A DNA stretch of 55,329 bases from positions 1-55,329 of the IMG/VR virus record IMGVR_UViG_3300012582_000006; one strand, 5' to 3'. This DNA comes from a virus. Positions within the stretch are counted from its first letter, which is position 1; every line of letters begins with the position of its first letter. A program made the position numbers and the translations under genes. The notes under the pieces are model-generated. The model was not told the origin of the DNA. It ran no database searches and saw only the letters and a program-made list of their open reading frames with translations. Below are positions 1-55,329 of the stretch, piece after piece.

Positions 1-495
1 ATGTTTCAGTTGGTAAACGATTACGTTTGGGTGTGGCCTGATCCAAAGTTGCCACCGTTGAGGAGGAGTGATATCGAGAAATGGTTGGGAGCGCCATTTG
101 GTGCTTTGATGGAAATTCGGGCAATGGCGGGGGATCCGGGAGACAATCTTCACGGCTTGCCTGGGGTTGGACAGATAACAGCGGTGAAGTTGTGGAAGCA
201 AGGTCTTCGTCTTTCGGATTTATCGAACGGAGCTTTGTATTCGAAGTACAAGGAGCATTGGAAACGGGTTAAGAAAGAATACAAATGTGCACAGATTGTG
301 ACCGATCCGCTGAGTGATGTGTGGCCAAGAGAGACGAGTAAGAGGCTATGTGAGTTGTTGGACCTGGTGGAAGAGACCCCAGAGCGCGATGTTGATCGGG
401 GTGAACGACACAGAAGGAAGGTGTATGGATTTTTGAGCGAGTACGATCTAAATGAACTGCTTGCGGTGAGGCAAAAACTTTTTCGATTGCCTTGA
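1..495 (+). CDS. 5'-3' exonuclease (FEN/T5 D15-like), C-terminal part
   Basis: The reading frame is open from the first base, so the N-terminal catalytic half lies outside the window and the ATG at 1 is probably an internal Met. The segment FQLV near the start matches the DKDxxQLV block of phage 5'-3' exonucleases. Residues 44-60 (GDPGDNLHGLPGVGQ) form the helix-hairpin-helix (H3TH) that grips duplex DNA in the FEN family. The usual role is removal of RNA primers and flaps during replication, which fits the nearby polymerase and clamp genes. The family call is firm; the full length is unknown. Confidence 0.85.
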   Translation: MFQLVNDYVWVWPDPKLPPLRRSDIEKWLGAPFGALMEIRAMAGDPGDNLHGLPGVGQITAVKLWKQGLRLSDLSNGALYSKYKEHWKRVKKEYKCAQIVTDPLSDVWPRETSKRLCELLDLVEETPERDVDRGERHRRKVYGFLSEYDLNELLAVRQKLFRLP

Positions 496-519
496 CTTAT
501 GTGAAAAGAAATATATAAT
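492..519 (+). promoter_or_regulatory. Sigma70-type promoter
   Basis: TTGACT at 492-497 (5 of 6 matches to the -35 consensus) is followed after 16 bp by TATAAT at 514-519 (a perfect -10). A start site near 526 is expected. The -35 overlaps the stop codon of the exonuclease gene. It would drive the sigma-like gene at 549 and the co-directional genes after it. Use of the host sigma70 holoenzyme is inferred from the match to consensus. Confidence 0.65.
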
Positions 520-548
520 GTCATTGCGGTTGGAGTTCAAAAAGCACG

Positions 549-1118
549 ATGGAGAGTCCGCAGATGAAAAAAGAGTCGTCCCGTCTTTTTTTATACGAGC
601 AGTACAAACGAATGGCGATGCAGTTGGCTTGGAAGTACTGGAAGCAGTTACCAGTGTCAACAAAGATGTGGGTGGACCCGGAAGATCTGATCTCCGAAGC
701 GGTGCTTCACGTTGTTACGCGTATCAGTGATATCTACAATCCCAAAAAATCCTCGATGAGTACGTTCGTTTATTGCAGCGTTGGTAGTGTGTTGTTCAAT
801 TTCGTACTCTCACAGAGAAACGCAAAAAGATTCGGTTGGAATATCTCATTGGATGACGAGGCTTGTCCTAGTATTCCCAGACGGGATGAAGCCTTCCAGC
901 TTATGGAAGCGAAGCAATCATTGGAGAGAATATTTATTGAGTCGTCTCCAAAGCTTCGTATGGAAATCTGTCGTTGGTTCAGCATTGAGAAGAGATCACC
1001 AAGATACTCCAAAGATGGTAGACGGTTGACGAGAGAGTTTTCGTTCCTAGCAAAAAGAAACAGACTATCGGAATCGGATTGTCGTTTGCTTTTGAGGAAC
1101 GGCGTATGGGTTCCATAG
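549..1118 (+). CDS. Sigma-70 region 2-like protein
   Basis: A 189-residue protein. Residues 42-50 (VDPEDLISE) followed by an FNPxxSSxSTFVY-like block at 62-75 resemble sigma factor region 2, which binds the polymerase clamp and melts the -10 element. No convincing region 4 is visible, so it may be a divergent or partial sigma factor or an unrelated helical protein. An alternative ATG at 564 has better Shine-Dalgarno spacing (GGAG at 551-554). It sits directly behind the promoter at 492-519. If real, it could redirect host RNA polymerase to phage promoters. Confidence 0.6.
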   Translation: MESPQMKKESSRLFLYEQYKRMAMQLAWKYWKQLPVSTKMWVDPEDLISEAVLHVVTRISDIYNPKKSSMSTFVYCSVGSVLFNFVLSQRNAKRFGWNISLDDEACPSIPRRDEAFQLMEAKQSLERIFIESSPKLRMEICRWFSIEKRSPRYSKDGRRLTREFSFLAKRNRLSESDCRLLLRNGVWVP

Positions 1119-1369
1119 AATCAAAAGAGCTGCTGTGGTGTTTGTTGTGTGATGGTAAATTCTCTCTTTCCGATATCGAGAAAGGGACATACTATTCGGT
1201 AACCGGAATTTGTAAGGCTTGCTACGAGAGGATGTGGAAGGATGAACAGACCTGTTTCGGAAAGGCATCAAAGTACAAAAAAGAGACACAAGAATGCGGA
1301 CACTTCTGTCCGGATCGCAAAGTATGCCCACTCTTCGCTGAAGACTCCGTTTCGAAAAGGCAGCGTTAG
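1106..1369 (+). CDS. Small cysteine-rich protein, probable zinc binder
   Basis: An 87-residue protein with CxxC (LLCDG, ICKACY) and further cysteines near the C-terminus (CGHFCPDRKVCP), a layout typical of small phage zinc-ribbon proteins. The start is taken as ATG 1106, preceded by GAGGA, and overlaps the upstream stop at 1116-1118. No enzyme family is recognised. The function is unknown; nucleic-acid or protein binding is only a guess from the cysteine pattern. Confidence 0.7.
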   Translation: MGSIESKELLWCLLCDGKFSLSDIEKGTYYSVTGICKACYERMWKDEQTCFGKASKYKKETQECGHFCPDRKVCPLFAEDSVSKRQR

Positions 1370-1373
1370 GGAT

Positions 1374-1529
1374 TTGGTTTACCTATTTTTGAAACAGCCG
1401 AGACGGTTGCCTGTCTTTGTAAAATATGTTGAGTCGCTTGGTGCCGATCCAATAGATGTTATTCGGGCTTTCAGATACAGGGATCTGCTGGATGAAGGGA
1501 AGGATGGATGGCTGACGTTGGCAAAGTAA
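1374..1529 (+). CDS. Small helical protein of unknown function (start uncertain)
   Basis: The protein-like part begins at TTG 1374 (LVYLFLKQPRRLPVF) and ends at 1529, overlapping the next gene by 22 bases. The frame extends upstream to an ATG at 1242, but that stretch lies inside the zinc protein in another frame and looks like non-coding noise. No good Shine-Dalgarno precedes the TTG, so initiation may depend on coupling to the upstream gene. The mixed helical pattern resembles a small winged-helix or helical adaptor. I do not recognise the family. Confidence 0.45.
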   Translation: MVYLFLKQPRRLPVFVKYVESLGADPIDVIRAFRYRDLLDEGKDGWLTLAK

Positions 1530-2533
1530 AGAAGAAAGAAGCGAAGCTACAGTTGGCGAACGGACCTGTTCCGAAGTTGGTGTTGCAATCATCCGAGAAA
1601 CCCATCGTGTATTTGTCCCATTCGATTGTTCATACGAAAGAGTTGGAGAACGAGTTTCTGGATTGCACGGGTGTACGGTATAGGTGTTGTTCGTTCGTAT
1701 ATCTACATCCGGATGCGATCTATTGGACTCCGAGGGCTTGGGCGGGGTACAAGGTAAACGTGGAGCGCGGAAATCATATCATGATGGATTCGGGTGCGTT
1801 CTCGTTTCAGATGTTCTTATTCAAGCATCAGGAAATCCCAAACGTCGATAAGTTGAGGAGTAAGACTATCGAGATGTACGTGGAGTTTTGTAAGAAGAGA
1901 TCAAAGGATTGGGATTTCTACGTAACGTTCGATTACGTCAGGGACGTGGAAGTGGTTTGGCGTGTGACGAAAGAGCTTGAGAAGCAAGGATTGAAACCGG
2001 TTCCGGTGTATCATGGTGATGCGTCGTTGGATTGGATTAAGAAATATCTGGACGCTGGTTACAAGAGAATTGGATGTTCGCCTCTCCTGGGTGTGCGGTC
2101 GAGTCATAAGAATCTGAGATTCTATCTTGACAATCTGTTTAGAACGGTTGAACCATACAAGGTGAAACTGCATGGGTTTGCGATGACTTCCTTGTCAACG
2201 ATGTTTGCCTATCCGTGGGATAGCGTGGATAGTTCTTCCTGGTCGAGGACTTCGTCGTACGGTTGCATCTACGTGGTGGATGTTGGAAAGAACACGATGG
2301 GAACGGTTCACGTATCTTTGGAGTCTGCTTCGAATCCGAATTCCTTTTCCACGTTGGCAAAAGAATCTCAAAAGGCGATCGTAGATCAGGTGGAGAAGCG
2401 CGGTTTCGATTTCAAACGTTTGAGAGAGTCGGTGACGTACCGGCACGTATACAATGGGTGGTTATTTTCACACTTGGATCAGTTCAAAAAACAGATTAGA
2501 GATACACACGTTCGGTATCAGCATCTGCTGTAG
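1508..2533 (+). CDS. dpdA: DpdA-type 7-deazaguanine DNA transferase (TGT-like)
   Basis: A 341-residue TIM-barrel protein of the queuine tRNA-ribosyltransferase superfamily, phage DpdA branch. Visible motifs are MMDSGAFS (residues 92-99, with the catalytic-type Asp 94), FYVTFDYV, PVYHGD, RIGCSPL, and a second acidic segment PWDSVDSSSW at about 236-245 where TGT enzymes carry the nucleophile. The C-terminal zinc site of tRNA enzymes is not apparent. DpdA enzymes swap guanine in DNA for a preQ0-derived base and protect phage DNA from restriction. The folE gene three genes downstream feeds the same pathway, supporting DNA rather than tRNA as substrate. The exact modified base cannot be told from this window. 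Confidence 0.8.
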   Translation: MADVGKVKKKEAKLQLANGPVPKLVLQSSEKPIVYLSHSIVHTKELENEFLDCTGVRYRCCSFVYLHPDAIYWTPRAWAGYKVNVERGNHIMMDSGAFSFQMFLFKHQEIPNVDKLRSKTIEMYVEFCKKRSKDWDFYVTFDYVRDVEVVWRVTKELEKQGLKPVPVYHGDASLDWIKKYLDAGYKRIGCSPLLGVRSSHKNLRFYLDNLFRTVEPYKVKLHGFAMTSLSTMFAYPWDSVDSSSWSRTSSYGCIYVVDVGKNTMGTVHVSLESASNPNSFSTLAKESQKAIVDQVEKRGFDFKRLRESVTYRHVYNGWLFSHLDQFKKQIRDTHVRYQHLL

Positions 2534-2542
2534 GTGATCGTT

Positions 2543-2836
2543 ATGACATGGCGCGTGAAAAGAAAGTGCGACGATTGTCCTTTCTCGGTTAGTGGGGCTG
2601 GTTTGAGATTAAGGAAGTCACTTGGGAGAGGACGTTGGAATGAGATCTTAGCTAGTCTTAGAATCGATTCTGGTTTTCCTTGTCATAAGACTACGGTATT
2701 TGACGAAGAGGGTGATGCGGTACAAGGGACTGGTTTGCAATGTGCTGGGGCACTTGCTTGGCAAAGAAAACACAACGGGTGTGTAGGTCAGTTGGCTAGG
2801 ATCATGGAACGTTTGGATTACGCGAGGAAATTGTGA
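2543..2836 (+). CDS. Cysteine-rich small protein, DUF6283-like
   Basis: A 97-residue protein with CDDCPF near the N-terminus, a FPCHKTT motif at about residue 45-51 and LQCAGAL later: C-x2-C, then CH, then C, suggesting a bound metal. I recall this arrangement from DUF6283, a small family common in phages and actinobacteria, with no known function. ATG 2543 is preferred over GTG 2534 because AGGTGA lies 5 bases upstream. It overlaps folE by a GTGA junction, and its position between dpdA and folE suggests an accessory role in base modification; that is inference. Confidence 0.65.
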   Translation: MTWRVKRKCDDCPFSVSGAGLRLRKSLGRGRWNEILASLRIDSGFPCHKTTVFDEEGDAVQGTGLQCAGALAWQRKHNGCVGQLARIMERLDYARKL

Positions 2837-3495
2837 AAGACAGGATGATAGAGATGGCGAAAAGAAAAGAACAGATAAAGAAGAACGCCATTTTTGAGTT
2901 TCAGCTGGATGTGCAAAAGGCCGTGGCTTTGATATTGAATTCATTGGAACGGTGGACTGGCCAAAAAATCCATCGTCACGGTCCAAACTTCGAAGAGACA
3001 CCAGCTAGGGTTGCAAGGGCTTATACGGAAATCTTCGAAGGTCTCTTCGACAATGGGGATCAAGTAAAAGAAATTCTTTCCAAGACGTTTCCAGCGAAAG
3101 CCACGGAGATGGTAGTTGTTGGTCCGGTTGCGGTTTGGTCTATTTGTGCTCATCATTTGTTGCCAGTTGAGATGCGGGTGTGGTTAGGATATTTGCCGAA
3201 GAAAAGAGTGCTTGGGCTTTCGAAATTGGCTAGGCTGGCGGAGTTGGTAGCTAAGAAGCCTGGTTTGCAAGAGGATGCCACGATTGAGTTGGTAGACCTT
3301 TTGTATAAAGGTCTGAAACCGTCTGGTTGTGGCTGTTACATCAGAGGTAGGCACATGTGTATGGCTATGCGTGGTGTGAAGAGTAATGCAATTACGACTT
3401 CCAGTCAGCTTGTCGGTTCATTTTTGAAGGCTGAGATTCGCTCGGAATTCTTGGCTATGATTCGTGCGGATATTACCAAAGGAGATTGTTTGTGA
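2833..3495 (+). CDS. folE: GTP cyclohydrolase I (FolE)
   Basis: A 220-residue enzyme converting GTP to 7,8-dihydroneopterin triphosphate, the first step toward folate and toward preQ0 deazaguanines. Zinc ligands are visible as Cys105, His108 (CAHH) and Cys176 (HMCMAMRGV). The blocks GLSKLARL and QEDAT are also in place. One deviation is Ala106 where most enzymes have CEHH. GTG 2833 overlaps the previous stop as GTGA and has GAGGAA just upstream. In phages folE usually accompanies queD, queE and queC for preQ0 synthesis; those are not in this window. The pairing with dpdA argues for DNA modification rather than folate supply. Confidence 0.9.
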   Translation: MKDRMIEMAKRKEQIKKNAIFEFQLDVQKAVALILNSLERWTGQKIHRHGPNFEETPARVARAYTEIFEGLFDNGDQVKEILSKTFPAKATEMVVVGPVAVWSICAHHLLPVEMRVWLGYLPKKRVLGLSKLARLAELVAKKPGLQEDATIELVDLLYKGLKPSGCGCYIRGRHMCMAMRGVKSNAITTSSQLVGSFLKAEIRSEFLAMIRADITKGDCL

Positions 3496-3872
3496 GGTGG
3501 AAGGAAATTTACGGAGGCTTGTATCTTCTTTCTGAAAAGGGTGATGTTAGGAACAATTTTCCTCTATCGAGAAGATGTAGACATGACTATAGAGGTAGAC
3601 TTTTAATTCCTTATGTAACGAAGAAGGGATACCTTAGGTTGGAAGTTAGTCCGGATAGGAAGGGTGTTGCTGTTCTTGTTCATAATTTGGTGGCGAAGGT
3701 TTTTGTCGGTCCAAGGCCAAAGGGTAAAGAGGTTAATCACAAGGATACGAACAAGTTGAATAACTGGTATTGGAATTTGGAGTACCTTACGCATGCGGAA
3801 AACATTCGACATGCAGTTGCGCATGGCTTGTACGGTAAAAAGAAAAGAGAAAGAAATGGACAAAATACTTGA
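3492..3872 (+). CDS. HNH homing endonuclease (NUMOD4-HNH), C-terminally short
   Basis: A 126-residue free-standing endonuclease. Residues 1-20 (RWKEIYGGLYLLSEKG) look like a NUMOD4 DNA-recognition motif. The HNH core reads VHNLVAKVFVG, then EVNHKDTNKLNN and NLEYLTHAEN. The related gene at 36944-37450 continues past the shared ERNG into a helix-turn-helix tail, whereas this copy stops there, right over the start of the next gene at 3856. GTG 3492 overlaps the folE stop (GTGA) and has AGGAG 7 bases upstream. Codon use is more A/T-rich than its neighbours, as expected for a mobile gene. Confidence 0.85.
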   Translation: MRWKEIYGGLYLLSEKGDVRNNFPLSRRCRHDYRGRLLIPYVTKKGYLRLEVSPDRKGVAVLVHNLVAKVFVGPRPKGKEVNHKDTNKLNNWYWNLEYLTHAENIRHAVAHGLYGKKKRERNGQNT

Positions 3873-4122
3873 TGAGCAGTTGGAAGAATTGAAAGGCTTG
3901 GAAGAAGACTATCCAGGTCAGTTGAAAGAGTCTAGAAGGTATAAAATTCTGGAGCGGGCGGTAGACTTGGCGGATGGTATCCTGGTTGATTATTCGGATG
4001 GAGAGGTAGAAGAATTAGATTGGCTTACGGCTCGAGTTGCCGAGTCCTTTTTGAGTAGAGTAGTCGTTCGTTTGCAGTCTTCGATGCTTAGAAAAGATAT
4101 GGAAGAGTGGATGAAGAAATGA
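3856..4122 (+). CDS. Small acidic helical protein, unknown
   Basis: An 88-residue protein (starts MDKILDEQLEELKG) with heptad-like Leu/Glu spacing that suggests a short coiled coil in the first 25 residues and a second helix rich in Val and Leu. The start ATG 3856 lies in the last codons of the HNH gene. The end overlaps the clamp gene start as ATGA, suggesting coupled translation with the clamp. I recognise no family. It could be a small replisome accessory, by neighbourhood only. Confidence 0.65.
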   Translation: MDKILDEQLEELKGLEEDYPGQLKESRRYKILERAVDLADGILVDYSDGEVEELDWLTARVAESFLSRVVVRLQSSMLRKDMEEWMKK

Positions 4123-5219
4123 ACTGGGCAGAGATCGAGAAGAAGGATTTGATAAATGCTGTGGATGTGCTGGCACTGGTTCCGCAACGGGCTGGGGTGC
4201 CTTCATCCGATTTTGTGAAGGTTAGTCCAAAGAATAAGATCATTGAGATGTCTCTTTCATCTACTGTTACAGCGGTAGTACGGGTTAGTTACTCCGGTTC
4301 GCTGGGTCTGAAGGAGGCAATCTTTATTGACAAGGGTTTATTTCAGGCCTACGTGCAATCGGGGAAGACGTGGAAGGGTAATTTTAGGACCGCTGTGACG
4401 GAAGGACGATGGCATATTCGTCAGGGTAGTAGACATGCCGAGTTGGCGATTAGAACAGAGCCATTGGGTGGTTATGGGTCTTGGCGGGATAGAAACGGGC
4501 TGAAAGAAATCAAGTTGTCGGAACAGCTTAGAAAACTTCTGTTGGCCTCGAATAGCTGTTCGACTGCTGATCCATCATTACCTCAGTTGAACTGCGTGTA
4601 CATTGGAGGGAAGTTGGTTCTTTCAACGAACAAGATATCCTTGTTCGTTGGGATACGGGACAAGGAGGATAGTCTAAGGATTCCGTTTCCGGTTGGCATT
4701 ATTCCTTTGTTGGGTGATGACATGGTTCGTGGTGTGGGTGTAGAAGGGGACAGGGTGATCCTGGATTGCGGTTGCGGATACATCGAAGGTACAATTTCGG
4801 CGATCGCACAGAAATCGTTTCCAAAGAAAAACATAGTTGAGCAAGTGTCTCGTGGTCGAACGTGGCCTGTGTTGGTAAGACTTCCGGCGGAGAGGCTATC
4901 AAAGGTTCTGACCAGACTGTCTGGTTATCTGTCGAATGTAAAAAGAGAAGATTGGATAGTTGAGTTGGCGATAGGGGATGGTGTTGTCAAGGCTTCCGTG
5001 AAAGTGCAGCAGGGAAAATTCGAAGAGAAGATGGAATTCGAGAATGAAAAGGCGGAGGGTTTGGTTCGTTGGCCTTTGGAATTGGCACAGGCGGTGGTGG
5101 ACTATATGGCGGTAAACGGTGAGCTGGTGAAGATTCGAGTGAACGAAGGAAAGAATACTCCTTATCTTCTGTCCGGTGGTGGCGTTGAAATGATGATAGC
5201 TCGCCAGATTGGAAAATGA
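4119..5219 (+). CDS. DNA polymerase sliding clamp, DnaN/beta-like
   Basis: A 366-residue protein of the right length for a three-domain bacterial-type beta clamp. Domain-like segments include DLINAVDVLALVPQR at the N-terminus, IFIDKGLFQAYV in the middle and a C-terminal strand ending YLLSGGGVEMMIARQIGK, as in beta clamps. Similarity is faint at the residue level, so the call rests on length, pattern and on the gamma/tau-like clamp loader at 15881. ATG 4119 overlaps the upstream stop (ATGA). Function: ring around DNA that tethers the phage polymerase. A pentamer repeat array follows directly after the stop codon. Confidence 0.65.
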   Translation: MNWAEIEKKDLINAVDVLALVPQRAGVPSSDFVKVSPKNKIIEMSLSSTVTAVVRVSYSGSLGLKEAIFIDKGLFQAYVQSGKTWKGNFRTAVTEGRWHIRQGSRHAELAIRTEPLGGYGSWRDRNGLKEIKLSEQLRKLLLASNSCSTADPSLPQLNCVYIGGKLVLSTNKISLFVGIRDKEDSLRIPFPVGIIPLLGDDMVRGVGVEGDRVILDCGCGYIEGTISAIAQKSFPKKNIVEQVSRGRTWPVLVRLPAERLSKVLTRLSGYLSNVKREDWIVELAIGDGVVKASVKVQQGKFEEKMEFENEKAEGLVRWPLELAQAVVDYMAVNGELVKIRVNEGKNTPYLLSGGGVEMMIARQIGK

Positions 5220-5220
5220 G

Positions 5221-5365
5221 TTTGGCTAGGTAAGGCGTGGTTTGGTAAGGTGATGTTAGGTAAGGCGTGGTGTGGTTGTGTAGGGTTAGGTTCGGTAAGG
5301 TAATGCGAGGTGAGGTTGGTTAGGGTGAGGTTGGGTCGGCCGAGGTAATGTTGGGTGTGGTGAGG
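5221..5365 (+). repeat. Degenerate pentanucleotide array A (29 units, YNNKG)
   Basis: From two bases after the clamp stop codon the sequence reads as 29 consecutive 5-base units with no insertion or deletion: TTTGG, CTAGG, TAAGG, CGTGG, TTTGG, TAAGG, TGATG, TTAGG and so on, ending TGTGG, TGAGG. Position 1 is T or C, positions 2-3 vary freely, position 4 is mostly G (sometimes T) and position 5 is almost always G. The last unit TGAGG supplies the ribosome binding site of the gene at 5370. The same element recurs at 14651-14775, 14823-14952 and 17304-17553. Confidence 0.9.
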
Positions 5366-5369
5366 GAAA

Positions 5370-5561
5370 GTGAATACCGTTACGAGTCAATGTCCACAGT
5401 GTAAGAACTGGTTGACGTTGGGCTTGGATGTTGAGTTCCTGTGTCACGTATGGTGTCCTTTTTGTCAAGAGAATTTGGAATTTCACATTAGTTACTTTGT
5501 ATCATTGGGTTCAAAGGCCTATGGGTGGTTGCTTGGTCGAAAAGAGTTCAAGGTAGGATGA
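5370..5561 (+). CDS. Small zinc-ribbon protein
   Basis: A 63-residue protein with two CxxC knuckles, SQCPQCKN and WCPFCQEN, a four-cysteine zinc ribbon. It starts at GTG 5370, five bases after the terminal TGAGG unit of the pentamer array, which serves as the Shine-Dalgarno. The C-terminal part contains aromatic and hydrophobic residues (FVSLGSKAYGWLLG). Function unknown. It is one of three genes in the window preceded by such an array. Confidence 0.75.
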   Translation: MNTVTSQCPQCKNWLTLGLDVEFLCHVWCPFCQENLEFHISYFVSLGSKAYGWLLGRKEFKVG

Positions 5562-5564
5562 TTT

Positions 5565-5768
5565 ATGAAAGTCAGTGAGTGGCTTAAGCAGTATCAGATG
5601 ACAGGAGAAGTTCCTGAACTTACTGATTCGGAACATGGAGTATTAATGGCTTTCTGGTGTGGATGGCTAATAGGTCCGTCACACTCGCAGATAGCAGTGA
5701 CTATGGATGATCGTAGATCGATGGCTATTAAAGCGGCTGAGTTTATCGAAGAGCGTGCGAGAGGATAA
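5565..5768 (+). CDS. Small protein of unknown function
   Basis: A 67-residue protein (starts MKVSEWLKQYQMTGEV) with amphipathic helices and a Trp-rich centre (FWCGWLIG). It starts at ATG 5565 behind AGGATG, four bases after the preceding stop. The pattern is like small phage-only proteins that ride in replication operons. No family is recognised and no membrane segment is clear. Confidence 0.7.
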   Translation: MKVSEWLKQYQMTGEVPELTDSEHGVLMAFWCGWLIGPSHSQIAVTMDDRRSMAIKAAEFIEERARG

Positions 5769-5770
5769 AA

Positions 5771-5917
5771 ATGAAATGGATATATAGATGGATGCAGTGT
5801 AACTTGTTGGCTGATGGTTGGGATGTCCCTCCAAGTAAGGAGGATGGTTGGGAGTTGCTCTCTTTGAGTGTCTCAACGTATCCGGTGGCTATTTTGTTGT
5901 GGAGGAAGGCTCAATAA
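5771..5917 (+). CDS. Very small Trp-rich protein (48 residues)
   Basis: An open frame of 48 codons starting ATG 5771 (MKWIYRWMQCNLLADGW) and ending TAA 5915-5917, immediately before the ATG of the polymerase gene. GAGGA lies 4-5 bases upstream. The gapless placement between two genes and protein-like composition (five Trp residues) support a real gene. Function unknown; a short hydrophobic end (STYPVAILLW) could touch a membrane. Confidence 0.6.
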   Translation: MKWIYRWMQCNLLADGWDVPPSKEDGWELLSLSVSTYPVAILLWRKAQ

Positions 5918-7819
5918 ATGGCTTACCAGAATTTGCTACATTTTGATGACGACACGAAAGCCTTCGAAGTGGTGCCTGAGAAGGGTCAGAAGAAGGAAAA
6001 GAAAAAGGCTGTGTCGAAGAAGGATCAGAATAGAGGTTGCGACTTTTGTCCGCTGAACAAAGTGAAGGGTTTGAAGAAGGTAAAAAATCTAGATAAGCTC
6101 AGAGGCAAAGAGATCATGGTCTGGGCACAGAATCCTGGGGAAGAGGAAAATAGACAAGGAAAGGAACTGGTTGGTCCAGCAGGTCAGTTTCTTTGGGAGC
6201 ATGCGGAATCGGTTGGGTTGAAGAGAGAAGATTGCGACATACAGAACGTGGTCCGATGTTGGACGATATCGGAAAATGAGTTTGGTCAGTGGGAGCCGAG
6301 GAGTCCTTCGAAAGAGGAATTACATTGTTGTTCGATCTATACCGAAGAGGCTTTAGAGAAGACTTATGGTAAAACAAAGGTGCATATCGTCTTCGGTCAG
6401 GTGGCAGCGAAGGTCTTGTTGAAGGGAGAGTATCGGAAGGACCAGAAGACATTTTTTTCTGAGAAGTTAAAGGCTTGGGTGATTTTGACCTATCATCCGA
6501 GTTACTTCCTGCGTGGGGCTCCGCGTTCCAAAATTCAGGAGTTCTTGGAGGCATTGGCAACGGCAGTGGCAAAAGTGAAAGGCGGAACTGGTAGGTTCAC
6601 GTATATCGAGAGGCAGGATTACAAATCGGTTCCAACAAGAGATTTGAAGGTGGAAATAGAAGATCCGATAAGAGAGGTAGCCTCGAAAGGAATTGTGACA
6701 TCGGTGGATATCGAGGATGGCACGAATGATAAAGGTGAGAATGTAATCGTGTACGTCGGGTTCTCTTGGAAGAAGGGGCATTCAAGAGGGGTGTTCTTCG
6801 ATCACCGGGATTTGAAAAATTCTCCGGAAGAGCAACAAGCAAAGTTTCATGTTGTGTCCGGAATTATTACCGATCCAAATATTCCTAAAGCATTGCAGAA
6901 CGGTGTGTATGATGTGTGGAAGTTCTTGAAGTTGTGGTCGTTGAAGGTGAAGGGCTTCGTACATGATACGATGTTCTCTGAGTATTTGAGATACTCCGGT
7001 CGAAAGGCCTATGGTCTGGAAGCGATCTCGGATATTCGATTCAGGGAGTTTGCTGGGTACAAAGGAATTCTTGATCCGTATCGTGATCCGAAGACTGGAT
7101 TGGTGAATTTTTGGACCGTTCCAATGAAGGTAATCCGGGTGTATAACGGTGCGGATTGTGATCTGACCAAAAGAATTCAACGCGACAACAAAGGAAAGGT
7201 GAACGAGTCGCTCCTGAAAGTTTTGATTCTTGTGGCGCCGGTGTTGGCGAAGATGGAAATAGAGAGTGGTCCACTTTTGGATTTCGAGCATGCGGATTTG
7301 TTGGATCGGTGGTTACCGGTACGATTGGAGTCTTTGCTGAAGGAGCTTCGTCATCTTGCCGATAACAAGAAGTTCAATCCGAATTCGACGCCGCAAGTGG
7401 TTGAGATCATCTACGACAAGTTGAAGCTTGGAAAATATCTGGACGTGGAATGGAAACGAGATTATCCCAGGTCGACGAACAAAGAGACGATGTTGCTGTT
7501 GGAATCTTTCCACGCCTTTCCAAAGAGGATGCAGGAGTACAGGAAGCTAGCAAAGAAGAAATCAACGTATTTGGATGCCTATCGGAAATCAGCGACTCTT
7601 CACGAAGGTCGTGTCAGGACAAAGTGGTGGTTGACTGGAACGATTACCTGTCGGTTGCGGTCTGGTGGTGAAAAGATAAAAAAGAAAGGGGAAGAGTCGG
7701 ACAAGGAAAAAGGGATCGTGAATCTGCAAAATATCCACGGGGCGGAGGAGATTGAGTGTTTGCTGGTGTCGGATATGAGATGGCGTGAGTTGTACAAAGA
7801 ATGGAGAGAACAACAATGA
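5918..7819 (+). CDS. UDG + 3'-5' exonuclease + N-terminal half of family A DNA polymerase
   Basis: A 633-residue multidomain protein. Residues 40-220 form a family-4-like iron-sulfur uracil-DNA glycosylase: Cys41, Cys44, Cys114 and Cys137/138 in the spacing expected for the cluster, the PGEEENRQGKELVGPAGQ motif and TYHPSYFLR. Residues about 255-430 are a DnaQ-type proofreading exonuclease (SVDIED with Asp264 and Glu266, NGVYD, YNGADCDL). The rest is polymerase I thumb and early palm: FNPNSTPQ, KKKSTYLDAY, TITCRLRS and NLQNIH. It then stops, before motif A. The missing palm and fingers are encoded at 9051-9947, so the polymerase is split over two chains with three genes between. Confidence 0.9.
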   Translation: MAYQNLLHFDDDTKAFEVVPEKGQKKEKKKAVSKKDQNRGCDFCPLNKVKGLKKVKNLDKLRGKEIMVWAQNPGEEENRQGKELVGPAGQFLWEHAESVGLKREDCDIQNVVRCWTISENEFGQWEPRSPSKEELHCCSIYTEEALEKTYGKTKVHIVFGQVAAKVLLKGEYRKDQKTFFSEKLKAWVILTYHPSYFLRGAPRSKIQEFLEALATAVAKVKGGTGRFTYIERQDYKSVPTRDLKVEIEDPIREVASKGIVTSVDIEDGTNDKGENVIVYVGFSWKKGHSRGVFFDHRDLKNSPEEQQAKFHVVSGIITDPNIPKALQNGVYDVWKFLKLWSLKVKGFVHDTMFSEYLRYSGRKAYGLEAISDIRFREFAGYKGILDPYRDPKTGLVNFWTVPMKVIRVYNGADCDLTKRIQRDNKGKVNESLLKVLILVAPVLAKMEIESGPLLDFEHADLLDRWLPVRLESLLKELRHLADNKKFNPNSTPQVVEIIYDKLKLGKYLDVEWKRDYPRSTNKETMLLLESFHAFPKRMQEYRKLAKKKSTYLDAYRKSATLHEGRVRTKWWLTGTITCRLRSGGEKIKKKGEESDKEKGIVNLQNIHGAEEIECLLVSDMRWRELYKEWREQQ

Positions 7820-8055
7820 GTGAAAAGCATGTAACGTTCCTCAGGAACGAACCAAAGTCAAAAGTGGAGCTTCTAATTGTGAAAGATGGGTGGTTGCCAC
7901 TGACAGCTAATGGTGAAGATTTGGAGATGGTTCAAGATGCTTACGTTATAAGAGTATGGTCGTTAAGGGCACCATCTGGTGAGGCTCGTGTAAACGAGAT
8001 TAGGTTGAGGGCAAGTGAGATGAGCGTGTTGATGCATTCGGTGGAGGAGAAATGA
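7816..8055 (+). CDS. Small protein of unknown function between polymerase halves
   Basis: A 79-residue protein (starts MSEKHVTFLRNEPKSK). ATG 7816 overlaps the stop of the polymerase N-terminal gene (ATGA) and its own end overlaps the dCTP deaminase start in the same way. It has alternating strands (KVELLIVKDGW, YVIRVWSLR), suggesting a small beta-rich fold. No family is recognised. It lies within the insertion that separates the two polymerase genes. Confidence 0.7.
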   Translation: MSEKHVTFLRNEPKSKVELLIVKDGWLPLTANGEDLEMVQDAYVIRVWSLRAPSGEARVNEIRLRASEMSVLMHSVEEK

Positions 8056-8573
8056 TCCTCAGTGGACGAGACTTGAAATTGTATATCGATATAGGAAAAT
8101 TGGTAATCGATCCGGTAACACCAGAACAGTTCCAGCAGAACGGTATAGATTTGGTTCTTGAAGAAATTTCGTATATGTCTGGGCCCTTTTGGCTTGGATG
8201 TACGAGAGAAGTATTAGAAATGCCAGATGATCTGATGGCCTTTGTGGAACTCAGGAGTTCGTGGGCTAGACAAGGATTCTTTTTGCCACCGACGATTGTG
8301 GATGCAGGATTCAAAGGAAATTTGACTTTGGAAATGCTGGCCTTTATGGAGCATCCAAAGGAAGCGCTTGGAAGACGGTTTGCTCATTTGATCTTTGCCA
8401 AGACGTCTAGTCCATGTGAAAAATATCAAGGTATGTATTCTGGTCAGCGCGGGATTACACCATCAAAACTGAAGTCAGAATCTAAAGGTCACGTCACGCC
8501 TGATGAAATACTAAGATCACACGGTTATGATCCAGATGAGATTAGAAGGTTGAGTAAAGGAGGAGAAGAATGA
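8052..8573 (+). CDS. dcd: dCTP deaminase
   Basis: A 173-residue member of the dCTP deaminase/dUTPase trimer family. Motifs: LRSSWARQGF (residues 67-76), VDAGFKGNLTLEM (83-95) with the catalytic-type Glu94 that distinguishes deaminases from plain dUTPases, RFAHLIF and YSGQRGITPSK with Gln132. It makes dUTP (or dUMP if bifunctional) from dCTP for dTMP synthesis, completed by ThyX at 21182. The UDG domain next door makes tight control of uracil in DNA plausible. ATG 8052 overlaps the preceding stop. Confidence 0.85.
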   Translation: MILSGRDLKLYIDIGKLVIDPVTPEQFQQNGIDLVLEEISYMSGPFWLGCTREVLEMPDDLMAFVELRSSWARQGFFLPPTIVDAGFKGNLTLEMLAFMEHPKEALGRRFAHLIFAKTSSPCEKYQGMYSGQRGITPSKLKSESKGHVTPDEILRSHGYDPDEIRRLSKGGEE

Positions 8574-9067
8574 GTTTCGTGTTGCAAGATTGGTTGGGGG
8601 ACCTTTCATTTATGCAACAGAGTGTGTTGCTGACGGCGATTCGTGGTGCGGATACGTTGCCGAAGAGACACATCAGTAAGTATCTTCTTAGGTGGTATCG
8701 TCGTTGTATTTTGACTTGTGCTTTTGAGAAAGTAGTGCACAAGACTCCGGACGAGCCTTGTACTGGAAATTTTACCGGTTCGGTTCCTATGGGATTGGAA
8801 GATTTGTGGCGGACGTACTTGCAAGACATAGATATGATTCTACATCATTTTCATTTGCACGTGTTGCATGCATCTGAGATACTCGGTTACAAGCATCCTG
8901 ATAGACCGATCAGGGAATGGTGGGCAATGTTTTACCATCAGGCGGTTAAGGATATGCACGTTCGTCCGGAGACAGAAGAAGAAATGGATAAGAGGTTGGG
9001 AGATAGTCGGGATCAATGGATGGAAGCTGGTGGACAGCACGAGGTTTGGCATGAGTCTGGCAAGTAA
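8570..9067 (+). CDS. Conserved-looking phage protein of unknown function
   Basis: A 165-residue protein (starts MSFVLQDWLGDLSFMQQ) containing IRGADTLPKRHISKYLLRWYRRC, typed here only in part, a segment I associate with uncharacterised phage proteins in replication modules. It is helical, rich in His and Trp, with HHFHLHVLHASE in the C-terminal half that could bind metal. GGAGG lies upstream of ATG 8570. It overlaps the polymerase C-terminal gene by 17 bases, so the two are probably translated together. Function unknown. Confidence 0.7.
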   Translation: MSFVLQDWLGDLSFMQQSVLLTAIRGADTLPKRHISKYLLRWYRRCILTCAFEKVVHKTPDEPCTGNFTGSVPMGLEDLWRTYLQDIDMILHHFHLHVLHASEILGYKHPDRPIREWWAMFYHQAVKDMHVRPETEEEMDKRLGDSRDQWMEAGGQHEVWHESGK

Positions 9068-9947
9068 GTACGCGGATCTTGATATCTATTTAGGTGCGGA
9101 CCATTCGCAATTGGAAATCCGCGTTCTTGCTCAGATGTCGAAAGATGTATTGCTGACAGAGTTGCTTCAGACGGGTGAGGATATTCATTCTTCTGTTGGT
9201 TACGAGTTGACGGCAATCCCAATCGAGAAGATAAAGAAAGATAGGGATATAAGGACAGCGATCAAAGGGATTCATTTTGGAATTATCTATGGTCTGACGG
9301 AAGAGACTTTGTATCTCAAGTTGAAAGCGGATGCGGCGGAGCGTGGTGAGCAGTTCAACATGACTCGTGAAGAGTTGGGCAAGATCTATAAGGGCTACTT
9401 TAGAAAGTTCAAGGGCGTGGCGGAGTTCATCGAGAAGCAGCATCAATTTGCCCAAGACAACGCTTATGTAATGAGCTTGTTTGGTTTTAGTAGGGAGATT
9501 GCAATAGCAGGAGATGAGACGAGGTCAACGTTTTGGGCGAATCAGGCTGTGAATACACCAATACAAGCTTCGGCACATCAGTTGATGTTGGTGGCGATGG
9601 CAATTTTGGGTTTGAAACAGAAGACGTATAGCTTGTTGCAACGGCCTTCGATGGAAGTACACGATTCGCTTTACGTGTTTGTGAAGCTGATGAAGTTGGC
9701 GGAAGCCTATAAACAATTCATCCAGCTCATGGAAAAAGAGATTTTGGTATATGTGAAGAAGTGGTGGCCGGAAGTGAACTGGGTGATTCCGTTGAAGGCC
9801 GAGGCGAAAGCTGGGTTGAGATTGGGTGTAATGGTTGAGTATAAAGGCGAGTCTCCGGAAGAGTTCATCGAAATGTGGTGTCAGAAGAATAAGAAGTTCG
9901 AGAAGAAACTGCGAGAGGAAATGAAGAAAGGATTGGCCAATGCGTAG
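9051..9947 (+). CDS. Family A DNA polymerase, palm/fingers half (separate gene)
   Basis: A 298-residue protein that begins just before motif A: GADHSQLEIR at residues 15-24 with catalytic Asp17. Motif B is Arg68, Lys72, Phe76 and Tyr80 in RTAIKGIHFGIIYG. Motif C is MEVHDSLY at 201-208 with catalytic Asp205, where Ser206 replaces the usual Glu, and His18 replaces the usual Tyr of motif A. ATG 9051 follows GAGGT by 6 bases. The upstream partner (5918-7819) supplies proofreading, thumb and NLQNI. No intein or intron ends are visible, so the two chains probably assemble noncovalently. Confidence 0.9.
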   Translation: MSLASKYADLDIYLGADHSQLEIRVLAQMSKDVLLTELLQTGEDIHSSVGYELTAIPIEKIKKDRDIRTAIKGIHFGIIYGLTEETLYLKLKADAAERGEQFNMTREELGKIYKGYFRKFKGVAEFIEKQHQFAQDNAYVMSLFGFSREIAIAGDETRSTFWANQAVNTPIQASAHQLMLVAMAILGLKQKTYSLLQRPSMEVHDSLYVFVKLMKLAEAYKQFIQLMEKEILVYVKKWWPEVNWVIPLKAEAKAGLRLGVMVEYKGESPEEFIEMWCQKNKKFEKKLREEMKKGLANA

Positions 9948-10164
9948 TGAGAAGACGGCTCTTGTGTTGGCTGTAGTGATAACGGTTTTGAGGGGGATGG
10001 TTTGGTTTGTTTTTGCTTTGCTGGTTACTTGGCTTTGTCTTCGAGTGGCAAAGCTGTTGGGACATTGGGAGTATGGGGTGTTGTTGTTTATGGTTGTGGG
10101 GTACTTGGCGAACATTTCGATCAGTCTTTCACAAATACTGCAACGTGTTTCCAGGAAGTACTGA
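9940..10164 (+). CDS. Small membrane protein, two transmembrane segments
   Basis: A 74-residue protein with two hydrophobic stretches, TALVLAVVITVLRGMVWFVF and, after WLCLRVAKLLGHW, GVLLFMVVGYLANISI. ATG 9940 lies inside the last codons of the polymerase gene, with AAAGGA 7 bases upstream. The charge pattern suggests an inner-membrane protein. Nothing marks it as a holin specifically. The function is unknown. Confidence 0.65.
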   Translation: MRSEKTALVLAVVITVLRGMVWFVFALLVTWLCLRVAKLLGHWEYGVLLFMVVGYLANISISLSQILQRVSRKY

Positions 10165-10169
10165 AAGGG

Positions 10170-10180
10170 CTTGTATAATA
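10170..10180 (+). promoter_or_regulatory. Possible promoter -10 (CTTGTATAATA)
   Basis: TATAAT at 10174-10179 lies in the 23-base gap before the gene at 10188. The 11-mer CTTGTATAATA recurs exactly before the homing endonuclease at 25646 (25619-25629). No good -35 hexamer is visible at the right distance at either site. It may be a promoter dependent on a phage-modified polymerase, or a chance match. Confidence 0.35.
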
Positions 10181-10187
10181 ATAGGTC

Positions 10188-10685
10188 ATGACGAGAAAAC
10201 CATTGATCGGCGAAGTAGATCCACAGACGCTTGTAGATCGTCTGGCCTTTTCGCAAGAGGAGACACAGGATGCGGCATTGGAACAAGCGAAGTTGTATAT
10301 GGCTGCGGCGACCTATCGTATCAAGAAGATGCGGCTGAGACAGGAAGCGGAAATGTATGCGGATAATCTTCGGGTTGATTATAGCTTGAAGATGCGGTTT
10401 AAGCACAAAGGTCAAAAGGGAATGACCGAACGGGCAATTCAGGAGCTGGTTGATCGGGTACCTGAGATTCGTCAGGCAACGGCTGACTTGGCAAAGGCGA
10501 AGAGGTTGGAGGAGTGGTCGAAGCTTCTGCTTGATGCTTACGAGCACAGAAGAAGCTCTCTTAAGATTTTGACACAGTTTGCTTTCATGCAAGATGCATT
10601 CAGTGGGCAGTACGAAGTAGACAAGATGAAAAGGCAGAGGGAAAGGTTGAAGAAGGATTTGGGGAAAGAGGAAGAGTATGATTGA
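10188..10685 (+). CDS. Helical protein, possible UvsY-like recombination mediator
   Basis: A 165-residue, almost wholly helical, highly charged protein. The layout resembles T4 UvsY: a first helix rich in Lys/Arg/Glu (KKMRLRQEAEMYADNLRVDY), a short acidic connector, then a long C-terminal helix with aromatic residues (EEWSKLLLDAYEHRRSSL, LTQFAFMQD). UvsY loads recombinase on SSB-coated DNA. A gp32-like SSB and RecA follow within 2 kb, which supports the idea. Sequence identity is too low for certainty by eye; a generic coiled-coil protein is the alternative. Confidence 0.5.
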   Translation: MTRKPLIGEVDPQTLVDRLAFSQEETQDAALEQAKLYMAAATYRIKKMRLRQEAEMYADNLRVDYSLKMRFKHKGQKGMTERAIQELVDRVPEIRQATADLAKAKRLEEWSKLLLDAYEHRRSSLKILTQFAFMQDAFSGQYEVDKMKRQRERLKKDLGKEEEYD

Positions 10686-10869
10686 CGTTCTAAGGATTTT
10701 TGCGGAGGCTTGTGGTCTTGCAATCATTTTGATTTTTTCGATTGTATTCATGGGTAGGAATTTGGTTTGGTCTCTAAAGGAGGTGGTGGATTATTATTTG
10801 TCGAAGAAACGGGAAATGTTGTTAGAGCTGGAAGAAGGGCTTGGGAGTGCCTCAAAGAAGTTGAATTAA
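10678..10869 (+). CDS. Small single-pass membrane protein
   Basis: A 63-residue protein with one hydrophobic segment (ACGLAIILIFSIVFMG) followed by a charged helical tail (YYLSKKREMLLELEEGLG). ATG 10678 overlaps the end of the preceding gene by 8 bases. A 17-base gap with AAAGGA separates it from the SSB gene. Function unknown; small membrane proteins recur at 9940, 13480, 15620 and 20731 in this module. Confidence 0.65.
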   Translation: MIDVLRIFAEACGLAIILIFSIVFMGRNLVWSLKEVVDYYLSKKREMLLELEEGLGSASKKLN

Positions 10870-10886
10870 AAACGAAAGGATAAAGC

Positions 10887-11939
10887 ATGGATAAGAAAGA
10901 ACTTGCTGCACAGAAGTTCAAGGAACGGACCGCTTCGAAACGTTTCAAGTTACCGGAAGGGAATACAACGTTTCGTGTGCTTCCGAACGCGAGGGGCCTT
11001 GACAAAGCGGAGTACATTGAGTACAGGATGCACTCCGGTGTAGGAGCTAGAAAATCCTATCTTCGGTGTGGAAAGAATATCCGCGGTGAGGGCGACTGTT
11101 GGTTGTGCGATACGTTGATTCCAAAGTTGGAGAAGTCGGGGAAGTCTTCACACAAGAGAGCGGCTGAGGAACTGAAAGCGAAAGAGAATTTCGCTGTTCA
11201 GATCATCTACAAGTCGGAAGGGAAGTGGATGGGTCCAACGCTGTGGGAAATGTCACCATCGGTTGCTAACAAGCTTTTGAATGTGATGAGCAGAAGGGAT
11301 GTCAGTCATCCGGAAAAGGGATACAATCTGACGATCTCTCGTCAGGGTACGACGATGACCTCGACGAAGTACGGGGACATTGATCGGGATGACGAAAAAT
11401 CTGAAGTGCCGGAGAAGCTTCTTTCGAAGTTGAAGCCCTTTGGTGAGATCCTTCGGAAGTATGACGAGAAGGTCATGAAGGCTGAGTACTACGGGCACGA
11501 GCAGGACGATGACGAACCGGAGGAGGAAGAAGAGGAGAAGAAGAAACCAAAAGACGAGGAAGAAGAAGAGAAGCCGAAACCAAAGAAACTAAAAAAGCCG
11601 GCTGAAGAAGAGGAGGAGGAAGAAAAAGAAGCCGAAGAGGAGGAGGAAGAAAAGCCAAAGCCGAAGAAGCCGAAGAAGGCGGATGCGGAAGAGGAGGAAG
11701 AGGAGTCTGAGTCTGAAGAGGATATTCCAGATCTGGAAGAAGAGGAAGAAGAGAAACCAAAGAAACCGAAAAAACCAAAGGAAGAAGAGGAGGAAGAAAG
11801 TGAGTCCGAAGAAGAGGAAGAAGAAAAACCCAAAAAACCAAAAAAGCCAGCTGCAGACGAAGAAGAAGAATCTGAAGAGGAAGAAGAGCCCAAGCCCAAA
11901 AAACCAAAGAAACCAAGACACGACGAAGACGACGAATGA
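10887..11939 (+). CDS. gp32-like ssDNA-binding protein with giant charged tail
   Basis: A 350-residue protein. Residues 1-205 look like a T4 gp32-type core: a basic N-terminus (KKELAAQKFKERTASKRFK), an OB-like region, and a Cys-rich zinc segment (RCGKNIRGEGDCWLCDTL). Residues about 207-350 are low complexity: runs of Glu broken by PKKPKK modules, ending RHDEDDE. SSB tails are normally short and acidic and recruit partners; this one is about 140 residues and mixed-charge. It sits between the UvsY-like gene and recA. AAAGGA precedes ATG 10887. Confidence 0.75.
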   Translation: MDKKELAAQKFKERTASKRFKLPEGNTTFRVLPNARGLDKAEYIEYRMHSGVGARKSYLRCGKNIRGEGDCWLCDTLIPKLEKSGKSSHKRAAEELKAKENFAVQIIYKSEGKWMGPTLWEMSPSVANKLLNVMSRRDVSHPEKGYNLTISRQGTTMTSTKYGDIDRDDEKSEVPEKLLSKLKPFGEILRKYDEKVMKAEYYGHEQDDDEPEEEEEEKKKPKDEEEEEKPKPKKLKKPAEEEEEEEKEAEEEEEEKPKPKKPKKADAEEEEEESESEEDIPDLEEEEEEKPKKPKKPKEEEEEESESEEEEEEKPKKPKKPAADEEEESEEEEEPKPKKPKKPRHDEDDE

Positions 11940-12015
11940 TTTAGAAGGTGATAAGGTGATTGTGAACGAGTCTGATTCGGATGACTTGGACGTGGGTCAA
12001 GTTGAAGAGTAAGAG

Positions 12016-12939
12016 ATGAAAACACAGACGACAAAGGTTCGGCCTCTTTCACCGGAGGCCGAACTGACTCTTATCAAAAAGAAATTGAAACATTTTACGA
12101 CGGAGAAGACGGTCAAGTACTGGCTGGATACTGGTAGTCCATTGTTAAATTCCATGTTCGGTTCTGAAGACAAAGGGATTCCGTATGGGAAGATGTTTGA
12201 ACTTTCTGGTTTCGAGTCTCAGGGAAAAACAGCGCTGATGATGAAGTTAGCTGGCATGGCTCAACGCGATGGGGCAAAAATTGGTTGGGTGGATTTGGAA
12301 ATGAGTTGGGATCCTGAATGGGCGAGAGCACTCGGTTTGATTCCAGAAGAGGTTTACCTATTCAAGCCGGAAATAGGAACGTTCGGAAAGGAAACGGAAG
12401 AGCGCCAGCATACAGCGGAGGAGTTGTTGGAAGAAGTTGAGATGTGGATAAAAAGACGTGGTCATGAAAATCCTGATGGTAGGATTTTTTGTTGTATGGA
12501 TTCTATTGCGGCGATGTTGACGGAGGAAGAGGCGGCCGGAGGGATTCAGAATCAAAATATGAGAACGAAAGTATCAACAGCAACATTTCTTTCCCAGCTG
12601 CTGAGGCGTTGGGTGGCAATGGTTGCAAACTACAATGTGATGATGAATTTCATCAATCAGCTTAGGATTGCACCTGGTGCTTGGGGTAATCCTGAATACA
12701 CGCCGGGTGGAAATGCTGTGAGGCTTTATGCATCGGTTCGCGTGCGGATGCGGAGGAAGTCTAAGAAGCTTTTGAAGGGTGGCAAGCCTATCGGTATGAA
12801 GGGTGTGATGTCGAATTGGAAGAACAAGGCGGGAGCTGGTTCTCGTGAAGGGTTGAGTATCGGTTATAAGATTTATTATTCCGGGAAGATAAAGTACGTT
12901 GATGCTGAGGAGGTAAAGCTAGAAGGGACAGAAACATGA
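12016..12939 (+). CDS. recA: RecA-type recombinase
   Basis: A 307-residue strand-exchange ATPase. Walker A is GFESQGKT (residues 65-72), followed by IGWVDLEMSWDPEWA, the Walker B-like FCCMDSIAAM, and the L2/NTPGGN-type region NPEYTPGGNAVRLYASVRV. It is shorter than bacterial RecA (about 350), lacking part of the C-terminal domain, as usual for phage UvsX/RecA proteins. Together with SSB, the UvsY-like protein and SbcDC it would support recombination-dependent replication and break repair. Its end overlaps the next gene as ATGA. Confidence 0.85.
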   Translation: MKTQTTKVRPLSPEAELTLIKKKLKHFTTEKTVKYWLDTGSPLLNSMFGSEDKGIPYGKMFELSGFESQGKTALMMKLAGMAQRDGAKIGWVDLEMSWDPEWARALGLIPEEVYLFKPEIGTFGKETEERQHTAEELLEEVEMWIKRRGHENPDGRIFCCMDSIAAMLTEEEAAGGIQNQNMRTKVSTATFLSQLLRRWVAMVANYNVMMNFINQLRIAPGAWGNPEYTPGGNAVRLYASVRVRMRRKSKKLLKGGKPIGMKGVMSNWKNKAGAGSREGLSIGYKIYYSGKIKYVDAEEVKLEGTET

Positions 12940-13220
12940 GTACTATATACGGCTCGAAGTCTTTGACAGAAGTTTCTCTCAGAAGAAAATTGGATGTGGC
13001 ATTGTCGGATGCACTTTTTGGTTATAACAGTTCAAAGCCGTTTGTTCCTAGAAATGTAATTCGAGGTGTCGCTGGTTGGATTTTTTCACTTCATTTGACG
13101 GCTGCGGAAAAAGAGGTGGCTTCACAAATGACGAAGGGCATTTTGTCGGATTACGAGAGAAGGTTGCGGTTGGTTGGACAAGAGCTTGAACAAGAAGTAT
13201 ACAGAAGGAACGGAGGATAA
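12936..13220 (+). CDS. Small protein of unknown function downstream of recA
   Basis: A 94-residue helical protein (starts MSTIYGSKSLTEVSLRR) with no recognised domain. ATG 12936 overlaps the recA stop. A central helix reads LTAAEKEVASQMTKGIL and the C-terminus is charged. Tight coupling to recA suggests expression at the same level. Function unknown. Confidence 0.7.
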   Translation: MSTIYGSKSLTEVSLRRKLDVALSDALFGYNSSKPFVPRNVIRGVAGWIFSLHLTAAEKEVASQMTKGILSDYERRLRLVGQELEQEVYRRNGG

Positions 13221-13222
13221 AA

Positions 13223-13483
13223 ATGGCAAAGGAACAGAAAGATAAGATACCGGTAGTGGCAGTGACCTCGACAGAGGAGGTAATGCTCGGTCTTTGGCTT
13301 TCGGTTGCGAAGAGAGAGATAGGAATGTCGGAGGCTGCTTTAAAACTTAGGCTTCATGTTGACTCTTTGTCTGAAGAGAAGCAAGACGAGTTTAGGCTCA
13401 AGGCGAGGCCGTGGGGAATGTGGTTGATGTCAATTTCGGAAGCGTTCTTGCAGGAGCTGACTGTAATAGGAGCTAGCAAATGA
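13223..13483 (+). CDS. Small helical protein of unknown function
   Basis: An 86-residue protein (starts MAKEQKDKIPVVAVTS) starting two bases after the preceding stop, behind GGAGGA. It has two helices with aromatic residues (VMLGLWLSVAKRE, WGMWLMSISEAFLQEL). No family recognised. Its end overlaps the following membrane-protein gene. Confidence 0.65.
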   Translation: MAKEQKDKIPVVAVTSTEEVMLGLWLSVAKREIGMSEAALKLRLHVDSLSEEKQDEFRLKARPWGMWLMSISEAFLQELTVIGASK

Positions 13484-13740
13484 CATGGAAAGCGTGGTTG
13501 AAAGCTTTTGGGCTTTTTCTTTTCGTAATTGTGCTGGTATGGGGAGTAGATTTTGCGTTAAGCTTGATGAACAAATCTACCGGTTTGTTGTTGGTAGGTT
13601 TGTTCATTCTGTTTGTTTTGATGTCGTCATGTTTGTTGGTAGGTCAGTTTCTTTATAAGGAATGGCAATCGTTCGACCAGACGGTAAAAGAATTTCTTTG
13701 GCCAGAGCGGTTTAAGAAAGAAAAGAAAAAGGAGGAATGA
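13480..13740 (+). CDS. Small membrane protein, two transmembrane segments
   Basis: An 86-residue protein with two clear hydrophobic helices (FGLFLFVIVLVWGVDFAL and LLLVGLFILFVLMSSCLLVG) and a basic C-terminal tail (FKKEKKKEE), so both ends probably face the cytoplasm. ATG 13480 overlaps the upstream stop. It directly precedes the membrane-anchored SPFH protein and may act with it. Function unknown. Confidence 0.7.
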   Translation: MTWKAWLKAFGLFLFVIVLVWGVDFALSLMNKSTGLLLVGLFILFVLMSSCLLVGQFLYKEWQSFDQTVKEFLWPERFKKEKKKEE

Positions 13741-13744
13741 GACG

Positions 13745-14647
13745 ATGTCGATAGAAGCAAGAGTGACGATGTTGATTGCGTTTGTGGTGTTGTTGCTTGT
13801 GGTGGTATTTGGTGTATTTGGTTGTACAAGAATTGGGGCTGGGCATGTTGGTATAGAGGTGAACCAGGCCGGTTCGCAGCGTGGTGTGCAGGACTTTACG
13901 ATAAGGACCGGATATGTCTTCTACAATCCATTGGCAACGACGATCGTAGAATATCCCACATTTGTACAGACGGCAATCTGGACGGCGAATCCACATGAAG
14001 GACATCCACAGAATGAAGAGATCACGTTTACGACAAAAGATTCAATGGTCGTGTCTGTAGACGTGAATCTCAGCTATTCGTTATTGGCGGAAAAAGTACC
14101 AGCATTCTATGTGAAGTTCAGGTCGGATGATCTGGATATGTTTACGCACGGGTTTTTGAGGAACGTGGCGAGGGATTGTTTCAACGAGGTTGCTGGTAAG
14201 TATGCAGTGGAACAGATTATGGGTGACAACGCTCCGTTTTTGCGTGATGCCAGAAGTTGCTTGCAGAATCAAGTAGCAGACATCGGTGTGCATATAGAAC
14301 AGTTTGGGATCATCGGTGCGCCGAGACCGCCGCAAGGAGTGATTGATTCGATTAACGCGAAAGTACAGGCTGGTCAGATTGCTTTGCAGAAGAGGAACGA
14401 AGTGTTGCAGGCTGAGGCCGAAGCTGCGAAGACCGTTGCTTATGCCGAGGGTGAAGCAAAAGCTATGGTAACGAGGGCAGAAGGTCAGGCGAAATCAAAC
14501 AGACTTATTAGCGAAAGTTTGACGGATAAGGTTCTAGAGAGAACCAGATTGGATTTGCAATGGCATTGGATCGATAAGTGGAACGGACAGAGGCCGAGTG
14601 TTGAGTCAACCGCGGGTGGAGGGATGTTGATTCAGGTTCCAAAGTAA
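13745..14647 (+). CDS. SPFH/band 7 membrane protein
   Basis: A 300-residue protein with an N-terminal membrane anchor (LIAFVVLLLVVVFGVFGC; the Cys could alternatively mark a lipobox) followed by an SPFH domain (GAGHVGIEVNQ, TFTTKDSMVVSVDVNLSY) and an Ala/Glu-rich coiled coil (VLQAEAEAAKTVAYAEGEAK). SPFH proteins (stomatin, HflK/C, prohibitin) form oligomeric cages that organise membranes and control proteases such as FtsH. A phage copy might protect phage proteins or organise replication at the membrane; this is inference. A GG-rich pentamer array begins directly after the stop. Confidence 0.8.
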   Translation: MSIEARVTMLIAFVVLLLVVVFGVFGCTRIGAGHVGIEVNQAGSQRGVQDFTIRTGYVFYNPLATTIVEYPTFVQTAIWTANPHEGHPQNEEITFTTKDSMVVSVDVNLSYSLLAEKVPAFYVKFRSDDLDMFTHGFLRNVARDCFNEVAGKYAVEQIMGDNAPFLRDARSCLQNQVADIGVHIEQFGIIGAPRPPQGVIDSINAKVQAGQIALQKRNEVLQAEAEAAKTVAYAEGEAKAMVTRAEGQAKSNRLISESLTDKVLERTRLDLQWHWIDKWNGQRPSVESTAGGGMLIQVPK

Positions 14648-14650
14648 AGT

Positions 14651-14775
14651 TAAGGTGTGGTTAGGTCGGGTGCGGTTAGGTCCGGTACGGCGAGGTGCGG
14701 TACGGTTTGGTGTGGTACGGTCAGGTCCGGTCAGCTCGGGAGAGGCCAGGTATGGTGAGGTAAGGTTTGGTGTGG
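14651..14775 (+). repeat. Degenerate pentanucleotide array B1 (25 units, YNNKG)
   Basis: Twenty-five consecutive 5-base units without indels: TAAGG, TGTGG, TTAGG, TCGGG, TGCGG, TTAGG, TCCGG, TACGG, CGAGG and onward, ending TAAGG, TTTGG, TGTGG. It starts four bases after the SPFH stop codon. The end runs into GTGTGAGGGAAAAATG, close to the junction that closes array A (TGTGGTGAGGGAAAGTG), but here the start codon leads only to Met-Lys-stop. Confidence 0.9.
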
Positions 14776-14822
14776 TGTGAGGGAAAAATGAAGTGAAGAG
14801 CTTAGCTGAGGAGATGGCATTG
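14776..14822 (+). other. Spacer between arrays B1 and B2 with two start-stop mini-frames
   Basis: Forty-seven bases interrupt the pentamer pattern. Two ribosome-site-plus-start arrangements are visible: GAGGG followed by ATG AAG TGA at 14788-14796, and GAGGAG followed by ATG GCA TTG TGA at 14813-14824. Neither encodes a real protein. They may be relics of a deleted gene, or ribosome stalling or decoy sites. Confidence 0.5.
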
Positions 14823-14952
14823 TGAGGTTTGGTCCGGTGTGGTAATGTTCGGTCAGGTGTTGTAAGGTGCGGCTTGGTAAGGTTTGGTGTGGCGAGGTCG
14901 AGTGTGGTACGGTCAGGTGTTGTCGGGTGTGGTGAGGTTTGGTAGGGTGAGG
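14823..14952 (+). repeat. Degenerate pentanucleotide array B2 (26 units, YNNKG)
   Basis: Exactly 26 units in 130 bases, no indels: TGAGG, TTTGG, TCCGG, TGTGG, TAATG, TTCGG, TCAGG, TGTTG, TAAGG and onward, ending TTTGG, TAGGG, TGAGG. The last unit provides the Shine-Dalgarno for the ATG at 14958. Variable positions 2 and 3 take all four bases. Confidence 0.9.
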
Positions 14953-14957
14953 ATTAA

Positions 14958-15617
14958 ATGAACGAACGGGAACTGATTGATTCGTTCCATCGCTTGTGGT
15001 ATTCAAAGGGACAATTTCAGATGAAAATAGGCGGTGACGATGATTCAGTTCTAGTTCAGTTGGATGCACGCTACTGCGGATTTCTGGTGCAGAAGAATCC
15101 TTTGGACTTGTGGGTCTATCAAGAAATTTTGTGGGATACAAAGCCGGATTTGATAATCGAGATGGGAACGGCTTCAGGTGGTACGACTCTTTTCTTGGCG
15201 AACCAGTTGGATCTGATCGGTAGTGGTGAGATAATCTCGGTCGATATAGACAATCGGTTGGGAATAGTTCCGAGGCATCCGAGAATAACGTATATCGTTG
15301 GCGATACGGAAAATGCCTATTTGCACAACGAGATTTTCAAAGAGTGTCAGAAGCACAGCAGTGGCATGGTGATTCTTGACGACGACCATTCTACCGAGCA
15401 CGTTTTGCTTGAGTTAAAAATGTATAATGAGTTTGTAACACCGGGTCAGTATCTGATCGTGGAAGATACGAATGTGGATTGGCCGCTAGGATATGGCGAT
15501 GGTCCTGGGAAAGCCGTTCACGAGTTTTTGAAAACGCATTCGGAATTCGAAGTTGATAGGAAACGGGAAAAGTTCTTGATGACGTGGAATCCGGGCGGTT
15601 ACTTGAAAAGGAAGTAG
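14958..15617 (+). CDS. CmcI-like SAM-dependent methyltransferase/hydroxylase family protein
   Basis: A 219-residue class I Rossmann protein of the cephalosporin hydroxylase (CmcI)/rhamnosyl O-methyltransferase family. Visible are LVQKNPLDLWVYQEIL, the SAM-binding PDLIIEMGTASGGTTLF, EIISVDID, a VILDDDHS acidic metal-binding segment and QYLIVEDTNVDWPLGYGDGP. Relatives O-methylate sugars, so it may modify the glycans made by the cassette at 42-53 kb, although it lies in the replication region. The ATG at 14958 follows the last TGAGG of array B2. Confidence 0.8.
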   Translation: MNERELIDSFHRLWYSKGQFQMKIGGDDDSVLVQLDARYCGFLVQKNPLDLWVYQEILWDTKPDLIIEMGTASGGTTLFLANQLDLIGSGEIISVDIDNRLGIVPRHPRITYIVGDTENAYLHNEIFKECQKHSSGMVILDDDHSTEHVLLELKMYNEFVTPGQYLIVEDTNVDWPLGYGDGPGKAVHEFLKTHSEFEVDRKREKFLMTWNPGGYLKRK

Positions 15618-15619
15618 GT

Positions 15620-15862
15620 ATGAGCTACTTGATTCCACTTTTGCTGATTGTTGTTGTTGCTAGACTTGGAAGATTTTTTGCTGCGAGGGGTAACGATCAT
15701 TTTTGGAAGTGCTATAACATTGGTTGGATTAGTAGTAGCTGTGGAGTTTTATGTAGTCGGTTGAAGGGACATTGGGGTCCTCATAAAACTTCACCGATGG
15801 GTGCTTTGCAGTGGTATCACGAATGGAAAGGAGATGGGAAGACGGAAGTTCGTTGGGAATAG
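15620..15862 (+). CDS. Small protein with N-terminal membrane segment
   Basis: An 80-residue protein starting ATG 15620 behind AAGGAAGT. Residues 3-16 (YLIPLLLIVVVARL) form a membrane anchor or uncleaved signal. The remainder carries Cys, His and Trp (FWKCYNIGWISSSCGVLC, HWGPHKTSP). No family recognised. It separates the CmcI-like gene from the clamp loader. Confidence 0.65.
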   Translation: MSYLIPLLLIVVVARLGRFFAARGNDHFWKCYNIGWISSSCGVLCSRLKGHWGPHKTSPMGALQWYHEWKGDGKTEVRWE

Positions 15863-15880
15863 TATGAAAGGGATAGCGCG

Positions 15881-16906
15881 ATGCAACGAACGTTGGCTGT
15901 TTCGTTAAGACCTTATCTGCTTAGCCAGCTCATCGGACAGGATCAGCTGGTAGAGACAATTAAGACTCAGTACAAGAACAAACGAGAACCAGCTGCTTGG
16001 TTGTTTGTCGGTTCGACCGGAACTGGTAAGACGACCGTGGCGAGGATAGTGGCACTGAGTTTGCAGTGTAAGCATGGTGAGTTTGGAGAGCCGTGTGATG
16101 CTTGTCGGGTAAAGAGAGACGATTTCGCAATCCACGAAATAAATGCCTCAGAAGTTTCAGGTGTTGCGGACATTCAAAAGATTGCTGCTGGTTCTGTATA
16201 CTTACCAATGCCTCCGTCTCGTAGAAACGTACTTGTGTTGGACGAGGCACAACGACTTTCCAAAGATGCACAGAATCTGTTGCTGAAATATTTGGAAGAT
16301 GCTCCTAAATCAACGGTGTGGATTATTTGTACGACGGAAGAGAACAAGTTGTTGACGACGATCATAAGACGATGCGAACGAGTGTCGTTGAAATTGCTGC
16401 AAGCGGAGGATATAGGACGATTGGTAAAGCGCGCTTTGAAGTTCGTTAGAGAAACAAAGAAAAATGCGGAACCATTGGTGGAGCAGTTGTGGGAAGCTAG
16501 GATTCAATCGTCCGGTATGATTTTGAATGCGGTTGAGAAGTATCTGGCTGGTGAGTCTGCTAAGGAAGCTGTATCGTCAATCGGATTTGGTGCCGACGCA
16601 CTTGCGATCTGTCGTTCGTTGGAGAAGGGGGACTGGGATGTCATACGAGAAGAGACAAAAAAAGCTACAGCTGATGACCTTCGAGGAATTCGTGCTCAGG
16701 TGGCTGGATACTTGCGACGATGTTTGGAACGAGCGATTCCAGGACCCAGGGCGGGAGAGTTCGCGAAAGCGATTGGAAGAATGGCGCAAGTTGATAGCTT
16801 CACGGATGCAACACAAGGACCGGCAACAATTGCCGCTCTCTATGAACTCTGTCAGATTTTTGCAGGGCCGGTAGACGATCTTGACGAGGTTAGACGAGAT
16901 GATTAG
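15881..16906 (+). CDS. Clamp loader ATPase, DNA polymerase III gamma/tau-like
   Basis: A 341-residue AAA+ protein. Walker A GSTGTGKTT (residues 44-52), a zinc module with Cys63, Cys72 and Cys75, Walker B LVLDEAQ (Asp121, Glu122), sensor 1 ICTTEENK, and RRCERV at 163-168 where the canonical SRC arginine-finger motif has Arg for Ser. It loads the sliding clamp, presumably the protein at 4119. A bacterial-type gamma-like loader plus beta-like clamp with a family A polymerase is an unusual mix compared with T4 (gp44/62, gp45). Confidence 0.85.
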   Translation: MQRTLAVSLRPYLLSQLIGQDQLVETIKTQYKNKREPAAWLFVGSTGTGKTTVARIVALSLQCKHGEFGEPCDACRVKRDDFAIHEINASEVSGVADIQKIAAGSVYLPMPPSRRNVLVLDEAQRLSKDAQNLLLKYLEDAPKSTVWIICTTEENKLLTTIIRRCERVSLKLLQAEDIGRLVKRALKFVRETKKNAEPLVEQLWEARIQSSGMILNAVEKYLAGESAKEAVSSIGFGADALAICRSLEKGDWDVIREETKKATADDLRGIRAQVAGYLRRCLERAIPGPRAGEFAKAIGRMAQVDSFTDATQGPATIAALYELCQIFAGPVDDLDEVRRDD

Positions 16907-17321
16907 GATTAGAATGACGGATGCGGAAGGGCACGGTTACTGGTTGTACGATGATGGGCAATTCGTTTTGGCACTGAAAGAAAAGCCGTCGGTAGGTATT
17001 CAGTTCAGAACGATAGCGTGGTTGAAGAAAGGGGTCTTTTCGTTTAGACATTTGTACTGGCACAAAGAACATAAGTGTTGGTATCCGTCCAGGTTTCCGA
17101 TGATGAAGACAAAGTCGTTTGGGATCAAGATCGGCTATGTGCAAGAGATGGTGGATGGAGAAGAGTTCAAAGGTTTTGTGCATCCGAGGGTCTTGACGAA
17201 GCGGAATGTAATTAGACACTCGACGGGATATGAAGTCCAGTTGAAGTTGATGCCGAAGGATTTGAAGAAAACAGAAGAGGCGGCAATTGAGTATTGGCAA
17301 GAGTTTGGTACGGCGAGGTGA
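16899..17321 (+). CDS. Protein of unknown function
   Basis: A 140-residue beta-rich protein (starts MIRIRMTDAEGHGYWLYDDG) with many aromatic and basic residues (HLYWHKEHKCWYPSRFP). ATG 16899 overlaps the clamp loader stop by 8 bases. Its last codons, for FGTAR, already belong to the pentamer array that follows (from 17304), so the repeat has either grown into the gene or the gene end was captured by it. No family recognised. Confidence 0.75.
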   Translation: MIRIRMTDAEGHGYWLYDDGQFVLALKEKPSVGIQFRTIAWLKKGVFSFRHLYWHKEHKCWYPSRFPMMKTKSFGIKIGYVQEMVDGEEFKGFVHPRVLTKRNVIRHSTGYEVQLKLMPKDLKKTEEAAIEYWQEFGTAR

Positions 17322-17553
17322 GGTTAGGTGTGGTGAGGTGCGGTCGGCCGAGGTGTGGTCAGGTGAGCCTAGGTGCGGTTTGGTGTGGTAATGTCAGGCG
17401 TGGTCTGGTGCTGTAAGGTAAGCTCTGGTGAGGTACGGTGATGTAAGGTGCGGTTTGGCGGGGTAAGGTGATGTTAGGTTGGGCCCGGTACGGTGCTGTG
17501 AGGTTAGGTGTGGTATGGTCGGCTATGGCGAGGTAATGTGAGGTGTGGTGAGG
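17304..17553 (+). repeat. Degenerate pentanucleotide array C (50 units, YNNKG)
   Basis: The longest array: 50 units in 250 bases with no indel, starting inside the end of the upstream gene (TTTGG, TACGG, CGAGG, TGAGG containing its TGA stop) and ending TAATG, TGAGG, TGTGG, TGAGG, which contains the GTG start of the SbcDC gene. The final 25 bases differ from the end of array A at only two positions. The array thus bridges the stop of one gene and the start of the next. Confidence 0.9.
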
Positions 17554-20361
17554 ATTCTGATTACAAGTGACTGGCAGACAGATTATGAAAACCTTGAACT
17601 TTGTTCAAAGGCTGCGGAAGAAATTTTGCAGCTGAAGGAAGAGCATAGGTTCGAGGTTCTCATACATGCAGGAGACTTGAAGCGTCAGTACAATCCGATA
17701 GATGTTCGTATCGTAAACTTTTGGTTGAAGATGATTGGAAAGTGTCGGAAGGCTGGATTGGAAGTTTTCGTTAACCTTGGAAATCACGATCGGGTTGGGA
17801 TGCATGTTGATACACAAAATTGGTTGCCGGTGGTCAGAAAAGCCGGTGCGTTCGCTTATGATGAGCCGCAGCTTGTTGTGGGGTCGTTTACCGATCGTGG
17901 TGTCTCGATTCCACCGTTGGCATTTCTTCCCTTTAGAAACAATCCTGTTTTGTTGAAGCGTGAAGCTCATGATCTTGCTAAGAAAGCAAACGAGAACAGC
18001 ATTCTGATTTTCCATTGCGATTTGAAGAATGCTAGGTACAATGTGCTTTCTCGTTCTGCGGTTGATCTATCGGTTGAGGATCTGTATCCGGATAAGTACA
18101 TGTTCTGTGTTGGTGGTCATTTACACTTTCAGCATAAGGTAGCGGATAATATTTGGTATGTTGGTAGTCCATTCGCAATGGATTGGGGAGAAGCAAACCA
18201 GCGGAAGGGTTATTTGTTGATTGATACACTAAAGAAAACGATCAAGAGAATTCGCTCAAAGATTCCAGGATGGTACGATCCAAATTGGCCTGGATTTGAG
18301 GAGTCGAAGCCGGAGAGTTGGAAAGGGGCCAAGGTAAGGATCAAGGTTCCGTGCGATGGAGTTCAGCATGTTAGAGAGCTACTTGAAAAAGCACGGGTGG
18401 AAGCGGCTAAGAAATATGATGGAGCAGAGATTGTTACAGTTCCTGAATTTCGTGAGGCGGAGAGGGCTGAAGGGAAGATTAGATTGGGTCTTCCTGATGA
18501 AAAGAAAATCAGAATCTACGTACAAGAGACACTGCCGGATGAATTGAGAGGTTATGAATCGGCAATCAAGAAATATCTCGTGGAGCAGCTTTCACTTGTC
18601 GGTGGTTTGGAAAGGGAGCATGGGGAGCTAAAGTTTCTAAAGACACGGGCTAGAAACTTTCTTAGCTATGAGAAATTAGACTTTATATTTGAGCCAGGGC
18701 TTTGTGTGATAGCAGGAGAGAATAAAGATTGGAAGGGAAGGAGCAATGGAAGTGGGAAGACATCGGCATTGCAACCGATTGCAGTAACTTTATTTGGACA
18801 GACATTCAAAGGACAGAAGCATGATGGCTGGATGAGACGTGGTACGGATAAGAAGGAAGAGGTCTTTGCAAAAGTTTGGTTTCAGGATTCCCAAGGAAGA
18901 GCCTGTTGGGTCAATAGACCTAGGCAACCAAAAGAATCAAAGCTGAAGCTGGTAGTGGATGGTGATGTGGTAGAAAGCGGAAACAGACCGGAGAGTACGC
19001 AGAAGTTGATCGAGCAGGTAACCGGTTACACTTGGGAGACGCTTGCGAATGCAATCTACATCGATCAGTCGAAATCCCATTTGATGTTGACGGGAACGGA
19101 GTCGGAGCGAAAAGGATTTCTTGCCAAGTTACAAAACTTGGAAAGGTTCGAGCGGGCTGAGAAATCCGTCCGGGACCAAAAGAGCGACTTTGAGCGCCGC
19201 TACGAGTTGAATTCTGACCGTCTACAATCCGTTTTAACGGAGGAAAAGAACCTACTCGACACAATATCCCGTGCGAAGCGGATTTTAGCTCTAAACGCGT
19301 CTGTGTCGGTTTCTTACCGTCGCGTGAAACGACTGTTTTTGTCGAAAAAGGCTGAATTAGAGACTTGGGAAGCAAAAGCCGAGATGAACTTGACGTTACT
19401 TGACAAGGAGCTTGTTGAAATAGAAAAAGTAGACAAAGAAATGACTAAACAGTTGGCTTCAGTGGAAGAGAGATTGGATGTACTTAGGACCAGATTGTCG
19501 AAGTTCAAAAGAATGGAAGGTGTCTGTCCGACCTGCGAGCGTGTGATAGATGAGAAGGCAATTCAGTTGGCGATTCCGGAAATGGAAAAGAAAATACGTG
19601 GACTGGAAAAACAGGTCGAAGGTTTTGGGGGACTGGAATGGCAACGTAAGTCGCAGAGGAGAGGGCTCGAGAACAAAAAGATAAAGTGGCTCAGGAACAA
19701 AAGCTTGGCTGGTGAGGTTTCAGACCTGCAAGTGAGAATGGAAAAACTGAAGTTCGAGTGGCTTCAGTACAAGAGGCAGCAAGAGTTGATTGATGGCTTG
19801 CAGAAGCAGGTGAATCAGTGTAAGGAGCTTGGTAGTGGTTTGACTAGAAAGAAAATCAAGATCGGAAAATGGCTCAAGGTGCTGAAGTACTCTCAATCGG
19901 TATTCCAAAGAAACGGATTGCCTGCATCGTTGAATCAACAGATCTGTCCAGAATTGAATCAGGCGGCGGCGGAGTATGCTGAACTATTTGCTCAGAGAGA
20001 AATTCAGGTTCGGTTTGCTGTGGACGAAGAAGGAAGACTGGATGTGCGGGTGATTAATGCACACGGTGGTGAAGGGGTAGCGGATCAATCGGAAGGTGAA
20101 ATGAAAATGGCTTCGTTGATCACTTCCTTTGCGGTGAGATCGGTGGCACCGAAGACGAACATCCTGATTTTGGATGAGCCGGGTGACGGCTTGGATGCGA
20201 TTTCGGCAAGGAGTTTTGCTAGAGGGTTGAAGCAGGTGACGGATCGGTTCGGAAGTATTTTGTTGACGACTCATAATCCAGCAATCTTATCTGAGCTGGC
20301 GGATGCAAAGTTGGTGGTGGTCAGAAAAGAAAACGGGATAAGCGAGGTGGTCGATGGCTAG
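17548..20361 (+). CDS. Single-chain Mre11-Rad50 (SbcD-SbcC fusion)
   Basis: A 937-residue protein. Residues 1-340 are a calcineurin-type nuclease: TSDWQ (Asp8; Gln10 where His is usual), GDL at 42-44, GNHD at 78-81, a His in IFHCDL and GGHLH at 189-193. Residues 370-937 are an SMC-type ATPase: Walker A SNGSGKT at 399-405, a coiled coil with a zinc hook CPTC at 660-663, the signature region QSEGEMKM, Walker B LILDEP with Asp876/Glu877 and H-loop His909. The complex processes DNA ends and is normally two genes. GTG 17545 is an alternative start; both lie in the last repeat units. Confidence 0.9.
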   Translation: MRILITSDWQTDYENLELCSKAAEEILQLKEEHRFEVLIHAGDLKRQYNPIDVRIVNFWLKMIGKCRKAGLEVFVNLGNHDRVGMHVDTQNWLPVVRKAGAFAYDEPQLVVGSFTDRGVSIPPLAFLPFRNNPVLLKREAHDLAKKANENSILIFHCDLKNARYNVLSRSAVDLSVEDLYPDKYMFCVGGHLHFQHKVADNIWYVGSPFAMDWGEANQRKGYLLIDTLKKTIKRIRSKIPGWYDPNWPGFEESKPESWKGAKVRIKVPCDGVQHVRELLEKARVEAAKKYDGAEIVTVPEFREAERAEGKIRLGLPDEKKIRIYVQETLPDELRGYESAIKKYLVEQLSLVGGLEREHGELKFLKTRARNFLSYEKLDFIFEPGLCVIAGENKDWKGRSNGSGKTSALQPIAVTLFGQTFKGQKHDGWMRRGTDKKEEVFAKVWFQDSQGRACWVNRPRQPKESKLKLVVDGDVVESGNRPESTQKLIEQVTGYTWETLANAIYIDQSKSHLMLTGTESERKGFLAKLQNLERFERAEKSVRDQKSDFERRYELNSDRLQSVLTEEKNLLDTISRAKRILALNASVSVSYRRVKRLFLSKKAELETWEAKAEMNLTLLDKELVEIEKVDKEMTKQLASVEERLDVLRTRLSKFKRMEGVCPTCERVIDEKAIQLAIPEMEKKIRGLEKQVEGFGGLEWQRKSQRRGLENKKIKWLRNKSLAGEVSDLQVRMEKLKFEWLQYKRQQELIDGLQKQVNQCKELGSGLTRKKIKIGKWLKVLKYSQSVFQRNGLPASLNQQICPELNQAAAEYAELFAQREIQVRFAVDEEGRLDVRVINAHGGEGVADQSEGEMKMASLITSFAVRSVAPKTNILILDEPGDGLDAISARSFARGLKQVTDRFGSILLTTHNPAILSELADAKLVVVRKENGISEVVDG

Positions 20362-20734
20362 ACCGAAAGATGAAATGGGATGTCAGTCGACGGTACTTCC
20401 ATATTGGGATAGGCTTCTTGAGATTACGAGCGAGACTTGTAATCGTCCGTTACCATGTCCAGTTCATAATACTTTTAGTGCGACAACGGTTTACGCTGAA
20501 GGAGAGCGACGAGAAGAGATTTCGCATCCGAGACATTACGGTGGCGATACGATCTACGAAGCGATCAAGGTGATAGAGGCTTGGAGCTTGGGTTTCTGTT
20601 TGGGGAATGCTGTAAAATACATTTGTCGTGCCGAGACGAAGGGTATGAAGCTGGCGGATTTGAAAAAAGCTCGCTGGTACTTGGATCGAGAAATACAACG
20701 ATTGGACAGAACAGACAAAGGGGTGGAACGGTGA
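20354..20734 (+). CDS. DUF3310 family protein
   Basis: A 126-residue protein. The C-terminal half has the DUF3310 pattern: HPRHYGG, then EAIKVIEAW, GFCLGNAVKYICRAETKG and DLKKARWYLDREI. The family is common in phages, sometimes named nucleotide kinase-like, with no proven activity. The N-terminal 50 residues carry several Cys. ATG 20354 overlaps the SbcDC stop by 8 bases. Confidence 0.8.
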   Translation: MARPKDEMGCQSTVLPYWDRLLEITSETCNRPLPCPVHNTFSATTVYAEGERREEISHPRHYGGDTIYEAIKVIEAWSLGFCLGNAVKYICRAETKGMKLADLKKARWYLDREIQRLDRTDKGVER

Positions 20735-20889
20735 GAGTGAAGAAGGCTGTACTCAAAGAAATTTTTCTAATTATTGTTTTTGTTGGTGTGGCTTTTTTGT
20801 TTGGATATTTCATGCGGAATGTTCCTAGACCACCTGATTGCATAGCCGGTTCAACAGATGAGGCATGTGTAATAGGAGAAAAGAAATGA
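20731..20889 (+). CDS. Very small single-pass membrane protein (52 residues)
   Basis: Begins at GTG 20731, overlapping the previous stop as GTGA, behind GGGGTGGA. Residues 9-28 (EIFLIIVFVGVAFLFGYFM) form one transmembrane helix, followed by a short Cys-containing tail (RPPDCIAGSTDEACVIG) that would be outside if the basic N-terminus is inside. The two tail Cys could form a disulfide. Function unknown. Confidence 0.65.
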   Translation: MRVKKAVLKEIFLIIVFVGVAFLFGYFMRNVPRPPDCIAGSTDEACVIGEKK

Positions 20890-21185
20890 AACTAAAAGAG
20901 GCCAAAAAAGACAGATGCGATGAAGTAGCTCTGGATCTGAAGATGAAGGAGATAGTTCAGTATGTCATCAAGGTTTCTCCATATCTTCTTGTTTGTCATA
21001 ACGTGTTTGATAAGCAAGTCGGTTACTTCATTCAGAAAGCTAGGTATGGAATAGAAAATCTTCCGATTCCTTCAGATTTTCCAGGTTTTAGGATTGCCTA
21101 TCTAGACGTATTCTCGAACGATCATGGATACATTCATCTATCTGTAAATGAAGCTCGTAAAGATGTAGAGGAGACGAACAGATGA
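20886..21185 (+). CDS. Protein of unknown function
   Basis: A 99-residue protein (starts MKLKEAKKDRCDEVAL), ATG 20886 overlapping the previous stop. It has the look of a compact alpha/beta domain: IVQYVIKVSPYLLVCHN, then FQNPIPSD-like loop and YLDVFSNDHGYIHLSV. No family recognised. Its end overlaps thyX, so it is probably co-translated with it. Confidence 0.7.
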   Translation: MKLKEAKKDRCDEVALDLKMKEIVQYVIKVSPYLLVCHNVFDKQVGYFIQKARYGIENLPIPSDFPGFRIAYLDVFSNDHGYIHLSVNEARKDVEETNR

Positions 21186-21865
21186 AAATTATCCAGCCAA
21201 CCGTTGAGTTGATCAGACCAGAAAATACAAGTTCAGGTATTGACTGTCTTCGTTTCATAGAACGGATGGCGAGGATCAGCCATCGCTCGGAAGAAAAACA
21301 GACGTTGGATTCCTGGGAGCGGTTCATAAAATCGATCGTGATGGAGCACGGCGATTGGTCCGTGGTGGAACATTCCTATGCAACTGCCATCTTTCGGGTG
21401 AACAGGGGAGTAACCCACGAGTTGGTTCGGCATAGGTTGTTTAGCTTTACACAAGAGAGTACGAGATTCGTGAACGGAAGAAAAAGCTATCCAGAAGGGT
21501 TGGAATTTATTTTGTCACAGACTTTAAGAGGTGTGGATGGAGTGAACGAGCTCGGTGTCGGTTGTACAGTCTCGGATGCTGTGAAGACTGCTGAGTACAT
21601 CTATTTGAACATGTTAGATAAGGGAGTTAGGCCTCAAGAGGCTAGGGCGGTACTTCCGAACGCCTTGGCGGCGACGATAGCGGTGACCGGAAATCTGAGA
21701 AACTGGAGGCACTTGCTTTTAATGCGAACATCGAAAGAGACACATCCGGATTTCAAACAAGTGACGTTGCCGTTGTTAAAGACGTTCAAGGAACGGGTGC
21801 CGTTGTTGTTTGACGATATCGAGCCAGAACAGAAGCAATCGTTGAACATGAGATTACCGAGATGA
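21182..21865 (+). CDS. thyX: Flavin-dependent thymidylate synthase (ThyX)
   Basis: A 227-residue enzyme that methylates dUMP to dTMP using methylenetetrahydrofolate, FAD and NADPH. The signature RHRx7S is present as Arg83-His84-Arg85 with Ser93 (RHRLFSFTQES). GDWSVVEHSYAT and the C-terminal RNWRHLLLMRTSKETHPD block with substrate-binding Arg are as expected. ThyX instead of ThyA, along with the dCTP deaminase at 8052, provides a dTMP route. ATG 21182 overlaps the preceding stop. Confidence 0.95.
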   Translation: MKIIQPTVELIRPENTSSGIDCLRFIERMARISHRSEEKQTLDSWERFIKSIVMEHGDWSVVEHSYATAIFRVNRGVTHELVRHRLFSFTQESTRFVNGRKSYPEGLEFILSQTLRGVDGVNELGVGCTVSDAVKTAEYIYLNMLDKGVRPQEARAVLPNALAATIAVTGNLRNWRHLLLMRTSKETHPDFKQVTLPLLKTFKERVPLLFDDIEPEQKQSLNMRLPR

Positions 21866-22086
21866 AAATAAAAAAAGAAAAAGAGACGAAGTTTGATTGT
21901 CCGGTAGCTGGTTGTTCTTTTGTTGGAACGGCCTTTGAAATAAACATGCATTTTCAAGATATGCCGGATGATGAACACCTAAAAAAGGAACATCAGTTGG
22001 AAACGGCGATGAACGACGCTTACGATGCGGCGGAGTGGAACTGGGTTGTTGAAAATTGTAAAGAGGCTGAAGAAGAGGAGAAATGA
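21862..22086 (+). CDS. Small C2H2-like zinc-finger protein
   Basis: A 74-residue protein with CPVAGCSFVG followed by EINMHFQDMPDDEHLKKEH, giving C-x4-C and spaced His as in a C2H2 finger, then an acidic helical tail (CKEAEEEEK). ATG 21862 overlaps the thyX stop. A DNA-, RNA- or protein-binding role is possible; nothing more can be read. Confidence 0.7.
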   Translation: MKIKKEKETKFDCPVAGCSFVGTAFEINMHFQDMPDDEHLKKEHQLETAMNDAYDAAEWNWVVENCKEAEEEEK

Positions 22087-22262
22087 ATGTGGATAGGGAA
22101 AAAGCAATCGAAGTACTGGATAGTTACAGAAAAACTTATCCAGGACCAGTTTTGGCTACAGACCATTTGATGGTTGTAACGCTGCTGGAGATTTTAGTTA
22201 AGCTCTGCGACATAGAGAAAGCTATAGAAGATACTGAATTGGGCCAGCACGCTTTTAGATGA
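22083..22262 (+). CDS. Very small helical protein (59 residues)
   Basis: Begins ATG 22083, overlapping the previous stop as ATGA, and ends TGA 22260-22262. The sequence (starts MNVDREKAIEVLDSYRK) has two amphipathic helices with a hydrophobic centre (LMVVTLLEILVKLCD). Protein-like composition and perfect gap filling support a real gene. Function unknown. Confidence 0.65.
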   Translation: MNVDREKAIEVLDSYRKTYPGPVLATDHLMVVTLLEILVKLCDIEKAIEDTELGQHAFR

Positions 22263-22271
22263 GGAGGAAAA

Positions 22272-22694
22272 GTGAACGTGGTGATCGTAGGCGCAAGGGA
22301 ACGGACTAATCCGGCTGATGAATCTCCGTTGGCGAAAGATATTGAGCAGGTAGAAGCTTTGATCAGAAAACTTGCCGGTCAGTACGGTCGTAGTTTGAAC
22401 GTAATTTCTGTTGGATGCGACAAAGGCATCGGGAAGATCGTGAGAGAATTTTGCATGGCAAACGGGGTCATCTTCGTAGAGGTAAGAATGAAGTTGGAAG
22501 GGAAAGATATCTCAAGGAGTTTTTTCGTGCACGTGTTCCAGGCGAGAAATCCGGCATTGGTATCGCTGGGTGATGAGTTCTACGTTTTCAAGGGACCAAG
22601 TGAGAACGGAATCGTCGAAGGAATTATTGACATGGCCGTTGAGAAAGTTGGTGCGGTACGGGTGCATGTGGTGGAACATGAGGGGAAACTATGA
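22272..22694 (+). CDS. Rossmann-like protein, possible SLOG-type nucleotide binder
   Basis: A 140-residue alpha/beta protein starting GTG 22272 after GAGGAGGAAA. MNVVIVGARER at the N-terminus and VISVGCDKGIGKIVREFC suggest a Rossmannoid fold like the SLOG/DprA/LOG group, with a G-x-D-x-G-type loop binding nucleotide. Later strands (GVIFVEVRMKLEG, EFYVFKG) complete the fold. The substrate is unknown; a ligand sensor or nucleotide-processing role is possible. Confidence 0.55.
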   Translation: MNVVIVGARERTNPADESPLAKDIEQVEALIRKLAGQYGRSLNVISVGCDKGIGKIVREFCMANGVIFVEVRMKLEGKDISRSFFVHVFQARNPALVSLGDEFYVFKGPSENGIVEGIIDMAVEKVGAVRVHVVEHEGKL

Positions 22695-22912
22695 AAGTAC
22701 GAGAGCTGACGCCGGATGAGCGAGATGAATTTGGTGGTTTGCAGCTTGCTTATGTTACTGCTAGGAAAAAACGCGAGCAAGCATACAAGGAAGAAAAGGA
22801 TTGTGAGACTGATGTGGATGTGACAAGAAATGCTTTGAGAAAAGCATTGCGCAAAAAGTTCGATGGTTCGGTTGAGCTGTCGGACTGCGGACGATTTGTC
22901 ATCGAATTATAA
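22691..22912 (+). CDS. Small coiled-coil protein, unknown
   Basis: A 73-residue protein (starts MKVRELTPDERDEFGG) with a long charged helix (ARKKREQAYKEEKDCETD) and a short beta-like end. ATG 22691 overlaps the previous stop. It is the last gene of the early block; a 300-base gene-free leader follows. Confidence 0.65.
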   Translation: MKVRELTPDERDEFGGLQLAYVTARKKREQAYKEEKDCETDVDVTRNALRKALRKKFDGSVELSDCGRFVIEL

Positions 22913-22924
22913 TGAAAAAAAGAC

Positions 22925-22954
22925 TTGACAAGGAATTGTCGTGTGAGTTATCAT
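22925..22954 (+). promoter_or_regulatory. Strong sigma70-type promoter for the downstream block
   Basis: TTGACA at 22925-22930 (perfect -35), an 18-base spacer, and TATCAT at 22949-22954 (5 of 6 for -10). The expected start is near 22961. It lies just behind the last early gene, so the transcript would begin with the structured leader at 22990-23152 and run into the structural genes. This is the clearest promoter in the window. Confidence 0.75.
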
Positions 22955-22989
22955 TGTCGTAGCAAACAGTCAATCCTTCGGTCACCAAC

Positions 22990-23021
22990 CTGGGAGCCGG
23001 TTAGCGCGATACGGCTCCCAG
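22990..23021 (+). other. Perfect 10-bp hairpin in the leader
   Basis: CTGGGAGCCG at 22990-22999 pairs perfectly with CGGCTCCCAG at 23012-23021 around a 12-base loop. The bases after it (TTCTTCTG) are only mildly T-rich, so a standard intrinsic terminator is not convincing. Coming about 30 bases after the predicted start site, it may be a transcript-stabilising or antitermination structure, or part of a packaging site. Confidence 0.7.
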
Positions 23022-23046
23022 TTCTTCTGTACGGAAAAATTTGTAC

Positions 23047-23152
23047 TCCTAGCACGGCGAGAGATGGACAACAGGACGAGGAAACGTAGTCCATAGTTTA
23101 GGAAACCTGCTAGGGAATGGCTATCGAGAAGCCACGGAATGTTTTATCTCGC
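23047..23152 (+). ncRNA. Possible pseudoknotted structured RNA (leader or packaging element)
   Basis: Four helices and a pseudoknot can be drawn by eye. CCTAGCA 23048-23054 pairs with TGCTAGG 23108-23114. Inside it are ATGGAC 23064-23069 with GTCCAT 23089-23094, and GTTT 23096-23099 with AAAC 23103-23106. TGGCT 23118-23122 pairs with AGCCA 23130-23134. GCGAGA 23057-23062, inside the first helix, pairs with TCTCGC 23147-23152 outside it, making a pseudoknot. CGAGA at 23125-23129 could compete for the same partner, allowing a switch. No known riboswitch or ribozyme core was recognised. Confidence 0.45.
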
Positions 23153-23213
23153 GGAAGAAACACGAAACTCTTCCAGTTGATCCTTCATCGCAGAACAAAA
23201 CTAAAAACAGAAA

Positions 23214-23429
23214 ATGAATTTCCCGGAAAAAAGGGAGCTTGGACGGGTTATGTCTGAACTAAAACGGAAAATCGAGCAGAACAGAAAGAACGCCAGTAAG
23301 GGTGGAGAACAGACGGCCAAGAATCTTTCCCAGGAACAAGTGGAAGATCGGGCAAGAGCTGGCGGACAGACCTGCTTGATGAGATACGGGAGAGACTTCT
23401 ACCGATCGATCCGGGCGATGAAAGCATGA
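23214..23429 (+). CDS. Small KGG-motif-like basic protein
   Basis: A 71-residue protein with motifs NASKGGEQTAKN and RARAGGQTCLMRYGRDFYRSI, which resemble the GG repeats of KGG general-stress proteins. ATG 23214 has no clear Shine-Dalgarno; ATG 23250 (MSELKRKIEQ) is an alternative that would overlap the end of a 46-codon frame beginning at 23117. It is the first convincing gene after the promoter at 22925. Role unknown; DNA-binding is possible given its basic character. Confidence 0.65.
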   Translation: MNFPEKRELGRVMSELKRKIEQNRKNASKGGEQTAKNLSQEQVEDRARAGGQTCLMRYGRDFYRSIRAMKA

Positions 23430-23439
23430 GGAAAATAAA

Positions 23440-23697
23440 ATGGTCATACCTGCGGCAATGAACATTGAAGCGGCGGTGGATGCAATGGCGACGGTTCCTG
23501 CCGAGGTGAAGGCGGATCAGACCAAGGAATTGGTTGCGGCGATCGGAAAACCGTCCGCGAGGGCATTGGGTGTAAAGTTTCCAATATCGGGAGTTTTCGT
23601 TACCGGTTACCAGCTCGGTTTACAGGTAGCAAGAATGATGATTGCCGGGAATGCGGAAGTGGCGACAAAGGGTGTGAATCCGGAAGACGTGTTGTGA
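23440..23697 (+). CDS. Small protein of unknown function
   Basis: An 85-residue protein (starts MVIPAAMNIEAAVDAM) with small-residue-rich helices (VTGYQLGLQVARMMIAGN). AGGAAA lies upstream of ATG 23440. The end overlaps the next gene as GTGA. Its place directly before a terminase-small-subunit-like gene suggests a DNA packaging or virion role, by context only. Confidence 0.65.
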   Translation: MVIPAAMNIEAAVDAMATVPAEVKADQTKELVAAIGKPSARALGVKFPISGVFVTGYQLGLQVARMMIAGNAEVATKGVNPEDVL

Positions 23698-24287
23698 ACA
23701 GAAGGGCAAAAAAGTCGAACGGGCGAAAGTCCGGAGGAAGAAAGAAGAACAAGGTTAGAAGATGTCCGAAATTCTATGTACCGCTCGCTGAACGAATAAG
23801 AATGTGTCAGGAGTATGTTCAGGGCGGACCTGATAACTCGATGCAGAAGATTTCGATTCGGTACAATCGAACTCCTGATACGGTTGCAAGAATCGTGAAG
23901 TCGCCAGAGATGGAAGAAATCGGAAAGGCGATGGCGGATAGATTGATCTCTGATTCGGCCGATAAGGTGGTGGATCGGATCGAGTACGAAGTAAAGAACA
24001 AGCAGAGTAAGCACGGGGCGATGATAGCAATGGAGCTGGCAGAACGGTGGGGTGGAATTCCTGCAAAGGTTTCCAGATTGCAGGGTCAATTCTTGAGTAA
24101 GGATGTCGGTACAAAGGAAGTCTCGGAAGATGAACAGGTGTCACAGTGGATTTCGAAGTTGACCAGAATAGCAATGGAGCGCGGGAGAATCTTCGATATG
24201 CCGATGCCGGAATTCGAAGAGTTCAAAGATGAATTGGATCTGCCCCTGCCGGTCCAAACGATTAGAAAGAAGGAGCAGGCGGAATGA
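23694..24287 (+). CDS. Helix-turn-helix protein, terminase small subunit-like
   Basis: A 197-residue protein with a strongly basic N-terminus (RRAKKSNGRKSGGRKKNK), a helix-turn-helix (MQKISIRYNRTPDTVARIVKSPE) and a helical C-terminal half (IAMELAERWGGIPAKV, QWISKLTRIAMERGRIF). This matches small terminases or similar DNA-recognition proteins that pick the phage DNA for packaging. No large terminase follows in the window, which weakens the call. GTG 23694 overlaps the previous stop. Confidence 0.5.
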   Translation: MNRRAKKSNGRKSGGRKKNKVRRCPKFYVPLAERIRMCQEYVQGGPDNSMQKISIRYNRTPDTVARIVKSPEMEEIGKAMADRLISDSADKVVDRIEYEVKNKQSKHGAMIAMELAERWGGIPAKVSRLQGQFLSKDVGTKEVSEDEQVSQWISKLTRIAMERGRIFDMPMPEFEEFKDELDLPLPVQTIRKKEQAE

Positions 24288-24493
24288 TCGGCTTCTATGG
24301 AAAAGAAGACAGGAAGTTGTTGACACAGATAGAAGATCATCTGAATCTGATCAGAACTCAGATGATTCTGTTGTTGCGGATACAACGGAACCAGCAGTCC
24401 TTGCAGGAAAAGATTCTGGAAGCTTTGAAGGCTCAGGCGAGGCATCCAGCTGTAGCACTGAAGTTCGCTTTGGGATTACCAACACGTCAGTAA
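24284..24493 (+). CDS. Small coiled-coil protein
   Basis: A 69-residue protein with a long amphipathic helix (LLTQIEDHLNLIRTQMILLL, EKILEALKAQA). ATG 24284 overlaps the previous stop as ATGA. The leucine spacing suggests oligomerisation. Function unknown. Confidence 0.65.
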   Translation: MIGFYGKEDRKLLTQIEDHLNLIRTQMILLLRIQRNQQSLQEKILEALKAQARHPAVALKFALGLPTRQ

Positions 24494-24509
24494 AAAGGAG
24501 AAACGAGAG

Positions 24510-24845
24510 ATGGCAAATTTCCAATTGCAAGACGTTCAGAGGGTGCCGTATCAATTGACAGCGGTGGATGCGGACGGCAATCCGGCACAGTTGGCGCCGG
24601 GAAGTACAATTGTTGTCAGTTCCAGTGATCCGGAGAGCGCCTCGGTGATCGCGGATCCGACTCCTGCCAGCGGTACGGTGGCCAGCGGAGTGATCCTCGG
24701 TGCATCGAAGCTCGGTACGGTGCAGATCAATGCCGTGGTAACAAATGCAGATGGATCACCGGGACCAACCGGAGCGGTTTCGATCGATATCGTCAGTGGT
24801 CCGGCTGCCTCGATCAGCTTCGGGTTGGGGGCTCCGGTAGGATAG
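24510..24845 (+). CDS. Ig-like (BIG2-type) small virion protein
   Basis: A 111-residue, all-beta protein: TAVDADGNPAQLAPGSTIV, then SSSDPESASV, GTVQINAVVTNADGSPG and AVSIDIVSGPAAS. This is the bacterial Ig-like pattern common in capsid decoration and tail proteins. An AAAGGAG ribosome site precedes ATG 24510 and a strong hairpin follows the gene, suggesting high, discrete expression. It could be a decoration protein. Confidence 0.65.
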   Translation: MANFQLQDVQRVPYQLTAVDADGNPAQLAPGSTIVVSSSDPESASVIADPTPASGTVASGVILGASKLGTVQINAVVTNADGSPGPTGAVSIDIVSGPAASISFGLGAPVG

Positions 24846-24864
24846 TTGACTGCCAGGAGAGTGT

Positions 24865-24899
24865 GAGGGTCGGGCAAGAATTGCTGGACCCCGACCCTC
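24865..24899 (+). terminator. Probable terminator-like hairpin
   Basis: GAGGGTCGGG at 24865-24874 pairs perfectly with CCCGACCCTC at 24890-24899 across a 15-base loop, 20 bases after the stop of the Ig-like gene. The 3' side (CTCTATTCT) is T-containing but not a clean T tract, so partial termination or RNA stabilisation is more likely than full termination. Confidence 0.55.
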
Positions 24900-24923
24900 C
24901 TCTATTCTGGAAAGGAAAAGATC

Positions 24924-25094
24924 ATGGCACAAGATCAGATGAAGCTAGGCGATCAGTTCGCCATCAGACTAGAATGCGGACACCCGAATAAGAATGCTGG
25001 AGAGCGGTGTGAGTTGTGTGGAAAAACGGTACCGGGAGTCCAATTATCGGCGGAGCAAGAGAAGCCCGCTCAGGAGTCTGAGAATGAGCAATGA
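24924..25094 (+). CDS. Very small zinc-ribbon protein (56 residues)
   Basis: Starts ATG 24924 after AAAGGAAAAG. Contains ECGHPNK and CELCGKTVPG, giving Cys18, His20, Cys29 and Cys32 for a metal site, then a Glu/Gln-rich tail. It overlaps the next gene by 11 bases. Typical of small phage zinc-binding proteins; function unknown. Confidence 0.65.
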   Translation: MAQDQMKLGDQFAIRLECGHPNKNAGERCELCGKTVPGVQLSAEQEKPAQESENEQ

Positions 25095-25587
25095 TCTGTA
25101 CAGGCAGAAGAAGTTTTCGAAGCACATGGATGTAATCAAGTTCAGGGGCTGTATAGAATTGGCGTTACTAAACGCCGAGACAAACGAGGTAGTGGAAAAA
25201 AGGAAGATCGACAACGTCGTGGTGACGTCCGGTCGATCTTACGTGTTGTCTCGTTTGGTCTCAGCTTCGCCACAGACCGATACGATCAACGCGATTGCGG
25301 TCGGAACATCGACGACGGCACCGGCAACGGGAGATACGGGATTGGTTTCGGAGTCGCTGAGAATCTCAATCTCGTCCTTTGCGACGAGCGGACTGACGGC
25401 GAATCCTCCGAGCTGGCAGGCGCAGTGCACATTCGCAACCAACCAGGCGAACACGACGTTGGGTGAAGCTGGGTTGTTCAATTCAACATCGGCGGCGGTG
25501 CAAACGATGTTGTCGCACGTGACGTACGCAACGATAAATAAAACTACAAGCAACACGCTCGCGATATCGTACACGATATCAAATTGA
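25084..25587 (+). CDS. Virion structural-type protein
   Basis: A 167-residue protein starting ATG 25084. Segments such as ALLNAETNEVVEKRKIDN, VVTSGRSYVLSRL, AIAVGTSTTAPATGDTGL and EAGLFNS are of a kind often seen in phage tail or appendage proteins, where a short strand-rich domain precedes a fibre. Low-charge, Thr/Ser-rich composition fits a virion part. The exact role is unknown. Confidence 0.65.
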   Translation: MSNDLYRQKKFSKHMDVIKFRGCIELALLNAETNEVVEKRKIDNVVVTSGRSYVLSRLVSASPQTDTINAIAVGTSTTAPATGDTGLVSESLRISISSFATSGLTANPPSWQAQCTFATNQANTTLGEAGLFNSTSAAVQTMLSHVTYATINKTTSNTLAISYTISN

Positions 25588-25618
25588 GCAATTAGTTATA
25601 CCATTTCCAGTTGGTTTC

Positions 25619-25629
25619 TTGTATAATAT
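25619..25629 (+). promoter_or_regulatory. Possible promoter -10 before homing endonuclease
   Basis: CTTGTATAATA with TATAAT at 25622-25627 lies 18 bases before the start of the homing endonuclease gene and behind a stop codon at 25585-25587. The same 11-mer occurs at 10170-10180. No good -35 is visible. A private promoter would be usual for a self-mobile endonuclease gene. Confidence 0.45.
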
Positions 25630-25645
25630 AACTGGAGGTGGTACA

Positions 25646-26509
25646 ATGAGTAAAGCTCAAAGTGATGCGGCAAGAAAGTCGTGGTCGAACAAGAAAGTTA
25701 GAATTAGACGTATTAAGGCTTTGAGGGAATCGAATTCTAAACCAAGAACAAAAGAACATAGGCGGAAACTTGGTTTGGCTCATAAAGGTCTTAAGCATAA
25801 GCGGTCTACAAAAAGGAGAATGTCAGATTCACATAAGGAACGGTTATCGAATCTCCCGAAAGGTGCTTGCTCGATGTGTGGTTCTTTGAACCATACTTTA
25901 AGACAACACAAAAGACGCGTAGTAGAAGGACGGAGGAAAAGTAAATTATGGAGGAACGCAGTAGCTGAAGGGAATAGAAAGGCTCATTTGGGAAAGAAAG
26001 CTTCTGCAAGTACAAGAAGGAAGATGTCACGAACACAAAAAGTAGCTCAAAATAAGCTAGAGTTGAAACAGTGGCATTCTGAGCATTCGAAAAGAATGTG
26101 GGCAAACAGAACAAAGGCGGAGAAGAAATCAATAGCTGAAAAAAGTTCAAAGACACAGCGCGGCCGAATTCCAAACTTCGATCGGTTTGGTCAGTACTAT
26201 GAAGGGAAGAGTGGAAAGATTTGGATGCGTTCTAGTTACGAAGTGAAATTCGCTGAGTGGTTGGATAAATATGGAATCGGGTGGAAGTTTGAACCACATT
26301 CCTTTTACGTTGGTTTAGGAAATTGGAACGGCTCGGAATATACACCAGATTTCTATTTACCTCGTCACGATTTGTACGTTGAGACGAAAGGTTATCTGCG
26401 CGATGAGAATGTAAGGAAGCTAAAAACGTTTTTCAGACTGTGGCCGGCTATATCAAAGAAATGGTATATGTTGAAGCGAGAAGGTTTGTTGGCACTGGGA
26501 GTTTTGTAA
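25646..26509 (+). CDS. Homing endonuclease, NUMOD3 repeats + PD-(D/E)XK/VSR-like nuclease
   Basis: A 287-residue basic protein. The N-terminal half has NUMOD3-like DNA-binding repeats (TKEHRRKLGLAHKGLKHK, ASTRRKMSRTQK) with a CSMCGSLNH insert. The C-terminal nuclease domain reads MRSSYEVKFAEWL, KFEPHSFYVG, YTPDFYLPRHDLYVETKG, i.e. the E...PD...ExK pattern of Vsr-like nucleases. A paralogue lies at 39080. GGAGG precedes ATG 25646. A/T-richer than its neighbours, as expected of a mobile gene inserted between two structural genes. Confidence 0.85.
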   Translation: MSKAQSDAARKSWSNKKVRIRRIKALRESNSKPRTKEHRRKLGLAHKGLKHKRSTKRRMSDSHKERLSNLPKGACSMCGSLNHTLRQHKRRVVEGRRKSKLWRNAVAEGNRKAHLGKKASASTRRKMSRTQKVAQNKLELKQWHSEHSKRMWANRTKAEKKSIAEKSSKTQRGRIPNFDRFGQYYEGKSGKIWMRSSYEVKFAEWLDKYGIGWKFEPHSFYVGLGNWNGSEYTPDFYLPRHDLYVETKGYLRDENVRKLKTFFRLWPAISKKWYMLKREGLLALGVL

Positions 26510-26511
26510 CA

Positions 26512-26721
26512 ATGGTGATCGGTGCAAAATGTGAGCGGTGTGGAAGATTGGCAACCAAGGATTTGAAATGGGTGTCACAGTTGTACAATTTGCAATCACG
26601 TGCTCAGGGAGAAGAGCTGGTATGCGTTTGTGGAAGCAAGTTTTGGAAGTTCGTTGAAGTGGAACAGAACGGTATTACTCCAGATATTCTGGTAATGGAC
26701 GAAGTGGCTTTGAGAGGCTAA
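26512..26721 (+). CDS. Small zinc-finger protein (paralogue 1)
   Basis: A 69-residue protein with CERCGRLATKDLKWV and LVCVCGSKFWKFVEVE, giving four Cys in two knuckles. The gene at 30030-30227 encodes a clear relative (CDECGRLATKDLQWV, LLCICGNRKWKFMEM), so this small protein has been duplicated within 3.5 kb. It starts ATG 26512, two bases after the homing endonuclease stop. Function unknown. Confidence 0.7.
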   Translation: MVIGAKCERCGRLATKDLKWVSQLYNLQSRAQGEELVCVCGSKFWKFVEVEQNGITPDILVMDEVALRG

Positions 26722-26723
26722 GA

Positions 26724-27308
26724 ATGATATTCAACGGACTAGAACGGAAGATAACGAAGAGCGGAAGCTTGTTGGAGAAGTTTGTACTTGACACGGATGA
26801 GCCAATATTGGCATTCGGTGCCGGAAGGGAAAGTTGTACGATCGTTGGTTTGCTGGTTCGATTGAAGCTTCAGGTAATGACCAGCGTGGTGATTGCGGAT
26901 GTAGCTTCACAGGGAATGGCAATTGCACAGGCGAGTCTGATGAAGACGATCGGATTCAAAAGAGTGGAAGTCGGGCCGGGGACTGGTGTCGGTGTGAGGA
27001 AGCAGGATTTTCCGTTGGGAACGTTTCCGGTGATTCCTCCGTATTCGGAAGAGGCAAAGACGATGCTTGTGCGAACGAATTGGGCCGATGCATTGGAACG
27101 GTACGGGCATATCATCGTCGGGATGCGAAAAGAGGATAGACCACCACGGGATCAGATCGTGAAGTACATCGGTGACGAATCAATTGGTTGGTTTGAAAAG
27201 ACCGGTCGGTCCAAGCACATCCTATTTCCACTTGCAGATTGGTCGTCAGCGGATCTGGACGAGTATCTTTTACAAGGAGTGGAGATCAGGGTGAAGGCGG
27301 TAGTATGA
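26724..27308 (+). CDS. PAPS reductase-like adenine nucleotide alpha hydrolase
   Basis: A 194-residue protein with a PP-loop-like segment AFGAGRESCTIVGLL (residues 29-43) and a C-terminal PLADWSSADLDEYLLQ, matching the PL-DW-x-D-W-x-Y signature of PAPS reductase and N-type ATP pyrophosphatases. Phage and DNA-phosphorothioation (DndC) relatives exist, but the loop is degenerate (RES instead of GKDS), so catalysis is uncertain. Possible roles are sulfur metabolism or nucleotide/DNA modification. Confidence 0.55.
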   Translation: MIFNGLERKITKSGSLLEKFVLDTDEPILAFGAGRESCTIVGLLVRLKLQVMTSVVIADVASQGMAIAQASLMKTIGFKRVEVGPGTGVGVRKQDFPLGTFPVIPPYSEEAKTMLVRTNWADALERYGHIIVGMRKEDRPPRDQIVKYIGDESIGWFEKTGRSKHILFPLADWSSADLDEYLLQGVEIRVKAVV

Positions 27309-27583
27309 GTGATGCGGAACAAGATTTCAATCTGTTGGTGAAGGCGGTCTTCGAGATCCAGAAGAACCAAGGCGAGCAGATGCATGCGATCGAGACGCTG
27401 AGCAAGAACGCGGATCAGCAACATACCGACTTCGAAGAGATGCGAAGGCTGGTTAGTCAGCTATCACACACTCTCTACGCCAGCGGATTTCTGTTGTCGG
27501 TACTCGGTATAGTGGCGGCGTGGTTGATCAATAAGATTTGGGCGGTGCTGTTGCCATACTTACAGGCACACGGCCATTCGTAG
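27305..27583 (+). CDS. Coiled-coil protein with C-terminal membrane helix
   Basis: A 92-residue protein starting ATG 27305 (ATGA overlap). Residues 5-55 are a charged helix and residues 58-84 are hydrophobic (LYASGFLLSVLGIVAAWLIN, WAVLLPYL), the shape of a tail-anchored or holin-like protein with an extended coiled coil. Membrane topology cannot be fixed from sequence alone. Confidence 0.65.
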   Translation: MSDAEQDFNLLVKAVFEIQKNQGEQMHAIETLSKNADQQHTDFEEMRRLVSQLSHTLYASGFLLSVLGIVAAWLINKIWAVLLPYLQAHGHS

Positions 27584-27595
27584 GGAGAAGAGAAA

Positions 27596-27742
27596 ATGAC
27601 ATGGGCGGAATTCAAAAAAGCGGTGGAAGAGGAAAAGGTTACTAACGACATGGAGATCGAGTACATCGATGTGAGCGATGCTCCTGATGTGCTGATCGTG
27701 GACATAGATAAGGAGGGAAAGAGTTTTACTGTGAATGGTTGA
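27596..27742 (+). CDS. Very small acidic protein (48 residues)
   Basis: Starts ATG 27596 behind GGGAGAAG and stops TGA 27740-27742. The sequence (starts MTWAEFKKAVEEEKV) forms a short helix followed by beta strands (VLIVDIDKEGKSFTV). Codon pattern and ribosome site support it. Function unknown. Confidence 0.6.
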   Translation: MTWAEFKKAVEEEKVTNDMEIEYIDVSDAPDVLIVDIDKEGKSFTVNG

Positions 27743-27760
27743 TAGAAAGGAAAAAGAACG

Positions 27761-27919
27761 ATGAGAAAAAAGAAAAAGCAAGTGTATCCGTGGACTTGTT
27801 TGGGTTGCGGTAGGGCGATGGCAAAGTCGACGGGATCGAAAGAAAGACTTTGCCATTGTAAAGATCCTGTGGTTCCGACCAAGGATCAGATCAATGCCGG
27901 ACCGTGGGTTGGAAGATGA
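27761..27919 (+). CDS. Very small zinc-knuckle protein (52 residues)
   Basis: Starts ATG 27761 after AAAGGAAAAA. Contains TCLGCGRA and LCHCKD, a four-Cys metal site, behind a basic N-terminus (MRKKKKQ). Overlaps the start of the next gene as ATGA. Function unknown. Confidence 0.6.
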   Translation: MRKKKKQVYPWTCLGCGRAMAKSTGSKERLCHCKDPVVPTKDQINAGPWVGR

Positions 27920-28827
27920 GCGAGTACCTTTGTACATTCAGCGGGAAGTACGGTGATATTCTCTGGAGTATGCCAACGGCAAAGTATATCTCGGAGAGGA
28001 TCGTTGGGGAGCAAGTGGACTTTGCGGTAATGCCTTACTACCAGAATCTATTGCCGTTGTTGGTGGAACAGAATTACATCGACCGGGCTTTCATTGTGGA
28101 AGATTGGTTAAGGACACATTCGAATCACGGCGATCAGCCCTGGCAGCCACCGAAGTGGATAGAAGAAGGGGGTCCACACGGTTACGATAAAGAAGAGCGT
28201 GGGATAAAGCCGAGGGCGCCGTATAAGAAGTTCTGGCATCTTGGTTACAGAGGCCATCCGGGAATCAGTGCACCATCGATGCCGTTGATAGACTTTGTAT
28301 CGTATCAGCAGGGAATCAGTTTCAACGGTTGGTCGGTGGTTCCGTTTCTCGATGTCTCGGACAGTGTGGAAGAGGAAGCAAAGATGATTCATTTCTCCAG
28401 CGGTCCGATGAAGGAAGTGATCAGAGAGAAACGTCTGGTGACGTTTTCGTTCAACGAGCAATACGCCGAGCTGAAGAAAGAATTCTTGGAATCGTTGTGG
28501 TCCAAGTGCCAGGGAAGCGGATTGGAATTTTTCAACGTTGCGGAGGTCGGATGGAAAGAAGCGACGTGGCTGATCAAGAAGAGTCTGGTGTATGTCGGCT
28601 GTAGGTCGGCATGTTGGGTGCTGGCGAACGGTGTGGGGAAGACGATCATTTCGTTCGAACCGCATCCCAGCAGGCACAAGTCGGGACATCTTGGCGTGGT
28701 ATTCGGAAATCCGTACGGGCAGGAGATCGCGCTACCGTTTGGAATGCCACCGGCAGTGGCAGCGGATACGGCGGCGGCATTGTTGAAGCAGATCAGAAAC
28801 GAACATACGATGGCGGCGGGTGTGTGA
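27916..28827 (+). CDS. Glycosyltransferase family 9-like (heptosyltransferase type)
   Basis: A 303-residue GT-B-like protein. The N-terminal FSGKYGDILWSMPTAKYI corresponds to the GDxxWS/A-xP block of ADP-heptose:LPS heptosyltransferases. VGCRSACWVLANGVGK and FEPHPSRHKSGHLG match the C-terminal nucleotide-sugar region. The middle is divergent and contains a disordered loop. It may transfer a sugar to a virion or host glycan. ATG 27916 overlaps the preceding stop. Confidence 0.7.
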   Translation: MSEYLCTFSGKYGDILWSMPTAKYISERIVGEQVDFAVMPYYQNLLPLLVEQNYIDRAFIVEDWLRTHSNHGDQPWQPPKWIEEGGPHGYDKEERGIKPRAPYKKFWHLGYRGHPGISAPSMPLIDFVSYQQGISFNGWSVVPFLDVSDSVEEEAKMIHFSSGPMKEVIREKRLVTFSFNEQYAELKKEFLESLWSKCQGSGLEFFNVAEVGWKEATWLIKKSLVYVGCRSACWVLANGVGKTIISFEPHPSRHKSGHLGVVFGNPYGQEIALPFGMPPAVAADTAAALLKQIRNEHTMAAGV

Positions 28828-29021
28828 TGTGTTGTGAAGAGCCAACAAGAGGATTGGATGAAGCGTGGTGGGTAAACGTTCGCGCCGGTAGTCGGGTAAC
28901 AACGTTCCAGTCCGAGCAAGCAGCGTTGGATTTTCTCGCCAAGGGAATTGACAATGTGCCGGAGGATTTGCAACAAACGTTCGCGATGTTGTCATTCAGA
29001 ATGGAAATGGCGGAGAGATAA
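28827..29021 (+). CDS. Small protein of unknown function
   Basis: A 64-residue protein (starts MCCEEPTRGLDEAWWV) with ATG 28827 sharing its first base with the previous stop (TGATG). It contains VTTFQSEQAALDFLAKG and a helical end. No family recognised; the two N-terminal Cys are notable. Confidence 0.65.
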   Translation: MCCEEPTRGLDEAWWVNVRAGSRVTTFQSEQAALDFLAKGIDNVPEDLQQTFAMLSFRMEMAER

Positions 29022-29034
29022 AGGAGCGTGAAGA

Positions 29035-29250
29035 ATGGCGAAGACCTACACCGATGAAGATCTGGCGGATCTTGCGGACTGGGCGGAGAAGAACGAACGG
29101 GCACCAATAAATGCCGATGCAAAGAAAGCTTACGGAGCGATTCGTCAGGGAGTGGATTGGCTGCTCCGTTTGAAGACAAGAGAACGGGCTTTGAAGACCG
29201 GTGGTATTGACCAAACTGCCGACAGCCCTGAAACGACAAAGCCACAGTGA
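29035..29250 (+). CDS. Small protein of unknown function
   Basis: A 71-residue protein (starts MAKTYTDEDLADLADWAE) with a helical core (KKAYGAIRQGVDWLLRLK) and a disordered Thr/Pro tail. AAAGGAG lies upstream. The end overlaps the next gene as GTGA. Function unknown. Confidence 0.65.
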   Translation: MAKTYTDEDLADLADWAEKNERAPINADAKKAYGAIRQGVDWLLRLKTRERALKTGGIDQTADSPETTKPQ

Positions 29251-29441
29251 CAAAAAAGGAACTGCTCGCGGCACTTGCGGATGTTCCTGATGATGCAATG
29301 GTGGAAGTTGTAATCAAGGCCAGCTTGAGAACGTTGGATCTGAGGGCGGTTGGATTGTTGAGGAAAATTACGTACCACGGCAAAGGTCCCGGTCGGCCTT
29401 TGCCCGTAGTGTTGATCCACGGAGAGTTTGTTGAGTCGTAG
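29247..29441 (+). CDS. Small protein of unknown function
   Basis: A 64-residue alpha/beta protein beginning GTG 29247 (MTKKELLAALADVPDD), with strands MVEVVIKASL and LPVVLIHGEF. It resembles short phage proteins with a beta-hairpin core. The start overlaps the upstream stop. Confidence 0.65.
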   Translation: MTKKELLAALADVPDDAMVEVVIKASLRTLDLRAVGLLRKITYHGKGPGRPLPVVLIHGEFVES

Positions 29442-29464
29442 AATAAAAAAATCATGGGGGGAGA

Positions 29465-29854
29465 ATGGTCGACAAACTTCGTGAGGCTCGTACTTCGGGG
29501 GAACGGTTATCGGAGATGCTAGCAAAGGTAGTTAACAAGAACGAGGCGCGGAACTCGTTGGCTAGAGAACAAGGAAAGCCGGAAAGATATGTCTTGAGGA
29601 GCACAGATTTTTTGACGATCGTACAGCCATTTCTCGATCTCTCTGAAACACAAGCAGAACTTGCTCATGATCGTGCCGGAAAGGTGATCAGTGCGGCACT
29701 ACGCGAAAAAGCGATGATGGATGCAACAACGCGACAGAGTGCGGCGCTATTCGCAATCGCGGAGATCCTTCGCAGGTTAGAAACACCCGGAATAAATGAG
29801 TTTGGTGAACTTGTTTTACATCATGATGATAAGACGGAAGCGAGTGGGGCTTGA
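29465..29854 (+). CDS. Helical protein of unknown function
   Basis: A 129-residue protein, mostly helical (ERLSEMLAKVVNKNEARN, FLDLSETQAELAHDRAG, QSAALFAIAEILRRLE) with an acidic end. GGGGGGAGA precedes ATG 29465. No family recognised. It overlaps the next start by one base (TGATG). Confidence 0.65.
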   Translation: MVDKLREARTSGERLSEMLAKVVNKNEARNSLAREQGKPERYVLRSTDFLTIVQPFLDLSETQAELAHDRAGKVISAALREKAMMDATTRQSAALFAIAEILRRLETPGINEFGELVLHHDDKTEASGA

Positions 29855-30075
29855 TGCGGATCGCGGAAATGTATTTGGTATGCTGTAACTGCAAAAGGAT
29901 TCCAGAATGGACAACGATGGTGGTGAAGCGGAATGAAAAAGGAGAGACCGTCAAGTATTACGAATTCGAAGGGGCTTGTCATTTTTGCAAAGGGATGCGG
30001 TTCGAAGTGGTGGAAGTAAGGAGTCAGGAATGGCAACGGTCGTCTGTGTCAAGTGCGATGAATGCGGTCGGCTAG
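29854..30075 (+). CDS. Small zinc-binding protein
   Basis: A 73-residue protein with CCNCKRIPEW and CHFCKGMRF, two CxxC knuckles likely binding one zinc, and a beta-rich centre (VVKRNEKGETVKYYEFEG). It overlaps the next small zinc-finger gene by 46 bases, in a different frame; both frames look protein-like. Confidence 0.65.
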   Translation: MRIAEMYLVCCNCKRIPEWTTMVVKRNEKGETVKYYEFEGACHFCKGMRFEVVEVRSQEWQRSSVSSAMNAVG

Positions 30076-30227
30076 CGACGAAGGATTTGCAATGGGTGCG
30101 GGTCGAGGAAACAAGGGAAGAAGTGTTGCTGTGTATTTGCGGAAACAGAAAGTGGAAATTCATGGAGATGTCTTCGAGGTTTATCGGGGATGATACTTTG
30201 GTCGTAAGCGCGGCGGTCGCGGAATGA
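30030..30227 (+). CDS. Small zinc-finger protein (paralogue 2)
   Basis: A 65-residue protein with CDECGRLATKDLQWV and LLCICGNRKWKFMEM, a clear relative of the product at 26512-26721. It starts ATG 30030 behind AGGAGTCAGGA. The shared core is about 40 residues, with divergent C-termini. Function unknown. Confidence 0.7.
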   Translation: MATVVCVKCDECGRLATKDLQWVRVEETREEVLLCICGNRKWKFMEMSSRFIGDDTLVVSAAVAE

Positions 30228-30436
30228 ATCTTACTGCCGGAGAACGGGAGAAGTTTGCGATCTATCTGACGCAGGTTGCGGCTGACGACGAGAAGTTAGT
30301 TGCGCAGTTATGGCAAATGCCTGCCGGTTCGGTCATGGCAAAGAGATACGAAAGGGAAGCGGAGGCTTGCCGGATCGTGGCGGAGTTGTTGGGGAAGATA
30401 GAGACTGTGGAAATAAAAGGAGAGAAAAAAGAATGA
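30224..30436 (+). CDS. Small helical protein, unknown
   Basis: A 70-residue protein (starts MNLTAGEREKFAIYLTQ) with two long helices and a Lys/Glu end. ATG 30224 overlaps the previous stop; its end overlaps the next gene as ATGA. No family recognised. Confidence 0.65.
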   Translation: MNLTAGEREKFAIYLTQVAADDEKLVAQLWQMPAGSVMAKRYEREAEACRIVAELLGKIETVEIKGEKKE

Positions 30437-31845
30437 CAATGTATCCGAACAGGACGGGGTTGATGATCGGGATTCCATTGAGCGGAAATCTGTTGGTACC
30501 GGAGTGGTCGTTTTCATTCCATTCGTTGCATCCACCAATGGACTACAATGTCGAGTATGCGATGGTAAAGGGTCGAAAGGTGGACGAGGCCAGAAACCAA
30601 ATAGCACAGACGGCGGTGGACAAGAACATCAAGTATCTGTTCTTCCTGGACGAAGACGTGACGGTACCGGCACACGCCATCAGGCAGTTGATCTATCACA
30701 TGGAGCATTTTCCAAAGGTCGCGGTGGCCGGTGGGATCTATTGTCACAAGTCACCGCCGGCAATGCCGATGATCTTCAGAGGCAATGGTGCCGGACCATA
30801 TTGGGATTGGAAAATCGGGGAAGTTTTCGATGTGTCGGGAATCGGTATGGGTTGTGCGCTGATTAGAATAGATGCTTTGAAAACGATCGAGAAGCCTTGG
30901 TTCAAGACCATCGACTCTGTTGAAGCCTACATGAACGGCGTGCCGATGGGTGAGCTGTGGACCGAGGATCTGTATTTCTGCGACAAGGTTACGAAAGCTG
31001 GTTTCAATGTAATTGCTGACGGCGGATTACTTTGCGACCATTGGGATCCAGCGACGAGAACGCCGGTGAATTTGCCTCCACATGCAAAGCCTTTCAGGAG
31101 ACCGGAAGTGGAGAGGGGCGGAAAGAAAATAGTTGACCTTGGTTCAGGTCCGGAGAAGGATAGTTATCATACCGAAGAAGGAACGGTACTGCGGGTTGAC
31201 ATCCGGGAAGACGTACAGCCGGACTATCGCTGCGATTTGAGAGTATTGCCCTTCGGCAACAAGGAATTCGATATCGTGTTCTCCAGTCATACGTTGGAAC
31301 ATTTCGAGCGGAAGGAAATTCCAGCGGTGCTGGATGAGTGGATCAGAATCCTGAAAGACGAAGGGGAATTCAGATTGGTATTGCCGAATTTGAAATGGGC
31401 GGCTCAGCACGTGATGAACGACGAGATCGACAACGATGTGATGAACGTGTTGTACGGACAGCAGTCGTACGAGTACAATTTTCACAAGACCGGATTCACG
31501 CAGCAGATCGTGGAGCAGTTGCTGGCCGAACGGGGATTCAAGAAGTTCATTTGGGACACACACAACTATCATATGTTCGTGCGGGCGTGGAAAGTTGTTC
31601 CCCAGGAACTGGTCGATGCCGGACTACTGGAAGTCGGTAAGGTGGCTCCGATCGTGCGGATTGCAGATGCCGGAGTTGTGGAAGGAGAAAATGGACCGGA
31701 ATTGTTACCGATCTCCAGTGAGAAGCAAGAGCAGGGTGCTTGGACCGTGCGACAGCCGGTTTTTGAATCAACTGGTTCGACGAAGTTGGCGGAAGTCGGA
31801 ATCTTCGTAGAGGATGGGGAAGTGTTAAAGCGGCTGGAAGAATAA
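30433..31845 (+). CDS. GT-A glycosyltransferase fused to class I methyltransferase
   Basis: A 470-residue two-domain protein. Residues 1-220 are a GT-A-like fold: EARNQIAQTAV, the DxD-like DED at 73-75 in FFLDEDVTVP, VAGGIYCH, GIGMGCALIRIDA and LWTEDLYFCDK. Residues 230-400 are a SAM methyltransferase: VDLGSGP at 234-240, VLRVDIRE, FDIVFSSHTLEHFE and GEFRLVLPN. The last 65 residues look linker-like. It could add and methylate a sugar in one chain. Sugar-transfer to virion proteins or host surface is inferred. Confidence 0.8.
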   Translation: MTMYPNRTGLMIGIPLSGNLLVPEWSFSFHSLHPPMDYNVEYAMVKGRKVDEARNQIAQTAVDKNIKYLFFLDEDVTVPAHAIRQLIYHMEHFPKVAVAGGIYCHKSPPAMPMIFRGNGAGPYWDWKIGEVFDVSGIGMGCALIRIDALKTIEKPWFKTIDSVEAYMNGVPMGELWTEDLYFCDKVTKAGFNVIADGGLLCDHWDPATRTPVNLPPHAKPFRRPEVERGGKKIVDLGSGPEKDSYHTEEGTVLRVDIREDVQPDYRCDLRVLPFGNKEFDIVFSSHTLEHFERKEIPAVLDEWIRILKDEGEFRLVLPNLKWAAQHVMNDEIDNDVMNVLYGQQSYEYNFHKTGFTQQIVEQLLAERGFKKFIWDTHNYHMFVRAWKVVPQELVDAGLLEVGKVAPIVRIADAGVVEGENGPELLPISSEKQEQGAWTVRQPVFESTGSTKLAEVGIFVEDGEVLKRLEE

Positions 31846-32418
31846 ATGGCGACTCAGCTTTATGTGATGCCCGTAACGGGCATAGGCACGGAAGAGGATT
31901 CCAGAAGACCAAAGTATGCGGATACGGACTTGGCGGGATTTAATTGGGCGGCAATGGATTTTGGAAACGAGCCGATGATGTTGGTGGCTACGGAAACAAA
32001 TGCGGCATTAGGAGCGGAACCAGATGTGTTGACCGTACCATTGAATCTGGATCAGAACTTGGGAGCCGGCGCGGTAACTGTGGTACAGAACTATCTGGAA
32101 GCTAGATTCATTCCGGCGGATTGGGTGACAACGTCATTGACGTACAGACAAGTATTGAGATCGGTCGTTGCGATCTTTACAGTGATGCAAAGGGCGCAAG
32201 GACTGGGATTGGCTAGACTGCTGGACGGAAGTTCGGTATCGTTGTCGACAACGTTCGGTTCGCTCCCGCAGCCGGTAAGGGCAAAACTAGTGGCGGCGGC
32301 ACAAAGTTTACATTTCGATACAAGTAGTTTGAGTGGGGCTTCGACACTTAGACAAATTTTCAAAGCGCTGATGGTACAATTCTCGGGATCGATCGTGCTG
32401 ATGGATTTGACGATATGA
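31846..32418 (+). CDS. Virion-type protein of unknown function
   Basis: A 190-residue protein (starts MATQLYVMPVTGIGTEED) beginning right after the previous stop. It contains PKYADTDLAGFNWAAMDFG and a helical C-terminal half (VAIFTVMQRAQGLGLARLLD). Such small proteins occur near phage tail fibres. Function is inferred only from context. Confidence 0.65.
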   Translation: MATQLYVMPVTGIGTEEDSRRPKYADTDLAGFNWAAMDFGNEPMMLVATETNAALGAEPDVLTVPLNLDQNLGAGAVTVVQNYLEARFIPADWVTTSLTYRQVLRSVVAIFTVMQRAQGLGLARLLDGSSVSLSTTFGSLPQPVRAKLVAAAQSLHFDTSSLSGASTLRQIFKALMVQFSGSIVLMDLTI

Positions 32419-33029
32419 GTTTTCCATTATTTGGAATCGTCGACGATTTTACCAGGGCGAACGAGACGCCGCTGGCTGGGAATTGGTCTACGCCCATTGA
32501 TGTAGCGGATGTTTCTCACAATTTGGTCAGTAATCAGGTAAGAACAGGGACTTCATCTCGTGCTTCGAATTGGTGGAATGTCGATATATTCGGTCCCGAT
32601 GCAGAAGCCTACATGGATTTTGTTACTGCCGGAAATGGGGCGAGACGATTCGTTTTGTGGATCAAGACTGCTAATGAAAATACAGGTAGTCTGAACGGCT
32701 ATACGTTGGTGGTAAATAGTACGGGTGCATGGCTTTTGAATAAGGTTGTGGCGGGTGCATCGACCAATCTTGCCACTCTATCCGGCCATGGTGCCCAAGC
32801 AAAAATGGGAATAAACTGGATCAGTGGTGTTGTTTCCACGTTTGAGTTCGTCGGAAGTTGGAATCAAACTCCGGTTCAGCAGGTAACTGACAACGCTGTT
32901 CCTGGTGCCGGCCATATCGGATTTGGTCAGACGTCCGGGGCTACGACATCTTCGATCTTCGATAATTTCGGAGGGGGCGGTACGGGACTAGATACATTTT
33001 CGACGGTCAACCAGCTGAGTTTGTCGTGA
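32415..33029 (+). CDS. LamG/jelly-roll-like tail protein
   Basis: A 204-residue beta-rich protein with FTRANETPLAGNW near the start and repeated strands (YTLVVNSTGAWLLNKV, FEFVGSWNQTP, GHIGFGQTSG), like concanavalin/LamG carbohydrate-binding domains of tail and adhesin proteins. A related product lies at 35089 (FQRPDESPLSNG...WS). Likely carbohydrate binding on the host surface. Confidence 0.65.
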   Translation: MSFPLFGIVDDFTRANETPLAGNWSTPIDVADVSHNLVSNQVRTGTSSRASNWWNVDIFGPDAEAYMDFVTAGNGARRFVLWIKTANENTGSLNGYTLVVNSTGAWLLNKVVAGASTNLATLSGHGAQAKMGINWISGVVSTFEFVGSWNQTPVQQVTDNAVPGAGHIGFGQTSGATTSSIFDNFGGGGTGLDTFSTVNQLSLS

Positions 33030-33056
33030 GACTGGTTTTGTAAAGATGGCTAAAGA

Positions 33057-35087
33057 ATGACACAACGGATCAATCAAGAGTGGATGGAGGCGATAACCCA
33101 CCAGGATTCGGTGGTGGTGGGGATTGGTTTGCAGCTTAAGGATAATCTGTCATTGCCTTGGCAGGATGGGGTTTCCTTCTTTAAGACTGTAAGTGCGGGT
33201 GCTGGTCAGGTCAGTCAGGCGCGATTCTCCGAAGATTTGTTGATGGGTCCGCAAGGCGATCTGGTTACGATGTCATTGCAGATCAGATTATCATTAACAG
33301 ATAATTTGAATGACAGGGCATCGGGAGCCGGTTGGCTGGATCAGTACAGTTGGATGGCACCGGGCTTCCATTTAACCGGACCAACTAGAGATCCAAATTC
33401 TTTTGGAAACTTGTCTGAAAGAATTTGGATGAACGATGCTCAGTCTTCTTTCCTTGTCGGAAATAAATTTCTGACACTTTCGGATAATTTGAATTATTGG
33501 TTGGATCCAATTTTGTCGTTGGTAGACGAGTGGGATCTTGCACTAGGGTGTGCACACCTTGGTCAGAACTGGTTGGATGCGGCAAAGTCCGTCCTTGGTT
33601 TGTTGGAGACGCTATCCGACGCAATGACGTTGACGGATGCGAGTGGTATTGAATACGGGTTGCAGATTACAGACGGACTGTCGTTGTCAGATCAGTTGTC
33701 GATTGGCTACGGAAATCTGGTATCCGACCAGATCATATTGACGGATTCATTTGCATCGGTTCTTGGAGGTGGTGAATTAGACGAAGTGATGCCGGATCAG
33801 TTGGTACTATCGGATGAACCGGCAATTGGTTATGGAGATTTGATAACCGATACGATGACGTTGTCGGATTCGGTTGTACTTCTCTTCACGTTGTCAAGTA
33901 CGTTCTCGGAAACGCTGACGATCACTGACGCGGTTGGTCTTGGCTACGGATTCCAGATAGCGGATACAGGGACGTTGTCGGATAATTTCGTTCTGGTATT
34001 TGGGATCGTCGAGCTGTTCTCGGATCAGCTATCATTCTCGGATTCAATCGCAATTGGTTACGGCAACGCGGTAACGGATCAGTTGTCATTCTCGGATTCA
34101 GTTGTAATTGGATATGGGGATCAGGTAACGGATACGATGTCGTTGTCGGATTCCTTGAAGATCGGTTACGGATTACTCTTTACCGATCAGATGTCGTTAG
34201 CCGATTCAATGAGCTTCCAGTTGCTGGGGGCTTTGATCTCGTTGTTCCTATCCGACACGCTGACAATGTCGGATGCGTTGGGAATTGGTTACGGAGAAGG
34301 AAATGTAGATCAATTGACATTCTCCGATTCATCTGGAGTTGGTTACGGAGATCTGATTTCGGATGTTTTGTCCTTGACGGATTCGGCGAAGGTGGTTCTC
34401 GGACAGAACGAATTGTTGGTAGACACAATTACGTTCTCCGATTCTTTGAAGATCGGTTATGGGTTGCTCTTCACCGATCAGTTGACAATGTCGGATGCGA
34501 TGGTATTCTTCCCGGGATGGGCGCCGGGAGATCAGATGGTATTCGTCGAGCAGGTTGGAATCGGATACGGGATGTTCATTTCCGATTCACTGAACAACTG
34601 GCTCGAGATATTCCAGTCTGGTCAGCCAGCAATTACTTTGATTCTGACGGATCAGATGTCTTTTTCGGAATCGTTGGGTGCCGGTTACGGTTGCTTGGTA
34701 AAAGATCAGGGGTCGATGGCGGATCAGGCGTCGTTCCTGGAATCGATGCTGCTACTGATTGCGGATGCGACACCAACGCAGTTGGATGCTCTGCAAGCGC
34801 TATTGACATTCGGCTTGCAAGTAAACGACGTAGTTGTTTTTCAGGAACAGTTGACAACGATGTGGGGGATGTTGGTCGGTACGGAATCACTAGTACTGTC
34901 AGACCAGTTGAACATATCGTTGCAGTATGCTTTGGCCTTGGCACTGTCGGATCAGGAAACGGCTGCCTGGCTAGATGCGGTAATTACGTTAATGGTCTTT
35001 TCGCCGGGCAAGATAGTTCTTAGTTCGTTGAGTGTACTGGGTGAGATACAGGCACAGGATCTAAAAGTAGGACAAGGATCGACGTGA
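33057..35087 (+). CDS. Repetitive tail/adhesin protein (SDS-IGYG repeats)
   Basis: A 676-residue protein. From about residue 180 to 520 it contains many copies of a unit near 18 residues, with consensus x-TD-x-L/M-S/T-F/L-SDS-x3-GYG-x2, e.g. VTDQLSFSDSVVIGYGDQ and VTDTMSLSDSLKIGYGLL. The acidic, Ser-rich beta pattern suggests a beta-solenoid or fibre, possibly calcium-binding. It lies between two LamG-like proteins, so it is probably part of a receptor-binding apparatus. Confidence 0.7.
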   Translation: MTQRINQEWMEAITHQDSVVVGIGLQLKDNLSLPWQDGVSFFKTVSAGAGQVSQARFSEDLLMGPQGDLVTMSLQIRLSLTDNLNDRASGAGWLDQYSWMAPGFHLTGPTRDPNSFGNLSERIWMNDAQSSFLVGNKFLTLSDNLNYWLDPILSLVDEWDLALGCAHLGQNWLDAAKSVLGLLETLSDAMTLTDASGIEYGLQITDGLSLSDQLSIGYGNLVSDQIILTDSFASVLGGGELDEVMPDQLVLSDEPAIGYGDLITDTMTLSDSVVLLFTLSSTFSETLTITDAVGLGYGFQIADTGTLSDNFVLVFGIVELFSDQLSFSDSIAIGYGNAVTDQLSFSDSVVIGYGDQVTDTMSLSDSLKIGYGLLFTDQMSLADSMSFQLLGALISLFLSDTLTMSDALGIGYGEGNVDQLTFSDSSGVGYGDLISDVLSLTDSAKVVLGQNELLVDTITFSDSLKIGYGLLFTDQLTMSDAMVFFPGWAPGDQMVFVEQVGIGYGMFISDSLNNWLEIFQSGQPAITLILTDQMSFSESLGAGYGCLVKDQGSMADQASFLESMLLLIADATPTQLDALQALLTFGLQVNDVVVFQEQLTTMWGMLVGTESLVLSDQLNISLQYALALALSDQETAAWLDAVITLMVFSPGKIVLSSLSVLGEIQAQDLKVGQGST

Positions 35088-35088
35088 G

Positions 35089-35889
35089 ATGCCTTTAGTC
35101 TTTACACAATTAGCGTCTGATAATTTTCAAAGACCAGATGAAAGTCCTCTTAGCAACGGAGGATTGTGGTCGTCCACAGATGACGTTGCTGGAGATGGTC
35201 CTCCATTTAAGAAAAATGGATTGGCTCAGTTACGGTCTGGGGCGGTGACGAATTTGGAAGATGGTCGATTTTCGCAGAGTTTGTGGTTAGGTCCAGAGAA
35301 TTTCACAAATGACCAATATTCCGAATTTACTTATCTGGCGGCTGACCAGGTAACGTATCATGGTCCGATCGTTCGGGCGCAAACAGTAGACTATCAAAGT
35401 GGATATAAAGCGATTGTAGAGCCATTCGCACAGACGGGGACGGCTCTAGTGTTTATTGACCGGCAGGACAATTCTGGCCCTGCAAATCCTTCGGCACGCC
35501 TAGCCACGGGCGAGTTTCCTTGTCAGCTGGGAGATGTACTTCGGATAGCGGCAGTTGGAAATGTGATTTCCTTTTACATCAATGGTGTGCAAAAACTAAC
35601 AGTTGTAGATAATACATACGCCAGTGGAAAAATCGGGTTTGGGACTTTCCATTATTTTCTAGGAACACGCAACAACAATGCCATTTCTTCATGGGCCGGC
35701 GGTATGGTTTCTCCAGCCTTATCAGAAGTAGATTTCCGTGAAATAGAATCGTCCGGAGAAGTTCAGTTACAATCTGTAGAATCGTCCGGAGAAGTTCAGT
35801 TACAATCTGTAAGTCTTTGTCCAAAAGCGACGTTCGGTGAGTTGACGTCCTCGGGTGAAGTACAGATAACAAGTTTGGATTCTGTGTAG
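35089..35889 (+). CDS. LamG/jelly-roll-like virion protein with C-terminal repeat
   Basis: A 266-residue beta-rich protein (starts MPLVFTQLASDNFQRPDE) with strands such as VLRIAAVGNVISFYINGVQK and KIGFGTFHYF, similar in plan to the product at 32415. The C-terminus has an exact tandem ESSGEVQLQSV pair and a third looser copy (TSSGEVQITSL). Likely a glycan-binding tail or appendage protein. Confidence 0.65.
   Translation: MPLVFTQLASDNFQRPDESPLSNGGLWSSTDDVAGDGPPFKKNGLAQLRSGAVTNLEDGRFSQSLWLGPENFTNDQYSEFTYLAADQVTYHGPIVRAQTVDYQSGYKAIVEPFAQTGTALVFIDRQDNSGPANPSARLATGEFPCQLGDVLRIAAVGNVISFYINGVQKLTVVDNTYASGKIGFGTFHYFLGTRNNNAISSWAGGMVSPALSEVDFREIESSGEVQLQSVESSGEVQLQSVSLCPKATFGELTSSGEVQITSLDSV
35745..35810 (+). 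repeat. Exact 33-bp tandem duplication in coding sequence
   Basis: The unit at 35745-35777 is repeated base for base at 35778-35810. It adds 11 residues in frame to the protein encoded at 35089. Because even synonymous sites are identical, the duplication is probably recent. Confidence 0.9.
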
Positions 35890-35900
35890 GAAGTGTCTAA

Positions 35901-36227
35901 ATGCTACCAACGGTAATTAATCTGTATCCGAACAACACGCAAGTGATACAGATAACCGAATTGCAAGACAAAGTTTCGGGGACATTTCTGATCGCCGCTA
36001 CGGTGACGGCAACGTTGTACGATTCAAGAGGAGTTGCTGATCCGATTTTCAACGCGATTCCGATGACTTATGTGCCTGGAACGGATGCGACGTATCAGGG
36101 AATTATACCGGCATCGTTTACCGCGAAGCTGGGTGGTGGTTACACGCTAGTGCTGATCGCGACGCAGTCTGGAGTGCAGGGACAATTTACGATCCCTGTG
36201 GTTGTGAAAGCAAGGTCGCAGTCGTAG
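35901..36227 (+). CDS. Small beta-rich virion-type protein
   Basis: A 108-residue protein (starts MLPTVINLYPNNTQVIQI) with strands TATLYDSRGVAD, VPGTDATYQGIIPASFT and GYTLVLIATQSG, an Ig-like or fibre-linker pattern. It begins 12 bases after the previous stop behind AGGAAG. Function by context only. Confidence 0.65.
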   Translation: MLPTVINLYPNNTQVIQITELQDKVSGTFLIAATVTATLYDSRGVADPIFNAIPMTYVPGTDATYQGIIPASFTAKLGGGYTLVLIATQSGVQGQFTIPVVVKARSQS

Positions 36228-36947
36228 ATGGCAACGCTGTTGGTACTAACGGAATTGTACGCTGGCGGTCCTGGATCGGGATGTCAGGGACCAAATTGCG
36301 GTCGTCCGCCCTCTGCACGGGAAGTCAGAAGAGAAGGGTTGAAGAAACAGATACAGCAGATAAGACTCCAGCTGAAGATCAAGCGCGGTCGGCCTGGTTA
36401 CATTTCGAAGAACAGACGCGAGAATTTGAAGATACTTAGAAAGGGTTTGCAGACTCTTCGTCGCTATGATCGAAGGGACAAGATGGCACCCGGACTTGTT
36501 CGTCGCGGCGGTAAGCTGGCGATTCCGGTAAAGCCCGCTTGGAAGGGAAGCGTGAAGAAGTCGTTCACGACACCGGAAGGTCACAAGATCACGATTCTCA
36601 AGCAACCAAAGGAATACGAGAAGTCCGGGATGACGTGGATCGGTAAGCCCAGTTCTTTCAAGGGTCAGTTCCATACCGATCAGGGAGACTTTATACAGCG
36701 GACGATGAACAATCCGAAGGAACGAAATTCGTTTTGGATCCATCAGGCTTCGCCGGACAAGGGTGTGTCGATCGAGTTGCACAGGAACATGGGTGAGCTG
36801 AAGGTGAAGGTAATCGAAAGGGAGTTGGGTCAGTACGATGCAATCGTGAAGCACAGGCAGGTGGAGTTCAACAATATGGGTGTCGCTTCAGGATTTTTGA
36901 TGCATAGATATGGGATTAGCTTTGGATTAAAACAGAGGCGGCTATGA
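36228..36947 (+). CDS. Basic protein with N-terminal GGPGSG motif
   Basis: A 239-residue protein. Residues 12-26 read YAGGPGSGCQGPNCG, a motif shared with the product at 55028 (YSGGPGSGRH). The middle is very basic (KKQIQQIRLQLKIKRGRPGY) and the C-terminal domain is alpha/beta and ends HRYGISFGLK, resembling the HYGIGVKP end at 55028. I associate GGPGSGR near the N-terminus with phage head-associated proteins but do not know a function. ATG 36228 directly follows the preceding stop. Confidence 0.6.
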   Translation: MATLLVLTELYAGGPGSGCQGPNCGRPPSAREVRREGLKKQIQQIRLQLKIKRGRPGYISKNRRENLKILRKGLQTLRRYDRRDKMAPGLVRRGGKLAIPVKPAWKGSVKKSFTTPEGHKITILKQPKEYEKSGMTWIGKPSSFKGQFHTDQGDFIQRTMNNPKERNSFWIHQASPDKGVSIELHRNMGELKVKVIERELGQYDAIVKHRQVEFNNMGVASGFLMHRYGISFGLKQRRL

Positions 36948-37450
36948 AAGAAGAATGGCGGGAGATTCTTGATGGTTTTTACGAGGCGTCTTCGTTAGGT
37001 AGGATTCGTAGAAGATTGCCAGGAATGGGAGCACAAGTTGGTAAGATTTTAAGTCAGTGGCCATTGAAGAATGGTTACTTGCATATAGTCGTTTGTATTA
37101 ATGGTGTGAAAAGAGGATTTTTGGTTCACAGATTAGTGATGTTAGCATTTCGAGGTCCATGTCCTCCTGGAAAAGAAGTGAATCATAAAGATACTGTGAA
37201 ATCGAATTGTAGGATAGACAATCTTGAGTATAAGACACATGTTAAGAATATTCGTCATGCTATTAAGCTTGGTTTAGGCACGTCCGGAGAAAGAAATGGT
37301 TGTTCAAAATTGACTTGGAAGAAAGTGAATGAGATAAAAAAGTTTCGTATAGAGGCTAATCTTACTCAAAGAGCTTTGGGCGTTCGCTTTGGTGTTACTA
37401 GCGGAACAATTGGAAGAGTGCTTCGTTGTGAATCTTGGAGACAAGCATGA
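36944..37450 (+). CDS. HNH homing endonuclease with C-terminal helix-turn-helix
   Basis: A 168-residue endonuclease: NUMOD4-like start (EEWREILDGFYEASSLG), HNH core (VHRLVMLAFRG, EVNHKDTVKSNCRIDNLEY) and a NUMOD1-type helix-turn-helix tail (LTQRALGVRFGVTSGTIGRV). It is the fuller relative of the HNH gene at 3492. ATG 36944 overlaps the upstream stop, and its end overlaps the next start, so it is inserted without breaking the operon. Confidence 0.85.
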   Translation: MKEEWREILDGFYEASSLGRIRRRLPGMGAQVGKILSQWPLKNGYLHIVVCINGVKRGFLVHRLVMLAFRGPCPPGKEVNHKDTVKSNCRIDNLEYKTHVKNIRHAIKLGLGTSGERNGCSKLTWKKVNEIKKFRIEANLTQRALGVRFGVTSGTIGRVLRCESWRQA

Positions 37451-37626
37451 CGATACAGGAAGCTCGTAGGCAGTTGACACACGAAGAGATGTTGAAGGTA
37501 ACGGAGCTTGCTTTGTCGTCCGGTCCTTTCTCGATCGAGAAAGTAAAAAGAAAGAATGGTCGGTTGGCAGTCTTGGTAAAGTTTCAGAAGACCGGAGAAA
37601 CAAAGATCATAGACATGGGAGACTAG
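37447..37626 (+). CDS. Small protein of unknown function
   Basis: A 59-residue protein (starts MTIQEARRQLTHEEML) beginning ATG 37447 over the HNH stop. It has a helix and a beta-hairpin (GRLAVLVKFQKTGETK). No family recognised. It lies just upstream of the lysis genes. Confidence 0.6.
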   Translation: MTIQEARRQLTHEEMLKVTELALSSGPFSIEKVKRKNGRLAVLVKFQKTGETKIIDMGD

Positions 37627-37627
37627 C

Positions 37628-37747
37628 ATGGAGTCGCTGAAGCAGTGGATGGACAAGCAGTATCGGTTTCTGATGTTGGGGGCAATGGCAGTGGAACTGT
37701 TTTTGTTGGGTTGGTTGGTGGTCGTAGAGACGTGGGGACGAAGATAA
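37628..37747 (+). CDS. Very small membrane protein (39 residues), holin candidate
   Basis: Starts ATG 37628, one base after the previous stop, and ends TAA 37745-37747, three bases before the endolysin start. One transmembrane helix (FLMLGAMAVELFLLGWLVVV) follows a basic/acidic N-terminus. Small one-pass proteins directly before an endolysin gene are often holins or antiholins. That is a contextual call. Confidence 0.55.
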   Translation: MESLKQWMDKQYRFLMLGAMAVELFLLGWLVVVETWGRR

Positions 37748-37750
37748 AAA

Positions 37751-38281
37751 ATGTTCGGACCGATTAGCAAACAAAGATTGGCACTGGTGGAACCAACGTT
37801 GGCGGAATTGATGTATACGTTGGAAAGTCAAATGTCGGAACCGATCGGGATCACCCAGGGTGTCAGATCGGATATGGAGCAGGAAGCTTTGTTTATGCAG
37901 GGCCGCTATCCTGTGGATCAGGTAAATGCGCTTAGATTGAAAGTCGGCTGGGCGCTGATACTGGCATCACAGAATATCAGAACGGTAACAAATGCCAAGC
38001 CCGGTTACTCCTGGCATCCGTTTGGGATGGCGGTGGACGCGGTACCTTTTGATTCGGCGATGCATCCAGATTGGAACGAAGAACATCCGGTATGGAAAGA
38101 GATGATCGAGAAGGGGAAGGCACTCGGCTTGACGTCCGGGATCAGTTGGAAGGATGAACCACACTTCCAACTAACAGGAAGGTTTCCGGTAACGCCAACA
38201 GAGGAAGTAAGGTTGTTGGCACAGGCGGGTGGAATGCAAACGGTTTGGAGTGCGGCAGGAATTCAAGTGAGAGGTGGATAA
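37751..38281 (+). CDS. Endolysin, M15 peptidase (L-Ala-D-Glu/VanY type)
   Basis: A 176-residue zinc peptidase. SWHPFGMAVDAVPF supplies His89 and Asp96, and EPHFQL supplies His138, the three metal ligands of M15 enzymes. GITQGVRSDMEQEALF matches the substrate-binding helix. It cuts peptidoglycan stem peptides, as T5 Lys and Listeria Ply500 do. No signal peptide is present, so a holin is needed for export. It is the lysis enzyme of the phage, or alternatively virion-associated. Confidence 0.9.
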   Translation: MFGPISKQRLALVEPTLAELMYTLESQMSEPIGITQGVRSDMEQEALFMQGRYPVDQVNALRLKVGWALILASQNIRTVTNAKPGYSWHPFGMAVDAVPFDSAMHPDWNEEHPVWKEMIEKGKALGLTSGISWKDEPHFQLTGRFPVTPTEEVRLLAQAGGMQTVWSAAGIQVRGG

Positions 38282-38282
38282 C

Positions 38283-39083
38283 ATGAAGCTAGCGGAAGCA
38301 AATACTTTTGCCAGGTTGCGGGAAGATGGATATACGAAACGGATTCCGAAAGAGATCAAGAATGCACTAGAGCTGGCTGTGGATATTTTTGCTGAAGCAG
38401 AAGAAAGAGAACAGCCGTTCTTGTATCATACTCCTGAGACCTGGGCGAGAAAATGGCTTCCGTCAAAGAAGTTCCGGCTGATGCGTCTGCCTTTGAACGC
38501 GGCGGCAATGCCTTGCGAACCGAAGGGAGATAATCTTGTCTTGAAAAAGATCCATGCGATGGAAGCGAAACCAATCGTGGTCGACTACAATCGGAACCAA
38601 GTCGGAAAATCCTTCCACGGTTTCGTTCCTCAGGTCATCGTGATCGACGGGAAGCACAGATTCAAGGCTGCGGCTCTGAGAGGCGAGACACATATCATGG
38701 CGTGGGTTGGGGAGCTGGCGGCGGAATCGATGCAGGCATTGGGTGGTGGCGGTCCGGCTCCGGAACATACGGCACCGGCATCGGGTGCAAAGCTGGTTGC
38801 TCAGGGTTCGTCGAGACAGGAAACACGGTTGGCAAACAGAATGGGAACCTATGCGGAAGGAAAGAAGCTGAAGACGTTGAACGTAAAGAAAATCATTTCG
38901 GAATATCAAAAAGACAGGACGATGGGACGGGTTACGGCGGCAACATTAATCAAGGCATCAGTTCCACCAGAATGGGAGGATACAGTCAAAGAGCTTAAGA
39001 AGCATCCGGAGGTTGATAATCCGTATGCGTTAGCGAATTGGATGGATAACAAGGGTTATACTCCAGGTGGAGATAAGAAGTGA
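38283..39083 (+). CDS. ParB/sulfiredoxin-like nuclease-domain protein
   Basis: A 266-residue protein. Residues about 110-150 contain FVPQVIVIDGKHRFKAAAL, matching the DGxHRxxA core of ParB/Srx-type domains. A disordered linker and a small C-terminal helical domain (VKELKKHPEVDNPYALANWM) follow, the last a motif I have seen in phage head-associated proteins. Start ATG 38283 behind GAGAGGTGG. The role is uncertain: nucleotide-dependent switch, DNA binding or ribosylation-type enzyme. Confidence 0.6.
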   Translation: MKLAEANTFARLREDGYTKRIPKEIKNALELAVDIFAEAEEREQPFLYHTPETWARKWLPSKKFRLMRLPLNAAAMPCEPKGDNLVLKKIHAMEAKPIVVDYNRNQVGKSFHGFVPQVIVIDGKHRFKAAALRGETHIMAWVGELAAESMQALGGGGPAPEHTAPASGAKLVAQGSSRQETRLANRMGTYAEGKKLKTLNVKKIISEYQKDRTMGRVTAATLIKASVPPEWEDTVKELKKHPEVDNPYALANWMDNKGYTPGGDKK

Positions 39084-39838
39084 GAAAAGGAAGTAAAAGG
39101 TCTAAAGCAGACAAGAAAAGAATCTCGATAGCTACTCGTAAAGCTATGAGACGGCCTGAGGTTTATAAGAAGCTTGGGTCTGGGGTGAGAGGTAAGCCTG
39201 CCTGGAATAAGGGTTTGACGGAAAAGACAAGCAAGTCTGTTGCTTTGAATGCTAGTAAAATGAGAAAGACATTGAGAGACGGTCCAACTAGAAAAGCGTG
39301 GAATAAAGGATTGAGCTGTCCACGAGATAAAGATTCGTCAAAACGTAGTGGGCAAACGTTTAGAAGAAGGTATGCTGAAGGATTGATCAAGACTAGTCCG
39401 GTTAAGTGGCCAGGTATTCGCTACACAAGAAAAGACGGTTCGAAGGTTTATCTGCGCTCGAGCTATGAGCGGACGTTTGCTGTAATGTTGGATTCGGTAG
39501 GGATGGAATGGTTTTATGAACCAAAAAGATTTTTGTTGTCAGACGGGCATGTGTATACGCCTGATTTTCTAATTTTCATTCCAGAAGAACTAAAGTGGTT
39601 GTTTGGAAGAGCGATGGAGTTTGTGGAAGTAAAAGGTTGGTTTCGTGACTCAGATAGGAAAAAGCTGGAGCTGTTTAGAAAAGACTATCCGCAAGTTCCA
39701 TTTCGTTTTGTAGATAATAATTCCATGCTGCTGTTGCAAATTCTGGAAAGGCACTTTGAAGGTAAAAAACTTGAACCAAGACATCGAACTAGATTGGAGG
39801 AATTTGAAATGGCTATGAAGAGAGGAAAGGGGAAATAA
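39080..39838 (+). CDS. Homing endonuclease, NUMOD3 + Vsr-like nuclease (paralogue)
   Basis: A 252-residue basic protein. N-terminal NUMOD3-like repeats include GVRGKPAWNKGLTEK and KAWNKGLSCP. The nuclease domain reads YLRSSYERTFAVML, FYEPKRFLLSDG, VYTPDFLIF and EFVEVKGW, the same plan as the product at 25646. GTG 39080 overlaps the upstream stop (GTGA). A/T-rich codons set it apart from its neighbours. It has probably invaded the head-gene operon. Confidence 0.85.
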   Translation: MRKGSKRSKADKKRISIATRKAMRRPEVYKKLGSGVRGKPAWNKGLTEKTSKSVALNASKMRKTLRDGPTRKAWNKGLSCPRDKDSSKRSGQTFRRRYAEGLIKTSPVKWPGIRYTRKDGSKVYLRSSYERTFAVMLDSVGMEWFYEPKRFLLSDGHVYTPDFLIFIPEELKWLFGRAMEFVEVKGWFRDSDRKKLELFRKDYPQVPFRFVDNNSMLLLQILERHFEGKKLEPRHRTRLEEFEMAMKRGKGK

Positions 39839-40594
39839 ATGTCACACACAGTAATCAGGGATCTATTCGGTGCGGCACAATTGGCAATGCAGAAACCGCC
39901 AATGAGAAACGATCAGTCCGATCTGGACAACAGTCCGGGTGGGGCGCAGAATCCAAATCAACAAGGACAGCAGATGCCTGCGGAAGTATCGTCTGCGCCG
40001 TACATCAAGTTGCTGACGAAGTTGGGCTACGAGTACCAGGGATCGGACGAAGACTTGGGTGGTGGAAAAATCGGTTCCAGTTTTCAGGGACCGGACGGCG
40101 ATATGATCATGGTAAAGCCCGACGGCTCGTGGACCAGGTTCGGACCTGGTGCACAGAGATCACAAGGGAAGTCGTCGCAGGATCTTGGGCATGCCTTGGT
40201 TCGCGATTCCTTGCAGCAGGGTGACGATCAGAATCATCATGCCGCGTTGCGCCAGGCCGGATACCAGAAAGTGCATAAGGATAAGGACGGGAATCAGTAC
40301 TACAAGCATCCACAGACGGGGAAGACAGTGCATGTGAAGAAGGACGGCAGTTGGGGAAGCTCGGCCGGAACGGGTCGTGGTGCAGGGAAGCTGAGAGACT
40401 TCCTTGGCAACGAATCACTGGAGAACCAGGATCCGGCAGTGATGCAGAATAAATTGAAGCAGCAGCAATTGAAGCAGCAGGGGGATCAGTTGAAGCAAGG
40501 CGGTGGTGGTGTGGGTGGCAGACAGACAAACGGAACTCGTACCGGAAACGGAACGAGAGCTGGGGCGAGGTTCGGCGGGAGGGGAGGTTTCTGA
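39839..40594 (+). CDS. Gln/Gly-rich virion-type protein
   Basis: A 251-residue protein. Two similar short domains read GYEYQGSDEDLGGGKIG...GDMIMVKPDGSWTRFG and GYQKVHKDKDGNQYYKHP...KTVHVKKDGSWGSS, likely small beta domains. The C-terminus is low complexity (KLKQQQLKQQGDQLKQ, GTRTGNGTRAGARFGGRGG). Starts directly after the preceding stop. Probable structural or assembly protein. Confidence 0.6.
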   Translation: MSHTVIRDLFGAAQLAMQKPPMRNDQSDLDNSPGGAQNPNQQGQQMPAEVSSAPYIKLLTKLGYEYQGSDEDLGGGKIGSSFQGPDGDMIMVKPDGSWTRFGPGAQRSQGKSSQDLGHALVRDSLQQGDDQNHHAALRQAGYQKVHKDKDGNQYYKHPQTGKTVHVKKDGSWGSSAGTGRGAGKLRDFLGNESLENQDPAVMQNKLKQQQLKQQGDQLKQGGGGVGGRQTNGTRTGNGTRAGARFGGRGGF

Positions 40595-41205
40595 TGCCGC
40601 TGACAATTCTCGATCACGTTGCTTCCGAATCGGTTGCATTACAGGCCGGTTGGATCAAGACGTTGCTGGCCGGTACGGAAATTCATGCTGCCGTAAGAGA
40701 GAACTTCGAAGATCATCCCGACGGCGGTCACAGGTGCAAGCTCTGTGGAGAACGGGTTGGACATCCGAGGGCTGCGGCTGCCCACTTGGCGGTGAAGCAT
40801 TGGCATGCGCTGAGGAAGCCAGCGAAGGGAGATCGGATTGCAGCTGTTGGAACTTCCGAAGGTGCCTCAAAGGGTTGGGATGCAAGAGGGAGAAGGACAC
40901 ACGACGTTTTGGTTTCGAGTGGTTTCAAGCATAGGGGAACGGATAACGGTCTTCATAAGTATACGGGAAAGACAAGGGAGAAAGATACGGAGGAAGAACG
41001 CGGTCGGGTAATCAATCATTCCGTGTGGGTGGATAAACAGACAGGGGCTTGGGCACATGAGTCTGGGCCACACGGATTGGGAATGGCAAGAGGTCGAGGA
41101 GATGGTCCTGGTTCCAAGTCTTTAGACAGCTATATTGGTTCAGGAAGGTTTCACGGTACGCACGCTCTTTCGAGGAATGGTCCGGTTTGGGATAGGTTGA
41201 GATAG
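40594..41205 (+). CDS. C2H2 zinc-finger-containing phage protein
   Basis: A 203-residue protein with an apparent C2H2 finger at about residue 48-70 (CKLCGERVGHPRAAAAHLAV followed by KHWH). The C-terminal part is Gly/His-rich (HESGPHGLGMARGRGDGPG). ATG 40594 shares a base with the previous stop. It may bind nucleic acid or assemble with head proteins. Function unknown. Confidence 0.6.
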   Translation: MPLTILDHVASESVALQAGWIKTLLAGTEIHAAVRENFEDHPDGGHRCKLCGERVGHPRAAAAHLAVKHWHALRKPAKGDRIAAVGTSEGASKGWDARGRRTHDVLVSSGFKHRGTDNGLHKYTGKTREKDTEEERGRVINHSVWVDKQTGAWAHESGPHGLGMARGRGDGPGSKSLDSYIGSGRFHGTHALSRNGPVWDRLR

Positions 41206-41230
41206 GTAGTTAAAAAAAAGGAGAAACGCG

Positions 41231-41428
41231 ATGGGCAAAAAGGTAAAATCAATTCAAGCAGATCGTCAGTCACCGAAGGATGTACCGACTCCGTTGAAGA
41301 AACAGGAGCCGACCGCATCAATTTGGCAAGAGGGCGGAAAGAAGTCTCCTGCTGATGCTTTGGCGAAAGACAAGTCCGATGTGCGAAAGCCCGTTGGTCC
41401 GGGCAATACGACTGCTCCGGGTACGTGA
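41231..41428 (+). CDS. Small disordered basic protein
   Basis: A 65-residue protein (starts MGKKVKSIQADRQSPKD), rich in Lys, Pro and Gly with almost no hydrophobic core, so probably unfolded on its own. AAAGGAGAA precedes ATG 41231. The composition resembles small head-associated proteins, but no family is recognised. Confidence 0.6.
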   Translation: MGKKVKSIQADRQSPKDVPTPLKKQEPTASIWQEGGKKSPADALAKDKSDVRKPVGPGNTTAPGT

Positions 41429-41471
41429 TAAAATAGCTCTGAGGGGCTGACAAACAGCAATCGTAACGTCT

Positions 41472-41921
41472 ATGATCCAAAGTACCATGACCGTTTTGGA
41501 ACAGCACAAATCGGGTCTAATTGCGATTGTTTGGAACGGTACTTTTGCATCGGTTCAATTCAATTGCAGTTGCCTGGATGCAATGCATTTGTGTCACGGC
41601 ATGTGTTGCAAGAGACGGGCAGGGTACGCAGTGGAATTGGAAGAATTGGAGAAGGGCAGATACTTCTCAGTTCCCCATCCGACCAGACCAGGCGTGGAGA
41701 TTCTCGATTCCTGGAAAGACGGATCGAGATGCGTCTATCAGAAAGAAAACGGATTGTGTTCGATCCATGAAGACAGACCAAAGATGTGTCGTCAATGGCA
41801 TTGTTCTCCTGAAGGGGAGGCGACAGACAAGCAGATAGAAAGAAGAGACGCCGGATGGCAACTACTCCCGGTCCGAAAAGAAGAAGCGGATTTTGTTGAA
41901 TCGAGGAGGGTCAGTGGATAG
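41472..41921 (+). CDS. YkgJ-type cysteine-cluster protein
   Basis: A 149-residue protein with CSCLDAMHLCHGMCCKRR and CVYQKENGLCSIHEDRPKMC followed by WHC, the Cys-rich iron/zinc-chelating pattern of the YkgJ/UPF0153 family. Function of the family is poorly known; metal-cluster binding and modification roles have been suggested. The frame overlaps the next start by 8 bases. Confidence 0.75.
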   Translation: MIQSTMTVLEQHKSGLIAIVWNGTFASVQFNCSCLDAMHLCHGMCCKRRAGYAVELEELEKGRYFSVPHPTRPGVEILDSWKDGSRCVYQKENGLCSIHEDRPKMCRQWHCSPEGEATDKQIERRDAGWQLLPVRKEEADFVESRRVSG

Positions 41922-42300
41922 CATACAAGGTTTCACGTCACAGATCGTGTTGGGTGCGGTATTTTCCTACTTGTTGCAGATGCTGAAAAAGGTTTCCTGG
42001 TTTCCGATCCTGACGGAAGAGAGTGCGAAGGCTATAAAAATATTCTTTGCTTCGCTCACGTCGTTGTGTGCGGTAACGGGATTGACCTATGTGTACAATC
42101 CGATTGCGCATACGGTGCTGATAAGTAACTTCTCGTTGGCACTGGTCGGACATGCAGTCTGGCAATGGGCGACACAGTTCGTGATGCAAGAGGGTTGGTA
42201 CCAGTTGGTATTCAACAAACCAAAAGCATTACTGATACCGGCAACAACTCTGCCTGTTGGATTTGTCGGTGGAGTTGGTGCCAGTTCAATAAAGAAGTAG
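41914..42300 (+). CDS. Membrane protein, holin-like
   Basis: A 128-residue protein starting GTG 41914 behind GAGGAGG. Three hydrophobic segments are visible (IVLGAVFSYLLQML, IFFASLTSLCAVTGLTYVY, SLALVGHAVWQWATQFV). The size and layout fit a class I holin, and the endolysin lies 4 kb upstream. A structural membrane role is the alternative. Confidence 0.55.
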   Translation: MDSIQGFTSQIVLGAVFSYLLQMLKKVSWFPILTEESAKAIKIFFASLTSLCAVTGLTYVYNPIAHTVLISNFSLALVGHAVWQWATQFVMQEGWYQLVFNKPKALLIPATTLPVGFVGGVGASSIKK

Positions 42301-42313
42301 AGGGAGAAAAAGC

Positions 42314-43084
42314 ATGAAGGGAATTGTACTGGCCGGAGGTTTGGGCACGAGGCTCAGACCATTGACGTTGGTGACAAACAAACATCTACTTCCGGTATAT
42401 GACCGGCCGATGATATTTTATCCGCTGGATATGTTGTCGGAGGCTGGGATAGAAGATGTGATGATCGTGGTGGGTGGTCAGTCAACGGAAGAGATCGTGA
42501 AGCTCTGCAAGAACGGAAGCCAATGGGGATTCAAGTCGCTCTATTATGCATATCAGGAAGGGGAAGGAGGGATTGCGGCGGCACTGGCACTGACGGAGAA
42601 TTTCGTAAATAGAGATGATTGTTGCGTGGTGTTGGGCGATAACATCATGTTGGATGATTCGCTGCAACCCTATGTGAAGATGTATCGGCAGAAGTATAGT
42701 GGTGGGGCAATGGTGTTGGCGGCGGAAGTTTTAGATCCACAGAACTACGGGGTGCCGACGATCGAGGCTTCGACGCAGAGAATTCTTTGCATAACAGAAA
42801 AACCCAAATTGCCGATGAGTAAGTTTGGGATCATCGGCGTGTACTTCTACGACGCATCGGTATTCGGAAAGATCAGAAGTTGTTTGCCTTCTGCTCGAGG
42901 TGAACTGGAAATTACCGATGTGAACAATCTGTATGCGAACGAGCATGTGTTGGGATGGACAAAGGTGAAAGGAAAGTGGATTGATGCTGGGTCCAGTATC
43001 GAGGCTTGGTTGGCGGCAGGGAAGTTGGTGGAAGAGTATCAAAAGAAACCTGTACAAAAAGTCAAGATGTCTGCAGCGATATAA
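42314..43084 (+). CDS. rmlA: Glucose-1-phosphate thymidylyltransferase (RmlA-type)
   Basis: A 256-residue nucleotidyltransferase: GLGTRLRPLT at the N-terminus, NKHLLPVYDRPMIFYPLDML, VGGQSTEEI, VVLGDNIM and CITEKPKLPMS. It makes dTDP-glucose from dTTP and glucose-1-phosphate, the first step to dTDP-deoxysugars. It is shorter than typical RmlA (about 290), ending at residue 256. GGGAGAAA precedes ATG 42314. RmlB follows, so dTDP-4-keto-6-deoxyglucose can be made from these two genes. Confidence 0.9.
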   Translation: MKGIVLAGGLGTRLRPLTLVTNKHLLPVYDRPMIFYPLDMLSEAGIEDVMIVVGGQSTEEIVKLCKNGSQWGFKSLYYAYQEGEGGIAAALALTENFVNRDDCCVVLGDNIMLDDSLQPYVKMYRQKYSGGAMVLAAEVLDPQNYGVPTIEASTQRILCITEKPKLPMSKFGIIGVYFYDASVFGKIRSCLPSARGELEITDVNNLYANEHVLGWTKVKGKWIDAGSSIEAWLAAGKLVEEYQKKPVQKVKMSAAI

Positions 43085-43098
43085 AAAAGGATGACGAT

Positions 43099-44100
43099 AT
43101 GAAAATACTCGTAACGGGAGCAAGTGGTTTCATCGGAAGTCATTTTGTAAAGGAGGTACTGGCGGAGACCGATCATTCCGTGGTGGCCTTTGTCAGGAAT
43201 TCGGATCAGCGAAACATAAACAGATTGGTTATTCACAGGGCTCGTGGCGCGATGTCGGACACGTTGAACAGGTTTCGGATCGTACACGGTGATCTGTTGA
43301 ATGATATCTCCGGGTTGTCGGAGGGTTGCGATGCGGTGGTGAACTTCGCGGCAAAGACATTTGTCGATCATTCGATTCGGGATCCGTGGCCGTTCATCGA
43401 GTCGAACGTGGTCGGCACGTACAAAATTCTGGAAGATGCCAGAAGAAATGGAGTCAAACGGTTCATTCAGATCTCGACCGACGAGGTGTACGGGGCAATC
43501 CTGGAAGGAGCGTACAAGGAGGACGCGAGAATAAATCCGACGAATCCTTATGCAGCTGCAAAGGCCGGAGCGGATGCCTTGGTAATCTCATACACCCACA
43601 CGTTCGGAATGTGGACGGCGATCACGAGAACGGAAAATAACTACGGACCGTATCAGCATTCTCAGAAAGTGTTTCCGACGTTTGTCAAGGCATTGCTGAA
43701 GGGTGAGAAGCTACCGATCTATGGCGATGGGAAACACAGGAGGCAGTGGTTGTGGGTGACGGATCATTGTACGGCGGTAATGAAACTTCTTGAAGCGGAT
43801 GTGGAACCGGGGCAGGTCTTCCATGTTGCCGGTTCACAAGAGTTGGAAAATCTGGAACTGGCAAAGCGAATCATTCAGGCATTTGATATCAAGATGAACG
43901 GAAAGGTTTCTGATAACGGTTCTTGGGAGAGTCGTATAAGACTTATCAACGACCGAAACGTTAGACCGGGACATGACAGGCGCTACGCTTTGGTTTGCGA
44001 TAAGATGAACAAACTTGGTTGGATACCGCACGTTGGTTTGCTAAAAGGGGTGACGGAAGCGGTGAAGTGGTACGTGGATAACAAGTGGTGGTTGGAATGA
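43099..44100 (+). CDS. rmlB: dTDP-glucose 4,6-dehydratase (RmlB-type SDR)
   Basis: A 333-residue extended short-chain dehydrogenase. GASGFIGSH is the NAD-binding loop. FAAKTFVDHSIRDP, ISTDEVYG with the active-site acid pair, YAAAKAGAD (catalytic Tyr-x3-Lys), NNYGPYQHSQK and GHDRRYAL are characteristic. It converts dTDP-glucose to dTDP-4-keto-6-deoxyglucose. No RmlC or RmlD is visible here, so the end sugar is not rhamnose by the usual route. Confidence 0.9.
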   Translation: MKILVTGASGFIGSHFVKEVLAETDHSVVAFVRNSDQRNINRLVIHRARGAMSDTLNRFRIVHGDLLNDISGLSEGCDAVVNFAAKTFVDHSIRDPWPFIESNVVGTYKILEDARRNGVKRFIQISTDEVYGAILEGAYKEDARINPTNPYAAAKAGADALVISYTHTFGMWTAITRTENNYGPYQHSQKVFPTFVKALLKGEKLPIYGDGKHRRQWLWVTDHCTAVMKLLEADVEPGQVFHVAGSQELENLELAKRIIQAFDIKMNGKVSDNGSWESRIRLINDRNVRPGHDRRYALVCDKMNKLGWIPHVGLLKGVTEAVKWYVDNKWWLE

Positions 44101-44450
44101 AGGTCCTTTGCATGTGTCAGGGCGGCAATTCAAGAAGCGTTGCGCTGGGCTTTCTGATGAAGTACCGGTATGGCGAAGATGCCCTGGCCTGTTCGTGGGA
44201 GAAGAATTCGCCCGAGACTTTGAAGATGCTGTTCGAGTGGGCTGACAGAATTTTCGTGATGCAGGAAATCTTCCGTCAATACGTTCCGGTGGAGTACCAC
44301 GAGAAGTTGTATGTCACGGATGTGGGTCCGGATATCTGGTGCAACGGCCTGCATCCGGATCTGCATAATTTGTTGATCAGTATGTTGGAGCCGAAGAAAG
44401 AAGAGGAAAAGAAAGATGAGATTCAGGCTGAAAGCGGATGCGGTATTTGA
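44097..44450 (+). CDS. Low-molecular-weight phosphatase-like protein
   Basis: A 117-residue protein whose N-terminus MKVLCMCQGGNSRS carries the C-x5-R P-loop (Cys7 to Arg13) of low-molecular-weight tyrosine phosphatases. The downstream Asp loop is not clear, and the protein is shorter than the usual 150. ATG 44097 overlaps the RmlB stop. It might be a phosphatase for protein or sugar phosphates. The acidic/lysine end overlaps the next gene. Confidence 0.55.
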   Translation: MKVLCMCQGGNSRSVALGFLMKYRYGEDALACSWEKNSPETLKMLFEWADRIFVMQEIFRQYVPVEYHEKLYVTDVGPDIWCNGLHPDLHNLLISMLEPKKEEEKKDEIQAESGCGI

Positions 44451-44595
44451 CGCAGACGATATTGACGACGCGTTGAGCGTGTTGTCAAAACATTTTGCAG
44501 ATGTGATCGACAGTTCATTTCAGTTTGAAGGGAAGTTGGAGATAAAGCCAGAAGGAGAAAAAGAAAGTGCGACTACTCAATCCCAGTCCAGGTGA
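44416..44595 (+). CDS. Small acidic protein (59 residues)
   Basis: An open frame from ATG 44416 to TGA 44593-44595, overlapping its neighbours by 35 and 29 bases. AAGAGGAAAAG lies upstream. It begins MRFRLKADAVFDADDIDD and contains a helix (ALSVLSKHFADVIDSS). The length of the overlaps makes it less certain than most. Confidence 0.5.
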   Translation: MRFRLKADAVFDADDIDDALSVLSKHFADVIDSSFQFEGKLEIKPEGEKESATTQSQSR

Positions 44596-44998
44596 GATTC
44601 TGGATCGGTTGTCGATTCTGGAATTGAAGATCAATGCTGCAAAGAAAAAGAATGTTGATTCGACACACTTCGAAGCGGAGAAAGCTTCTTTGGATGAAGT
44701 ACTTCGTACGTGGCAGGCTGGTTTGCTGGAGGATTGTTGTGGGGACGAAGCTCGACACGATAAAAAACAGATACAAATTGCGGAACACAGAAATGCCTTG
44801 GCTGCGGTAAACGCTTTGTTGTGGAGAGCGGAAGATGAAGTTCGCGAAACGCCGGATACACAGGCGTTCAAGTTGGCGCGGCTTTGTAAGCATATCGTTA
44901 GCTTGAACGATTCCAGAGCGAAGCACGTGCTTGAGTTGAGTCGGTTGTATGGATTGGAGGATGAACCGGAGAAGCTATACTCAACAGTGGGGGCATAA
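44567..44998 (+). CDS. DUF6165-like helical protein
   Basis: A 143-residue helical protein beginning GTG 44567. PSPGEILDRLSILELKINAA is close to the GELxDKxTILxxK opening I know from DUF6165 and related proteins of sugar-transfer clusters. The remainder is a helical bundle with ALLWRAEDEVRE. Function unknown; its partners are normally glycosyltransferases, as here. Confidence 0.6.
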   Translation: MRLLNPSPGEILDRLSILELKINAAKKKNVDSTHFEAEKASLDEVLRTWQAGLLEDCCGDEARHDKKQIQIAEHRNALAAVNALLWRAEDEVRETPDTQAFKLARLCKHIVSLNDSRAKHVLELSRLYGLEDEPEKLYSTVGA

Positions 44999-44999
44999 A

Positions 45000-45683
45000 A
45001 TGAAACTGGGCATCGTGTTGCCGAGCTATTTATATTCGACAGAGAGAAAGAAACTGGCATGGAACGCTTTTCAGTCGTTGGCGAGAACGGAATCGTTGCA
45101 ACAGGAAACTCGTTTATTGTTGCTGGCAAAAGACGGGCATGAAATTGACTACGCCGAGATGCTCGATGGACTGCGGACAAAGTTTAACGTCATCCTGAAG
45201 TCTGACGCTGGATTGGACGGTACCGAACAGACACTGGCATTCGGTACGACGTGGTTGTTCAACGACTTCGGTGTTGATTATGTAACGTGGATGGGGGATG
45301 ACTCGTTGTTCAATCCGTTGTGGTTGTGGAAGCTGGACGGCTTGATTAAAAGGCATCCAGAAGCAAAGAGTTGGTCCGTCTACAGATCCGCCTACGAATG
45401 GGTGCACAAGACGTTGGATGATTCTGGTGAAGATGTATTGGTGAGATCAATTTGTGGCCACGGCATGACGTTGTCAAGGCAGGAGTGGAGAGAATGGGGA
45501 GTAAAGTGGCAGCAGGGGGCTTGGTGTGCGCCGGATGGGGATACGTTGGATCTTTGTCACTTTTGTGAACGTCCTGGTGATCGTTGGGTAACAAAGCAGA
45601 GTTATGTGCAGCATACTGGGAAGGTCGGCGTACATTGCACGGAATTGACACCGGAATACGCAAGAGACTTTCAGATGGCATAG
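45000..45683 (+). CDS. GT-A-like glycosyltransferase
   Basis: A 227-residue protein with VTWMGDDSLFNPLWLWKLD holding a DD-type metal motif, preceded by LAKDGHEIDYAEM. The C-terminal part (GAWCAPDGDTLDLCHFCERP) has Cys and Asp residues possibly binding substrate. The overall plan fits small GT-A enzymes. It starts ATG 45000, after the upstream TAA. Acceptor unknown. Confidence 0.65.
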   Translation: MKLGIVLPSYLYSTERKKLAWNAFQSLARTESLQQETRLLLLAKDGHEIDYAEMLDGLRTKFNVILKSDAGLDGTEQTLAFGTTWLFNDFGVDYVTWMGDDSLFNPLWLWKLDGLIKRHPEAKSWSVYRSAYEWVHKTLDDSGEDVLVRSICGHGMTLSRQEWREWGVKWQQGAWCAPDGDTLDLCHFCERPGDRWVTKQSYVQHTGKVGVHCTELTPEYARDFQMA

Positions 45684-45690
45684 GAGAAGA

Positions 45691-47028
45691 ATGATGGCAA
45701 AGGTTACGGAGAGATTATCTTGTAGGGCTTGTGGTAAAGAGTTCTCCGGAAAGATCTTGCTGAACTTCGGTCCTCAGGCGATCGTTGACTTTCTTGATGA
45801 AGGAGAAGTTGGAAGGGGTAAGGCACCGTTGCAATTGGTTTATTGCGAAGGATGCGGATTGGTACAGCTAAAACACACCGTGGATGCGGATACGTTGTAT
45901 AGAAAATTCTGGTATCGTTCCAGTGTGAACGAACAGATGCGAGATGCGCTGGCGAATGTGGTTGACTCGGCAATCAATCGGGCACATCTGGTGGCAGGAG
46001 ACGCGGTCTGCGATATCGGTTCAAACGATGGAGAGTTGCTTATGAATTATCCATCGAAGGGTATATTCAAGGTCGGTTTTGAACCTGCGGTTGATTTGGC
46101 AGAGGAGTCTGCGGGTAGATTTCGTGTTAGACAAGATGAGAACTTCGAGATCTTGCCAAAGTATTTCAATGCTGTAGAGGCTCTCTCGACTTCCAAGAGG
46201 GTTCGCTACAAGATCATTACGGCGATCGCGATGTTCTACGATCTGGATCATCCACTGGATTTTTTGCGTGACGTAAAAGCTTGTCTGTCGCCAGGTGGTG
46301 TCTTCATTTTGCAGATGAACTATCTCGGGCTGATGGTGAAGAACCTGGCTTTCGATAACATCAGTCACGAGCATTTGTGTTACTACTCGTTGTCAACGTT
46401 GAAACCGATGCTTGAAAAAGTCGGATTGGGAATATTCGATGTGAGTCTGAACGACGTAAACAGCGGTAGTATAAGAATCTATGCGGCGCATAAGAACGAG
46501 GCTTTAGCGGTGGAAGAGCCTTCGATGCAAGAGTTGTTGGCAACAGAATCGTCCCAGCTTTCAGAGCAGTCGATAGTGAACTTCGCGGAGCGGGTTGATG
46601 GGATGACCAAAGTCTTGCTTAGTTTTCTAAAGGAATTGAAGCGGGCCGGTAAAAAGGTATACGCCTATGGCGCTTCGACAAGAGGAATGACGTTGCTTCA
46701 GTCTCTGTTCAAAGAGGAACGGGCATCGGATTATCTGATCGCCGCCGCGGAAAGAGATCCGAGAAAGTACGGGAAGAGAATGGCTGGTTTGGATATACCA
46801 ATCATTCCAGAGGAACAAGCGCGGATGTATGCGGAGTATTTTCTTTTGTGTCCGTATCATTTTTGGAAATCGATAAGGGAGCGGGAAAAGTTTTGGATGA
46901 CATGCGGAGGGAAGTTTATCATTCCGTTGCCCTATCCGAAGGTGATTAGTTGTATGGGTGAAGATTCAATGGGTTTGATTCCGACTGCCAGGGATTTGGC
47001 CGAAGAATTGGATGCGATACGGGCATGA
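45691..47028 (+). CDS. NDP-sugar C-methyltransferase (TylC3/NovU-type)
   Basis: A 445-residue protein with the three-part plan of sugar C-methyltransferases: an N-terminal zinc site (SCRACGKEF, YCEGCGLVQL), a SAM domain (VCDIGSNDGELLMNYP) and a C-terminal substrate-binding domain (YAYGASTRGMTLLQS, FIIPLPYPKVI). It methylates carbon 3 or 5 of a dTDP-4-keto-6-deoxysugar, exactly what RmlA and RmlB would provide. ATG 45691 and 45694 are both possible starts. Confidence 0.85.
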   Translation: MMAKVTERLSCRACGKEFSGKILLNFGPQAIVDFLDEGEVGRGKAPLQLVYCEGCGLVQLKHTVDADTLYRKFWYRSSVNEQMRDALANVVDSAINRAHLVAGDAVCDIGSNDGELLMNYPSKGIFKVGFEPAVDLAEESAGRFRVRQDENFEILPKYFNAVEALSTSKRVRYKIITAIAMFYDLDHPLDFLRDVKACLSPGGVFILQMNYLGLMVKNLAFDNISHEHLCYYSLSTLKPMLEKVGLGIFDVSLNDVNSGSIRIYAAHKNEALAVEEPSMQELLATESSQLSEQSIVNFAERVDGMTKVLLSFLKELKRAGKKVYAYGASTRGMTLLQSLFKEERASDYLIAAAERDPRKYGKRMAGLDIPIIPEEQARMYAEYFLLCPYHFWKSIREREKFWMTCGGKFIIPLPYPKVISCMGEDSMGLIPTARDLAEELDAIRA

Positions 47029-47201
47029 GTAGAAAAGTCATCATGCGGTTTGTCGGGAACAGACAAGAGCCTGAGCCTGAGTTGATGGAAGAGAACAAAT
47101 TTGTTCAGCTGCCCTCGTTAGGAAAGGAGTTAGAGGAGGATTGGAAGGAGTGGATGAAGAGAGTTGTGTCAAAGACTTTTGCTATTTCGAGGAGAGATTA
47201 G
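47025..47201 (+). CDS. Very small charged protein (58 residues)
   Basis: Begins ATG 47025, overlapping the previous stop as ATGA, and ends TAG 47199-47201, two bases before the next ATG. It begins MSRKVIMRFVGNRQEPEP and has a helical end (EEDWKEWMKRVVSK). Position and overlap support it; function unknown. Confidence 0.6.
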   Translation: MSRKVIMRFVGNRQEPEPELMEENKFVQLPSLGKELEEDWKEWMKRVVSKTFAISRRD

Positions 47202-47202
47202 T

Positions 47203-48141
47203 ATGAAGAAAGCAATTGTCTTCGGGGCAAGCGGACAGATGGGTCAGTACCTGGTCGAGTTTTTGAAATCGAAACAGTACGAAGTGGCTCGGCCGACCGG
47301 TCGTGATTTCGACTTCGAAGAGCTTAGTCCTCTTTTGTTGATGAATCTTTTCCGTGAAGAGCAGCCGGATGAGATTTACAATATGGTCGGATTAAACTAT
47401 GCACCGGATTCATGGCATCTGCCGGGGAAATATTTGACGGTGAATGGTTTGGCAGTACAGAAGCTTCTTGGTCAGTTGAGGCTTTCAGCTCCACAAGCAA
47501 AGTTCTTTCAGGCTGGTTCTGCTGAAGTGTTTGAAAAGGCTTCGGTGATGCAGTCTGAAGATACAAATAAATTGCCAGAGAATCCATACGGGCTGTCAAA
47601 AATGATGGCAATGGATTTGGTTCGAATCTACAGAGAGCGGTATGGGTTGTTTGCCTGTACTGGAATATTTTTTAATGCCGAGTCTCCGAGGCGGGACAAG
47701 TTCTTTTTCTCGATGAAGGTTGCGAGCGAAGCGGCGCGGATAAGGAAGGAACAGTTGGAGTCCGGAAAGTGGGAGCCGATGAAGCTTGGTAATCTTGATG
47801 CCAGAAGGGATTGGGGATGGGCTCCGGAATATGTTGAAGTGGCTTGGATGATGCTTCAACAAGAGGAACCAATGGATTTTGTAATCGGGACTGGAGAGTC
47901 ACATACTTGTTTGGAATTTGTGATGGAGGCTTTATCGGTTGCCGGTTGTCCGGATGTGAAGAAAGATTTCGACAAGTACGTGACTTATGAGAAGGCGGAG
48001 AGAAAAACACAAGAGAGAAATTGTATGCAGGCGGTGCCGTTGAAAGCTGAGAAGACCCTTGGTTGGAAAGCTCGGTACAAGTTTGTAAACGTGGTTCACA
48101 TGTTGGTGGAAGCGGAAATGAAAGTTGGGGTTGTTGTGTGA
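47203..48141 (+). CDS. GDP-mannose 4,6-dehydratase-like SDR (copy 1)
   Basis: A 312-residue extended SDR: FGASGQMGQYLVE at the NAD site, YNMVGLNYAP, GSAEVFEK, YGLSKMMAMD (catalytic Tyr-x3-Lys), FFNAESPRR, LGNLDARRDWGWAPEYVEVA and VIGTGESHT. This matches GMD, though SAEVF replaces the usual SSEMF and the NxxESPRRG arginine region is modified. Its partner at 52544 is more canonical. It may form 6-deoxy-4-keto-mannose or use another NDP-sugar. Confidence 0.8.
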   Translation: MKKAIVFGASGQMGQYLVEFLKSKQYEVARPTGRDFDFEELSPLLLMNLFREEQPDEIYNMVGLNYAPDSWHLPGKYLTVNGLAVQKLLGQLRLSAPQAKFFQAGSAEVFEKASVMQSEDTNKLPENPYGLSKMMAMDLVRIYRERYGLFACTGIFFNAESPRRDKFFFSMKVASEAARIRKEQLESGKWEPMKLGNLDARRDWGWAPEYVEVAWMMLQQEEPMDFVIGTGESHTCLEFVMEALSVAGCPDVKKDFDKYVTYEKAERKTQERNCMQAVPLKAEKTLGWKARYKFVNVVHMLVEAEMKVGVVV

Positions 48142-48195
48142 AAGGTGGCCTTGGTTACAAATTGGGGAGACAGGCAATGAGAATGGAGACAAAAG

Positions 48196-49632
48196 TTGAC
48201 AAAAGTTTTGCTGTTGGATAGTCCGAGCTGGCGACTTTTCAATCCTCGATTGCATTGTCATCTTGGGATTCTATATCTGGCTGGTTCATTGAGGGCGGCA
48301 GGTCACGATGTGAAGGTTTTAGATTGTCATCGGGTGACGACGTGGGATGGGAAAAATCTTGGAATCAGAAAAGAACTTCTCGAGCCGTGTGATGTACTGG
48401 GCCTTTCTGCAACTACTGCCAACGTCAAGTGGGGACAGGAATTGGCTGCGGCGTGGCCTGCAAAAATTAAAGTGTTGGGCGGTACGCATGTTACTCATAT
48501 CATGGAAGGTCCCCACGAACGTTTCAAGCAACGGAAGTATTTCGAACCCTTCGACTTTGTCATGTATGGAGAATGTGAAGAATCGTTTGTGGAGTTCGTG
48601 TCCGTTTGTGGACGAGGTGATAGTCCAAAGACAAGCTTCATACCTGGTCTCGTTTGGTGGGACGATTTCGGAACGCATAAAATACCTACGGGACCTTTAC
48701 CTGATGTCACCAGAATCGCTGGACCGGCTTTCGACTTATGGGAAGCTGGATTTGAAAAAGGAGCCTTGAGTTCGACGTCTGCAAAAGGGAAGGAACTGGA
48801 TGCGAGTAATCTGATGACCGCCTCGTTGTATACGGCGAGGGGTTGTCCGTATGGTTGTACATTCTGTGCGGATGCGAGGACTAAACTACGTGAAGAGACC
48901 ATTGGCCAGATCGAGAAGGAAGTTGCCACTTTGTCAGCGCTGGGCGTACAGGCCATCAGAATTCAGGACGATACCTTTACCATCCGAGAAGAAAGATGTA
49001 GGCAGATATCCGATGTTTTGCATTCCTATGGAATGCGTTGGCGGGCTTGTACGAGAGTCAACCTTAGAAATCCAGACCTCTTCCGGTACATGGCGGACCG
49101 TGGTTGTACGGAACTTGGTTTCGGAATCGAGCACGGAAGTAGGAGAATGCTGAAGGCGATGAACAAGGGTACGACACCGGAGGCAAATGAAATCGGTGTA
49201 AAGATGTGTCAGGATGCGGGGATGTTTGCAAGAGCTTTCCTCATGATCGGTTTTCCCGGCGAGACCGAAGAATCGATTCAGGAGTTAGAGGAATGGATAT
49301 TAAGGGTAAGACCAAGCGCGGTAACATTGAGCTTGTTTCAACCATTTCCGGGATCAGACGTGTGGAACCATCCGGAACGCTACTCTGTCGGGATTCAAGA
49401 GGACGATTTCGAAAAATTTTGGCAATTGGGTGGCGACGACGACGAGAAGATGATGGTCCTGGAGCTACCTACTATCTCGCGGAGTCGGTTGTTCTTTCAC
49501 CGCCAGCGACTGATCAGACTTTTCGAAGAGGAGATCGGAAAGTTGGATCGGACTCAGGTACACGGAAACATCGGAACATTCGGACCGGCGGTTCTAGATT
49601 TAGGATTGCAGGGTGAAGGGTGTGCGGTTTGA
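48196..49632 (+). CDS. B12-binding-type radical SAM enzyme
   Basis: A 478-residue protein. An N-terminal Rossmann-like B12-type domain (LHCHLGILYLAGSLRAAGHD, IKVLGGTHVTH) precedes the radical SAM core with CPYGCTFC (Cys217, Cys221, Cys224). Further segments are IRIQDDTFTI, GFGIEHGSRRML and ARAFLMIGFPGETEES. Such enzymes methylate or rearrange unreactive carbons. TTG 48196 is the start, with GGAG 7 bases upstream. Within a sugar cassette, C-methylation of a sugar or of another surface molecule is possible. Confidence 0.85.
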   Translation: MTKVLLLDSPSWRLFNPRLHCHLGILYLAGSLRAAGHDVKVLDCHRVTTWDGKNLGIRKELLEPCDVLGLSATTANVKWGQELAAAWPAKIKVLGGTHVTHIMEGPHERFKQRKYFEPFDFVMYGECEESFVEFVSVCGRGDSPKTSFIPGLVWWDDFGTHKIPTGPLPDVTRIAGPAFDLWEAGFEKGALSSTSAKGKELDASNLMTASLYTARGCPYGCTFCADARTKLREETIGQIEKEVATLSALGVQAIRIQDDTFTIREERCRQISDVLHSYGMRWRACTRVNLRNPDLFRYMADRGCTELGFGIEHGSRRMLKAMNKGTTPEANEIGVKMCQDAGMFARAFLMIGFPGETEESIQELEEWILRVRPSAVTLSLFQPFPGSDVWNHPERYSVGIQEDDFEKFWQLGGDDDEKMMVLELPTISRSRLFFHRQRLIRLFEEEIGKLDRTQVHGNIGTFGPAVLDLGLQGEGCAV

Positions 49633-50600
49633 AAGTCGGGCTGATATCAAATTGGGATCTTCGCTGCGGAAATGCTCAGTATGCTAGAGACCTGGTTACG
49701 GAGCTGGAAAAAGAATTTGTTGTCATGGGACTAGCTCCTTTATTGAGTCAGGTCCGGCAGACGAATATAGATGATGTGGATGTGGTTATCGTGAACTGGC
49801 ATCCGTCTCGGGTTACGGTGACAGAACAAGATATGAGGTGGTTGAAGGAGTGCGGAAAGAAGACAATTCTGATTTTACAGAACTCCTTTCGGGAGCCTCC
49901 GGTGATCGAAGAAGGTAATATGCTGTTGGTGGTGGATATGGTGGTGGCTCACGAAGAGATGACGTTTGTTGGCCAGCAACCAAACTTTCGATGTATTCAG
50001 CATGGGATACCGGAGATAGAAGATCTTCCGGCTCCTTATGAAGACAGGTGGATCGGAACGGCTGGGTTTGCATTTCCTTGGAAGAGATTTGACGTGGTTG
50101 CGGAGGTGGCAAAGAAGTTCAATGCTCGTTGTCGAATCATCTCTTCACAGTCGGATCAGATGGGTACGGACGATTTCTTGAAAGGGATAGCTGGTCACCT
50201 TGGATCACTTGTTGACATGCATAAGGATTGGTATACGGTGCAGGAAGTGGTGCGGATGCTAGCGGAATGTACATTGAATATCTTTTGGTTCAATTCATAC
50301 AGTCCTGAAGATCAGTTGGGACAATCGGGATCGGTTCGGTTAGGCTTAGCGGCAAGGAGACCGACGATCATTTCCACACACAAGAAATTTCGTACGTTGT
50401 TGCCTTATGGAGATGAGTTGTATGTCTGTTTGAGGGAAGAAGATGTATACTTAGCGGTAGAAGAGATATTGTCTTCGCCTGAGAAAGCGAAGAAGCCAAA
50501 GAGGCTGTTGGAAGGGTTGGGTTGGTCGAAGACTGGCGCACAGTATAGGGAATTGGTCAGAGAAGTTTGTAAAGTAGAGACAAAAGGAGAAGTAGTATGA
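49629..50600 (+). CDS. GT-B glycosyltransferase (family 4-like)
   Basis: A 323-residue protein with an N-terminal KVGLISNWDLRCGNAQYA and a C-terminal Rossmann half (RWIGTAGFAFPWKRFDVVAE, RLGLAARRPTIISTH), the GT-B arrangement. The E-x7-E motif typical of GT4 is not clear. The start is TTG 49629 overlapping the previous stop (TTGA), with GTG 49620 as alternative. It would attach one of the sugars made nearby. Confidence 0.7.
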   Translation: MKVGLISNWDLRCGNAQYARDLVTELEKEFVVMGLAPLLSQVRQTNIDDVDVVIVNWHPSRVTVTEQDMRWLKECGKKTILILQNSFREPPVIEEGNMLLVVDMVVAHEEMTFVGQQPNFRCIQHGIPEIEDLPAPYEDRWIGTAGFAFPWKRFDVVAEVAKKFNARCRIISSQSDQMGTDDFLKGIAGHLGSLVDMHKDWYTVQEVVRMLAECTLNIFWFNSYSPEDQLGQSGSVRLGLAARRPTIISTHKKFRTLLPYGDELYVCLREEDVYLAVEEILSSPEKAKKPKRLLEGLGWSKTGAQYRELVREVCKVETKGEVV

Positions 50601-51100
50601 AAAAGTCGTACGTGGTTTTGCTTGGATTGCTGTTGATGTTCGCCGGATTGGTGTGGTCACAGACCTCGGCTCCTCCGACGTTAGCAACATCAGAAGTTAG
50701 CATGGATACTGGAAATGGTTTCGGTTCAACGGGTCTCTATGCCAGAAGATTTTCGAATGTGGATGTAAACGTTGGTAGCGATATTACTCTAACGCAAAGT
50801 GCTACAAACGGCGATTCATTTACAATCAACACGAACGGAATCTACGCGATTAGCTATACGAATTATTCGGCGAATGGTGATACGTCTATCATTTCTCTGA
50901 ACTCAAGTGGGGCAACAACAACGAATAGTCTAACGGTGGCGAATCGTCTTTGCGCATTTTCTATGAGTGCTGGTCAGCTGCACAGTTGTTCAATCACTTT
51001 GGGACTTTCTTCTGGAGACGTAATTCGGGCTCACAGTTCGACGGCGGGACAGACGGATGGAAATGATTATGTGCGCTTTGTGATTACAAGAGTGCGCTGA
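50597..51100 (+). CDS. Secreted C1q/TNF-like protein with signal peptide
   Basis: A 167-residue protein. Residues 1-22 are a signal peptide (KKSYVVLLGLLLMFAGLVWS, cleavage near SQT). The mature part is all-beta: NGFGSTGLYARRF, then SDITLTQSATNGDSFTINTN, GIYAISYTNYSANGD and DYVRFVITRVR, the C1q-like jelly-roll pattern. It starts ATG 50597 over the previous stop. A phage-encoded exported trimer could sit on the host surface or act as a moron protein. Confidence 0.7.
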   Translation: MKKSYVVLLGLLLMFAGLVWSQTSAPPTLATSEVSMDTGNGFGSTGLYARRFSNVDVNVGSDITLTQSATNGDSFTINTNGIYAISYTNYSANGDTSIISLNSSGATTTNSLTVANRLCAFSMSAGQLHSCSITLGLSSGDVIRAHSSTAGQTDGNDYVRFVITRVR

Positions 51101-51102
51101 AG

Positions 51103-51816
51103 ATGAACATTCTAGAAGGCAGTGGCAGTCACGGAAAGTATCATTTTTGGGATGGGGATTGGTTAGGTGCGAAGACGGCGTCCGGAGAGATTCTGGATTC
51201 GTATTTGCTTCCTTGGATGGACACTTTGACTTCAGGTCAGATAATGGTTGATGTGGGGGCGCATATCGGTACGTTTACCATTCGTCTGGCATTAAGAGGT
51301 GTTAAGGTAAAGGCTTTTGAAGCAAGTCCGGAAGTGTTTGAGCTTTTGAGAATGAATGTGAAAGAAAACGGAGTGACCAATTTAGTAACGACGTATAACG
51401 TGGCGCTCTATGACAAAGAGATTGATTTGAAAGTTAGTCCAGATTGTGCCTATGAGAAGTTGGCGAATGGGAAACTGGATTATGCATCGAGAGATTGTTC
51501 GGGTTGGCTTTGGTTAGAGCCTGGAAAAGATGTTTACGAGTTTAGAGCAAAGGCCTTGGATTCTTTTGCTTTTGAAGATGTGGCTCTTATTAAAGTGGAT
51601 GCAGAAGGCTGTGATCTAAGAGTTCTTGAAGGAGCTAGGAAAACGATAGAATCGTATCGTCCGGTACTTTGCTATGAGTTCAATATGAGACCGGCGCGCT
51701 CGAATGGTTATGGAGTAGAGGATCTGAATGACTTTGTACGAGGTCTTGGCTACAAGGTAATTACGGTCGCTGATCACAGTATAGAAAATAAAGATTTCGT
51801 TGGAGTACCGAAGTGA
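51103..51816 (+). CDS. FkbM-family methyltransferase
   Basis: A 237-residue class I methyltransferase with VDVGAHIGTFTIRLAL as SAM loop, KAFEASPEVFELLRMNV and LIKVDAEGCDLRVLEGA, the EGxE-like block replaced by AEGCD. FkbM enzymes O-methylate sugars and polyketides. It starts two bases after the preceding stop. Likely acts on sugars of this cassette. Confidence 0.85.
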   Translation: MNILEGSGSHGKYHFWDGDWLGAKTASGEILDSYLLPWMDTLTSGQIMVDVGAHIGTFTIRLALRGVKVKAFEASPEVFELLRMNVKENGVTNLVTTYNVALYDKEIDLKVSPDCAYEKLANGKLDYASRDCSGWLWLEPGKDVYEFRAKALDSFAFEDVALIKVDAEGCDLRVLEGARKTIESYRPVLCYEFNMRPARSNGYGVEDLNDFVRGLGYKVITVADHSIENKDFVGVPK

Positions 51817-52547
51817 TTTTGTCGCGAACGATGCATGAAGCTGATTACACAGAGTTGAAAGACGAAGGCGAAATCTTGTTAGAAGTGCAACGTCAGATTC
51901 AAATGTGGTATCCTCCTCAACATAAGCACAGAGTTTGGGAGTATACATTGGCGCAAAAGGTTTTGAAAGCTGTGTACGGTGATGTCGTAGGACTACACGT
52001 AACTGACGTTGGCTGCGCTGGCAGTTTTCTGTCTCCGATTCTCTCTTGGCTTGGCCATACAGTTTTGATGTATGAGATCTGGCAGTTTGGAGATTTATAC
52101 GAGTACACGGTAGAGCAGATGCGTCGGGTTCGAATGAAGAAGAATGGGAAGGCTGGCGTTTATGAGTTTCGGAATAAAGGAATGGGTAGTTTTACTGACG
52201 CGGATCGGGGGATGGACGCGGCCTTTTGTATATCGACGTTGGAGCACATTGGAGAGTATCAAAAGGCTTTTCGGGATTTACTGAGTACGGTTCGGCCGGG
52301 TGGCTTGGTTTTCATGACGACCGACTTTGCTGAAGACGAAACGGACCACTATCAGTATTCGTATTTGAGGGCCGGGAAGATGTTCAACAAGTCAACGTAC
52401 TTGGAGTTGTCGAATATAGCTCACGGTGATGGGTTTGAATTTTTGGGTGGGGTTGGTGAGTACGATTGGGACTGGGACGATAGTTGCAGATTGGTAAACG
52501 ACTACGGTTTCGCTTCACTCGCAATGGTAAAAAGGAGAGAAGGATGA
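51813..52547 (+). CDS. Class I SAM methyltransferase
   Basis: A 244-residue protein starting GTG 51813 (GTGA overlap). VTDVGCAGSFLSPILSW is the SAM loop, DAAFCISTLEHIGEYQKAF and VRPGGLVFMTTDF are motifs for a methyltransferase of the type 11/25 group. The C-terminus has a WDWDDSCR-containing tail. Its methyl acceptor is unknown. Confidence 0.8.
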   Translation: MILSRTMHEADYTELKDEGEILLEVQRQIQMWYPPQHKHRVWEYTLAQKVLKAVYGDVVGLHVTDVGCAGSFLSPILSWLGHTVLMYEIWQFGDLYEYTVEQMRRVRMKKNGKAGVYEFRNKGMGSFTDADRGMDAAFCISTLEHIGEYQKAFRDLLSTVRPGGLVFMTTDFAEDETDHYQYSYLRAGKMFNKSTYLELSNIAHGDGFEFLGGVGEYDWDWDDSCRLVNDYGFASLAMVKRREG

Positions 52548-53548
52548 AGACAGCACTTGTAACCGGTAGCCTCGGACAGGACGGAACTTATCTGACGGAG
52601 CATCTGTTGGAGTTGGGATACAAGGTGTTCTGTGGAATCAGGAGGGATCCTAGATCGGCGCAGACGATCGAGAAGGCAACTTGGGCACAGAAAATTATGG
52701 AAACGGGAAACGTGGAGTTTGTCTATCTCGATATGCGTGACGAACTTAGTATCAGAACGGCGATAAGAAAGTCGTGGCCTGATGAGATCTACAATCTGGC
52801 GGGGCAGGTGTATGTACCGCTGTCGTGGGAGATGCCGGAAGAGACCTTCGATGTGAATACGGGTGGCTTGGCGAGAATTCTAAAAGTGGTGGAGTATTTG
52901 AAGAAGGATACGAAAGTCTATCAAGCCTCCAGTTCGGAGATGTTTGGAAATCAAGAAGGCGCTTGTACGGTGGAGACACAGATGAGGCCGACCTCTCCGT
53001 ACGGAGTTTCAAAGTTTGCGGCTCACAAGTTGGTTTCGCTGTACCGGGACAAAGGAATTTTCGCGGTGGGTGGGATTCTTTTCAATCATGAAAGTCCTCG
53101 CAGAGGACATGAAATGGTTACCAGAAAGATCGCAAAGCATGTGGCTGCTTGGGCGACGGGTTCGTCACATAATTTGTACATGGGCCATTTGAACTCCAGA
53201 CGGGATTGGGGATTTGCTGGGGAATATGTGAAGGCGATGCATTTGATGCTGCAGCGTGAGGTGCCGATGGATTACGTTGTCGGTACGGGGGAATCGCATT
53301 CCGTTGCTGACTTTCTGGAGGCTGCCAGGATTGAAATGGGTCTATCAAAAGACTTTGTTGACGCGCATACTTGTCTTGACGAAAGGTTCGTTAGGACACA
53401 GGAAATTTTTGACATGAGGGCCGACAATACCGAGTTGTTACAGGAACTCTTTTGGGTTCCTCAAGTGAAATTTACGGGGTTGGTTAGTTTGATGGTGCGG
53501 GCAGAGTACGAGAAGTTGAAAGGGAAAGAAGAGGTGGCACGGGCATGA
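52544..53548 (+). CDS. gmd: GDP-mannose 4,6-dehydratase (copy 2, canonical)
   Basis: A 334-residue GMD: GSLGQDGTYLTEHLLELG, NLAGQVYVPLSWEMP, SSSEMFGNQ, YGVSKFAAHKL (Tyr-x3-Lys), FNHESPRRG and LGNLxxRRDWGFAGEY-like (MGHLNSRRDWGFAGEY) match GMD, including the Glu of the active site. It converts GDP-mannose to GDP-4-keto-6-deoxymannose, the precursor of fucose, rhamnose and perosamine. No reductase or aminotransferase follows, so host enzymes may finish the sugar. Confidence 0.9.
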   Translation: MKTALVTGSLGQDGTYLTEHLLELGYKVFCGIRRDPRSAQTIEKATWAQKIMETGNVEFVYLDMRDELSIRTAIRKSWPDEIYNLAGQVYVPLSWEMPEETFDVNTGGLARILKVVEYLKKDTKVYQASSSEMFGNQEGACTVETQMRPTSPYGVSKFAAHKLVSLYRDKGIFAVGGILFNHESPRRGHEMVTRKIAKHVAAWATGSSHNLYMGHLNSRRDWGFAGEYVKAMHLMLQREVPMDYVVGTGESHSVADFLEAARIEMGLSKDFVDAHTCLDERFVRTQEIFDMRADNTELLQELFWVPQVKFTGLVSLMVRAEYEKLKGKEEVARA

Positions 53549-53715
53549 GCAAAGATATTCTACAGCCGGTAAACACGACGCAGTCAACGTCGCCTTCGAT
53601 CAGAAGGGCGGCAGAGGAACCAAAGAACTGGAGGGCGTTGGGAGAAACGGATGTGAAGAAAGTGATACAAGACGCACCGACGAAGAATCCGGTTTCCCCG
53701 GAAACAAACAAATGA
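53545..53715 (+). CDS. Very small disordered protein (56 residues)
   Basis: Begins ATG 53545 overlapping the gmd stop (ATGA) and ends at 53715 over the next start. Starts MSKDILQPVNTTQSTS, rich in Pro/Lys/Ala and lacking a hydrophobic core. Similar to other small disordered proteins near head genes. Function unknown. Confidence 0.55.
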   Translation: MSKDILQPVNTTQSTSPSIRRAAEEPKNWRALGETDVKKVIQDAPTKNPVSPETNK

Positions 53716-54302
53716 ATCTGTCGAACACAATCAAGTTGCAAACACTTGGTGCGAGTGCTGCGGGGGCTCAAGCGACGGTTCCAGATTCTCGTTCCAGTGA
53801 CGAATGGATTAAGAACTGGCTCGACAAAAAGAACAAAAGACTGAACGATCTAAGGAAGGAGTTACATAGTTTGCTAGACTTTCCCCAGCCAGTAGAAATT
53901 GATGGGGCCTATCGTGAAGACAAAAAATCCATTTTCGAACAAATGCCGGGAAGGGTTGCCGGGCACGGTCGTTGGGCTGTGGTATCACCGGAAGGGGAGA
54001 TTATTTCTCGTTGGGCGACAAAAGCTGAAGCAGATGCTGCGGCGTGGCCCGCCTACAAAGGGATCAAGCCATCGGCGACGGGAGCCTCGGGAGGAGCAAG
54101 AGTAAAGAAGTTAGCTGCTGCTGATATTTTTCAGGATGAAGAGCTTGGTAATAGAACGAGAGCGAGATTTTTGAAACATCCAAAGCCAAGGGTTGTCAAG
54201 GATGCGGATATACTGAGGATGGGAGATCGGAGACCTAGTAGTCACGGTCAGGGGGCTGCTGGTGCCGGAGGTACCGGTGGTCCAGGTGGAGCTGGAATTT
54301 AA
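53712..54302 (+). CDS. Unknown protein with Gly-rich tail
   Basis: A 196-residue protein beginning ATG 53712 over the previous stop. Middle: GRWAVVSPEGEIISRWATKA, a short domain like a phage-type beta hairpin. The end is Gly-rich (GQGAAGAGGTGGPGGAG). The composition resembles the protein at 39839. Probably structural; no family recognised. Confidence 0.6.
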   Translation: MNLSNTIKLQTLGASAAGAQATVPDSRSSDEWIKNWLDKKNKRLNDLRKELHSLLDFPQPVEIDGAYREDKKSIFEQMPGRVAGHGRWAVVSPEGEIISRWATKAEADAAAWPAYKGIKPSATGASGGARVKKLAAADIFQDEELGNRTRARFLKHPKPRVVKDADILRMGDRRPSSHGQGAAGAGGTGGPGGAGI

Positions 54303-54317
54303 CAAAGGAGAATCAAG

Positions 54318-54521
54318 ATGAGCTTTCATGTTGCGCCGTTGATCAGGGAGCAAGAAATTGCCAGGGTCGGGTTGGGATTGTTGCAGAACCTTGACTCGGT
54401 TGGCTATACGGTAACGAAGGCGCAGGAAACCGCAGGGACCAGACCGACGCCTTCGGTGACTGCCGCTGGTGGAATCGGGGCCTTCTGGTTCGCGAACCAG
54501 AAAACAAATCCGTCGTTGTAA
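54318..54521 (+). CDS. Small protein of unknown function
   Basis: A 67-residue protein (starts MSFHVAPLIREQEIARVG) with a helical start and a Gly/Ala/Phe end (TAAGGIGAFWFANQK). AAAGGAGAA lies upstream. No family recognised. Confidence 0.6.
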   Translation: MSFHVAPLIREQEIARVGLGLLQNLDSVGYTVTKAQETAGTRPTPSVTAAGGIGAFWFANQKTNPSL

Positions 54522-54532
54522 AGGAGAGGATC

Positions 54533-54730
54533 ATGGGAGAGCCAAAAAAGTTGGTTGATCTGAAAAAGCCCGGTCCTACGACTGCCAAAGGAATACAAGA
54601 TATAGCTCTCGGTTGCTGGTCCATGTTCGGGGATCACGAGAGAACGAGCGTACCGAAGAAGATAGCGGAGCAGCCCCGCTTGAATCCTGTTGATCCAAAG
54701 ACGATGAAGTCCGGAGGGGAGCTGAGCTGA
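54533..54730 (+). CDS. Small protein of unknown function
   Basis: A 65-residue basic protein (starts MGEPKKLVDLKKPGPT) with few hydrophobic residues; likely extended or disordered. AAAGGAGAGG precedes ATG 54533. Possible head-associated factor by context. Confidence 0.55.
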   Translation: MGEPKKLVDLKKPGPTTAKGIQDIALGCWSMFGDHERTSVPKKIAEQPRLNPVDPKTMKSGGELS

Positions 54731-54733
54731 CAA

Positions 54734-55024
54734 TTGCGTGAAGACACGAGACCATTTACAAAAGAGCAGCCGAGGAATGGGGAAATGATTTTGCATTGTG
54801 GGCATCCGAAAAAGCGACCACAACATTTTTATAGCTTTGGTCCAGGGATGCCAGAAGGGACTTGGGAACGGCCGGATGGAAGAATGGTGAAATCTCGCTG
54901 GATGATTTTGTGCGATGATTGTAACAACAGGCACGGCTTGCATGCTTATGAAGCGATAAAGGATTGTGCGATATGGCGGGAGAGTGGTCCGGTGATTCGA
55001 GACGTGGGTCGGTCTGGGAGATAA
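54734..55024 (+). CDS. Small zinc-binding protein
   Basis: A 96-residue protein with LHCGHPKKRPQHF and LCDDCNNRHGLHAYE giving a Cys/His metal site. Start TTG 54734 or ATG 54785 (the latter has GAGGAATGGGGAA just upstream). C-terminal part is basic (PVIRDVGRSGR). Function unknown. Confidence 0.6.
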   Translation: MREDTRPFTKEQPRNGEMILHCGHPKKRPQHFYSFGPGMPEGTWERPDGRMVKSRWMILCDDCNNRHGLHAYEAIKDCAIWRESGPVIRDVGRSGR

Positions 55025-55027
55025 GAA

Positions 55028-55329
55028 ATGAATTTGCAGACGACAATTTCTGTTTACTCCGGTGGTCCAGGATCTGGCCGACACAAAGAAGCCGGAACGT
55101 TTCAGTATATGAAGGAAGGAGCGAGGGAATCGGAAACACATCATCATAATTTCTATCAGGGCAAGAATGGAACTGTTGTTCATACACAGGTTCCAAAGGA
55201 ACAGGGAGAGTTTAAGATTCACGAGGAGAATACTTCCGGTCGTAAGTTGGCTGGTAGTTGGGGAACGAAAGACGGTAAGGAATTCCAGCAAAGGATGTCT
55301 GAGCATTACGGAATAGGGGTGAAGCCTTG
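55028..55329 (+). CDS. GGPGSG-motif protein, cut by the window end
   Basis: Open from ATG 55028 to the last base with no stop, so the C-terminus is outside the window. It begins MNLQTTISVYSGGPGSGRHK, sharing the GGPGSG motif with the product at 36228, and continues into a His-rich segment (ESETHHHNFYQGK) and HYGIGVKP. The shared motif and end suggest paralogous phage proteins with a common signal. Function unknown. Confidence 0.6.
   Translation, partial: MNLQTTISVYSGGPGSGRHKEAGTFQYMKEGARESETHHHNFYQGKNGTVVHTQVPKEQGEFKIHEENTSGRKLAGSWGTKDGKEFQQRMSEHYGIGVKP

What the first reader, a model, noticed from the sequence alone, without database searches (positions are those of the whole stretch)
5918..9947. 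Family A DNA polymerase split between NLQNI and motif A, with dcd and two genes in the gap
The UDG-exonuclease-polymerase protein stops shortly after NLQNIH, and the next residues needed for a polymerase (motif A onward) begin at 9051 in a separate gene with its own ribosome site. Three complete genes lie between. No intein, intron or homing endonuclease remains at the joint. The split falls exactly between conserved blocks, and both halves keep their catalytic residues, so a two-chain enzyme is likely.
Basis: partly seen in the sequence, partly recalled or inferred. Interest (0 to 1): 0.7.

Follow-up and report, generated by a model that had tools for sequence, protein, structure and literature searches.

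The report
Phage DNA polymerase split into two genes
This phage encodes its DNA-copying enzyme as two separate proteins that very probably fit together; the break arose at least twice in the same linker in related viruses and the gap now holds a changing set of passenger genes, so it is a real and tidy variant of a known phenomenon rather than a new kind of system.

Summary
An N-terminal protein (5918-7819: type-4 uracil-DNA glycosylase, 3'-5' exonuclease, polymerase up to NLQNIH) and a C-terminal protein (9051-9947: motifs A, B, C) together cover one family A DNA polymerase. Three overlapping genes lie between: an 84-aa ORF, dcd and a 165-aa ORF. It is not an assembly error: six more contigs of the window's lineage have the same split with different gap genes, while 30 related phages in the tree keep one fused UDG-exo-pol protein. 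A second lineage (L008, L018, L031, L059, L068) split independently in the same linker (AU test p = 3e-56 against one origin). In L018 the halves touch as an ATGA stop/start overlap with nothing between; in L068 the only gap gene is a DUF559-type endonuclease. Both halves are under strong purifying selection. A predicted structure of an intact relative puts the break in a turn between two helices. Best reading: a two-chain polymerase assembled without a covalent bond; assembly itself was not tested. New variant of a known kind: cultured OM43 phages MEP401/402 have a published family A polymerase split in the equivalent linker, and T4-like phages have active split gp43 and NrdA.

The parts
5918..7819 (+). 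N-terminal polymerase chain: type-4 UDG domain, 3'-5' exonuclease, thumb and first palm part, ending ...NLQNIHGAEEIECLLVSDMRWRELYKEWREQQ*
   Evidence: Pfam UDG and DNA_pol_A N part; PHROG 17; alignment with relatives
6110..6556 (+). UDG domain, with four cysteines (C41, C44, C114, C138, the first two just before the Pfam match) and the HPS motif conserved
   Evidence: Pfam residues 65-213; best PDB matches are type-4 UDGs such as 1vk2; invariant columns
6698..7177 (+). 3'-5' exonuclease region (DIED, NGVYD, YNGADCD motifs)
   Evidence: invariant D264, E266, D332, N410, D413; domain assigned from motifs, Pfam exo hit only in relatives
7721..7738 (+). NLQNIH block, last conserved block before the break region
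7801..8055 (+). gap gene 1, 84 aa (probable start 7816, ATGA overlap with the N-half stop); no match in the other loci
8052..8573 (+). gap gene 2, dcd-like (dCTP deaminase/dUTPase fold), 173 aa; also in the gap of L001 and L002; directly downstream of the intact polymerase in L014
   Evidence: Pfam DCD
8570..9067 (+). gap gene 3, 165 aa, unknown; distant homologues in the gap of L001 and L003
9051..9947 (+). C-terminal polymerase chain: rest of palm, and fingers
   Evidence: Pfam DNA_pol_A profile 153-376; AlphaFold2 mean pLDDT 92.6; Foldseek to Bst/Klenow/Taq Pol I
9099..9122 (+). motif A, DHSQLEIR
   Evidence: invariant D17, Q20, E22, R24
9252..9293 (+). motif B, RTAIKGIHFGIIYG
   Evidence: R68, K72, G81 conserved
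9651..9668 (+). motif C, MEVHDS
   Evidence: H204, D205 invariant

Best explanation
The family A DNA polymerase of this uncultivated phage is made as two polypeptides, an N chain (UDG + proofreading exonuclease + thumb + first palm part) and a C chain (motif A to the C-terminus: palm and fingers), which fold together without a covalent bond into one active enzyme. The break lies in a turn between two helices of the linker between the NLQNI block and motif A. The ancestor was a single UDG-exo-pol protein of roughly 860-980 aa. A mutation in the linker left a stop codon next to a usable start, with translational coupling as still seen in L018. The stop/start junction then took up passenger genes (dcd, unknown genes, thyX, mazG, an endonuclease), which turn over while the halves stay. 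Shown: split, conservation, intact relatives, two origins, purifying selection, changing cargo. Inferred: assembly of the chains, activity, and the route by which the split arose (coupling first or endonuclease insertion first).
For: Complementary Pfam coverage 13-123 and 153-376 of DNA_pol_A. Same split with the same C-half start in L001, L002, L003, L004, L012, L013. Fused homologues in L005, L009, L014-L017, L019-L030 and others. AF2 of intact L014: mean pLDDT 91.4, pTM 0.89; the window-type break falls at residues 629-631 between helices 620-628 and 633-640. Window C half folds on its own with pLDDT 92.6 like Pol I. dN/dS L001-L002 about 0.06 for N and 0.02 for C; window-L001 third positions 41-45% identical against 76-79% amino-acid identity. 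No intron in Rfam. No second DNA polymerase among the 37 window proteins scanned. Two origins, AU p 2.6e-56. Precedent that such halves work: phage 25 gp43A/43B co-purify and have polymerase activity, Aeh1 split NrdA is active (PMC2988022).
Against: No biochemical test; the two chains were not modelled as a complex. Motif C has HDS instead of the usual HDE and motif A DHS instead of DYS, but intact relatives show HDS/HDA (L005, L009) and DHS (L014, L032), so these are clade features. The C-half-only tree nests intact L014/L032 inside the split clade with moderate support (0.86-0.92), which leaves room for a re-fusion or a C-half exchange.
Confidence: 0.85

Rival explanations
1. The two parts are joined after transcription or translation, by a group I/II intron, a split intein, or ribosome bypassing, so that a continuous polymerase results.
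For: Interruptions that splice are common in this gene: I-HmuI-type introns in SPO1-like phages at RLSSNEP^NAQQ, an HNH insertion in motif A of JA-1 that its authors call intron-like, a Hint/HNH intein in motif A of L008, intein-like insertions at QAVN|TPIQ in L032/L034/L036.
Against: No Rfam intron in the window. No intein sequence at either end; the C chain starts with a conserved start codon. The gap holds complete overlapping genes that differ between relatives. L018 has no gap at all, just ATGA.
Confidence: 0.05
2. The polymerase is broken: a disrupted relic or an assembly artefact, with replication done by the host or another enzyme.
For: Gene disruption is the usual first guess for a two-piece gene.
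Against: Same break in seven contigs of one clade and five of another. Both halves under purifying selection. Catalytic residues kept. No second polymerase among the proteins scanned, while clamp loader, ssDNA-binding protein, UvsX and SbcCD are present.
Confidence: 0.03
3. The halves work apart: the N chain as a free UDG-exonuclease repair protein, the C chain as a polymerase core with another partner.
For: The N chain carries complete UDG and exonuclease domains. C halves can be exchanged apart from N halves (L001-L002: C 99%, N 84% identical).
Against: The N chain also keeps the thumb and the TG..R..NLQN palm part, which make no sense without motifs A-C and are still conserved; the C chain lacks a thumb.
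Confidence: 0.07
4. On origin only (compatible with the two-chain reading): the split was made by insertion of a homing endonuclease gene into the linker, later replaced by other genes, as for mobE in nrdA.
For: L068 has one DUF559-type endonuclease as its only gap gene, with a PHROG match to homing endonucleases. L008 carries an HNH intein about 15 codons into the C half. The window has a free HNH_3 gene at 3486-3872.
Against: L018, in the same clade as L068, has no insert. L013, the deepest branch of the window's clade, has one 66-aa ORF of no known family.
Confidence: 0.35

Closest known systems
Split family A DNA polymerase of OM43 phages MEP401/MEP402 (Zobellviridae; PMC10580990)
   Different: No UDG domain on the N chain, a different polymerase lineage, gap of one 77-aa ORF. 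The authors suggested an intron; nothing here requires one.
Split gp43 (family B) of T4-like Aeromonas phages 25 and 44RR, and split NrdA of Aeh1 (reviewed in PMC2988022)
   Same: Essential phage enzyme made of two chains from split genes; activity shown experimentally.
   Different: Other enzyme families; endonuclease genes or an untranslated spacer in the gap there, metabolic and unknown genes here.
SPO1-type UDG-exo-PolA (Herelleviridae gene 31 and relatives)
   Same: Same domain order in cultured phages (one-piece match to residues 62-580 of the N chain in Lysinibacillus phage LysYB1); best cultured match to the C chain, 29-30% identity.
   Different: Where interrupted, it is by endonuclease-bearing introns at other sites, which splice (known for SPO1, from established knowledge) into one protein.
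Fractured genes with split inteins (Dassa et al. 2009, known from citations in PMC6892783; the paper was not held)
   Same: Phage replication gene broken in two; in L068 an endonuclease gene sits between.
   Different: No intein halves at the break.

Membership tests
Family A DNA polymerase (PF00476) | Profile match over the polymerase domain with motifs A, B, C | tested here: met
   Two complementary matches above cut-off; D17/E22, R68/K72, H204/D205 invariant
Family A DNA polymerase (PF00476) | Polymerase activity | not testable with these tools
   Needs biochemistry
Split (two-chain) phage polymerase | Two separate ORFs with own starts, complementary coverage, one-chain homologues exist | tested here: met
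Split (two-chain) phage polymerase | The two chains form an active complex | not testable with these tools
   Only single-chain models possible; no assay
Fractured gene with split intein | Intein N and C parts at the broken ends | tested here: not met
   Ends align with intact relatives without extra sequence
Intron-interrupted polymerase (SPO1 type) | Group I intron between exons that restores one reading frame | tested here: not met
   No Rfam match at E up to 1; complete overlapping genes in the gap. Caution: at gathering threshold Rfam also reported no intron in the polymerase genes of the SPO1-type records, so gene anatomy is the stronger argument
Type-4 uracil-DNA glycosylase | Four cysteines of the Fe-S site and the HPS motif | tested here: met
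   C41, C44, C114, C138 and H193/P194 invariant; PDB best matches

The most novel reading that the evidence does not exclude
The linker is a selected fission point: separating the glycosylase-proofreading chain from the catalytic chain gives the phage something (free exchange of C halves, separate dosage of the chains, or removal of a target for homing elements), and the gap works as a docking site where co-expressed nucleotide-metabolism genes (dcd, thyX, mazG) are swapped.
Probability: 0.12. Interest if true: 0.65.

Novelty: new variant of a known kind. Interest (0 to 1): 0.45.

Why it matters
It shows that a family A polymerase can be broken in one particular linker repeatedly (two lineages here, a third in MEP401-type phages) and stay under selection. 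That marks a natural split site for building two-part polymerases, and it gives a graded series (intact, ATGA split, endonuclease in the gap, metabolic genes in the gap) in which the origin of split genes can be studied.

Tried and rejected
Relatives in 84,980 bacterial/archaeal species genomes: none found, so no host or prophage context. Cultured phages: no close relative, best about 30% identity. Group I intron at the joint: none by Rfam; but Rfam at gathering threshold also found none in the SPO1-type polymerase genes, so that negative is weak alone. The idea that the window split sits at the SPO1 intron site was rejected: that intron lies just before NAQQ/NLQN, about 30 codons upstream. 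The idea that dcd in the gap explains the split was rejected: L003, L004, L012, L013 are split with no dcd there, and in intact L014 dcd lies downstream of the polymerase. An internal ribosome site in intact L014 (GGAGGA directly before the Met that aligns with the C-half start) was considered, but its spacing to the ATG is too short. A full IQ-TREE bootstrap run timed out after a thread error; FastTree and treekit quick were used instead. Searches were errors and gave nothing.

Full report
Observation. The window is a 55,329-base virus record from IMG/VR, classed linear. Between 5918 and 9947 five + strand genes overlap end to end: 5918-7819, 7801-8055, 8052-8573, 8570-9067, 9051-9947. Pfam finds a uracil-DNA glycosylase domain and positions 13-123 of the 381-position family A polymerase profile in the first, and positions 153-376 in the last. 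The protein at 8052-8573 is dCTP deaminase-like; the other two match no Pfam family. The catalytic residues are there: exonuclease DIED / YD / D and TG..R..NLQN in the N chain; D17 and E22 of motif A, R68 and K72 of motif B, H204 and D205 of motif C in the C chain. The glycosylase has the four cysteines of type-4 enzymes, and its best solved relatives are type-4 enzymes.

Gene anatomy. The N-chain stop codon overlaps an ATG (7816) as ATGA, and so do the next two junctions; the C-chain start overlaps the previous gene by 17 bases. In L001 the same N-chain tail (GAATGGAGAGAACAGCAATGA) leads straight into dcd, so the 84-aa gene of the window sits exactly at the stop/start junction. The C-chain start (M/V-S/T-L...) is at the same place in all seven members of the lineage.

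Relatives. Viral contigs give six more phages with the same split: L001, L002, L003, L004, L012, L013. Their gaps hold different genes: dcd + 160 aa (L001), dcd + 120 aa (L002), 99 aa + 160 aa (L003), 188 aa (L004), 112 aa (L012), a 66-aa ORF (L013). Thirty others in the tree encode one continuous UDG-exo-polymerase; the closest, L014 and L032, are sister to the split clade on the concatenated tree. A second set, L008, L018, L031, L059, L068, is split in the same linker. In L018 the two halves overlap as ATGA with nothing between. L059 has one 64-aa gene, L031 three genes over 3 kb including a methylase-helicase protein, L008 thyX and mazG among others, and L068 a single DUF559-type endonuclease that also matches a homing-endonuclease PHROG. 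A single origin of all twelve splits is rejected (AU p 2.6e-56, quick tree, LG+G4); the tree needs two changes. FastTree trees of the N part place L031 with intact phages, so a third event is possible. Direction is inferred: family A polymerases are otherwise one chain.

Selection and exchange. Between L001 and L002 dN/dS is about 0.06 for the N chain and 0.02 for the C chain; dS is saturated for most other pairs, but third codon positions are only 41-45% identical (window-L001) while protein identity stays at 76-79%. The C chains of L001 and L002 are 99% identical while the N chains are 84%, and the gap gene between their nearly identical dcd end and C chain differs completely, with the change right after an ATGA. 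The gap is therefore a site of recent exchange. This may be ordinary phage mosaicism; I did not test whether it is more variable than other junctions in these genomes.

Structure. AlphaFold2 on intact L014 (mean pLDDT 91.4, pTM 0.89) places the window-type break at the turn 629-631 between helices 620-628 and 633-640, in a stretch with pLDDT about 98. The window's C chain alone gives pLDDT 92.6 and matches Bst, Klenow and Taq polymerase (best E 8.7e-18). A two-chain complex could not be modelled with the tools at hand.

Alternatives. No Rfam intron was found at E up to 1, and neither broken end carries intein sequence. Known interruptions of this gene lie elsewhere: SPO1-type introns just before NLQN, the JA-1 insertion inside motif A, the L008 intein inside motif A, intein-like insertions at QAVN|TPIQ in L032, L034, L036. 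No second DNA polymerase was recognised among the 37 window proteins scanned; clamp loader, ssDNA-binding protein, UvsX-type recombinase and SbcCD are present. The record may be incomplete, so a polymerase outside it cannot be excluded.

Known things. A split family A polymerase is published for OM43 phages MEP401/402; reading their genes shows the break in the equivalent linker. Split family B polymerase gp43 and split NrdA are known and active (PMC2988022). The present case adds a UDG-bearing polymerase, two further origins, a stop/start-overlap form and changing cargo. Hence: new variant of a known kind, interest 0.45.

Shown here: the split, its conservation, its two origins, selection on both chains, cargo turnover, predicted structural location of the break. 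Inferred: that the chains assemble and are active; that coupling rather than an endonuclease came first.

Noticed in passing
window 3486-3872 +: Free-standing HNH_3 endonuclease gene (E 1.2e-11) about 2 kb upstream of the split polymerase.
   Followed up: partly
window 1508-2533 and 2833-3495 +: Queuine tRNA-ribosyltransferase-like protein (PHROG 887) and GTP cyclohydrolase I, hinting at 7-deazaguanine DNA modification.
   Followed up: no
window 17545-20361 +: SbcD-like nuclease and SbcC-like ATPase fused in one 938-aa ORF; ORFs of similar size and start in L014 and L015.
   Followed up: no
L008:7104-8855 +: Polymerase C half with an intein (Hint_2 hit below cut-off, HNH_3) inserted inside motif A, in a phage whose polymerase is also split about 15 codons earlier.
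   Followed up: partly
L032:4307-8089, L034:5907-9947, L035:185-3241, L036:6054-9962: Polymerases with a large intein-like insertion at QAVN|TPIQ; Pfam did not name it in L032 or L034.
   Followed up: partly
window 10887-11939 +: Single-strand binding protein with a long acidic E/K/P-rich repetitive tail.
   Followed up: no
window 13745-14647 +: SPFH/Band 7 membrane-type protein inside the replication gene cluster.
   Followed up: no
L001:6903-7325 and L002:3848-4270: dcd is shortened to 145 aa where the gap gene changes right after an ATGA, compared with 173 aa in the window.
   Followed up: partly

What the first reader, a model, noticed from the sequence alone, without database searches (positions are those of the whole stretch)
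17304..17553. Strictly phased degenerate pentanucleotide arrays (YNNKG) joined to translation starts
Arrays at 5221-5365, 14651-14775, 14823-14952 and 17304-17553 hold 29, 25, 26 and 50 five-base units with no insertion or deletion in about 650 bases. Position 1 is T/C, positions 4-5 are K and G, and positions 2-3 vary over all four bases. Ordinary slippage repeats have identical units and indels; here the phase is kept while the bases vary, which implies selection on spacing. Three arrays end in a TGAGG unit that serves as the Shine-Dalgarno of the next gene, and array C contains the upstream stop and the downstream start. In RNA the pattern resembles a ladder of UNNGG units every 5 nt; TRAP, which binds NAGNN repeats with a 5-nt period, is a structural analogy only. 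Two-layer G-quadruplexes (GG, 3-nt loops) or a DNA-bound filament are alternatives.
Basis: partly seen in the sequence, partly recalled or inferred. Interest (0 to 1): 0.85.

Follow-up and report, generated by a model that had tools for sequence, protein, structure and literature searches.

The report
Guide-RNA arrays of phage VIPR type
The strange five-letter repeats in this virus match, letter for letter, the guide RNAs of VIPR, a recently described RNA-guided weapon that phages use against each other; here they are unusually long, scattered between replication genes, and no matching Vipr protein was found in the recovered part of the genome.

Summary
Four arrays (29, 25, 26 and 50 five-base units; 130 in all) keep a 5-nt phase without an indel: position 1 is Y in 129/130 units, positions 4-5 are almost always GG, positions 2-3 are free. 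They score 22-39 against at most 5 in shuffles. The motif (YNNGG = GGY/NN) is that of vrRNAs, the guides of VIPR systems (preprint PMC13142463): a RAMP protein (Vipr) binds GGY, and the NN dinucleotides read DNA by a one-base-skip code. My scanner recovers the four published phiSUSP1 vrRNAs, and arrays in other viruses lie beside a protein family homologous to solved SUSP1 Vipr (PDB 36pp, E=1.8e-29). Two syntenic relatives carry arrays at the same junctions, but with different NN and 9-29 units; a third has none; array D is a clean insertion at a junction that lacks an array in three relatives. Arrays are therefore hypervariable guide cassettes, not leaders, TRAP sites or slippage repeats. What differs from the published systems: up to 50 uninterrupted units, no 3' tail, arrays scattered through replication operons and ending in the next gene's Shine-Dalgarno, and no Vipr detected in this fragment. 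No target was found.

The parts
5221..5365 (+). Array A, 29 YNNGG units; starts at the stop of the 370-aa clamp-like gene (TGAGTTTGGC...) and ends TGAGG-GAAAGTG, the SD and start of the 63-aa zinc-ribbon gene
   Evidence: same site occupied in G003 (29 units) and G001 (9 units) with other NN, empty in G002
14651..14775 (+). Array B, 25 units, just after the Band_7/SPFH gene; followed by TGTGAGGGAAAAATG
14823..14952 (+). Array C, 26 units, just upstream of the CmcI-like gene (ATG 14958); relatives carry arrays of 11 and 15 units in the same interval, before a small gene that precedes CmcI
17304..17553 (+). Array D, 50 units; about 241 bp (17308-17548) inserted between GAGTTTG and the TGARG of the SbcDC start; holds the stop of the 146-aa ORF and the start of SbcDC
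   Evidence: empty site in L132 and no array at this junction in L130 and L131
4107..5219 (+). 370-aa protein upstream of array A; sliding-clamp-like by context only (no Pfam, PHROG or NCBIfam match)
14958..15617 (+). CmcI-like methyltransferase gene downstream of array C
   Evidence: PF04989, E 2.9e-44
16881..17321 (+). 146-aa ORF in the position that Vipr holds in distant relative L019 (before the array and SbcC); present in L130 and L132, absent from L131; not detectably a Vipr
17545..20361 (+). SbcD-SbcC fusion gene downstream of array D (start more likely GTG 17548)

Best explanation
The four arrays are guide cassettes (vrRNA-type RNAs) of the VIPR kind. Each is transcribed with its operon. 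A Vipr RAMP protein would polymerise on the RNA, one subunit per 5-nt unit, gripping GGY, which is why phase and GGY are kept. The free NN dinucleotides would pair with double-stranded DNA of a competing phage or satellite by the one-base-skip rule and repress it, which is why NN turns over completely between relatives. In this phage group the cassettes are long, have no tail, are inserted at gene junctions of the replication region, and end in a unit (TGAGG) that doubles as the Shine-Dalgarno of the next gene. The Vipr protein is expected in the missing part of the genome or supplied in trans. Shown here: the motif, the phase, NN turnover at orthologous sites, an array-free SbcDC junction in three relatives, and the association of such arrays elsewhere with a Vipr family. 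Inferred from the preprint: binding, the skip code, repression. Not shown: transcription, a cognate Vipr, a target.
For: Exact motif match to published vrRNAs (YNNGG, GGY conserved, NN hypervariable; ours). The same scanner recovers the four published phiSUSP1 vrRNAs, 11, 15, 14 and 10 units, one upstream and three downstream of vipr. About 50 of 120 IMG/VR stretches with (GGTNN)x7 are degenerate arrays; 37 proteins found in them plus SUSP1 Vipr form one HMM family with an A-G-x3-G-x-G-D-x-R-P G-loop. Their profile hits PDB 36pp 'SUSP1 Vipr protein' at 1.8e-29. The L019 member folds at pLDDT 91 and matches Cas7/Csm3-type RAMPs of type VII and III CRISPR complexes. L019, a distant relative with the same replication module, has array-Vipr-array-SbcC, with the second array ending GGTAAGAAAAATG right at the SbcC start, as in the window. 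Relatives G001 and G003 carry arrays at orthologous sites with 67-74% identical flanking proteins but other NN and unit numbers (9, 11, 15, 22, 29). NN order shows no internal duplication. Uninterrupted runs of 31-82 units also occur beside Viprs (L043, L126, L080, L050).
Against: No Vipr in the 55-kb record or in G001-G003: HMM, PHROG_4652 and hhalign are negative while controls score 98-99.8%. All of these are linear records, probably fragments. No target: own genome at shuffle level; IMG/VR and GTDB seed scans gave only hits that do not extend. Units per array (25-50) exceed the published 9-16. No conserved 3' tail, and cutting out a guide would cut the message of the next gene.
Confidence: 0.82

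Rival explanations
1. Orphan decoys: YNNGG arrays without a Vipr gene soak up the Vipr of a competing phage or prophage, as RNA-based anti-CRISPRs (Racrs) sequester Cas proteins.
For: No Vipr found in four records of the clade; arrays much longer than one guide; Racr precedent for repeats without a protein gene (PMC10651486).
Against: Distant relative L019 with the same architecture has its own Vipr. The records are fragments. A decoy needs no wholesale NN replacement, although drift at free positions could also give it.
Confidence: 0.1
2. Translation or regulatory leader: the array is an RNA platform in front of genes, bound by a TRAP-like ring, or a string of Shine-Dalgarno-like sites.
For: All four arrays lie within 15 nt of the next start, and the last unit is a Shine-Dalgarno.
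Against: Orthologous genes work without arrays in G002, and the SbcDC junction has none in L130, L131 and L132. In other viruses most arrays are not at gene starts. The TRAP motif NAGNN is not met.
Confidence: 0.05
3. Two-layer G-quadruplex or G-rich DNA element (replication, recombination).
For: GG every 5 nt on one strand, beside replication and recombination genes.
Against: Strict 5-nt phase over 650 nt and Y in 129/130 units are not needed for quadruplexes; the association with a RAMP family is unexplained.
Confidence: 0.02
4. Neutral degenerate microsatellite that grew by slippage.
For: Simple GGTNN microsatellites also occur in IMG/VR.
Against: No indels; NN order free of duplication; substitutions confined mostly to NN; array D gained as a block at one junction.
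Confidence: 0.01

Closest known systems
VIPR vrRNAs of Escherichia phage phiSUSP1 and the P. fulva prophage (type II; PMC13142463)
   Same: YNNGG tandem units, GGY conserved, NN hypervariable, phage-encoded, strand of the neighbouring genes
   Different: SUSP1: 10-15 units by my scan, 3' tail with a predicted pseudoknot, cassettes flanking vipr and vap. Here: 25-50 uninterrupted units, no tail, scattered over 12 kb, fused to the next gene's Shine-Dalgarno, no vipr in the record
VIPR locus in IMG/VR contig of L019 (G004)
   Same: Replication module (clamp loader, RecA, SbcC), arrays directly in front of gene starts, A-rich end before ATG
   Different: 10 and 12 units; vipr (186-aa frame) lies between the two arrays, where the window has an unrelated 146-aa ORF
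VIPR staggered or overlapping arrays (PMC13142463, fig. S18, not readable here)
   Same: Arrays that hold more than one guide's worth of units
   Different: Cannot be compared: the supplement is not available; whether the 50-unit run is staggered guides is a guess
RNA-based anti-CRISPRs (Racr, PMC10651486)
   Same: Phage-encoded repeat RNA without the cognate protein gene in cis
   Different: CRISPR repeats and Cas6/Cas7 instead of YNNGG units and Vipr; sequestration not shown here
TRAP-binding leaders (NAGNN x11)
   Same: 5-nt period read by a protein oligomer
   Different: Fixed triplet is GGY rather than (G/U)AG; no ring-like fixed unit number

Membership tests
VIPR guide RNA (vrRNA) | Tandem YNNGG units: GGY conserved, NN hypervariable, constant phase | tested here: met
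   (130 units), relatives; published definition
VIPR guide RNA (vrRNA) | 9-16 units per vrRNA (stated for the characterised systems) | tested here: inconclusive
   Window 25-50; relatives 9, 11, 15, 22, 29. Runs of 31-82 units also lie beside Viprs in other loci; whether long runs are cut into 9-16-unit guides is unknown
VIPR guide RNA of type II (SUSP1-like) | Invariant structured 3' tail | tested here: not met
   Only TGAGG plus an A-rich stretch and a start codon are shared, so not type II; the preprint says architectures vary between types
VIPR system | vipr gene (ancestral RAMP) with the arrays | tested here: inconclusive
   Not found in G000-G003 with three methods and positive controls, but all records are linear and probably fragments; distant relative L019 has it
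VIPR system | vap accessory gene | not tested
   vap families of the other types are not described in readable text
VIPR system | NN pairs with DNA by the one-base-skip rule; targets are competing elements | tested here: inconclusive
   No target in own genome, held loci, IMG/VR or GTDB seeds; sense codon-likeness of NN is positive in all nine arrays but confounded by base composition
VIPR system | RNA transcribed and co-purifies with Vipr | not testable with these tools
   needs an experiment
CRISPR array | Identical repeats alternating with spacers | tested here: not met
TRAP leader | (G/U)AG triplets every 4-5 nt | tested here: not met
   A precedes GG in only 58 of 130 units
Rfam RNA families | Match to any of 4227 curated models | tested here: not met
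   none in window, L019, L020, L130, L132, L133, L136

The most novel reading that the evidence does not exclude
This phage group carries VIPR guide arrays without its own Vipr: long, tail-less, ribosome-site-fused arrays that either program a Vipr supplied by the host, a prophage or a co-infecting phage, or jam it as an RNA decoy (an anti-VIPR). A related reading is that the 50-unit array D is one continuous guide that reads about 150 bp of a target gene.
Probability: 0.22. Interest if true: 0.82.

Novelty: new variant of a known kind. Interest (0 to 1): 0.62.

Why it matters
VIPR is a months-old, CRISPR-ancestral class of RNA-guided systems. This locus shows, independently of the preprint, that its guides exist as long cassettes inserted at gene junctions and turned over completely between related phages, so the guide pool behaves like movable, quickly replaced ammunition that shares the ribosome-binding site of replication genes. 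How 25-50-unit runs are processed and who provides the Vipr are directly testable. The 37 array-associated proteins and the empty-site comparison give material for both.

Tried and rejected
Slippage or microsatellite origin: rejected by the NN shuffle test. TRAP: no fixed A. Rfam: no match. Self-targeting: best matches at shuffle level. Target search: exact 12-unit and 10-unit patterns gave nothing (the first included the head unit TT, which may not be part of the guide); 8-unit seeds and one 10-unit GTDB seed gave 7 hits, none extending beyond the seed; decoded peptides gave no PHROG or tblastn match of note; local skip-rule test over 1.3 Mb no different from shuffles. The 146-aa ORF as a divergent Vipr: hhalign probability 0.2%, no PDB relative, AlphaFold pLDDT 39 (uninformative). 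No near relative in INPHARED.

Full report
Observation. Position 1 is a pyrimidine in 129/130 units, position 4 is G (116) or T (13), position 5 is G in 123. The dinucleotide at positions 2-3 is free, except that GG is nearly avoided (1 of 130). Nothing like it occurs elsewhere in the window or on the minus strand, and dinucleotide shuffles do not come near (5 at most against 22-39).

Wider occurrence. Of 120 stretches, roughly half are plain microsatellites, but about 50 carry degenerate arrays like ours over a G+C range of 0.29-0.73. Many come as blocks of 7-20 units with a repeated end (GGCAG, GGCTA, GGAATGGTTT), for example L020, L023, L127. Of 211 such arrays only 44 end within 15 nt of an ORF start and 120 have none within 60 nt, so the link to translation starts is not general.

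Identification. A literature search found PMC13142463 (read): VIPR systems, in which a RAMP protein (Vipr) binds vrRNAs made of 9-16 YNNGG repeats, and the NN dinucleotides recognise double-stranded DNA with a one-base skip; natural targets are satellites and prophages. As a positive control the scanner finds the four vrRNAs of phiSUSP1 (11, 15, 14, 10 units). From proteins beside the collected arrays an HMM was built that includes SUSP1 Vipr and 37 relatives with an invariant G-loop. The profile of 18 of them finds the solved SUSP1 Vipr (PDB 36pp) at 1.8e-29; the L019 protein alone finds it at 1.4e-12. The L019 model (pLDDT 91) matches Cas7-like subunits of type VII and III CRISPR complexes. 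SUSP1 and L019 Vipr belong to PHROG 4652, unknown function.

Relatives of this virus. Three IMG/VR contigs are syntenic: G001 (L130, L136), G002 (L131, L135), G003 (L132-L134), with SbcDC 58-68% identical. G003 has arrays of 15, 29 and 22 units and G001 of 11 and 9; G002 has none. At the junction after the clamp-like gene the window, G003 and G001 all carry arrays (29, 29, 9 units) although the flanking protein is 72-74% identical and the NN content is unrelated. Most arrays of the clade open with AGTTTGG at the upstream stop and end near an A-rich stretch and the next start codon. At the SbcDC junction the window has array D, whereas L132 reads GAGAGTTTGTGAAGGTTCTAGTCACA, with stop and start overlapping; against it the window carries about 241 bp inserted between GAGTTTG and TGARG. 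L130 and L131 also lack an array there. Arrays are thus gained and replaced as cassettes; their NN order shows no internal duplication, which argues against growth by slippage.

Mechanism. The best-supported reading is that these are VIPR-type guide cassettes. GGY and phase are kept because Vipr subunits grip each unit; NN is free because it stores the target. That L019, a distant relative with the same replication module (26-29% identical clamp loader and RecA), has array, Vipr, array, SbcC in a row, with the second array ending at the SbcC start, ties the window's architecture to a VIPR locus. These arrangements are shown by sequence; RNA production, Vipr binding, skip-rule pairing and repression are inferred from the preprint.

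What does not fit. No Vipr was found in the window or in G001-G003 by HMM, PHROG 4652 or profile-profile comparison, while left-out true members score 98-99.8%. The records are linear, and the window starts inside an exonuclease gene. G003 has a 1742-aa ORF that looks like a tail tape measure (my reading; no PHROG match) with no counterpart in the window, so much of the genome is probably missing and the gene could lie there. The 146-aa ORF that takes Vipr's place before array D is not recognisably a Vipr. Arrays of 25-50 units are longer than the published 9-16; runs of 31-82 units also exist beside Viprs (L043, L050, L080, L126), so they may be several or staggered guides. No target was found, which says little, because the host and its other phages are unknown and environmental viruses are thinly sampled.

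Novelty. The kind is known since April 2026. Scattered, tail-less, long arrays fused to Shine-Dalgarno sites and lacking vipr in cis are a variant I did not find in the readable part of the preprint; its supplement could not be read. The orphan or decoy reading (compare Racrs, PMC10651486) is open.

Noticed in passing
window 1508-2533 and 2833-3495: A queuine tRNA-ribosyltransferase-like protein (PHROG 887, possibly a DpdA-type DNA modifier) and a GTP cyclohydrolase I (FolE) suggest 7-deazaguanine modification of the phage DNA.
   Followed up: partly
L043:1845-2134 and 2895-3304; L080; L126: Very long uninterrupted or nearly uninterrupted YNNGG runs (58, 82, 42, 40 units) next to a Vipr gene.
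   Followed up: partly
L012 (G006, 105 kb), L031 (G007, 67 kb), L111 (G008, 43 kb): Other large viral contigs with degenerate YNNGG arrays near clamp loader, RecA or SbcC genes and no detectable Vipr; the arrays of G006 and G007 lie near contig ends.
   Followed up: partly
arrays A-D (window 5221-17553): In this clade NN1 is G-rich (39%) and NN2 A-rich (44%), and all nine arrays look more like codon positions 1-2 of sense coding DNA than of antisense; the NN pair GG is avoided.
   Followed up: partly
window 33057-35087 and 35744-35811: 676-aa protein with imperfect repeats around 'D-x-L-S-F-S-D-S' and a perfect 33-bp tandem repeat in the next gene.
   Followed up: no
window 10887-11939: Single-strand DNA-binding protein with a very long Glu/Lys/Pro-rich C-terminal tail of low complexity.
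   Followed up: no
window 25619-26509, 36944-37450, 39080-39838: Endonuclease-like genes (homing-type by my reading) with similar genes in G003.
   Followed up: no
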